Positions 1-30,484 of a stretch of 30,484 bases of DNA are shown in pieces (positions within the stretch are counted from its first letter, which is position 1; the number at the start of each line of letters is the position of its first letter). The notes beneath the pieces are model-generated. The model did not search any database, had not been told where the DNA came from, and saw nothing but the letters and a program-made list of their open reading frames with translations. Origin of the DNA: Baffinella frigidus (lineage: Eukaryota > Cryptophyceae > Cryptomonadales > Baffinellaceae); the NCBI GenBank assembly GCA_026770585.1, contig MU647568.1, positions 62,922-93,405 of the forward strand, read 5' to 3'. The position numbers and the translations under genes were made by a program.

Positions 1-110
1 CTACACCCTGCACCCTACACCCTACACCCTACACTCTACACCCTACACCCTACACCCTACACCCTACACCCTACACCCTACACCCTGCACCCTACACCCC
101 ACACCCTACA
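1..110. repeat. CCCTACA telomere-like tandem tract
   Basis: About fifteen near-perfect copies of the heptamer CCCTACA, with a few CCCTGCA and CCCCACA variants. It is C-rich on the plus strand, opposite to every interior tract. It could be a variant telomere repeat or a subtelomeric satellite. The window starts inside it, so its real extent is unknown. Confidence 0.9.
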
Positions 111-396
111 TCGCGACGTTGTCTGAGCGATAGTCCAGGAAGTCGGGTACCCACCGCATCTCTCTCAACAGGATGAAAAACAAACGGCACCTACAAGATC
201 ACGTTAGTGCTGGTAATAACGTGTTGGTATCAATAAAGGTCTCCCTGCCTCTCTCTCTCTCTCGCTCGCTCTCTCTCGCTCGCTCGCTCGCTCTCTCTGA
301 GGGGGGCCTTCGTCTCTCTTTGAGGGGGGGGGGGGCACCAAAGGGAGGAGGGTGTATGGAATCGCGGCGTTGTCTGAGCGATAGTCCAGGAAGTCG
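111..396. repeat. 35-bp direct repeat around CT/G-rich DNA
   Basis: Positions 111-145 recur at 362-396 with one mismatch (shared core TTGTCTGAGCGATAGTCC). Between the copies lie a CT tract (243-300) and G-runs (301-360). No gene is supported. Confidence 0.75.
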
Positions 397-420
397 TAGT
401 GCCTGCCGTCCTGGACTGTT

Positions 421-449
421 AGAGAGAGATAGAGAGATCCGCACTGCAT

Positions 450-482
<33 letters not shown>

Positions 483-605
483 AGAGGGGGGGAAAGAGAA
501 ACAGAGAGAGAGAGAGAGAGACAGAGAGAGCGAGAGACAGAGCGAGAGACAGATAGACAGAGAGCGCGCGAGGGAGAGAAAGAGCGAGCACGAGAGAGAG
601 AGATC
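421..605. repeat. GA-rich microsatellite
   Basis: Imperfect (GA)n tract. With the CT tract at 243-300 it could pair as a large imperfect inverted repeat. The long frames on both strands here (Arg-Glu or Ser-Leu polymers) are artefacts of the dinucleotide repeat. Confidence 0.9.
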
Positions 606-613
606 AAGAGACA

Positions 614-781
614 TTCATAGGCTAACGGCCTGAAAATGGGGTAGTTAGGCCTACAGCATTGCCTAGGACCTCCTACCGTAGGCCGAGTGATCCTGGGACC
701 AAAAAGTCTCGGCCTACGGTAGGAGGTCCTAGGCAATGCCGTAGGCCTAACTACCCCATTTTCAGGCCGTTACCCTATGAA
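614..781. mobile_element. Family A inverted-repeat element, copy 1
   Basis: 168-bp near-palindrome with no coding capacity. The arms begin TTCATAGG, then TAACGGCCTGAAAATGGG, and close with the reverse complement. Arms of about 75 bp surround a short centre. The internal words are CCTAGGACCTCCTACCGTAG. This is a MITE-like element; the transposase family is unknown. Other copies lie at 3661-3836, 11176-11283 (half) and about 19930-20108 (variant). Confidence 0.8.
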
Positions 782-797
782 CTTGCTGGGAGCACCT

Positions 798-900
798 ATC
801 CCTTATGTGGCGAGGGGGTCTTACAGGACCCCCTACAGGTCCTAGGCAGGTCCTAGGACCCTACGGTAGGGCGTATGAGCCTACTCGCCACTTAAGAGAT
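798..900. mobile_element. Family B inverted-repeat element, copy 1
   Basis: 103-bp element with diverged ends related to ATCCCTTAAGTGGCCAGTAG and an internal CCTAGGACC/CCTACGGTAGGG core. Fuller copies are at 18540-18642, 24006-24107, 25149-25251 and 25480-25582. It supplies the stop codon of the exon fragment at 892-975, so it probably inserted into or next to that exon. Confidence 0.7.
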
Positions 901-975
901 ACGTCCAAGTGGCACATGTGTTACTACCAGCACGGTCGCCATGTATGCACCCCCGCCGAGGCTGTGTCCGAGCAT
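892..975 (-). pseudogene. Exon fragment, GGGAYM motif (unrecognised)
   Basis: A 27-codon minus frame beginning MLGHSLGGGAYMATVLVV, ending in family B element sequence. A similar frame, MLRHSIGGGAYM, lies on the minus strand near 19424-19466. An inverted relative of the middle (AYMAAMLVV) is on the plus strand at 1182-1209. Retention of GGGAYM in separate copies suggests coding origin. A CACAG acceptor-like site precedes CTCGGC. The fragment is hydrophobic, with no recognised family. Confidence 0.3.
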
Positions 976-981
976 GTGTCA

Positions 982-1103
982 TTTAGGGTTTGGGGTTTAG
1001 GGTTTAGAGTTTAGGGTTTAGGGTTTAGGGTTTAGGGTTCAGGGTTTAGGGTTTAGGGTTTAGGGTTTAGGGTTTAGGGTTTAGGGTTTAGGGTTTAGGT
1101 TTT
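982..1103 (+). repeat. Interstitial TTTAGGG tract 1
   Basis: About seventeen copies of TTTAGGG with single-base variants (TTCAGGG, TTTGGGG, TTTAGAG), G-rich on the plus strand. It sits between two inverted 28-bp arms at 921-948 and 1182-1209 that match at 25 of 28 bases. From 1104 to 1347, apart from the right arm, I see no gene. Confidence 0.95.
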
Positions 1104-1347
1104 TACCGAATCGTAAGACACCGCCCGCCCCCCCAGGATCCAACCAACCAGGCTTTGTATCAAGAACACTCCTAATTAGTAGCATACATGGCGGCCATGT
1201 TGGTAGTAACAACGGAATTAGTCAACAGTCGTGCACGTGACTTCCGGGAATGACTTTTGGAAGTAATGACTTTCGGGAATAGGGGCGGGACCAGAAGTTG
1301 TTGCGGCGGTAAAACTCCCAGCAGAATACTACGTAGATGCAGCTGGT

Positions 1348-1580
1348 TTGGGGTTTAGTGTTTAGGGTTTAGGGTTTGGGGTTTGGGGTTCGGGGTTTGG
1401 GGTTTGGGGTTTGGGGTTTGGGGTTGGGGGTTGGTGGTTTGGGGTTTGGGGTTTGGGGTTGGGGGGTTGGAGTTTGGGGTTTAGGTTGTAGGGTGTAGGG
1501 TTCAGTGTTCAGCGTTCAGTGTTCAGTGTTCAGTGTTCAGTGTTCAGTGTTCAGTGTCAGTGTTCATTGTTCAGTGTTCC
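1348..1580 (+). repeat. Degenerate TTTGGGG/TTTAGGG tract and TTCAGTG array
   Basis: A heptamer tract drifting from TTTAGGG to TTTGGGG (1348-1503), then about ten tandem TTCAGTG units. The register is mostly 7 bp. No coding content; the Phe/Gln/Cys frame here is a shadow of the repeat. Confidence 0.9.
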
Positions 1581-2090
1581 AGGTGTATGGTTTACGGTTC
1601 AGGGTTTAGGGTGCAGGGTGTATGGTGCAGGGTTCAGAGTTCAGGGTTCAGGGTGCATGGTTCAGGGTGCATGGTTCAGGATGGTTCAGGATGGTTCAGG
1701 ATGGTTCAGGAGGGTCCAGGAGGGTCCAAAATGGTTCAGGATGGTTCAGGATGGTTCAGGATGATATGGTTCAGGATGGTTCAGGATGATATGGTTCAGG
1801 ATGGTTCCGGGTGATACGGTTCAGGATGGTTCAGGATGACATGGTTCAGGATGGTTCAGGATACCCAAAGAGGACGGCGAAGGAGACGTGACTCCGGACA
1901 AGCTGCATCCGGTTCAGGAGGGTCTAGGATGGTTCAGGATGGTTCAGGATGGTCCAGGATGATATGGTTTAGGAGGAACCAGGATGGTTCAGGATGATAT
2001 GGTTCAGGATGGTTCAGGATAGTATGTTTCAGAATGGTTCAGGATGATATGGTTCAGGATGGTTCAGGATGGTTCAGGATACCCGAAGAG
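1580..2090 (+). repeat. GGTTCAGGAT minisatellite
   Basis: Many copies of the 10-mer GGTTCAGGAT, with GATATG spacers at intervals. It grows out of TTCAGGG-type heptamers at 1580-1680. It is interrupted at 1862-1918 by a segment (AGAGGACGGCGAAGGAGACG) that recurs at 2083-2140, so array expansion copied neighbouring unique DNA. Confidence 0.9.
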
Positions 2091-3420
2091 GACGGCGAAG
2101 GGGACGTGACTCCGGACAAGCTGCATCCGGTTCAGCAGCCCGTCCAGCACCTAGTGTAGGGGGGAAACGCTCCAAAGTTGACGGATTTGTACCACGAATC
2201 CAGATTGTCAACTTATGAATAGTCCGTTAACCCGACTCCGGACAAGCTGCATCCGGTTCAGCAACCCGTCCAACACCTGTCCACGCCAGGTCATTACGGG
2301 GAAGTTCAGGACGCAACGGTTCGTTTCGTGGTACTAAATGGTACGTAGCCACCCCGCCAAGTCGCGACGGTTCGTCGTTTCCACGTCCGGTCCGGATACA
2401 AAATTACCGGATCCGGGTACAAATGTTTAAAAATACTTGTACACTGAAATTTCGAGACTCCAGATAAGCTGCATCCGGTTCAGCAGCCCGTCCAGCACCT
2501 GTTGCAGGGGAAAACGCTGAAAAGTTGACGGTTTTGTACCACGAGCCCAGGTTGTCAACTTAAGAATAGTCCGTCCAACACCTGTCGAGAGTCACAACCT
2601 GAGGAATAAAAGGTCTCATAAAAGGTCAACTCAAGGCTCAAGGGCCTGTTTTAGGACCTGTATCGAGAGTACTCAAGAAGAAGAAGAATAAAGGGTCTAG
2701 CAGCACACCCTGAGGAACACACGCTCGTTTGGCTCAGCCAAGATGGAGGGGTACCGGGGGGGAGGGAGGGAGGGGGGGGGGGCGAGGGGGCGGCAGGGCA
2801 GCCAGGAAGAGGTTCAGCAGCCCGTCCAACAACTGTTGCAGGGGGGGGACGCTCCAAAGTTGACGGATTTGTACCACGAGCCCAGCTTGTCAACTTATGA
2901 ATAGTCTGTTAACCTGAAAGACGTGACTCCAGAAGAGGTGCGTTCATAACCTGGTGCAGGAGAAAGCTCTGTCTCGGTCTATTTGGGCTCACCAATGTGG
3001 CGAGCCCGGGCTCTTTCCCGCTCCAAAGTTGTCGGATTTGTACCACGAGCCCAGATTGTCAACTTAAGAATAGTCCGCCAACTCGGGAAAACTCTGTCAC
3101 AGTCTAGCCAAACGGTGGGCTACGACGGTTTCGGTGGGGCTGGAATTCAGGGTGTTACGTGACCAAATTGCACCAGAACATCCTTAAAAGTTAACTACGT
3201 CGAGGCAAGTTGACTTTTGATGAAAGGTTCGTGGCCCACCGTGTGGTTGGGCTCACCAATGTGGCGAGCCCGGGCTCTTTTCCGCTCCAAAGTTGACGGA
3301 TTTGTACCACGAGCCCACATTGTCAACTTAAGAAGAGTCCAACAAACCGGCTCCGGGCAAGGTGCCTTCGGTGCAGAAGCCTGCCCATCACCTAGTGCAG
3401 CACTCGAGGCTAGAAACCCG
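2082..3420. repeat. Diverged ~140-bp repeat cluster (AAGTTGAC...GTCAACTT)
   Basis: Several copies of a unit containing CCGGACAAGCTGCATCCGG, then AGCAGCCCGTCCA, then AAAGTTGACGGATTTGTACC, closing with GTCAACTTAAGAATAGTC. Copies start near 2105, 2231, 2456, 2805, 2932 and 3280; others are at 3838-3950, 11460-11560 and about 16350-16410. The AAGTTGAC/GTCAACTT pair forms a small inverted repeat in each. A G-run (2755-2795) could form G-quadruplex. No gene seen. Confidence 0.8.
3108..3246. mobile_element. Family D inverted-repeat element, copy 1
   Basis: 139-bp element with ends of type CCACACGGTGGGCTACGA. Other copies: 5943-6080, 10929-about 11060, 12275-12412 and 18891-19027. This one interrupts a repeat whose uninterrupted relative is at about 2970-2998 (GTCTATTTGGGCTCACC). 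It is followed by a GGGCTCACC/GGCGAGCCC hairpin (3249-3271; relative at 2985-3007). Confidence 0.85.
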
Positions 3421-3660
3421 TAGGGACATAGGGGGGTTCCTGCGGACAAGGTAACGGAAACTCGGGCATTTCCTGCCCGAAAATCCCTTCGTACCCCCCA
3501 TCCACTCGAGGCTAGAAAGGTGACTATTTTAAAAGTTTTAACTTTACAAGTCCTTTACAAGTGAAGGGATGTGAAGTAATTTTCACGTAAATAGTCTATT
3601 TCCGGCGTTGCTCCCTTATATACGGGAGCAACGTGACCACGCCTGCCCGTGACTGGTACT
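3417..3660. mobile_element. Fragments of family G (3417-3497) and H (3502-3660)
   Basis: 3417-3497 matches the GTAGGGACATAGGGGGGTTC portion of family G. At 3502 the family H end CCACTCGAGGCTAG begins, running through a 10-bp-arm palindrome (3606-3633, CGTTGCTCCC) to 3660, where a family A element starts. The far H end is missing here; the complete relative, in opposite orientation, is at 27823-28032. Confidence 0.65.
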
Positions 3661-3836
3661 AAATTCTAATAGGGCAACGGCCTAAAAATGGGGTAGTTAG
3701 GCCTACGGCATTGCCTAGGACCTCCTACCGTAGGCCGAGACTTTTTGGTCCTAGGATCCCTCGGCCTACGGTAGGAGGTCTTAGGCAATGCTGTATGCCT
3801 AACTACCCCATTTTCACGCCGTTAGCCTATGAATTT
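3661..3836. mobile_element. Family A inverted-repeat element, copy 2
   Basis: Near-palindrome with the same TAGTTAGGCCTACGGCATTG arm as copy 1. The outer sequence AAATTC...GAATTT is also inverted. It abuts the truncated family H fragment, so it appears to have inserted at or replaced its internal edge. Confidence 0.8.
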
Positions 3837-3837
3837 A

Positions 3838-4655
3838 GGTTCAGAAGCCCGTCCATCACCTGGTGCAGTGTAAAGCAACTTTAAGAACTGATCTCAAAGT
3901 TGACGGATGTGTACCACGAACCCAGAATGTCAACTTGAGAATGGTCAACACCCTCAACCAAACACCCTCGACCAACAAACCTAGTTCTAGACATCCGTCA
4001 ACTTGGAGATCAGATTTCTTCGTACCACCACGAACCCAGGCGTCTGAGGTTCCTCTGAATATTTAACAGACCCAGGAGACTCTCATTTGGGAGCTCACAA
4101 GTCAGTGCACGCACCAAAAAAACGTGGGTTCAGAGCCTTGATGGCCACTTAGCAGCCACCGGGGGCTTCACGGATACAGTCCATCTAAACTATGTGTACT
4201 AGAATCTTATCCATTTGCATTGGATTCTAACCGGATTTTCCCCGGATATCCGGGGGGGAAGGAACTCGGCCCGCTGCTAGGTGGAAGGGAATACACGGTG
4301 GCAATGTTGGTTTCGATCCGTTAGTCACGCACGTTTCTCTTGCGGTGGGTTGGTCCGGAATGTTTGCTTTAGGGTGTTGGGTCTAGGGGTTCGGGCCTAG
4401 TGGTTGTTCCAGGGGTTTTGTTGCAGGGGGTTTGGTCTAGGGTTTTGGGACTAAAGGTGTTGGTCTAGAGCTTTCAAATGGCCCCTTTCAACGTGTAGAG
4501 AGCGCGCGACTAGAGAGCGCAAAAGAAGAGACTTTCGTTGAACTTGTGACGTCGGACCATAAACCTAAGGCGTCCAAAGAGGGCTCGAACTAAGGACCTA
4601 AGGTGCTCGATACTAAATGCGCAAGACTGTTTTTGGTTGGGGTTAGGGAGCGTCC
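3838..4655. other. Gene-free stretch with inverted and degenerate repeats
   Basis: 3838-3950 is a copy of the AAGTTGAC repeat. Its GATCTCAAAGTTGACGGATG reappears inverted at 3993-4018. 4240-4255 is a perfect 16-bp palindrome CCCCGGATATCCGGGG. 4372-4470 is heavily decayed heptamer repeat. 4514-4595 is an inverted relative of 15283-15350, useful as an empty site for element X. No coding region is supported. Confidence 0.6.
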
Positions 4656-4749
4656 CGTCAACAGTAAGTTGTCAACAATCAACTTACAGGCTCAAGTTGT
4701 CAACAGTCAACCTACAGGCTTAAGTTGTCAACAGTCAACTTGTAGGCTT
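4656..4749. repeat. GTCAACAGTCAACTT triplicate
   Basis: Three imperfect ~32-bp units, each with GTTGTCAACAGTCAAC followed by TACAGGCT. It continues the unusual density of GTCAAC/GTTGAC words in the window. Confidence 0.8.
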
Positions 4750-4831
4750 CTCTGGTACTATTCCATCCCACCTCAATCACCGCCCCGGTACAAACCCCTC
4801 CACCTGAGTCAACATAATTTGACCATGACAG

Positions 4832-4924
4832 TCAAAAGCCGCGGGATTTGACCATGAAGACGACGTTGAGCGTGTGGGCGCAAATCCCGAAGGTCCCCCA
4901 GAACTGCTCCTTGGCAGTCGCGAC
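4832..4924 (-). CDS. Candidate exon alpha-1, hydrophobic (unrecognised)
   Basis: After a GCGCAG acceptor, 30 open codons in phase 0: VATAKEQFWGTFGICAHTLN, then VVFMVKSRGF, then TGA. It could instead splice out at ATG/GTCAAATCC. The middle is hydrophobic enough for a membrane segment. Two other copies of the exon start lie at 5134-5176 and 5357-5429, both behind GCAG. The third keeps the frame without a stop; the second does not. Family unknown. Confidence 0.4.
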   Translation of the reverse strand, partial: VATAKEQFWGTFGICAHTLNVVFMVKSRGF

Positions 4925-5133
4925 CTGCGCACACGCCAGTTGACTAATCCAGGCAGGCTGTGTAGGCAATTTTCCTGTGGGCAATTTTCATGGGTGGTTA
5001 ATGCTGGGGAGTTACCACCCAGGGGAAATCAACTTTCGCGATCGCTCGATGTGGTTCACCTTTGACAGCTGTTGAGACGGTTCAGTCCAACTATTTGTAA
5101 GAATAGGGTAAGTAAAACGTCGTCTTCATGGTC

Positions 5134-5176
5134 AAATCCCGAAGGTCCCCTAGAACTGCTCCTTGGCAGTGGCGAC
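5134..5176 (-). pseudogene. Exon alpha-2, broken copy
   Basis: Repeats the alpha-1 start (VATAKEQF) behind an intact GCAG acceptor, but then has TAG where alpha-1 has TGG and a second stop soon after. Beyond GGGATTTG its sequence is the reverse complement of alpha-1: positions 5116-5140 are a perfect 25-bp inverted copy of 4843-4867. The internal part of the exon has apparently been flipped. Confidence 0.5.
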
Positions 5177-5356
5177 CTGCGGTTTACTAATCCAGGCATT
5201 GCGCGCCAGTTGACTAATCCAGGCATTGCGCGGAGCGCCCCTCGCTGCCGTGCTGCAGAACCTGGTTTAGGGTTCAGGGTTTGAAGCTCTGCAGAGCGAT
5301 ACGGCCCCTCGGCGCGGCAGTCTTCATTTCTCTCTCTCTCTCTCTCTCTCTCTCCC

Positions 5357-5429
5357 GACGGGTCTGTGTTAGGGTAGGTCCACTGCACATCCCGAAGGTC
5401 CCCCAGAACTGCTCCTTGGCAGTGGCGTC
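5357..5429 (-). CDS. Exon alpha-3, partial copy beside telomere-like DNA
   Basis: Frame DATAKEQFWGTFGMC remains open to the CT microsatellite at 5321-5356. Its acceptor TGTGCAG lies just downstream (sense direction) of a CCCTAAACCCCAAACC tract (5440-5466 on plus), so the intron end contains telomere-like DNA. Probably an incomplete exon duplicate. Confidence 0.35.
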
Positions 5430-5942
5430 CTGCACACCAGATGGTTTGGGGTTTAGGGTTTAGGGTTACCCCTTCGATCATGTACGTTCAGACTCGAAGA
5501 TGCTTTGGTGCGTTGGTGCTTTGTATTACACTCACATCGAAGGCCACGCCCACCTCACTCTTGAGGAGATGGAACAATCTGAAACCCACCACAGTTGACT
5601 AATCCGGGCAGCCTTTGCACCAGGCCGGTAACGAATCCGGACAGGCTTTGTAGAGCAGGTCCCTTTTTAATTGGCACTCCAAAAGGTTTCTAGTTCAGAC
5701 TAGAAACCTACCACGGTTGACTAAACCGGGCAGGCTTTGTACGTGAGAGAGTTAAATGGCATTTTGCGCCCTGCGTCTTTCTATCATTTTCCCTTGAAAT
5801 TGGCAAAAGTTGCCGGAAATGCCCACAAATAATTAAAGTTGACCCTCACGGTAACCGCAAGATCTGTCTCGCGGTTACCGGATAAGACGACTACCCCTCC
5901 GCCGTAGTTGTACCAGGCCGGTAACAAATCCAGGCAGGCTTT

Positions 5943-6080
5943 CCACACGGTGGGCTACGAGGGTTTCGGGATCCCTAGATTTAGCGGTAACGTGACCAAA
6001 TTTGCATGAGAAAATCCTTAAAGCTGACTGCCCACAGGGTAGGTTGACTTTTGATGAAAGGTCCGTAGTCCACTGTGTGG
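5943..6080. mobile_element. Family D element, copy 2, inside a repeat module
   Basis: 138 bp, ends CCACACGGTGGGCTACGA and the reverse complement of a one-mismatch version. Left flank CAGGCTTT and right flank GTACCAGG rejoin to CAGGCTTTGTACCAGG, the intact module seen elsewhere. The insertion boundary is therefore precise, with no obvious target duplication. Confidence 0.85.
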
Positions 6081-6161
6081 GTACCAGGACGGTAACTAAT
6101 CCGGGCAGGTTTTGTGAGTGGAGCGTTGACTGAACCGCACAGGCTTTGCGCCAGGACGGTA

Positions 6162-6287
6162 CCACGCCAGAGGGCTCGATGGAAACCGACGCCTTATCCA
6201 CGTCAGATCTGACGTCGTTAACTTAAGTATTCAAGGGATTTCCCCTGAAAGATGTCAAACGTGGATGTTTTGAGCCCTCTGGCGTGG
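6162..6287. mobile_element. Family E element, copy 1 (TA target)
   Basis: 126 bp with perfect 18-bp terminal repeats CCACGCCAGAGGGCTCGA and an internal palindrome ACGTCAGATCTGACGT. TA lies on each side. Removing the element and one TA restores GACGGTAACCAATCC, like the module at 6080-6095. This suggests a 2-bp TA duplication, as in Tc1/mariner-type elements. Other copies: 10798-10923 and 11285-11403. Confidence 0.85.
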
Positions 6288-6385
6288 TAACCAATCCGCG
6301 CAGGCTTTTGTACCAGGACGGGCGATGATTAGTCAACAATAGCGGGGTTACTCGCGATTAAGAAAACGCACCGCCTCTGGGGGCA

Positions 6386-6600
6386 TCCTATGCTCCTAGA
6401 GATAGCCTACCATAGGGCGGTGTCTAGGGATAGCCTATCACGCCTATCACATAGGCTATCCCTAGGAGCATAGGACGACCCTAGATAATGTTTTGCAATA
6501 GGGTCGTTCCTACGGATATGTCGGTCTGGGGGGTGTAGGGCTCAGCTCTGTAGGGCTCTGTAGGGCTCAGCTCTGTAGGGCTCAGCCCTAGGGCGGTGCG
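6386..6600. repeat. Inverted repeat and TGTAGGGCTC repeat
   Basis: 6386-6475 folds with TCCTATGCTCCTAGAGATAG pairing with CTATCCCTAGGAGCATAGGA. 6532-6594 repeats CTCAGCTCTGTAGGG three times, containing the heptamer TGTAGGG. Confidence 0.7.
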
Positions 6601-6701
6601 GGTCCTGAATGTCGAGAAACCCCTGAAGCAGGAGCATCCGCAACTTTGCTTCATTCAGTTATAGTAAATAACAAGTTGACGTTTTTGGGGGTGAGTTGAC
6701 T

Positions 6702-6756
6702 TTAGAGAAACCCTTTTTGAAATACATTGTCTGAGATGAAGTCCCAGGCGCACAAC
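6702..6756 (-). CDS. Candidate exon after TTTCGGG tract
   Basis: Downstream (sense strand) of the CCCGAAA tract, acceptor GACGACAG precedes an open frame LCAWDFISDNVFQKGFL and TAA. No family recognised; short, so uncertain. The link to the exon at 7136-7216 across the tract is plausible but phase is unproven. Confidence 0.25.
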
Positions 6757-6764
6757 CTGTCGTC

Positions 6765-7142
6765 AGGCTTCGGGTTTCGATTTTCAGGTTCCGGGTTTAC
6801 CTCTTTAATGAATTCAGTAATCAGTTTCGGGATCCGGGTTTCGGGTTTCGGGTTTCGGGTGTCTGGATCCTGGTTTCGGGTTTCGGGGGGTTCGGGATCC
6901 GGGTTTCGGGATTCGGGTTTCGGGTTTTTGGATCCTGGTTTCGGGTTTTGGGTTTCGGGATCCGGGTTTCGGGATTCGGGTTTCGGGTTTCTGGATCCGG
7001 GTTTCCGGGTTTCGGGTTTCAGGGTATCGGGTTTCGGGATCTGGGTTTCAGGTTTTCGGGTTTCAGGATCCGGGTCTCGGGTTTTCGGGTTTCGGGGTCC
7101 GGGATTCTGGATCCGGGTTTCGGGTTTCGGGGTTTCGGGTAA
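6765..7142 (+). repeat. TTTCGGG tract with GGATCC spacers
   Basis: A long heptamer-based tract of TTTCGGG units broken by GGATCCGGG and GGATCCTGG. Same 7-bp register and strand polarity as the TTTAGGG tracts, with C replacing A. The repetitive Gly-Phe and Pro-Asn-Pro frames on the two strands are shadows. Confidence 0.9.
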
Positions 7143-7216
7143 AAGAAAACCGCTTTCTCCGAGAAGTCCCCAGAGGCCTCCATTCGCTGAATCGCGGGGA
7201 GAATCACGCCCCACAC
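7136..7216 (-). CDS. Candidate exon epsilon-1, VWGVILP
   Basis: Behind acceptor GGTGCGCAG, phase 0, 27 codons: VWGVILPAIQRMEASGDFSE, then KAVFFYP, running straight into the CCCGAAA tract. The exon start is repeated behind the same kind of acceptor at 7283-7318 (VWGVILPVSKLT) and 7678-7707 (VWGVILH). Triplication of the acceptor plus the first 7 codons is the pattern seen for other exons here. Product unknown. Confidence 0.4.
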
Positions 7217-7282
7217 CTGCGCACCAACTTAAGTACACTGCAAATCCAGAGATTTTGTAAAAGTCAATTCACCCACAGAATC

Positions 7283-7318
7283 TGTCAACTTAGAAACGGG
7301 GAGAATCACGCCCCAGAC
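7283..7318 (-). pseudogene. Exon epsilon-2, partial duplicate
   Basis: Repeats GCGCAG/GTCTGGGGCGTGATTCTCCCC-type start of the 7136-7216 exon, then diverges. Matches only the exon edge and acceptor. A third copy of the edge is at 7678-7707. Confidence 0.4.
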
Positions 7319-7375
7319 CTGCGCACCGAGACAAAAGTCAAAGTGGAACCTCCGTCAACTTAAGCAAGAGTGGAT

Positions 7376-7439
7376 CCTCCGTTAAGTGAAGTAGCGCACC
7401 TCAGCTCAGCTCTCGGTGCGCTACTGAGGTTAACGGAGG
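7376..7439. repeat. Hairpin element next to a splice donor
   Basis: Arms of about 25 bp with CCTCCGTTAA and AGTAGCGCACC matching their inverse around a CTCAGCTCAG loop. It lies 28 bp into the putative intron after the donor at 7467. It may be a small MITE. Confidence 0.65.
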
Positions 7440-7467
7440 GCTCGGACGCGGTGCACAGCGTGCTCAC

Positions 7468-7545
7468 CTGCCAACACACCCTCTCCTCAGAACACTCCGA
7501 CACGACACGACCCGAGTGACCCCTCAGAGAGCACACAGGAGGATC
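7468..7545 (-). CDS. Candidate exon zeta with good splice sites
   Basis: Exactly 26 codons between acceptor GCGCTCTTACAG and donor GCAG/GTGAGC, open in phase 0: DPPVCSLRGHSGRVVSECSE, then ERVCWQ. Both splice sites fit the eukaryotic consensus well. Cys-containing and not hydrophobic. Located between candidate exons beta and epsilon on the same strand. Unrecognised. Confidence 0.4.
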
Positions 7546-7591
7546 CTGTAAGAGCGCTGCGCACCGAACGTCGAGAGTGAGACGTCTCAAC

Positions 7592-7812
7592 GCAAAAGTG
7601 GAACCTCCGTTAACTTAAGTTGGCAAAAGTGGAACCGCCGTTGACTTAAGTTGGCAAAAGTGGAACCGCCGTTGACTCAAGCAACGGTGGAGAATCACCC
7701 CCCAGACCTGCGACGGGCCCGCCTCTGATACGTTCAAAAGTGATCTTCTTCAAAAGTCATCTTCTTCAAAAGTCATCTTCAAAGGTCAAAAGTCGTCTTC
7801 AAAGTGGAACAA
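7592..7812. repeat. 31-bp tandem repeat and CTTCAAAAGTCAT repeat
   Basis: Three 31-bp units start at 7592, 7623 and 7654 (GCAAAAGTGGAACCGCCGTT core). 7733-7812 has short tandem copies of TCTTCTTCAAAAGTCA. No coding evidence. Confidence 0.85.
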
Positions 7813-7878
7813 AAGTTGACATCAGCTTTGATAAGGTGCATACGAGAGGAGCGTTGTCTTGTGGTCGAGGTAACCCTC

Positions 7879-8208
7879 CACACTGCGGGTGGCGAAGGGA
7901 TTTTCGGTGGCTGAGCCACCGAGAATCGATTGGGATATCCGTAGGAACAACGCTATGTCCCTGCGGATTTCATGTGGAAACTCTTTAAATTTAAAAAACT
8001 TTGGCTATTAAGTTTACTACACAGAACGATCTTTACATGTAATATTAAAGCAAATATGTAGTAATTTTTATTGAAATTCAATTTTTTGAATTAAAAGAGT
8101 TTCCACATTAGATTGCCTTCCGTGGGGTCTTGTGGGTTAATCCATTATTGGATTATTCATTATTGGATTATTAATCCATTAATCCATTATTGGATTATGG
8201 TGGATTAT
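7879..8208. mobile_element. Family G fragment, AT-rich element T1 and TAATCCA repeat
   Basis: 7879-7968 is a diverged family G fragment. 7973-8107 is an AT-rich element with ends TGTGGAAACTCTTT and its inverse, containing TACTACAC and GTAATATTAAAG; its interior resembles the element at 10328-10478. 8137-8208 repeats palindromic TAATCCATTATTGGATTA. Confidence 0.7.
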
Positions 8209-8277
8209 TCACGAAATTCCTGAGTAATCAGCCGTGTGTCTACGTCCATTCCTTGCATGTTCGGGTTTTCATTGCGG

Positions 8278-8545
8278 TTTTGTAAAGCACTATCTCCCCT
8301 CGGGCGCTTGTAAAGCACTATTCCCCATTAGGGTGTTTGTAAAGCAAATATTTCTCTTAGGCCGTACCACGATGACGACAAGGAGGGCTCTGGAAGAAAT
8401 AGTGGGATGGGGCTGTCAATGTAAATTTGTCAAGCACTATCTCCCCTCAGGGCGTTTGTAAAGCACCATTCCCCATAGGGCGTTTGTAAAGCAAATAGTA
8501 CCACGATGGAGACGAGGAGGGCGGTGGAGAAGAGCACTTGGAACG
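8278..8545. repeat. Two ~140-bp tandem units
   Basis: Units near 8279-8398 and 8427-8540 share TTTGTAAAGCAC, CATTCCCCAT, GTACCACGATG and GGAGGGC. On the minus strand these continue the beta exon frame (ALLVSIVV in one, ALLVVIVV in the other), so the duplicated unit includes an exon end. Confidence 0.75.
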
Positions 8546-8579
8546 AGACCCACAGCGAAAATAGCACCGAGCGCGGCAA
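8430..8579 (-). CDS. Candidate exon beta, hydrophobic
   Basis: After acceptor CCCTGACAG, where the preceding intron is CCCTAAACCC repeat, a phase-0 frame reads LPRSVLFSLWVSFQVLFSTA, then LLVSIVV, and continues to TGA at 8430. A donor at GTG/GTACTA (exon 8502-8579) would give 26 codons ending in phase 0. Strongly hydrophobic, probably a membrane segment. Phase fits splicing from the 10483-10757 exon and into exon alpha. Unrecognised. Confidence 0.45.
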   Translation of the reverse strand: MPRSVLFSLWVSFQVLFSTALLVSIVVLFALQTPYGEWCFTNALRGDSA

Positions 8580-9262
8580 CTGTCAGGGTTTGGGGGTTAG
8601 GGTTTAGGGTTTAGGGTTTAGACGCAAAGCGAGAACAGCGCCGTGCGCGGTAACTGTGATTTGAGGTTTGGGGTTTGGGTTTTAGGGTTGAAGGTTGAGG
8701 GTTGAGGGTTGAGGGTTTAGGTTTTGGGGCTTAGGCCCAGAGCGAGAACAGCACCGAGCACGGCAACTGCATTTTGTTTGTCAAGTTATTATGATATTGC
8801 AAAGGTGGGGAAGAGCACTTAGAAGGCAACCCAGAGGGTTTGGGTTTTAGGGTTGAGGGTTGAGGGTTGAGGGTTGAGGGTTTAGGGTTTAGACCCACAG
8901 CGAGAACAGCACCGTGCGCGGCAACTGTTAGGGTTGGGGGTTGGGGGTTTGGGTTTTAGGGTTTAGGGTTTGGGGTTTAGGGTTGAGGTTTTGGGGTTTA
9001 TGATTTATGGTGCATGGTTTAGGGTTTAGGGCTCAGGTTTTGGGGTTTAGACCCATAGCGAGAACAGCACCGTGCGCGGCAGCTCTTAGGGTTTAAAGTT
9101 TAGGGTTTAGGGTTTATGTTTTGGGGTATAGGGTTTATGGTTTATGGTTTATGGTGTATGGTGTATGGTGTATGGTGTATGGTTTAGGGTTTAGGGTTTA
9201 GGGTTTAGGGTTTAGACCCAGAGCGAGAACAGCACCGTGCGCGGCAACTGCATTTTTTTGAA
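8547..9262. repeat. Array of beta exon-edge copies separated by telomere-like tracts
   Basis: Six copies of a ~38-bp box (GCGAGAACAGCACCGTGCGC then GGCAACTG) begin near 8547, 8620, 8734, 8891, 9049 and 9214. Each pair is separated by TTTAGGG, TTGAGGG or TTTATGG tracts of variable length. On the minus strand each box is a near copy of the beta exon start with its CAG acceptor. The copies at 8620, 8734, 8891, 9049 and 9214 run into CCCTAAA DNA or stops and are probably non-functional. Confidence 0.85.
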
Positions 9263-9327
9263 AAGTCGTTTGTGATATTTAACAGTGCAGGTTGCGAGCC
9301 GTCTGTATCCAAACCCCTAGACTTACT

Positions 9328-9452
9328 ACCCCAGAGTCTTCGAGGGGGTCGCCAAAAATTCAATTCCCCTTCAAGGCAGTGGTTTTCAAGAGTCAACAAC
9401 CGTGTCCTGGCACGGTTTTAAAAAATCAACCCCCTCCTACACTCTGGCGTGG
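9328..9452. mobile_element. Family F element, copy 1
   Basis: About 125 bp, ending CTCTGGCGTGG with TA outside; the left end is damaged (TACCCCAGAG). The interior matches the element at 12794-12919 in opposite orientation (ATTTTTGGCG, CAAGGCAGTGG, GAGTCAACAACCG). It shares the terminal CCACGCCAGAG with family E but has a different interior. Confidence 0.75.
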
Positions 9453-9539
9453 TACTGTCGGTTTTTGCCGAAACTGGAGCAGGCCGACTCAGAAAATTCC
9501 TTCTTCGTTTTCGTTTTCTTCCTGAGAGAGACAGTGGTG

Positions 9540-9640
9540 AATAAATGCCAGCACCATGCGCGGAGCCTGTATTTTATCGGTCAGGTTATTTGTGATATTT
9601 AACAGTGCAGGTTGGCAGCCTGATTTATTTCTTAAAAACA
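9540..9640 (-). pseudogene. Diverged seventh beta-type exon edge
   Basis: The sequence TTTGTGATATTTAACAGTGC is shared with the intron side of the box at 9214. The minus frame after acceptor AAATACAG reads APRMVLAFIHH, comparable to LPRSVLFSLW. It lacks further support as a working exon. 9453-9540 holds nothing recognisable. Confidence 0.35.
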
Positions 9641-9673
9641 AGGCCCACCGACCTAAAAACAAAGAAGAAGAGT

Positions 9674-10130
9674 TCAGGGTTGAGGATTCTGGCTGAGGGT
9701 TCAGGGTTCAGGGTCCAGGGTGCAGGGTTCAGGTTCCAGGGCTCAGGGTTCAGGGTCCAGGGTCCAGGGGTTATGCGGGGTTAGGGTGAGGGGTTTATTA
9801 GGGTTCCGGGTTCAGGGTTCAAGGTTTATTAGGGGTTAGGAGAGTTGGTCATGAGTGTTTCCTAGGGGCTAGGTGAGTTGTTTATTAGTATGTAGTAAAT
9901 ACTAATAAACAAAATACTAATAAAGTAAATAGTATGTAGTAAATACTAATAAAGTATTTGCTCTCACCTTCTGCTGAGTCTGGTCTCAGGGTTCAGGGTT
10001 CAGGGTTCAGGGTTCAGGGTTCAGGGTTCAGGGTTCAGGGTTCAGGGTTCAGGGTTCAGGGTTTATTAGGGGTTCAGGGTTCAAGGTTTGGGGTGTAGGG
10101 TGAGGTGCTCTCACCTTCTGTTTATTAGTG
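9674..10130 (+). repeat. TTCAGGG arrays and TTTATTAG palindromes
   Basis: 9674-9880 is degenerate TTCAGGG. 9879-9959 holds TTTATTAGTAT/ATACTAATAAA palindromes. 9986-10066 is a nearly perfect array of about 12 TTCAGGG units. The array is bracketed by copies of GCTCTCACCTTCTG (9960-9973 and 10107-10120), the splice-donor edge of the exon at 10483-10757. Confidence 0.9.
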
Positions 10131-10174
10131 TTTATTAGGGGCTAGGTGAGTTAGTTATTAGCGTTTGCTCTCAC

Positions 10175-10231
10175 CTTCTGTTGAGTCTTGACCGGGAGCA
10201 GCGCCAGCGTGCCCGTAACGAAAAAGTAGCA
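10175..10231 (-). pseudogene. Partial duplicate of the gamma exon end
   Basis: Nineteen codons, CYFFVTGTLALLPVKTQQK, ending at donor AAG/GTGAGAGC. Compared with the 10483-10757 exon, ATC becomes GTT (Ile/Val) and GCC becomes GTC (Ala/Val), while other changes are silent. A hairpin element begins at 10236, just upstream in the sense direction, and no acceptor precedes the frame, so it is probably non-functional. Confidence 0.5.
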
Positions 10232-10235
10232 CACG

Positions 10236-10478
10236 TTTCACCTAAAGTCAACTGGCCGGCTCCCTGGCTAGCAGTGCAGTTGACTTGATGTGAAATGCTC
10301 TGGGCTAGAAGATGCCATCGAGTTGAAGAGCTCATAGGAAAACGGTTTTAATTTTTTAAAAATGGATTCATTCAAAATTACTACACGAATGCTTTAATAT
10401 TACTAGTAAAACTCATCATGTGTAGTAGATTTCATTGCCAGAAATTTTAAAATTAAAACCGGTTTCCTATGAGAGCTC
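10236..10478. mobile_element. Hairpin U and AT-rich element T2
   Basis: 10236-10295: TTTCACCTAAAGTCAACTG pairs with CAGTTGACTTGATGTGAAA. 10328-10478: 151-bp AT-rich element with GAGCTC, then ATAGGAAAACGGTTTTAATT arms, and interior TACTACAC like T1. T2 abuts the donor of the gamma exon, so it lies at the very start of that intron. Confidence 0.75.
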
Positions 10479-10482
10479 TCAC

Positions 10483-10757
10483 CTTCTGTTGGGTCTTGGC
10501 CGGGAGCAGCGCCAGCGTGCCGGTGATGAAAAAGTAGCACCCTGCAACCAGAGGGTCAAGCTCGGGAGTGGCCAAAAGTAGGATTTCCACAGAGGCTGCC
10601 TCTATGAAAACACCAGCACCCACTCTCCCCGCGTTGATCCTCAGCGCCACAACACAAGAAACTAGGGTGGAGCTGGCGAAACAGAGTCTCTCTATTATTT
10701 CGTAAAACGAATCGACCGGGAGCAGCGCCAGCGTGCAGGTAATGAAAACGTAGCACC
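10483..10757 (-). CDS. Exon gamma, multi-pass membrane protein fragment
   Basis: 275 bp between acceptor TTCGCAG and donor AAG/GTGAGAGC, with 91 uninterrupted codons ending in phase 0. Hydrophobic stretches in order: CYVFITCTLALLPV; TLVSCVVALRI; GAGVFIEAASVEILLLA; LVAGCYFFITGTLALLPA. First and last are versions of the same segment, so the exon has an internal duplication. Four copies of the donor edge GCTCTCACCTTCTG occur on plus at 9960, 10107, 10167 and 10475. The ALRI...YFxIT pattern loosely recalls polytopic transporters, but I do not recognise a family. Confidence 0.55.
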
Positions 10758-10797
10758 CTGCGAATGAAACGTGCGCATGAAAAAGTAATTAAAATGT

Positions 10798-10923
10798 CCA
10801 CGCCAGAGGGCTCGACGGAAACCGACGGCTTATTCACGCCAGATCTGGCGTCGTTGACTTTAGGTTGCAGGGCATTTCCCCTGAACATTGTCAAAAATGG
10901 ATGTTTCGAGCCCTCTGGCGTGG
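10798..10923. mobile_element. Family E element, copy 2, in putative intron
   Basis: 126 bp with the same perfect terminal CCACGCCAGAGGGCTCGA as copy 1 and internal palindrome CGCCAGATCTGGCG. It lies 40 bp upstream (sense) of the gamma acceptor, so it would be intronic. Confidence 0.85.
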
Positions 10924-10928
10924 GTGGT

Positions 10929-11403
10929 CCACTCGGTGGGCTACAAGGGTTTCGTTGACCCCGGATTCCGGGGTGTCGCGTGACCAATTTGCATTAAAAA
11001 AATCCTTAAAGTTAATTGTCTGCAATCAAGTTGACTTTTGATGCAATTAAGTTGACTTTTGATGCAGTTAACCCTGTTTGTGTGAAAATTACCACACAAT
11101 ATTTTTTTTACTTGTAAAGGACTTGTAAACTTAAAACTTTTAAAATAATCCCTCTTCCAGTCTCGAGTGGCGTACGCCGTAGGACTCCTGTGACCAAAAA
11201 ATCCTAGGATTTTGGCCTACAGTAGGAGGTCCTAGGCAATGCCGTAGGCCTAACTACCCCATTTTTAGTCTGTTACCCTATTAGATTGATCGAGGGAAAC
11301 CGACGCCTTATCCACGTAAGATCTGACGTGGTTGACTTAAGGATTCAAGGGGTTTCCCTTGAAAGATCTCAAAAGTGGATGTTTCGATCATCCTGGCGTG
11401 GTG
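10929..11403. mobile_element. Nested remnants of D, H, A and E
   Basis: 10929-about 11060 is family D with a repeated AAGTTGACTTTTGATGCA end. 11090-11170 is a family H half ending CTCGAGTGG. 11176-11283 is the right half of family A. 11285-11403 is family E lacking its left end. The junctions abut, suggesting successive insertions with deletions. Confidence 0.7.
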
Positions 11404-11436
11404 GCCTGTTCAGATGTCCCAGCGTTGGTTCAGTCT

Positions 11437-11600
11437 GTTCGAGTTCACCAACTTGGTGAGCCCGGGCTCTTCCCCGCTCCAAAGTTGACGGATTTGCACC
11501 GCAACCCCAGCATGTCAACTTGAGAATAGTCGGTCAACTTAAGAAAAGTCTGACAGTCAACCCGAGTGAGGCAGAGCTAGACCAGCCCGGTACGAACCCG
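11437..11600. repeat. AAGTTGAC-type repeat copy with hairpin
   Basis: Starts with hairpin TTCACCAACTTGGTGA, then GAGCCCGGGCTCTTCCCCGC and AAAGTTGACGGATTTG as in the 2082-3420 cluster. Nothing coding is supported from 11404 to 11683. Confidence 0.7.
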
Positions 11601-11683
11601 GGAAAAGCAAACGAACAACCCCTTGAAGCAGAGCCACGAAGGATTCTTAGAGGGGGTATTCCAAGTCCAAACTTGGAGCCATT

Positions 11684-11913
11684 CCACACAGCGGACTTCG
11701 GAGGGATTTTGAATAACCCCTAAGCGATAAGACCTAGGACCCTACGGTAGGCATCCCGTAGGGACATAGGGGGGTTCCTACGGATAAGGTAACGGAAAGG
11801 CCGCAGCCGTAGGACCCTACGGTAGGCATCCCGTAGGGGCATAAGGGGCTTCCTAAGGTAACGGAAACTCGGCCCAAAATGGGCCGAAAATCCCTTCGAA
11901 GTCCGCTGTGTGG
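11684..11913. mobile_element. Family G element with internal duplication
   Basis: 230 bp with ends CCACACAGCGGACTTCG and its inverse. Between them a ~70-bp block (GACCCTACGGTAGGCATCCC onward) is present twice in tandem. A shorter undivided relative in opposite orientation is at 25635-25796. Fragments lie at 3417, 7879 and 17895. Confidence 0.8.
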
Positions 11914-12126
11914 AGTCCAAAAGTGTCAACTTTCAGGGAAGAAGGGCCCGTGCTGCCCGAAAAACCTGCGACAATTGACTTTTGAAACACCCACGTCAAC
12001 AATCCTGGATGGCTAGGACTCGCACCTGGAGCGTCTGCTCTGAATGTATTCAATGAGGAGCCCGGATTAACTGAGGCAGAGCTAGGTATCCGTCGAGGGA
12101 CTCGCACCCATGAGCGGCACAGCTAC

Positions 12127-12274
12127 CACGCGACGATACCTTGCACCTCAAATCGACAGTGGACGAATTCAGGTTGGGTCTAATCAGTACTAACCCACGG
12201 ACGAATTCCGTCCTCTGTGTACCAGGAATAATAGAAAGACACAGTCGATTTGAGGTGCAGGGTATCGTCGCGTG
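12127..12274. mobile_element. Family L element
   Basis: 148 bp with about 31-bp terminal inverted repeats starting CACGCGACGATACC and containing GCACCTCAAATCGAC. Non-coding. It abuts family D at 12275. The pair is flanked by GGACTCGCACCCATGAGCG (12098-12116) and a one-mismatch copy (12416-12434). Confidence 0.8.
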
Positions 12275-12412
12275 CCACACGGTGGGCTACGAAGGTTTCG
12301 GTGGGGCTGGAATTCAGGGTGTTACGTGACCAAATTGCACAAGAAAATCCTTAAAGTTAATTGCCTCAAGGCAAGTTGACTTTTGATGAAAGGTTCGTAG
12401 TCCACCGTGTGG
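12275..12412. mobile_element. Family D element, copy 4
   Basis: 138 bp, nearly identical to 3108-3246 (CGGTGGGGCTGGAATTCAGG core). With element L it separates the exon-end copy GGACTCGCACCC at 12416 from its duplicate at 12098. Confidence 0.85.
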
Positions 12413-12490
12413 GTAGGACTCGCACCCATCAGCGACCAGTTCCAGACGGTGAACGTCGAAAACATGTTCCAGCCTCGCATCTCGATGCAT
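12413..12490 (-). CDS. Candidate exon theta-1, LEHVF
   Basis: 26 codons from ATG: MHRDARLEHVFDVHRLELVA, then DGCESY, stopping at the family D element. Its end (GTGCGAGTCC) recurs at 12098-12116 and about 12013. Two other copies of LEHVF (12958-12984 and 13262-13291) are followed by a GTGAGAGGG donor instead of coding sequence. An acceptor CGCAG lies upstream. Unrecognised, charged rather than hydrophobic. Confidence 0.35.
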
Positions 12491-12660
12491 CCCCCCCCCT
12501 GCGATAAATAATAAAACTATTAGTTAATCTATAAAAATAAATAATAAAACTATTAGTTGATATATAAAACTATTAGTTAATCTATGATAAAACTGTTAGT
12601 TAACCTAAACCTATTAGGTAATCTATTATTTGACCTATTATAAAAGGTGTTGTTGAGTTT
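12459..12660. repeat. AT-rich direct repeat P, copy 1
   Basis: Matches 13259-13460: both run from AACATGTTCCAGC through GCGATAAATAATAAAAC and CTATTAGTTAATCTA repeats to a TTTGACCTATTA motif. In the sense (minus) direction this AT-rich block lies upstream of the LEHVF exon, so it is an intron duplicated with its exon. Confidence 0.8.
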
Positions 12661-12793
12661 GTTGAATGAGAGCCACAAGGTGGCTAAAGTTGACACGTCA
12701 GATTCGCACGAAAGAAAGAATGGTTCCTGAAGGGAACCTCAGGTTGCTGAGGCTCCAGTTGGCAAAAAGAAAAATAGCCAACGCTCGCACGAG

Positions 12794-12919
12794 CCACGCC
12801 AGAGTGCAGGAGGGCGTTGATTTTTTTTAACCGCGTCTGAAAGCGGTTGTTGACTTTTGAAAACTACTGCCCTGAGGAGGAATTGACTTTTGTTGACCCC
12901 TGCCAAGGCTCTGGCGTGG
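12794..12919. mobile_element. Family F element, copy 2
   Basis: 126 bp bounded by CCACGCCAGAG and its inverse. Interior AGCGGTTGTTGACTTTTGA matches copy 1 inverted. The right end plus flank (GGCGTGGAGCCTTCTTGG) reappears at 13218-13290, so flanking DNA was duplicated after insertion. Confidence 0.8.
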
Positions 12920-12957
12920 AGCCTTCTTGGAGGAAACAAAGAAAGTTTCCCTCTCAC

Positions 12958-12984
12958 GAAAACATGTTCTAGCTCTGTTTCACT
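12958..12984 (-). CDS. Exon end theta-2 with GTGAGAG donor
   Basis: Minus frame SETELEHVF followed by GTGAGAGGGAAAC, the same donor type as exon gamma. Its copy at 13262-13291 reads DRDAGLEHVF/GTGAGAGGG. The exon start is not defined. The intron flank (12913-12957) is duplicated at 13217-13261. Confidence 0.3.
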
Positions 12985-13540
12985 CGGGTTGACTAAATCG
13001 ATTGTGTCCTTTTATTCGACCCAAATCTTCAAAAGTCTACTTTTTCAAGGGAATTTATCAACTTTTGGCGAACCGTTGCGATTTGGGCTCACCATTTTGG
13101 TGAGCCCGATTCAAGTGGAGCAGAGCGGTCGGTCGGTTACCTTATCCGTGATCATTTCCCAACAAAACTTTAAAAGTCCCTTTTATTCTGTTCGCATGGG
13201 TAGCCTCGTGTGGTCTGGCGTGGAGCCTTCTTGGAGGAAACAAAGAAAGTTTCCCTCTCACGAAAACATGTTCCAGCCCCGCATCTCGATCGCATCCTCC
13301 CCCCTGCGATAAATAATAAAACTGTTAGTTAATCTATTAAAATAAATAATAAAACTATTAGTTGATCTATTAAAATATTAGCTAATCTACAAGAAAACTA
13401 TTAGTTAACCTAGACCTGTTAGTTAATCTGTTGTTTGACCTGTTAGAAAAGGTGGTGTTTTTTATTTGACCTATTATCATTGGTCAAATATTTGACCTTT
13501 TATCACAGGTCAAATAACAGATCTAATCATAGGTGGTTCT
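12985..13540. repeat. Duplicated flank Q/P2, hairpin and TTTGACC repeats
   Basis: 13086-13113 is a GGGCTCACC/GGTGAGCCC hairpin like those at 2985 and 3249. 13217-13290 repeats 12912-12978. 13310-13460 is the second AT-rich P copy. 13465-13516 repeats TTTGACCTATTATCA in both orientations. No other exon than 13262-13291 is seen. Confidence 0.7.
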
Positions 13541-13653
13541 TTTTTTTGGACACGATACTCATCCGGTCCCCTCGGCGCCGATCGTGAGGTTTTCCCGAAA
13601 GTACAAACCCTGGGTGTGTACTTTCGGGTCAGAACAAACCCTGGGTGTGTACT

Positions 13654-13725
13654 TTCCGCGCTGAACCGGTGCAGCCAACAGTCGTTCGTTCGTGGCTGGC
13701 AAGTGACCTTGTTCCAGCGATCCAC
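13654..13725 (-). pseudogene. Exon delta-4, partial CNKVTCQPRT copy
   Basis: Frame VDRWNKV, then TCQPRTNDCWLHRFSAE. The KVTCQPRT core and following residues match the delta copies. The upstream part has diverged. Adjacent repeats of ACAAACCCTGGGTGTGTACT (13602 and 13634 regions) lie just downstream in sense. Confidence 0.4.
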
Positions 13726-13868
13726 ACCAGAAGGGTGTCAGCGGGCGCGGTTCGGCAGAGCAGCAGACACAAGGCGGAGCCTGGCCTGTCTCTCTCTCTT
13801 CATAGAGGACCAACCCCCGGTTGGCTGATCCTCACTTTTCCCGAAAACACAAACCCAGCGCGGTGCAG

Positions 13869-13940
13869 TCAAAAGTCGTTCGTTCGTGGATGGCACGTGA
13901 CCGTGTTGCAGAGATCCCCCAGCGCGGTGCAGTCAACGGC
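13869..13940 (-). pseudogene. Exon delta-3, diverged copy
   Basis: Frame AVDCTALGDLCNTVTCHPRT, then NDF and TGA. Aligns to delta-1 at VD..AL...GD.CN.VTC.PRT. No convincing acceptor seen. Confidence 0.4.
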
Positions 13941-13949
13941 CAGCAAACA

Positions 13950-14278
13950 ATGCTTTCGACTATTGTATCACTCAACTCAAGGCTAAAGGGCCTGATTTAG
14001 GACCTGTGCTGAGAGTAATAAAGAAGAGAAGAGAAGAAACAATGCTTTCTCTGCAGATCCTTTCTACGGAAGGGCGAGGTGTTCGCCTACGGTGGGCGAA
14101 ATCGAAACCTAAAGGACCTAAAGGACCAGTCCACAGTCGTCCGTGCCACCAGCCCTCAGAGTGAGATCAAATCGCCTTTTCCAATTCCCTTGATTTGCAC
14201 TGGAGCGAGCCGGAATCCGGCGACCTGTGGTACAAATCAGGGGGCTCGACCAGGACGAATTGCTCTCTCTCTCTGAGG
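13950..14278. repeat. Intergenic/intron stretch with CTAAAGGACC repeat
   Basis: 14050-14131 holds TTCTACGGAAGGGCG followed by CCTAAAGGACCTAAAGGACC. This dispersed repeat recurs at 17735-17815 and, more distantly, 25020-25100. 13950-14050 and 14132-14278 show nothing I can support as coding. Confidence 0.6.
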
Positions 14279-14448
14279 CCGCGCCCGGAGGCGAAGAGGT
14301 CCACAAAATCGTGTAAATTTAACTCCCGTGTTGCATCTTTCTATTATTTGTGCCATGATCTTTATCATGATTTTTATCATGGACGATAGAAATACTCAAT
14401 GCGGATTTACGATCACGATTTTGTGGACCCTTTCGCCTCCGGGCGTGG
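14279..14448. mobile_element. Family W inverted-repeat element
   Basis: 170 bp with about 35-bp arms: CCGCGCCCGGAGGCGAA, then GAGGTCCACAAAATCGTG, closing with the inverse. The interior is AT-rich with TTTATCATGA repeats. A fragment of one end (CCGCGCCCGAAGGCGGAGGG) is at 15756. Confidence 0.8.
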
Positions 14449-14568
14449 TTTGGTGGTGCCTACGGTAGGACATCCCTAGGCGGGTAGGAATTTCCTAGCG
14501 GTGAATAGATGGCTTGTACACTTTAAAATGTACATCTGGTGCAGATTACTACAGGCTGGAACCCCAGT

Positions 14569-14671
14569 TTAAGCTGCTACAGGCTGGAAGCGGAGGGACG
14601 TGGCCTTGTTGCAGACATCTCCCATGGACGCCAGAGCGATCTTGTCAACGCTCAGCCAGATCTGAAACGTC
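14569..14671 (-). CDS. Exon delta-2
   Basis: One base plus 33 codons: TFQIWLSVDKIALASMGDVC, then NKATSLRFQPVAA. Relative to delta-1 the conserved part differs mainly at silent third positions (TTC/TTT, AAA/AAG, GCC/GCT) plus Thr/Ser and Val/Ala, as expected for former or present coding DNA. Preceded by GGCAG. Confidence 0.4.
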
Positions 14672-14845
14672 CTGCCACGTTTTTCGGGTCCATAGGACCC
14701 TACCGTAGGACACCCCTAGGCAGGTAGGAATTTCCCAGCGGTGGATAGATGGCTTGTGTACATCTGGTGCAAATTACTACAGGCTGAAACCCCGGTTTAA
14801 GCTGCTACAGGCTGGAAGCGGAGTGACCTTGTTGCAGATATCAAT

Positions 14846-14945
14846 TCAGTCAACAATCGTCCGTGGCTGGCACGTGACCTTGTTGCAGACATCTCCCATG
14901 GACGCCAGGGCGATTTTGTCAACGGTCAGCCAGATCTGGAACGTC
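14846..14945 (-). CDS. Exon delta-1, acceptor next to telomere-like tract
   Basis: Acceptor CCCGCAG immediately follows the CCCTAAACCC tract (sense strand). One base, then 32 codons: TFQIWLTVDKIALASMGDVC, then NKVTCQPRTIVD and TGA. A donor at AAG/GTCACG is possible but the sister copy lacks GT there. Three relatives lie in 13654-14671. Unrecognised. Confidence 0.45.
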
Positions 14946-14950
14946 CTGCG

Positions 14951-15096
14951 GGTTTAGGGTTTAGGGTTTAGGGTTTAGGGTTTAGTGTTCAAGGTTCAGG
15001 GTTCAGGGTTCAGGGTTCAGGGTTCAGATTTGAGGGTTTAGGGTTTAGGGTTTAGGGTTGAGGTTTTAGGGTCTAGGGTATAGGGTATAGGGTTTA
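14951..15096 (+). repeat. Telomere-like insertion with 14-bp target duplication
   Basis: Degenerate TTTAGGG/TTCAGGG/TATAGGG tract, flanked by exact direct repeats TGGAACGTCCTGCG at 14937-14950 and 15097-15110. On the minus strand this 14-mer is CGCAGGACGTTCCA, i.e. the splice acceptor and first bases of exon delta-1. The tract was apparently added at a staggered break in that acceptor, leaving a complete acceptor on the exon side. Confidence 0.85.
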
Positions 15097-15109
15097 TGGA
15101 ACGTCCTGC

Positions 15110-15391
15110 GCCCAGAGTCGCATGTTCACTTCAGCCGCGAGACCCTTCTTCTTCTTGATTATTCTCGATACAGGTTCTAGATAGGCCCTTAAGCCTTGAG
15201 TTGAGTCATACAAAAGTCTATGCGCCTTAAGAAACGGGCCCGCCTCGGAAATGTGAGCTGTGCCACTTCAGTGCTTAGTTCCGAGCCCTCTCTGGACGCC
15301 TTCCCTTAAGTTGATGGTCCGACGTCATAAGTTCAGTAAAAGTCTCTTCCTCTCTCTTCAGCCGTGAGACCTTCACAATCGAGCCCTCTCT
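15110..15391. other. Non-coding stretch with duplicated block
   Basis: 15283-15350 (GAGCCCTCTCTGGACGCC, then AAGTTGATGGTCCGACGTC) is repeated downstream as 15380-15391 plus 15544-15600, where element X splits it, and inverted at 4514-4595. No coding evidence. Confidence 0.6.
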
Positions 15392-15543
15392 CTAGCTCTG
15401 TCCCACTTAGATTTGGGCCCGCCATTATTTCGCCACCCCCCGAAATTTCACAGGTAAATTTCATGGGGGGGTCAAATTTCACCTGTGAAATTTCAGGGGG
15501 GGGCGAAATAATGGCGAGCCCAAATTTACTGTGACAGAGCTAG
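15392..15543. mobile_element. Family X element with 5-bp target duplication
   Basis: 152-bp near-palindrome: CTAGCTCTGTC at both ends inverted, CCGCCATTATTTCGCC arms, and a GAAATTTCACAGGT/ACCTGTGAAATTTC centre. TCTCT flanks both sides (15387-15391 and 15544-15548). Two related loci lack it: GAGCCCTCTCTGGACGC at 15287 and, inverted, CGAGCCCTCTTTGGACGC at about 4570. This is insertion with a 5-bp duplication. Confidence 0.85.
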
Positions 15544-16630
15544 TCTCTGGACGCATTAAGTTGATGGTTTGACGTCATAAGTTCAACAAAGTCTCTTTTC
15601 GCCCAGAGTCCCGCCACGGTTGACTGAATTTCATGCATTCTATCTTAGAAACTGTCCATCTAAACGATTTCTGGTACACATCGAAGAGTTTTAAAACTGT
15701 AAAGGTACAGAACGGCTGTAAGCCCCACTAAATTCTGAGATATAATCTTCGGAGCCGCGCCCGAAGGCGGAGGGATTCTATCTTCCAACCGACATTCTCA
15801 AACTACCGCTAGTACCGCTAGCGGTAGTGTAGGTACGTATGATATCGCAACGGTTCGAAAATACTGTGTCATCTCGCGGGTAGGGGGGCGCATCTTGTCA
15901 TCAACCAATATCTAAGATAGCATAAAACTTTAGATGGACGCAAACCCCCCAAGATCCTTCCGAATCCGGGCGCAGTGACGCGGTGACACCGCGAGGCTTT
16001 TGTACCGGGAGGGTGACTAATCACCAGCCCCCAGAAGTGGACCAAAGAAAAAGTTGATTTCAAAAGTTGATTTGCAGACTGACTGAACCCTGGGAGTTGA
16101 GTCTGCAGGGGATATCAACGTGTGACATTCTTCGAGTTGGTTCTCTTCTGGTGGTTGGTGCTACGGGAAACCACTGGATGGCAACCGACAAGGATAAGGG
16201 ACCCATATGGGTCCCCTTCCAAAAGTCATCATACCCAGGAAAAAATCGATTTTTCTCTAAAAGTGGCCAATTTGTGGGGAAGAATTGAGAAATGACCGCA
16301 ATTCCCAAATTCTAGACAGTCGTTCCGCGTAGTGGAATCCGGGCAGGGAGTGGACCGCTCAAAAGTTGACGGGTGTGTACCACGGCAACTTGAGAATGGT
16401 CCGTCAACCCGAGTGAGATAGGGCGAGAGAGCGCATCTAAGTCCCCTCTCCAAAAGGGGACTTCGTGCTTCAACCCCCTCACGATAGAACAGCAGCATAC
16501 AACCACCAACAGATACGGGACAGTCATATCTCGCCGCCCACCACCAGTAACCCGTAGCAGCTTTTACCGGATCCTTGCAAGAATCCGGGAACGATTTTTT
16601 TGATTTATTCGTACGACCCTACGGTAGGAG
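15544..16630. other. No supported gene; small palindromes and a repeat copy
   Basis: 15800-15830 has CTACCGCTAGTACCGCTAGC. 16198-16215 is the palindrome GGGACCCATATGGGTCCC. About 16350-16410 is a decayed AAGTTGAC repeat copy. About 16610-16640 carries family A/B-like words CCTACGGTAGGAGGCCCTAG. Short frames exist, but nothing is conserved or has splice context. Confidence 0.5.
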
Positions 16631-16633
16631 GCC

Positions 16634-16770
16634 CTAGGGACCTTCGAATTGCTGACGGGGAGATTCAAGGAGATATCCTTGGTTTGGCTGAAAATTGCTA
16701 CAGTTCCCGACCCGGTCAAAAGCTGCTACGTGTTGCTGGTGGCAGTCGTATCTCTTCGCCAAGAGTGTGG
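16634..16770 (-). CDS. Candidate exon D of a four-exon chain
   Basis: After acceptor CTCCCCACAG the frame continues in the phase left by exon C (1+2 bases): P, then TLLAKRYDCHQQHVAAFDRV, then GNCSNFQPNQGYLLE and on to TAG inside element-like DNA. Overlapping plus frames are also open, so strand choice rests on splice and phase agreement. Unrecognised. Confidence 0.3.
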
Positions 16771-16854
16771 CTGTGGGGAGGGCGTGCAATGCGCCAGGCA
16801 GCCGCTAGTATCCGCACGGGCTGTTGAACGTGCCCGCGGGGGCACACGACGCAC

Positions 16855-17065
16855 GCCCCAGCGCCAGACAGCTGCTTAGGATGAAAGGTGGGCGCTGTAC
16901 GAACCCTGTGATGACGCGAAGCATCGCAAGGGTTCCGTCCCCCACCAGTCCACCCCCGAGCACAGCGTGCGGGGTCGCTGCCGCGAGCCCCGTTCCCGGG
17001 GAGCGCAGCGCCTTCGACACCCCGCCAAAGCACGCCGCCCCGAGGCCTCCCGTGATGACAGCGGC
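16855..17065 (-). CDS. Candidate exon C, glycine-rich hydrophobic
   Basis: GC-rich island. Between acceptor GACAACAG and donor GGGC/GTGCGT there are 70 codons plus one base: AAVITGGLGAACFGGVSKAL, then GTGLAAATPHAVLGGGLVGD, then GTLAMLRVITGFVQRPPF and ILSSCLALG. Repeated GG/GxxxG patterns suggest packed membrane helices. It resembles glycine-zipper membrane proteins in style only. The most protein-like frame between 15 and 18 kb. Confidence 0.4.
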
Positions 17066-17261
17066 CTGTTGTCGGGGATATTGATATTCAATATGGATGC
17101 CGCGATCCAGAAATGGAAGGGTTCGGGAATGCTTAGGGGGGTATTATCGATATTCATTGAATATGGATGACGCGTTCCATTCTTCATGGAAAGTTGAGGA
17201 TTGATATGGGGGATCGTGGCAGATGTGTTCACAGCGCTGCAGTGGGGGCCGTATCCCACAC

Positions 17262-17327
17262 GTACATCTCGCAGTCAGCTACAGCCTTGCGAAGTGTCGT
17301 TGCATCTTCTCCCCCAACCCTTCCCTT
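17262..17327 (-). CDS. Candidate exon B
   Basis: Acceptor CCAACTTTAG, 22 codons KGRVGGEDATTLRKAVADCE, then MY, and donor TAC/GTGTGG, phase 0 at both ends. Without this donor the frame ends at TGA 17229-17231 (then 32 codons). The 196-bp gap to exon C contains a repeated ATTCA.TGAATATGGATG motif. Confidence 0.35.
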
Positions 17328-17470
17328 CTAAAGTTGGCACCGCACCAACCTTGCAGGCGCTCTCCCTCCAAAGAGGCCTCTGTGCTTCAGAAGTAGTGGA
17401 TCTGGGGCCCGTGTCAAACGAGGGCTTACTGCTCTATGGCACGCGGTGGGGTGATGGGGTGCGGGGTGAC

Positions 17471-17546
17471 CTCAGTGAACCCCATCCTCCTCCTGCTGTT
17501 TCCCGTCTCTTCCTCTGCGACTCTTTTCAACAGTCCATCTATTCGC
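17471..17546 (-). CDS. Candidate exon A
   Basis: Acceptor GGGTTACAG, one base and 25 codons RIDGLLKRVAEEETGNSRRR, then MGFTE, with possible donor GAG/GTCACC (weak) giving phase-0 joining to exon B across a 143-bp intron. Hydrophilic. Could belong to the same gene as 18.6-19.4 kb exons. Confidence 0.3.
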
Positions 17547-18128
17547 CTGTAACCCAGAACATTTCACCATAAATCAACTTTTGAAGTCTGAGATGGGCAG
17601 TTTACTGATCAGTTAACTTAAGATGAAATGTTATAGCCCCGACCTTGTCTGTACCTAAAGGACCAAAAAAAGAAGCAGCACCAAAGCACCAAAAAGCACC
17701 AAAGGACCTAAATTTGAGTAGGACCTGAAGGACCAGTCCGTTCTACGGAAGGGCGTGTCGTTGGCATATGTTGGGAGAAATTAAAACCTAAAGGACCCAA
17801 AGGACCATAAATCGGAAATAAGCATGAATGGGGGATTCTCGGCAGGATGGGACGCTGACAAGCGAGGTGGTGTGATGGTGGCAGAGACCCTAACCCACAC
17901 AGGGGCCTCGAAAGGATTTTCGGCCTGATTCGGACCACCTTTCTGTGACCTTATCCGGAGGAACCCCGTATGTCCCTTACGGTATTGCTTACCGTAAGGT
18001 CTATGGATTAGCCACTTCCGGGTTATTCAAGAAATCCCGTTATCCCTTAAGTGGCGAGTTGGCGCATACACCCTACCGTAGGGCCCTAGGACCTGCCTAG
18101 GACCTCTTGGGGGTCAACTTTGACCCCC
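17547..18128. repeat. AAGCACCAAA repeats, family G fragment and half of family B
   Basis: 17645-17710 short tandem AAGCACCAAA and CTAAAGGACC. 17735-17815 copy of the TTCTACGGAAGGGCG repeat. 17895-18035 diverged family G. 18042-18128 one half of family B ending in GGTCAACTTTGACCCCC. No gene. Confidence 0.65.
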
Positions 18129-18341
18129 TCCCGATTGATTACTGATTACTGAATTTATTAAAGAGGTTTCGCCCCACTTACAGGGATAGTCCGCTTTGTG
18201 GCGGATGGTCATTCTCCAAGTTTCAAAACACGCGATCGATCGCGTGCTGAAGAATTTGTACGGCACACCCCGCATGTTTACTCGAGAATAGTCTGTCAAG
18301 TCGACTCGACTTGGACAGGTCTAGAAATTGCGGCGGGGATG

Positions 18342-18461
18342 TACAGGGGTACCTCGCTCATAAGAAACCGCTCCTCCCTAGGACCCTACAGAAGGCCCAT
18401 GCCTAGGGCCCTATGGTGGTCCTGGGGGGGGGCGGTTCCTTATGAGCGGGGTACCCCTGTA
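18342..18461. mobile_element. Family C element, copy 1
   Basis: 120 bp with 26-bp ends TACAGGGGTACCTCGCTCAT, then AAGAAA. Other copies at 23542-23662, 24235-24356, 25291-25413 and 28187-28307. TA is present at every edge, consistent with TA target use or TA as part of the end. 18129-18341 and 18462-18539 hold nothing recognisable. Confidence 0.85.
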
Positions 18462-18539
18462 CCCCCGCCCTCGTCCTTTGGGGGGGGGCGCTGTTTATTG
18501 ACGGACAGCTCACTGGGGTTTGTGTCTTCTACTCTCCCT

Positions 18540-18642
18540 ATCCCTTAAGTGACCAACGGGTGAATAATCGCCCGTGGAAGCCCAGGCAGGTCCTAGGGCC
18601 CTACGGTAGGGCGTATGAGCCTACTGGTCGCTTAAGGGCTAT
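18540..18642. mobile_element. Family B element, copy 3, in a coding frame
   Basis: 103 bp, ends ATCCCTTAAG/CTTAAGGGCTAT. It terminates the frame of the 18632-18742 exon: HVHYD leads into the element, and beyond it GATAGGGAGAGTAG would continue the frame. It probably inserted into an exon. Confidence 0.75.
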
Positions 18643-18742
18643 CATAGTGGACGTGACTGTGTAAAGTCACTCCGGCCATCCTATATGGGGTAGTATCCCC
18701 AGAAGCTCCGTGGAAGGACGCAAACCATTTCCGGCCCTCACA
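18632..18742 (-). pseudogene. Exon fragment kappa, GRKWFASFHG
   Basis: Acceptor TTTGCCCAG, then 36 codons CEGRKWFASFHGASGDTTPY, then RMAGVTLHSHVHYD, closed by TAA from family B. Its first residues come from element V. On the other side of V and D, the minus frame LRNGFVFEDQ...DDGTAEM may be the interrupted upstream part. Unrecognised. Confidence 0.35.
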
Positions 18743-18858
18743 GTCTGGGCAAATCAGGAAAAATGGCTCCAAAAATCCCCTTGAAGGCCGTCGGATTCCG
18801 ACAGCCTCCAAGGGGATTTGGTGTTTTTGACTTTTTCGATTTGCCCAAGTTGTGAGGG
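18735..18858. mobile_element. Family V palindromic element
   Basis: CCCTCACAGTCTGGGCAAATC pairs with GATTTGCCCAAGTTGTGAGGG; the inner arms AAATCCCCTTG and GTCGGATTCCGAC also pair. ATTTCCG occurs outside both ends. A similar AAGGGGGATTTTT hairpin closes the gene at 29247. Confidence 0.75.
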
Positions 18859-18890
18859 TTGGTTGGTGGCATTTCCGCCGTCCCATCGTC

Positions 18891-19027
18891 CCACACGGTG
18901 GACTACGAGGGTTTCGTTGAGACTGGAATTCAGGGGGTAACGTGACCAATTTGCCCCAGAAAATCCTTCAAGTTAATTACCTCAAGCCAAGTTGACTTTG
19001 ATAAAAGGTTCTTAGCCCACCGTGTGG
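18891..19027. mobile_element. Family D element, copy 5
   Basis: 137 bp, ends CCACACGGTGGACTACGA and CCACCGTGTGG. Removing it joins GAGGACCAG and GACGATGGG on the minus strand in one open frame. Confidence 0.85.
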
Positions 19028-19061
19028 CTGGTCCTCAAAGACAAAGCCATTGCGAAGTTTT

Positions 19062-19232
19062 GGTCTTAGGGTTTAGGGTTTGGGGTTTCGGGTTTCGGGT
19101 TTAATATTTAGGGTTTAGGGTCCAGGGTTTGGGGTTCAGGGTTTACGGTTTACGGTTTAGGATTTGTGGTTTCGGGTTTATGGCTTAGGATTTAGGGTTT
19201 GGGGTTGATGGTTTAGGGTTTAGAGTTTCTGG
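19062..19232 (+). repeat. Interstitial TTTAGGG/TTTCGGG tract
   Basis: Degenerate heptamers, G-rich on plus. Its right edge is about 10 bp from the donor of the exon at 19244-19372, so in the sense strand the intron begins and continues as CCCTAAA DNA. Confidence 0.9.
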
Positions 19233-19243
19233 CGTAGATACAC

Positions 19244-19372
19244 CTGCTGTAGGGTCCTGAGCGGGGAGCGCAAAAATGTATCGTTGTTAGTGTCAATGCG
19301 GCCGAATCCATCCGGAAAATGCTCGTATGAGCGGCCGACACGGGGTACAGTAAGTGGCACAATGCGTAGCAT
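19244..19372 (-). CDS. Candidate exon iota
   Basis: 43 codons from ATG: MLRIVPLTVPRVGRSYEHFP, then DGFGRIDTNNDTFLRSPLRT, LQQ, ending at donor CAGCAG/GTGTAT in phase 0. A diverged copy at 27722-27780 has a 1-base deletion and has lost the GT. Upstream DNA (TTTATTGCCAAACAACCA) is repetitive, so the true start may be an acceptor. Hydrophilic, unrecognised. Confidence 0.4.
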
Positions 19373-19379
19373 GTGCGGC

Positions 19380-19793
19380 GCTGACGCTGGTTGTTTGGCA
19401 ATAAATTATCAATCTCTCAATGCGGCCACCATGTATGCACCCCCGCCGATGCTGTGTCTGAGCATTTTATGGAGCAAGGGTGTGAGCCTCGGTCGGACAG
19501 GTGACGAGCCTCGGCGCGGCCTCTCTCCTCCCCAGCGGGGTCACAAAGGGCGGAGGAAACGGTGTTTGATGCATACCGGAACAGAGCCGCGGCAAGCTTT
19601 TAGGTCCTTCAGGTTCTTCGAGCTCCCAACGTAGGCGGACACCGGAACTTGTTCTGTAGAAAGGCCATGCTTCCTTTCGGATCACATCAAGCCCCCCCTC
19701 CCCTGTACAGAGGATCGCGGCAGAAACCGGCTAAAGGGTATCCTCGGTGTAGGGTCTGGAGACACGTGGGAGCCTAGCGCCCGGGATGCCGAG
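19380..19793. repeat. Mosaic of dispersed repeats, some coding-derived
   Basis: 19381-19421 matches 23878-23940 (GGTTGTTTGGCAATAAATT). 19424-19466 matches 937-976. 19478-19547 matches 27412-27530 inverted. 19588-19723 matches 24380-24510 and, inverted, 25000-25100. The last block encodes MIRKEAWPFYRTSSGVRLRW, then ELEEPEGPK on minus, like FIRKEAWPFCRINSGVRLCW on plus at 25 kb. Confidence 0.65.
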
Positions 19794-20558
19794 AGGGGTA
19801 ATACTGCCTCAACGGACACCTCTTCAGGTGATCTAGCAGCCAGGAACAAGGAAAGTCCCAAAATTCTTTGTAAAAAGGCCTATGGAGAAATTCTCCTTCC
19901 CGTGCCCACGCGCCCACCATCCGAAGTTCGTGCTACATTCATTGGGAAACTCCAGGAAAGTTGGGTAGTTTCCCTACGGAATTAGGTAGGACCTAGCTAC
20001 CGTAGGCCGTAGGGCTCCTAGGACCTCCTTTCCTACGAGCCCTCGGCCTACGGTAGGAGGTCCTAGGCAATGCCGTAGGCGAAACTACCTTCATTTTCGG
20101 GAGTTTTACGACTAACATGGCCACCAAACCAGGGTGAAGCCCAGGGAAACGGGTCTGTGCTGGGAGGACGAGCTGCAGTGCGATTCAAAAGTGAGCTGGA
20201 GAGCATGTGGGGGTCGATGTTTGGATCCAGCCATTCATTCACTTGATTGCACGCACCACACATAACTCCATTACAGCCACACCGCACACAGAGAGACACA
20301 GCTCACACGCACGGTCCACAAGCACGGTCCTCTATTGGAACGCCCCCCTCGCCCCATTCAGCCCGTGTGGCCACGCCTCCGGTGCACACAGCCTAACCGA
20401 CGGTGACACGCGAGGTCTCGAGTGCAGCCTTGTGACTGCCCCTTCATCCGGCCACAGGTCTTCATCGAGGAAGTCGAACGCTTTGGGGTCGTCGGGGCAC
20501 GGTGCGCAGGGCGTCAAAGGATCGTCCTCGCTGGAGAAGGAGATGAGCTCGTCGTCCC
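19794..20558. repeat. Segmental duplication copy 1, flank
   Basis: Matches 28400-29500 in the same orientation. Shared runs include GGTCTGTGCTGGGAGGACGA, TTTGGATCCAGCCATTCATT and GCCCCATTCAGCCC. The minus frame CNQVNEWLDPNIDP is kept in both copies. It is interrupted at about 19930-20108 by a family A-like element absent from copy 2. Confidence 0.8.
19930..20108. mobile_element. Family A variant insertion in the duplication
   Basis: Inverted arms GGGAAACTCC...GGGAGTTTTAC and TGGGTAGTTTC...GAAACTACC around CTCGGCCTACGGTAGGAGG. Copy 2 reads straight through (TTCGTGCTGCATGGTCGCCC), so this is an insertion after duplication; exact edges are uncertain by a few bases. Confidence 0.7.
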
Positions 20559-20918
20559 CTACGATGACTGCGACCTCGCAGCGATGTCCTCGGTGGGGTT
20601 CTCCATCTTAATCTGCACCCCGTTTTTCTTGACCTCTCTTGTGAGATCCTCGCGGTCGACGAACCCAGAGGCGTTGGTCCTCCAGAGCTTGCGCGTGATA
20701 AGGGTCGGGGCGGATGAAGACCTCAACGTGCGTTTTCCATCTGACGGTCCGGCCTCCGCCGGGGCTTGTCGTCTGGTCAGGAGGGGCCGATGGAGGAACG
20801 AAGGGACGAGGGACGAGAGCCTTGAAACGGTGCTGCTGCTGCTGCTGCTCGTGCTTCCCTCGCTGGTCGTGCGGCGGGGGTTCGGGGGAATGTTCAGGAA
20901 GGACGCGACGAAGTCCAT
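20559..20918 (-). CDS. Serine-rich protein, copy 1 (truncated)
   Basis: ATG at 20918, 119 codons: MDFVASFLNIPPNPRRTTSE, poly-Ser, TVSRLSSLVPSFLHRPLLTR, later RSSSAPTLITRKLWRTNASG, FVDREDLTR, ending RSQSS-TAG. Compared with copy 2 over about 100 codons I count 10 silent and 7 replacement codon changes, a one-codon indel in poly-Ser and an 11-codon indel, all in frame, suggesting constraint. Beyond TAG the homologous SSEDD.LTP..PDDPK frame persists shifted, so this copy is truncated. Family unknown; similarity extends about 22 bp upstream of the ATG. Confidence 0.55.
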   Translation of the reverse strand: MDFVASFLNIPPNPRRTTSEGSTSSSSSSTVSRLSSLVPSFLHRPLLTRRQAPAEAGPSDGKRTLRSSSAPTLITRKLWRTNASGFVDREDLTREVKKNGVQIKMENPTEDIAARSQSS

Positions 20919-22140
20919 GCTGTGTGGCTCGGTGGAAAGTAACGGGTGAGACGAGATGAGATCCTTTTGAAGAATTTTTTGAAGAGTCACTTGAATGTTT
21001 TTGCTAAAAATACCCTTTTGCTGACGAGATTTCAAAAGTAAGACAGGCTGCTGTGGCCCCTCGGGACGTGCATTTCTGTCAGCAAATTTATCAGCAGACC
21101 ACGTCCCACTAATTTTACCACACATGTCACGCGGGTCTCCTTGTAGGAACACAACACGTCCCTCCAGCAGATCACGCGTCAGCCCTCCTATCCTGGTACA
21201 AGGAGAACCACGTCCCTTGCCGGCCTCCAATTCTACCACAAGCCCCTCCTGGCTGATCCTTGGCTCGTGTTCGCTCTGGTCTTGGACTTTGCTCAGGTCT
21301 TGGAGGATATCCGGGGGTGCTGCAAATGTGGACCTCTGGGTGATGAAGTTCTCCAAAAGGGCAGTTCTTGGTCGATTTTTGTTGTTCAAAGTTCAGGATC
21401 CACAAGAGGGCTCCAGCTCCCCACGAAGTGGCGAGAAAATCGCAGCCCGTCAAATCGCCGAGGCTCGCAGCGGCGCGGCAAGTTGTCCGTCGATCTCGCT
21501 GAAACTTTCAATATGGGAGTTTCTCGGTGCGCTGAGCAGGATGCGCGCATCACCTTGCCCGCCCCACCGCGCCATGGCGGTGTAAAGCGACTAAAAAATT
21601 GAATTTCTGGCCCTCAAATATCCCGATTCCACAATTAAATTTATTCCACATTTGCAGCACCTCCTGATACGAGATATCTCGCCGCTGCGAGCAAGGCGGC
21701 ACCATTTCATATGAGAGGTCTCAAGGTCCAACAGTGGGTGAGGCCACTTCCTAAAGCTCCTGAGAATCGAAAGTGATTTAGCCGCGGTCGAACATTCTCT
21801 TTCGGAATCTTGCAACTTTGGGTTGCGGGTTTTCCGTTTCAGTAGTGATTTGTGCGACATGTCGCCCGAAATCGGGCAGTCTGCGGCGCAAAAAGGCAGC
21901 GAAAGAACTTTAAAAAGACCATCGAGAAGAAATTATCTCTCCCCGAGTTGGGAGCTGTAGAACACTCGGGAAGAGATAGTTACAGTATTCTCGGTTTACT
22001 GCAGGATCTTTCCCGAAATTCTCCATCTTAATTTAAGATGTACGAAGCTTCGTACGGTCCTAAGGGGGGGCACTACATGAAGAGCGAGGCACACCTTCAA
22101 AGACACACTACACTGTGCACGCCCCACAGCACCCACGCAC
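20919..22140. other. Upstream frame, repeats and inverted-duplication arm
   Basis: The 20559 frame is open upstream to 21389 but is not shared with copy 2 beyond 20940, so it may be fortuitous. 20995-21030 has TGCTAAAAATACCCTTTTGC, also at 23300-23358. 21276-21338 (GCTCAGGTCTTGGA repeats) matches 22740-22790. 21770-21990 is a diverged inverted copy of 23020-23240. No other gene is supported. Confidence 0.5.
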
Positions 22141-22144
22141 TCGC

Positions 22145-22164
22145 ACTTATTTTATTCACATTTA
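22145..22164 (-). terminator. Poly(A) signal region
   Basis: On the minus strand the stop codon is followed by ATAAATGTGAATAAAATAAG, containing AATAAA. Consistent with mRNA 3'-end processing. Confidence 0.45.
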
Positions 22165-22342
22165 TTAGTCACTGCCCTCGACAATCTCCATCTCGCCCAC
22201 TGCGTAAATCTCGTCGATCTGCCCCTGGAGGTCCATCGCGCGCACGGTATCCCACGCCTTGTTCAGGAACAAAGCAAGGCAGACGTTGTCTCGTCGCCCT
22301 CCACCACCACATCCATGGCAGAACCCCCACTCATCGCGGATC
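22165..22342 (-). CDS. Candidate terminal exon of a second gene
   Basis: After CTAAG, one base and 58 codons: IRDEWGFCHGCGGGGRRDNV, then CLALFLNKAWDTVRAMDLQG, then QIDEIYAVGEMEIVEGSD and TAA. The acidic C-terminus and AATAAA 9 bp after the stop suggest a true 3' end. The frame is open far upstream (to 23268), but that part is simple PPNPN repeat and inverted-repeat DNA, so I end the exon at the acceptor. Unrecognised. Confidence 0.45.
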
Positions 22343-22494
22343 CTTAGGTCCCCTCGAGATCCAAAACGGGGGAAAGTAAAAAGTTCAAAAGTCACTTTTT
22401 CAGGACGGGCCCGCCTTGGGAATGACGGGCCTGCCTCAGGACTGGACCGTTGACGCACATGCGGACGCACCAAGGTTTTCAAAACTGGCTGCTC

Positions 22495-23360
22495 ATTTCC
22501 CAATGGGAATTCCCGACGAAATAAGTTGGGAATTGGGATTGGGAATTCCCAACTCAAACCAGTTGGGAATTGGGAATGACCAACTCGGGACACAACCCCA
22601 ATCTTAAAGCTTTTTATCCGTTGTTGAACACACTCAATATTCTCAGTTGGCCCAGAAATCCTGAGAATTCTCAGGATTCTCGGGCCAGCTGATAATTTTT
22701 GGACGCGAAGTTTTGTGCTCATGTCAAGACTCAAGTCACAAATTCGCTCAGGTCTTGGACCTTGTTCAGGTCTTGGAGGATACGAGGATACGTGTACTGC
22801 TGTACACCTGTACCTTGGTCGAGGGGGCAAACGGGATCCGTTTGCCCAATTTGGGGGTTGGGGGTTTGGGTTTGGGGGATGGAGGTTCGGGTTTGGGGGT
22901 TGGAGGTTTGAGTTTGGGGGTTGAGAGGTTTGGGTGTGGGGGTTGGAGGTTTGATGAGTTTGGGGGTTGCCCTTTGCAAGGTGGCACATTTCACAGGTCG
23001 GTCCAACAGAGTGAGTGTCATGGTTTTTTCCCGAGTTGGGAGCGGTTCTACAGCTCTCAACTCGGGAAGAAACCATTTCTTCCCCATTGACTTTACACGC
23101 ACTTTCCGCTGGCGTTTTGCGCTGCAGGCTGCCCGATTTCGGGCGACTTCTCGTACAAATGCCCGAGAAACGGAAAACCCGCAATCGAGAGTCAATCTTT
23201 TCGAAGAGAGAACGTTCGGCCGCGGTAAAATCAGTTGTGAAGTCAATTGGGGAAGAAAGGGGGATCATTTCCTCTTTTGTACCTCCGGTCAGCTCCTTTT
23301 GCTAAAAATACCCTTTTGCTAAAAACACCCTTTTGCTAAAAATACCCTTTTGCTGACGAG
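22495..23360. repeat. Palindromes, GGGTTTGGGGGTTGGAG minisatellite, inverted arm
   Basis: 22498-22570 GGGAATTCCCAACT palindromes. 22646-22693 CAGTTGGCCCAGAAATCC pairing with GGATTCTCGGGCCAGCTG. 22822-22846 GGGCAAACGGGATCCGTTTGCCC-type palindrome. 22848-22975 GTTTGGGGGTTGGAG repeat. 23020-23240 the inverted partner of 21770-21990. 23300-23358 four CCCTTTTGCTAAAAATA units. Confidence 0.75.
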
Positions 23361-23541
23361 TACAAGGTGTAAAGTATTTTATAGAAGCCAGTCAGAGACC
23401 TTCGCGATTAAATTTGAGAATTCGATTCGAGGCGCCTGCCGACCGGCTGGGGAAGATCCTTCGAGAGTCACCTGGTTTGTTTGGGTGACCACATGTCTGA
23501 TTCCCTACATGTACAGTGGTTTAAACCTTACCGGTATGCAG
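23361..23541. repeat. Repeat shared with the window's right end
   Basis: AGCCAGTCAGAGACCTTCG and GAGAGTCA at 23390-23470 resemble 30405-30465 in the same order. No gene seen. Confidence 0.5.
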
Positions 23542-23662
23542 TACAGGACTACCTTGCGCGTAAGAAACACCCACCCCCCTAGAACCACCATAGGGCCCTA
23601 TGCATAGCCCTACTGTAGGGTCCTGGGATGATGCGCTTTCTTATGAGCGAGGTACCCCTGTA
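23542..23662. mobile_element. Family C element, copy 2
   Basis: Left end diverged (TACAGGACTACCTTGCGCGT), right end typical. Internal CATAGGGCCCTATG and CTACTGTAGGGTCCT words as in the other copies. Confidence 0.75.
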
Positions 23663-23677
23663 TGTGCGCGTTGTGGT

Positions 23678-23850
23678 AGAGCGCTGTGCAGAGAAGTTGG
23701 CCACGGGAAATAATGGAAAATCGAGAAATTGGAGACATTTTGTCAACTTTTGAGAAATTTAGTACCATAACTTTTTCAAAAGTGGACAAAATTGCTCCAA
23801 TTTTCCCATTTTCCCATTTTCCGGTGGCCAACTTCTCTGCACAGTGCTCT
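23678..23850. mobile_element. Family Y element, probable TA target
   Basis: 173 bp with 27-bp terminal repeats, one mismatch: AGAGCGCTGTGCAGAGAAGT, then TGGCCAC. TA overlaps each outer edge. Inner sequence AACTTTTGAGAAATTTAGTA is AT-rich. Only copy in the window. 23858-23925 follows with four GGTTGTTTGGCAATAAATT-type units. Confidence 0.8.
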
Positions 23851-24005
23851 ACGAACCGCTGGTTGTTTGGCAATAAATTGGTTGTTTGGCAATTGGTTGT
23901 TTGACGCTGGTTGTTTGACCATAAATTGCCAATCTCTCTGGTACAACCCCTAATAATGTAGCACGGCCGTCGCGGTCCCGCGAATCCTAGGGTGAAAAAC
24001 CTCAT

Positions 24006-24107
24006 ATCCCCTAAGTGGCGAGGCGGTCAAGTTTGACCACCAAGAGGTCCTAGGAGGTCCTAGCGCCCTACGGTAGGGTGTATGAGCCTACTGGCCACTT
24101 AAGGGAT
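24006..24107. mobile_element. Family B element, copy 4
   Basis: 102 bp, ends ATCCCCTAAGTGGCGAG and CTGGCCACTTAAGGGAT; internal GGTCAAGTTTGACC and CCCTACGGTAGGG palindromes. Confidence 0.8.
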
Positions 24108-24234
24108 GTAGCATTGCGGGGACCCTCCTACCCTTAATATAGCACGATCTTTTTTGGCGGGAACGCCCCAAACGTTCAAAACTAGACGAGGGAGTGCCGG
24201 CAGGGACCCCATGGAGGTCGAGAATGCGCCCGAG

Positions 24235-24356
24235 TACAGGGGTACCTCGCTCATAAGAAACTGCCCCCCCCCCTAGGACCACTGTAGGACCCTAGGCATA
24301 GGCCTACTGTAGGGGCCTAGGGGGAAGCGGTTTCTTATGAGCGAGGTACCCCTGTA
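24235..24356. mobile_element. Family C element, copy 3
   Basis: 122 bp with perfect 26-bp ends TACAGGGGTACCTCGCTCAT, then AAGAAA, and TA at each edge. Confidence 0.9.
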
Positions 24357-24471
24357 GGAGCACCAGGCCCCTGAGGGCGAGGGCAATCCTTTAGGTCCTG
24401 TAGGTGTTTTTAACTCCCACCATAGGCAGACACTGGAACTTATCTGCAGAAACCCCCTGCTTCCTTTTGGA

Positions 24472-24780
24472 TCACATCAGGCCCCCCGGTGCGGAGGATC
24501 GCAGCAGAAACTTTCGGAGGTGCAGTGCACTGGGGGAGTTGGAGGGGGGATCGACCTGTGCAGCAAAACAATCATAGAACCCCTCTATCGTTGGCTCTGT
24601 AACCCCAAGTGCCTTACAAGCATGGTATCAATGATACCACCTTTCTGGAACAGTTGATAACTCAGCCAACTCTGATTTTGGAGGTTCAGCCAGATCATTC
24701 CCCATAGCCCAGTTGAATTTTTTCAAGGATGCGCCACTCGGGAGCCCTGTCGCCCCCCCAAAAAATGTTGCGTTTGTTCG
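24472..24780 (-). pseudogene. Decayed coding fragment, one in-frame TGA
   Basis: 103 codons open except for one TGA: GATGLPSGASLKKFNWAMGN, then DLAEPPKSELAELSTVPERW, YH, TGA, YHACKALGVTEPTIEGFYDC, FAAQVDPPSNSPSALHLRKF. The TGA lies in the palindrome GGTATCATTGATACC, which looks like a small insertion between WYH and HACK. The end overlaps the dispersed repeat of 19588-19723. Possibly a transposon or gene remnant; family not recognised. Confidence 0.45.
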
Positions 24781-25148
24781 GCCGAAAATGCGCTAGCTCC
24801 ATTCGGAGGGGGGGTAAGCCACAAACGGGCCCATTTCTTTTCGCCTGCCTGGGCACCTGGTGAAGACTTATGAAAGTCAACGGTTTAGGGATGCTTGTGT
24901 GGCACATGGCTCAATGCTCCACTCTTATTTCCGCCTGGGTGTGCTACATCAAGGGTTACACCACTGTACCGGTGTCCTGGTTCAGGACCGGAGGCCAGAC
25001 GGCTAGATTTATCAGAAAGGAAGCATGGCCTTTCTGCAGGATAAATTCCGGTGTCCGCCTATGTTGGGAGCTCGAAAAACCTAAAGAACCTAAAGGATCA
25101 GCAAAAATTTAGAAGGACTATTTTTTGGCAGCAGAGTAGGCACGAACC
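24781..25148 (+). other. Open frame with repeated IRKEAWPF segment
   Basis: A plus frame (24870-25112, 80 codons) contains MLVWHMAQCSTLISAWVCYI and FIRKEAWPFCRINSGVRLCW, then ELEKPKEPKG. The second part is conserved as protein with the minus frame at 19588-19685. It is a repeat-derived coding remnant rather than a confirmed gene. Confidence 0.3.
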
Positions 25149-25251
25149 ATCCCTTAAGTGGCCAGTAGGCGCATACGCCCTACCGTAGGGCCCTAGGACC
25201 TGCCTAGGACCTCTTGCGGGTCAATTTTGACCGGCTGGCCACTTAAGGGAT
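25149..25251. mobile_element. Family B element, copy 5
   Basis: 103 bp with near-perfect ends ATCCCTTAAGTGGCCAG, flanked by ACC on both sides. Confidence 0.85.
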
Positions 25252-25290
25252 ACCTCATGAAACTGGCCTCCTTTGGTCAGCCGATCACGG

Positions 25291-25413
25291 TACAGGGGTA
25301 CCTCGCTCATAAGAAAACGCCACCCCCCCTAGGACCACCATAGGGCCCTAGACACAGGCCTACTGTAGGCTCCTAGGGAGTGGCGCTTTCTTATGAGCGA
25401 GGTACCCCATGTA
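25291..25413. mobile_element. Family C element, copy 4
   Basis: 123 bp with the 26-bp C ends; the right end reads GGTACCCCATGTA. Confidence 0.85.
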
Positions 25414-25479
25414 GTGTAATTTGCCAAGGGATCCTTGGTCAAACATATTTTCACCACACGTCTGGCCTCCTATCGACGT

Positions 25480-25582
25480 ATCCCTTGAGTAGCCAGTAGG
25501 CGCATACGCCCTACCGTAGGGCCCTAGGACCTGCCTAGGACCTCTTGGCGGTCAAATTTGACCGGCTGGCCACTTGAGGGAT
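25480..25582. mobile_element. Family B element, copy 6
   Basis: 103 bp, nearly identical to copy 5 internally (CATACGCCCTACCGTAGGGC), ends ATCCCTTGAG/CTTGAGGGAT carrying matched changes at both ends. Confidence 0.85.
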
Positions 25583-25634
25583 GGCCTCCTCCTACGTCCC
25601 TTGAAACCAGTGGGGTTTGTCAGCAAATTTCGTA

Positions 25635-25796
25635 CCACACAGCGGGCTTCGAAGGGATTTTCGGCCCAAATCGGGCCATCTTTCCGTCACCTTATCCGTA
25701 GGAACCCCCCCTATGTCCCCACGGATTGCCTACCGTAGGGTCCTAGGTCTTATCGCTTAGGGGTTATTCAAAATCCCTTCGAAGTCTGCTGTGTGG
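25635..25796. mobile_element. Family G element, copy 2
   Basis: 162 bp, ends CCACACAGCGGGCTTCGAAG and its one-mismatch inverse. No internal duplication, unlike 11684-11913, and inverted relative to it. 25797-26195 holds a family H-like CTCGAGTGG end near 26000 and no supported gene. Confidence 0.8.
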
Positions 25797-26195
25797 TCAT
25801 CGAGGAGTGCGCAAATGTTGAGAAGATTCAAAGTGGTCAGGATAGCCACACGAGAACGCTAGAGGGGCCTATTTAAAAGTGTGGTGACTTTCGTGAGATT
25901 GGTCACGTAATTCTGCAAAATTAGCACAGTCACGAAGTTGGAATACCCTATCCTGGTACAAATTTACAACCACAAATGTAAAAAGGCTCCTCCAACATTC
26001 TCGAGTGGAGGACGCCATTTTACAACACGTCTTATCTTGAGCACATTGCCTGGTTGCTGACAAATCTGGGAACGAAACGGGTTTCCCCGAATTCGGTCTC
26101 TTTGTCCTCTAGTCAAATAAGTAAGAATTCCTTCGTACCAAAAAACAATGAAGCAGCCGATATTTCGAATTTTATTGTGTTTTGTCTCCTATTCT

Positions 26196-27110
26196 TGGGT
26201 TTAGGGTTTAGGGGTTGGGGTTTAGGGGTTGGGGTTTAGGGTTTAGGGTTTAGGGTTTAGGGTACAAGGTTTAGGGTTTAGGGTTTAGGGTTTAGGGTTT
26301 GAGGTTTAGGTTTTATGTTTGAGGGTTTAGGGTTTAGGGTTTAGAGTTCGGGGTTTAGGCTTTAGGCTTTAGGCTCTAGGCTTTAGGCTTAAGGCTTTAG
26401 GGTTTAGGGTTTAGGGTATTCGGTTTAGAGTTTAAGGTATTGGGTTTAGGGTTGAGAGGTTGGGGGTTGGGGGTTTGGGATTGGGGTTTAGTGTTCGTGG
26501 TTTAGTTTTTCGGTTTTCAGTCTTTAGTATCTAGGGTTCAGGGCTTTAGATTGAGGGTTCAGGCTTCAGGCTTTAGGCTTTAGTGTTGATTGTTTAGGGT
26601 AAGTGTTTAGTGTTTAGTGTTTAGTGTTTAGAGTTTCGGGTTCCGGTTTTGGTTTTTCGAGTTATGGTTTCGGGGGTTGGGTTTTGGTTTTAGGGCTCAG
26701 GTTTCAGGGGTGACGGTTGAGAGTTGAGAGTTTCGTGTTTCGGGTAACGTGTTTGGGTTTTGGGGTCTGCAGTTTAGTGTTTGGAATTTGGGCTGTTGGG
26801 TTTCGGGTTGAGGATTTGGCATTTAGGGTTTTGGATTTGGTGTTTAGTGTTCAGGATTTCGGGTTTAGTGTTCAGGATTTCGGGTTTAGGGTTTAGGGTC
26901 TAGGGGTTCGGGTCAGGATCTCGGGTTTCGGGTTTAGGGTTCAGGGATCAGGGTTTTGGGTTTATTGTTTAGGGGTTTGTGTTTCGTGTTTCGTGTGTAG
27001 GGTTTAGGGTTTGGTTTTTGGTTTTGAGTGTTTGGGGTTTGGGGTTTGGGGTTTAGTATTTATGATTTAGGATTTCGGTGTTTAGGGTGTAGTGTTTAGG
27101 ATTTAGGGTT
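26196..27110 (+). repeat. Long degenerate TTTAGGG tract
   Basis: About 900 bp of heptamers and drifted variants (TTTAGGC, TTTCGGG, TTTAGTG, TTTGGGG). G-rich on plus. Its right edge is directly followed, on the minus strand, by a GTGCGT donor, so it would be intron. Confidence 0.95.
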
Positions 27111-27124
27111 GAGCTCCGACGCAC

Positions 27125-27362
27125 CTGCAGCCGTGGCGGCCTTCTGTGTGTCGGACGCAGCCGCAGCTTCCTTACGCTGCCGGACGTCCCCACGACGCCG
27201 TCGGCGGCGCCAGCGTTTGGCGTCGCCGGGCTGCGCCGCAAGCGTCTGGCCGCCGTCGCCTGCGGGGATCTCCCCATCGCCAGGAAGCGTTGCGGCCCCG
27301 TCATTTCCGTCAACCCCAGTGTGCCGCTTTGCGAGCGCTCCGTCCGCCCTTTTTTCTGTCAT
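27125..27362 (-). CDS. Candidate exon, Ala/Arg/Gly-rich
   Basis: From ATG 79 codons plus one base: MTEKRADGALAKRHTGVDGN, then DGAATLPGDGEIPAGDGGQT, then AKRWRRRRRRGDVRQRKEAA and AAASDTQKAATAA, ending at donor CTGCAG/GTGCGT. The Arg-rich run could be a nuclear or nucleic-acid-binding segment (inference). Plus-strand frames are also open because of high GC, and another minus frame (AKVVPGLSSPERSTDDRKKG) fits the upstream mini-exon better, so the reading frame is unsettled. Confidence 0.35.
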
Positions 27363-27369
27363 CCGTTGA

Positions 27370-27398
27370 TCGTTCCGGGGAAGAGAGCCCCGGAACGA
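27370..27398. repeat. Perfect 11-bp-arm hairpin
   Basis: TCGTTCCGGGG, loop AAGAGAG, CCCCGGAACGA. It lies just upstream of the ATG at 27362 on the minus strand; in one spliced model it is coding. Confidence 0.7.
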
Positions 27399-27480
27399 CC
27401 TTCGCTACCAGATGAGACCCCGCTTGGGAGGAGAGAGGCCGCGCCGGCCAAGGCCCACACACAAGCGAGAGAGAACTTAC

Positions 27481-27524
27481 CTTCATTGGTCAACCACCGA
27501 GGCTCGTCACTTGTCCGACCGAGG
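27481..27524 (-). CDS. Mini-exon with perfect GTAAGT donor
   Basis: 44 bp: one base, LGRTSDEPRWLTNE, one base, then GAAG/GTAAGT. Acceptor-like TTGTGAG precedes. The plus copy at 19480 lacks the TGGTTGACC...GGCC portion including this donor. Splicing to TCTGGTAG/CGAAGG at 27404 keeps a frame (AKVVPGLSSP). Confidence 0.35.
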
Positions 27525-27539
27525 CTCACAAGGGTTTTG

Positions 27540-27830
27540 ATTTTAGGTTTTAGGGATTGGGATTTAGGGTTTCGGATTTAGGGTTAAGCGTTTAGCGTAG
27601 GTTTCAGGGTCTAGGGTTTCAGGGTTAGGATTCAAAGTTTCGGTTGTAGGGACAAGGTTTAGGGAGTAGGATTTAAAATGTAGGGTACAGGGTTCGGAAT
27701 TGAGGGTGTCATGTTATGGTTGAGACAATCCTGCTGTAGGGGCCTAGTGGGGAGCGCAAAACACATCATTGTTTACACGTGTGAGCCTAGCGCCCGGGAA
27801 GTCGAGAGGGGATGCGCATCAACCACTCGA
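27540..27830 (+). repeat. Short decayed heptamer tract and duplicated block
   Basis: 27540-27715 decayed TTTAGGG. 27722-27830 matches 19236-19280 and 19760-19800 (GGGGAGCGCAAAA; GAGCCTAGCGCCCGGGA), so the segmental duplication extends here with rearrangement. Confidence 0.7.
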
Positions 27831-28032
27831 GGCTAGAAAGGGGACCATTTTACATGTGGGGTTGTTAAATTCAGTACCAGTCACGGGCAGGCTGGGTCAC
27901 GTACCTGCGGGATATCCCGCAGGTACGTGACCAAACGCCCCTATTTGTACGAAAATTACTACACCACTTTTTTTTTCTTCTCTTGTAAAGGGCTCCCTGT
28001 TTCAAAATAGTCACATTGCTAGCCTCGAGTGG
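27823..28032. mobile_element. Family H element, full copy
   Basis: 210 bp, ends CCACTCGAGGCTAG and the inverse. Contains a perfect 38-bp palindrome at 27895-27932 (half: GGTCACGTACCTGCGGGAT). 28363-28425 repeats the right end plus flank (CTCGAGTGGAATGCACACC, then TCTTCAGGTGATGG), suggesting duplication of an element edge. Confidence 0.8.
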
Positions 28033-28186
28033 AATGCACACCTCTTCAGGTGATGGAGAAATTCTCCTCCCCGTTGAGAATCAGCCAACATTTCCCGGAA
28101 TCGTTCTACAAACCCGTACAAACCCGTCGTCTTTTGGTGTGAAAACGATCAGTCAGAGGCAGAGCTACGGAATCTGCCCGGAAGCC

Positions 28187-28353
28187 TACAGGGGTACCTC
28201 GCTCATAAGAAACACCCACCCCCCTAGGACCATCATAGGGCCCTAGGCATAGGCCTACTGTAGGGTCCTAGGGGGGTGCGGTTTTTTATGAGCGAGGTAC
28301 CCCGGTAGGGGACCTCAGGGGGTGCGGTTTCTTATGAGCGAGGTACCCCTGTA
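28187..28353. mobile_element. Family C element with a second right end
   Basis: 28187-28307 is a full copy. 28308-28353 repeats only the right end (GGTGCGGTTTCTTATGAGCG). This could be a nested or tandem insertion remnant. Confidence 0.85.
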
Positions 28354-28399
28354 GGGGTCCTGTTTTGAAATAGTCACATTCCTAGCCTCGAGTGGAATG

Positions 28400-29246
28400 C
28401 ACACCTCTTCAGGTGATGGAGAAATTTAATTTCGGACCAAGACAGAATCTGCCCCGCTATCTTAGGCTCCCCACGTGGAAGGTAAGGGTGTATATGCTAT
28501 TTTAGGCATCAAATGATGCTATCTTACGCCTTTTCATCAGGACAGATTCTGGTATGGTCCGAGATGAAATTCTCCTCCCCGTGCCCACGCACCCACCATC
28601 CGAATTTCGTGCTGCATGGTCGCCCAAACAGGATGAAGCCCAGGGGAAAGGGGTCTGTGCTGGGAGGACGAGCTTTCGTGCGATTTCCGAGGGGTCGATG
28701 TTTGGATCCAGCCATTCATTCACTTGATTGCACACGCGCACCACACATAACCTATTCACAGCCACACCACCCACCCACTCACCTTACACGCAGTCCTTGT
28801 GACTAAGCCTCATGTGCACAGCCACACTACCCTCTCTCTCTCTCTCTCTCCCTCTCTCTCTCCCTCTCTCTCGCGCAGTCCGATCTCACGCACCCCTCGC
28901 CCCATTCAGCCCTTGCGACCATGCCTCCGGTGGTCACAGCCTGCTAAGCCAGCAATCGACACGGCCTTTGGTGCTTTGGTGCTTTGTATTACACTCACAT
29001 CGAAGGCCATAACTCATTTACAGCCACACTACCCTCTCTCTCCCTCTCTCTCTCTCTCTCTCCAACTCACACACACCATCATTGCTCACAGCCTGCTAAG
29101 CCAGCCATCGACACGGCCTAACACCGACGGTGTCGCGCGTGGTCTCGAGGACCTCGAAGGCCTTGGGCTCGTCGGGAGGACGTCAGAGTGTCGTCCTCGC
29201 TGGAGAAGGAGATTACAGGACCAGCGTGAAGATCCAAGGGGGATTT
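28400..29246. repeat. Segmental duplication copy 2, flank
   Basis: Homologous to 19794-20558. Contains CT microsatellites (28829-28873, 29033-29062) inside a ~200-bp tandem duplicate (CACAGCCTGCTAAGCCAGC twice). GGTGCTTTGTATTACACTCA, then CATCGAAGGCCA at about 28977 also occurs at 5514. 29120-29215 is an internal duplicate of 29362-29460, part of the serine-rich gene, with a frameshift. Confidence 0.8.
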
Positions 29247-29861
29247 TTACAAAAACTCCCCTTGAAAGATCCTCTGCGGGAGGTCGCATTCATCGTCGAG
29301 GCCGAGCCTCGAGAGCTTGCGCGGCATCGCGGGCGGGGCTGATGAAGACCGGTGATAACCGAGGGTGTCGCGCGTGGTCGCGAAGACGTCGAAGGTCTTG
29401 GGGTCGTCGGGGTGCGGCGCGCTGGGCGTCAAAGTGTCGTCCTCGCTGGAGAAAGGGGATGATGCGCTCGTCGTCTTCGAGAGAACTCGAATGTCGCAGT
29501 CATCCTTGAGGCTGAGACTCCAAAGCTCGCACTTGGTGTACGATGACTGCGACCTCGCATCGATCCCGGTGTTCTTGGCCACTCTCGTGAGATCCTCGCG
29601 GTCGACGAACCCAGAGGCGTTGGTCCTCCAGAGCTTGCGCGTGGTCAAGGGCGGGGACGATGAAGACCGCAACGTGCATTTTCCAGCTGATGGCCCGGCT
29701 TCTGCCGGTGCTTGTCGTCTGGTCAGGAGGGGCCGATGGAGGAACGCAGGGACGAGGGACGAGAGCCTTGAAACGGTGCTGCTGCTGCTGCCCGTGCTTC
29801 CCTCGCTGGTCGTGCGGCGGGGGTTCGGGGGGATGTTCAGGAAGGACGCGACGAAGTCCAT
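29247..29861 (-). CDS. Serine-rich protein, copy 2
   Basis: ATG at 29861, 204 codons and TAA. Order: MDFVASFLNIPPNPRRTTSE; poly-Ser; RSSSSPPLTTRKLWR; FVDREDLTR; ELWSLSLKDDCDIRVLSKT; FSSEDDTLTPSAPHPDDPKT; RSSSAPPAMPRKLSRLGLDD; ends FQGEFL. Two RSSS.PP....RKL modules and SSEDD/PDDPK acidic motifs repeat. No membrane segment or signal peptide; cytoplasmic or nuclear by inference. The stop lies in a hairpin (AAGGGGGATTTTT/AAAAACTCCCCTT, 29235-29270), so the true end may have been lost. Same-strand relative at 20559-20918. Unrecognised. Confidence 0.6.
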   Translation of the reverse strand: MDFVASFLNIPPNPRRTTSEGSTGSSSSTVSRLSSLVPAFLHRPLLTRRQAPAEAGPSAGKCTLRSSSSPPLTTRKLWRTNASGFVDREDLTRVAKNTGIDARSQSSYTKCELWSLSLKDDCDIRVLSKTTSASSPFSSEDDTLTPSAPHPDDPKTFDVFATTRDTLGYHRSSSAPPAMPRKLSRLGLDDECDLPQRIFQGEFL

Positions 29862-30484
29862 GCTGTGTGGCTCGGTGGAAAGTTGCCAAAAGGATGGCAG
29901 TTCCACTTTCCCTCTTGAAGCCTCACTCGGCCGAGGCTGCCTATGCGAACAGAATAAAAATCGATTGTAATGCGTGTAGTAATTTTAGTGTGTTTTGTCA
30001 GCAATTGATCACAATTCCGTTCGAAAAGCGAACGGAAACGTGATGAATTGCTGACTTTTGGCGTGTTCCCCGGGCAATAATCCATTAATTGACTTAAGAA
30101 TCTGTTCGCATTGCAGCCTCGTACGGGGACGGGGGGGGGGCGGGGCCGTCCGAAGGCGTATTTGAGGGGTGTTTTTGAATTAAAAGACCCTGTTGTTGAC
30201 AGTTGAGCCAGTCAAAAGTAATTTTACCACACCAGATGGCCTCCTTGTAAGTCATGTTTTTTTAATTTGTCAGCAAATTTCGGGAAGATTTGTTTTTTTA
30301 TTTCAGATCTGTCAGCAACAAGGCCACATGTTTCCAGATTAGTCAGCAACACGACGTAACCGTACCATTTTCGTACAAATGCGACCGAAATATGTTCGTA
30401 CAAGCCAGTCAGGGACCTTCGAGATTCAATTCGAGAACGGCGATCGGATTCCTGGAGAGTCAGAGGACAGTCAACCTAGTCAAC
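29862..30484. other. Hairpin and repeat tail
   Basis: 29997-30055: GTCAGCAATTGATCACAATT, then CCGTTCG, pairs with its near inverse around AAAAG. 30260-30484 has GTCAGCAAATTT words shared with 21087 and 25618, and a block shared with 23390-23470. No gene seen. Confidence 0.65.

Follow-up and report, generated by a model that had tools for sequence, protein, structure and literature searches.

Telomere-like tracts and duplicated exon edges within a spliced gene of Baffinella frigidus

Results

A minus-strand gene of ten visible exons

The window analyzed here, the whole 30,484-nucleotide stretch of Baffinella frigidus contig MU647568.1, contains the visible part (339..17065, minus strand) of a multi-exon spliced gene. 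Its ten exons, assigned by identity to the public protein P0001 and by their GT-AG junctions, lie at 17065-16905 (exon x1), 14945-14879, 12498-12426, 10541-10483, 8579-8502, 7216-7151, 4924-4853, 2150-2083, 1342-1292 (exon H), and 402-339. When joined, they encode residues 6-258 of P0001 with 253 of 253 residues identical, indicating that the exons at 4.8, 7.2, 8.5, 10.5, and 14.9 kb, which an earlier note on this DNA had put forward as candidates, are genuine. The source contigs of P0001 are at most 1079 bp long. The gene product gave a weak FAR-17a/AIG1-like match (Pfam PF04750, E=4.4e-4, 20.2 bits, below the family cut-off of 24.5). The exons join exactly across tracts of telomere-like (TTTAGGG-type) repeats to give an expressed-type product, in support of the earlier note. 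The acceptors at 14945, 8579, and 1342 come straight after tracts and, by the P0001 match, are in use. The start of the 12.4 kb exon (12498) lies away from any tract end, so that the edge counts below, made with this start placed 1-2 nt off, are expected to hold.

Partial copies of exon edges

Partial copies were found for eight of the ten exons. Alignment recovered the edge copies described earlier for all five exons named above, and added copies at the 12.4, 2.1, and 0.4 kb exons. The copy search gave none for exon x1 at 17 kb or exon H at 1.3 kb, although the acceptor of H adjoins a tract. All features given below are on the minus strand.

At the 14.9 kb exon a tract (14940..15110) carries the perfect 13-nt repeat CGCAGGACGTTCC at each end, one of which includes the exon acceptor, and alignment detected a second, near-complete copy of the exon having a GC rather than a GT donor (14595..14675). 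The acceptor edge of the 12.4 kb exon was copied together with about 155 nt of upstream intron (13261..13459, 89% over 199 nt). The 10.5 kb exon has an acceptor-edge copy (10716..10761, exon positions -3..42) that is tract-free up to the exon, plus donor-edge copies at 10167-10232 and 9960-9981 with a TTCAGGG tract in between (9960..10232). At the 8.5 kb exon (8578..9250) AG plus the first 34 nt occurs five times in alternation with tracts that are C-rich in sense, the real exon being last; over 8620-9250 these tracts are of the TTTAGGG type. The acceptor edge of the 7.2 kb exon was copied twice (7297..7712), at 7297-7327 (97%) and 7689-7712 (92%), and a TTTCGGG-type tract (6819..7141) lies about 10 nt beyond the exon's donor. 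The 4.8 kb exon (5116..5437) has acceptor-edge copies at 5385-5437 and 5133-5198, plus an inverted 26-nt piece over its 3' end (5116-5141) that by eye is joined at an ATTTG/CAAAT pair, a junction that is a template-switch signature. For the 2.1 kb exon (2234..3932) the acceptor edge recurs five times, at 96, 87, 88, 80, and 74% identity from nearest to farthest, with a TTGAC-type interspersed element repeated between the edge copies. The following intron (1341..2088) is mostly tract plus one donor-edge copy of that exon (about 1864-1920), with the next acceptor adjoining the tract. Finally, the last visible exon has a copy (110-145), after which comes a tract whose sense strand is G-rich (1..145).

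Copies crossing only the acceptor sit upstream and those crossing only the donor sit downstream, both in this gene and at the CCT matches (see below), which is not expected for pieces inserted from elsewhere. The duplicated segment is in place and its copies flank filler, as in staggered-break tandem duplication. Copies do not always include the splice site as had been claimed, since those at 8804-8836 (exon positions 25-57), 110-145 (7-42), and 12957-12973 (27-43) do not. As for tracts between or beside copies, the 14.9 and 8.5 kb exons show a clean order of duplicate, tract, and duplicate, but many copies have no intervening tract; tract is absent between copies and exon at the 12.4 and 7.2 kb exons and upstream of the 10.5 and 2.1 kb exons. 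Copies of the 2.1 and 7.2 kb exons are less identical the farther they lie from the exon, and so are the copies downstream of the 10.5 and 14.9 kb exons (tabulated values only); the 8.5 and 4.8 kb exons do not show this gradient. Besides the 13-nt repeat, the bracketing repeats measure about 31-46 nt at the 8.5, 7.2, 10.5, and 2.1 kb exons. At other loci the most clearly bracketed tracts have repeats of 22-71 nt. Ten of 18 copies end at GT versus 33% expected, those of the 8.5 kb exon among them being non-independent.

The filler between copies

Tract units include TTCAGGG, TTTCGGG, and ATCCTGAACC types. As such variants are unlike the product of a TTTAGGG-writing telomerase, many tracts look locally mutated and expanded. 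A genome search gave 14831+15790 starts of exact (TTTAGGG)4 versus 1+1 for the control; many tracts consist of variant units. Telomere-like arrays bounded by non-repeat DNA are present, as at the 14.9 kb exon with its perfect repeat. The element that fills the space between copies of the 2.1 kb exon is interspersed: the 108.7 kb of readable sequence contain 17 further matches, of which several fall in the same array. The donors of the 10.5 kb exon and, by eye, of the 12.4 kb exon have palindromic elements next to them. In the same readable sequence the upstream filler of the 10.5 kb exon and the second filler of the 4.8 kb exon had no other match. A MITE pattern gave no matches in viral and prokaryote contigs, a search that possibly did not cover the records of this genome itself.

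Tract orientation

All ten arrays called within 4832-15110 are C-rich in the sense strand, in agreement with the earlier note, but its "always" gave way over six genes, where eight of 61 arrays fail. Orientation relative to the genes is nevertheless non-random (53/61 arrays C-rich in sense). The window gene has 16 of 17, the tract at 1-117 being the exception, and C-rich arrays are the majority in all six genes, two of which have just one and two arrays. Per 100 nt, C-rich tracts contain 0.85 AG and 0.54 GT, whereas inverted they would contain 8.9 and 14.7. The bias could thus arise because C-rich tracts are almost without AG and GT, which explains it more simply than the suggestion that CTAA-type words make insertions tolerable.

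Tract ends at exon edges

When the six genes were pooled, 18 of 59 exon edges had a tract end within 15 nt (null mean 4.2; reached in 0/2000 rotations). For the window gene alone the figure was 5 of 20 edges (mean of random placements 0.28; reached in 0/3000), and upon re-testing with a looser tract caller and rotations 14/2000 reached it. The excess was not significant singly for C94 (106/2000 rotations), C6 (531/2000), or C39 (0/4 edges). Genome-wide, (CCCTAAA)2 followed by GCAG within 10 nt gave 730 match starts versus 259 for GACG, a contrast of about 2.1-fold once corrected for the frequencies of the two words in the readable loci. The G-rich mirror pattern gave 1196 for GCAG, a count confounded by TGCAGGG units. 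In the readable loci CAG was present in 40 of 93 30-nt windows at C-rich tract ends versus a 36.5% background, which is no clear excess.

Specificity of the duplications

Intervals were scored as bracketed at a repeat score of at least 30, with random intervals from the same loci as the fair control. By this measure direct repeats bracket 18 of 81 tracts versus 213 of 2375 random non-tract intervals (one-sided Fisher P=3.5e-4). A mismatched-flank null (0.21% versus 19/81 tracts) was discarded because it overstated the effect. None of the 14 C94 tracts had bracketing repeats. The control count shows that local duplication is pervasive.

In the window gene, local direct repeats cross 9 of 20 exon edges, as against a rate of 28.6% at the remaining unmasked positions of introns (P=0.088). 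With edge copies omitted, the background was 20.8% (P=0.013, or P=0.46 when a twofold detection bonus is allowed for slowly evolving exons), and in the 17.2-30.4 kb region it was 11.0% (P=1.3e-4). Exon edges are therefore duplicated more than the intron background at best modestly. Confinement of duplication to exon edges was also considered and is not clearly the case given the first two backgrounds.

The proposal of the earlier note, telomeric insertion at staggered breaks, is thus supported in part, by the product joined across the tracts, the orientation bias, the bracketing excess, and the structures at 14.9 and 8.5 kb, but duplication is not tract-specific because MITE-like and unique DNA is likewise found between edge copies.

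Other loci

A paralogue shows similar anatomy. No transcript-type protein matched it at E<=10, and so its exons were placed by similarity. Its exon A is accompanied by regular 177-nt tandem units and its exon F by units of about 210 nt; these arrays fit plain tandem duplication with no insertion. Similar anatomy is seen on three of the four contigs carrying CCT/Cpn60 matches.

Discussion

Our preferred reading, to which we give a probability of about one half, is that recurrent in-place duplication plus insertion lengthens introns, with splicing as the filter. Fill-in of a staggered break, or of offset nicks, close to a splice junction would duplicate roughly 13 to 70 nt. The copies would be separated by inserted filler, which may consist of telomere-like repeats, of a MITE-like element or simple repeat, or of unique DNA. 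Where an acceptor or donor falls inside the duplicated segment, one working edge would stay with the intact exon, the other copy becoming an intronic fossil. Repeated events at one junction, together with tandem expansion of the copy-plus-filler unit, could then produce shells of edge copies. C-rich-in-sense tracts, being almost free of AG and GT, would be tolerated even when adjoining a junction; the opposite orientation would be dense in cryptic splice sites. The duplications probably originated in staggered-break repair, the tracts may have a telomeric source, selection may be the reason for their orientation bias, and a telomerase or CST step is conceivable. As repeat sizes range widely, from 13 to about 200 nt, more than one mechanism may be at work.

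Could the copies be due to plain tandem duplication across splice sites, by unequal exchange or replication slippage, with telomere-like minisatellites expanding inside and no insertion at all? The regular units of paralogue exons A and F, the 158-165 nt spacings of the 8.5 kb array, and the pervasiveness of local duplication speak for this. However, the filler between copies at the 14.9, 10.5, 7.2, and 8.5 kb exons is by eye unlike the DNA lying upstream of the first copy, which suggests insertion, and in the pooled genes tract ends coincide with junctions above chance; we regard this explanation as somewhat unlikely. We consider it unlikely that MITE- or introner-like mobile elements inserted at exon edges and made target duplications of unusual length, the tracts being such an element or its later internal growth. 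The interspersed 2.1 kb filler and the palindromic elements at donors fit mobile elements, but the target duplications of introners are put at 3-9 bp (PMC9860276, available text) whereas those here vary from 13 to over 45 nt, and two fillers lack any other match in the readable sequence.

Positive selection rather than tolerance, with tracts retained because branch-point- or pyrimidine-like CCCTAAC aids splicing, would account for the used acceptors directly after tracts and the edges adjoining tract ends. This seems improbable given that tracts also adjoin donors (e.g., those of the 7.2 and 2.1 kb exons) and that no tract end falls within 15 nt of 41 of the 59 edges. An assembly error or pseudogene might be suspected in highly repetitive sequence with numerous partial exon copies, but is scarcely credible when every one of the 253 residues matches a protein from separate short contigs and comparable anatomy occurs on unlinked contigs.

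Related kinds of event have already been described; the comparisons that follow extend as far as the available text of each source. Mammalian interstitial telomeric sequences were inserted at double-strand breaks, with target-site duplication at 6 of 130 rodent and 4 of 25 primate loci (PMC2246262). Both systems have telomeric repeats inside chromosomes, some with target-site duplication, but the tracts here often adjoin splice junctions, follow gene orientation, recur at one junction, and show long duplications and many variant repeats. In Daphnia, introns were gained through staggered-break repair (reviewed in PMC3443670). There too the outcome is spliced, whereas at our locus introns already present appear to have been lengthened, the edge copies persisting as fossils. 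Introners likewise insert into genes of protists with duplications able to overlap splice sites, those of Amoebophrya being 3-5 nt (PMC7789003). The duplications here are longer and the fillers mixed, including telomere-like tracts; one filler family recurs, and two other fillers stand without another match in the readable sequence. Staggered-break plus fill-in models of small tandem duplication have been published, and in human and mouse cells such duplications arise when CST-Pol alpha fills in breaks that have 3' overhangs (PMC8355091). The likeness to the events proposed here is in duplications below 100 bp made by staggered-break fill-in, there by a telomere-replication complex; the available text of that paper does not mention telomeric filler, and for our locus it offers a suggested mechanism only.

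It is possible, if rather doubtful, that throughout this genome the telomere maintenance enzymes telomerase and CST-Pol alpha, at staggered genic breaks, repeatedly insert telomeric DNA at the edges of exons and by fill-in duplicate the splice site, such that telomere repeats are a major intron-building material. If so, splicing would pick the AG/GT-free orientation, telomere repeats would provide functional 3' splice-site context, and introns may even slide between paralogues.

Intron growth and the shaping of genes by break repair are usually inferred from single, old events. The series of duplicated splice sites in one gene, with similar unlinked cases, makes the order, size, and orientation of events readable. 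The strand bias suggests a concrete rule: beside a junction, only AG/GT-poor filler survives.

Splicing and exon-edge copies in the window gene

The minus-strand exons were picked by eye and their joined translation was used as a protein query. The single match (40 candidates scored) was P0001, a public protein of 284 aa with a longest contig of 1079 bp. Its residues 6-258 are encoded by the ten exons (x1, A, C, B, D, E, F, G, H, and I; 17065-339, minus strand) with 253/253 identities, which supports the idea that these exons are spliced across telomere-like tracts. As the exons span ~16.7 kb, the 1079-bp P0001 contig should be a cDNA or a processed copy. All junctions are GT-AG, with donors degenerate beyond that, and the mean intron is ~1.77 kb. 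Its translation has a weak resemblance to FAR-17a/AIG1 (PF04750, E=4.4e-4) that falls short of the cut-off, and gave no sequence match among solved structures. The genome searched is 382 Mb; the Baffinella sp. CCMP2293 assembly is given as 534.5 Mbp, with GC 53.9% and repeats 41.1% (PMC9756366).

Local blastn detected partial copies of exons A (14.9 kb), C (12.4 kb), B (10.5 kb), D (8.5 kb), E (7.2 kb), F (4.8 kb), G (2.1 kb), and I (0.4 kb), and none of x1 or H. Acceptor-only copies all lie upstream of the real exon and donor-only copies all downstream, the arrangement that duplication in place requires. Two nearly full-length copies are disabled, each by the lack of one splice site: the second copy of exon A (14595-14675) has donor GC instead of GT, and the exon B copy (10167-10232) lacks the acceptor AG. 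Identity of the exon G copies drops with distance (96, 87, 88, 80, and 74%), a trend shared by the exon E copies and by those lying downstream of A and B, and absent in D and F. Acceptor-edge copies often stop at exon position 41-46 (B, C, F, G, and I) or 19-22 (E and G), and D copies at 34. Local direct repeats cross 9 of the 20 exon edges versus a background rate of 28.6% (20.8% once the edge copies are excluded, and 11.0% within 17.2-30.4 kb), which counts against special targeting of edges.

The tracts had been placed between or beside the edge copies. This holds at exon A, where a tract is bounded at both ends by a perfect 13-nt repeat, at exon D, whose copies are separated by CCCTAAA-type tracts, and in the intron between G and H, which is mostly tract, but other edge copies bracket MITE-like or unique DNA. 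Short inverted-repeat (MITE-like) elements of several families occur across the window, some with GGTACCTCGCTCATAAGAAA ends (614-781, 3669-3830, 18341-18462, 24.2-25.4 kb, and others). An inverted 26-nt piece across the 3' end of exon F (5116-5141) is joined at an ATTTG/CAAAT inverted repeat, which is a template-switch signature. Outside the gene lie a degenerate telomere-like tract of ~900 bp (26190-27110) and two related minus-strand serine-rich ORFs (MDFVASFLNIPPNPRRT...; 20.4-21.0 kb and 29.2-29.97 kb). The latter ORF has two homologues beyond the window's own (78% and 63%; E<=10), both named Baffinella frigidus.

The pattern in other genes

P0001 matched the genome 15 times (17 candidates scored), and the two matches outside the window both fall on contig C130. 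This paralogue, for which a search found no transcript-type protein, repeats the pattern: the start of exon A is present in three further copies, there are several donor-edge copies of D pieces and E, F is copied as well, and several junctions have a long C-rich tract immediately against them. F copies stop at roughly the same residue in both paralogues. By similarity, one paralogue intron (locus L043, G000:C130:420001-428500) lies at residues 135/136 versus 125/126 in the window gene (8502-10541). From the sequences, this looks like intron sliding; the segment between the two positions is multiply copied in both genes.

A Cpn60/TCP1 Pfam search gave 14 exon matches over four contigs, with exon limits approximated from the profile matches and nearby AG/GT. 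On three contigs (C94, C6, and C1202), copies of the acceptor edge lie upstream or copies of the donor edge lie downstream; C39 has no edge copies around its matches.

Association of tracts with repeats, strand, and exon edges

The readable loci contain 95 arrays, of which 81 were usable and 14 were dropped owing to short or mostly masked flanks. Flanking repeats scoring >=30 were found for 19/81 tracts versus 0.21% of 2867 mismatched flank pairs. With fuller masking, 18/81 tracts were bracketed versus 213/2375 random non-tract intervals from the same loci (one-sided P=3.5e-4); none of the 14 tracts on C94 was. The proposed tie of repeats to tracts thus stands as a ~2.5-fold excess, within local duplication that is pervasive.

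The earlier note held that tracts are always C-rich in the sense strand. Over the six genes (window gene, paralogue, and the four Cpn60/TCP1 contigs) 53 arrays are C-rich and 8 G-rich (16:1, 11:3, 20:3, 3:1, 1:0, and 2:0 gene by gene; arrays of one gene are not independent), so orientation is non-random but "always" fails. C-rich tracts contain 0.85 AG and 0.54 GT per 100 nt, against 8.9 and 14.7 if inverted and a window-gene background of 5.3 and 5.4. The bias would most simply reflect selection against AG- or GT-rich filler next to junctions. A tract end lies <=15 nt from 18 of 59 exon edges (rotation mean 4.2; reached in 0/2000 rotations): 5/20 in the window gene, 6/12 in the paralogue, 4/11 on C94, 1/8 on C6, 2/4 on C1202, and 0/4 on C39. 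Singly, neither C94 (106/2000 rotations) nor C6 (531/2000) is significant.

Genome-wide, exact (TTTAGGG)4 has 30,621 starts (control, 2). (CCCTAAA)2 N0-10 GCAG gave 730 match starts versus 259 for GACG, although one place may count twice. Given a GCAG:GACG ratio of 1.33 in the readable loci, the corrected excess is ~2.1-fold; some of the GACG matches listed are themselves preceded by CAG, which acts to lower this figure. The mirror (G-rich) test is confounded. In the readable loci alone, CAG stands at 40/93 tract ends versus a background of 36.5%, an excess that is not clear.

Origin of the edge copies

The literature searched, which leaves out most subscription journals, held no description of telomere-like tracts bracketed by exon-edge copies. 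Every component is already known; what appears new within that literature is their combination, its scale, and the strand rule. Short telomere motifs in plant genes are the subject of PMC3022908, insertion of telomeric DNA at breaks has been reported in mammals (PMC2246262), and CST-Pol alpha fill-in produces small duplications where breaks carry 3' overhangs (PMC8355091). We infer that such fill-in may be joined with telomeric insertion at breaks. Repair of staggered breaks would account for repeats that vary in length, for filler of mixed kinds, and for the inverted segment at 5116-5141. The anatomy suggests that duplication in place was combined with insertion many times over.
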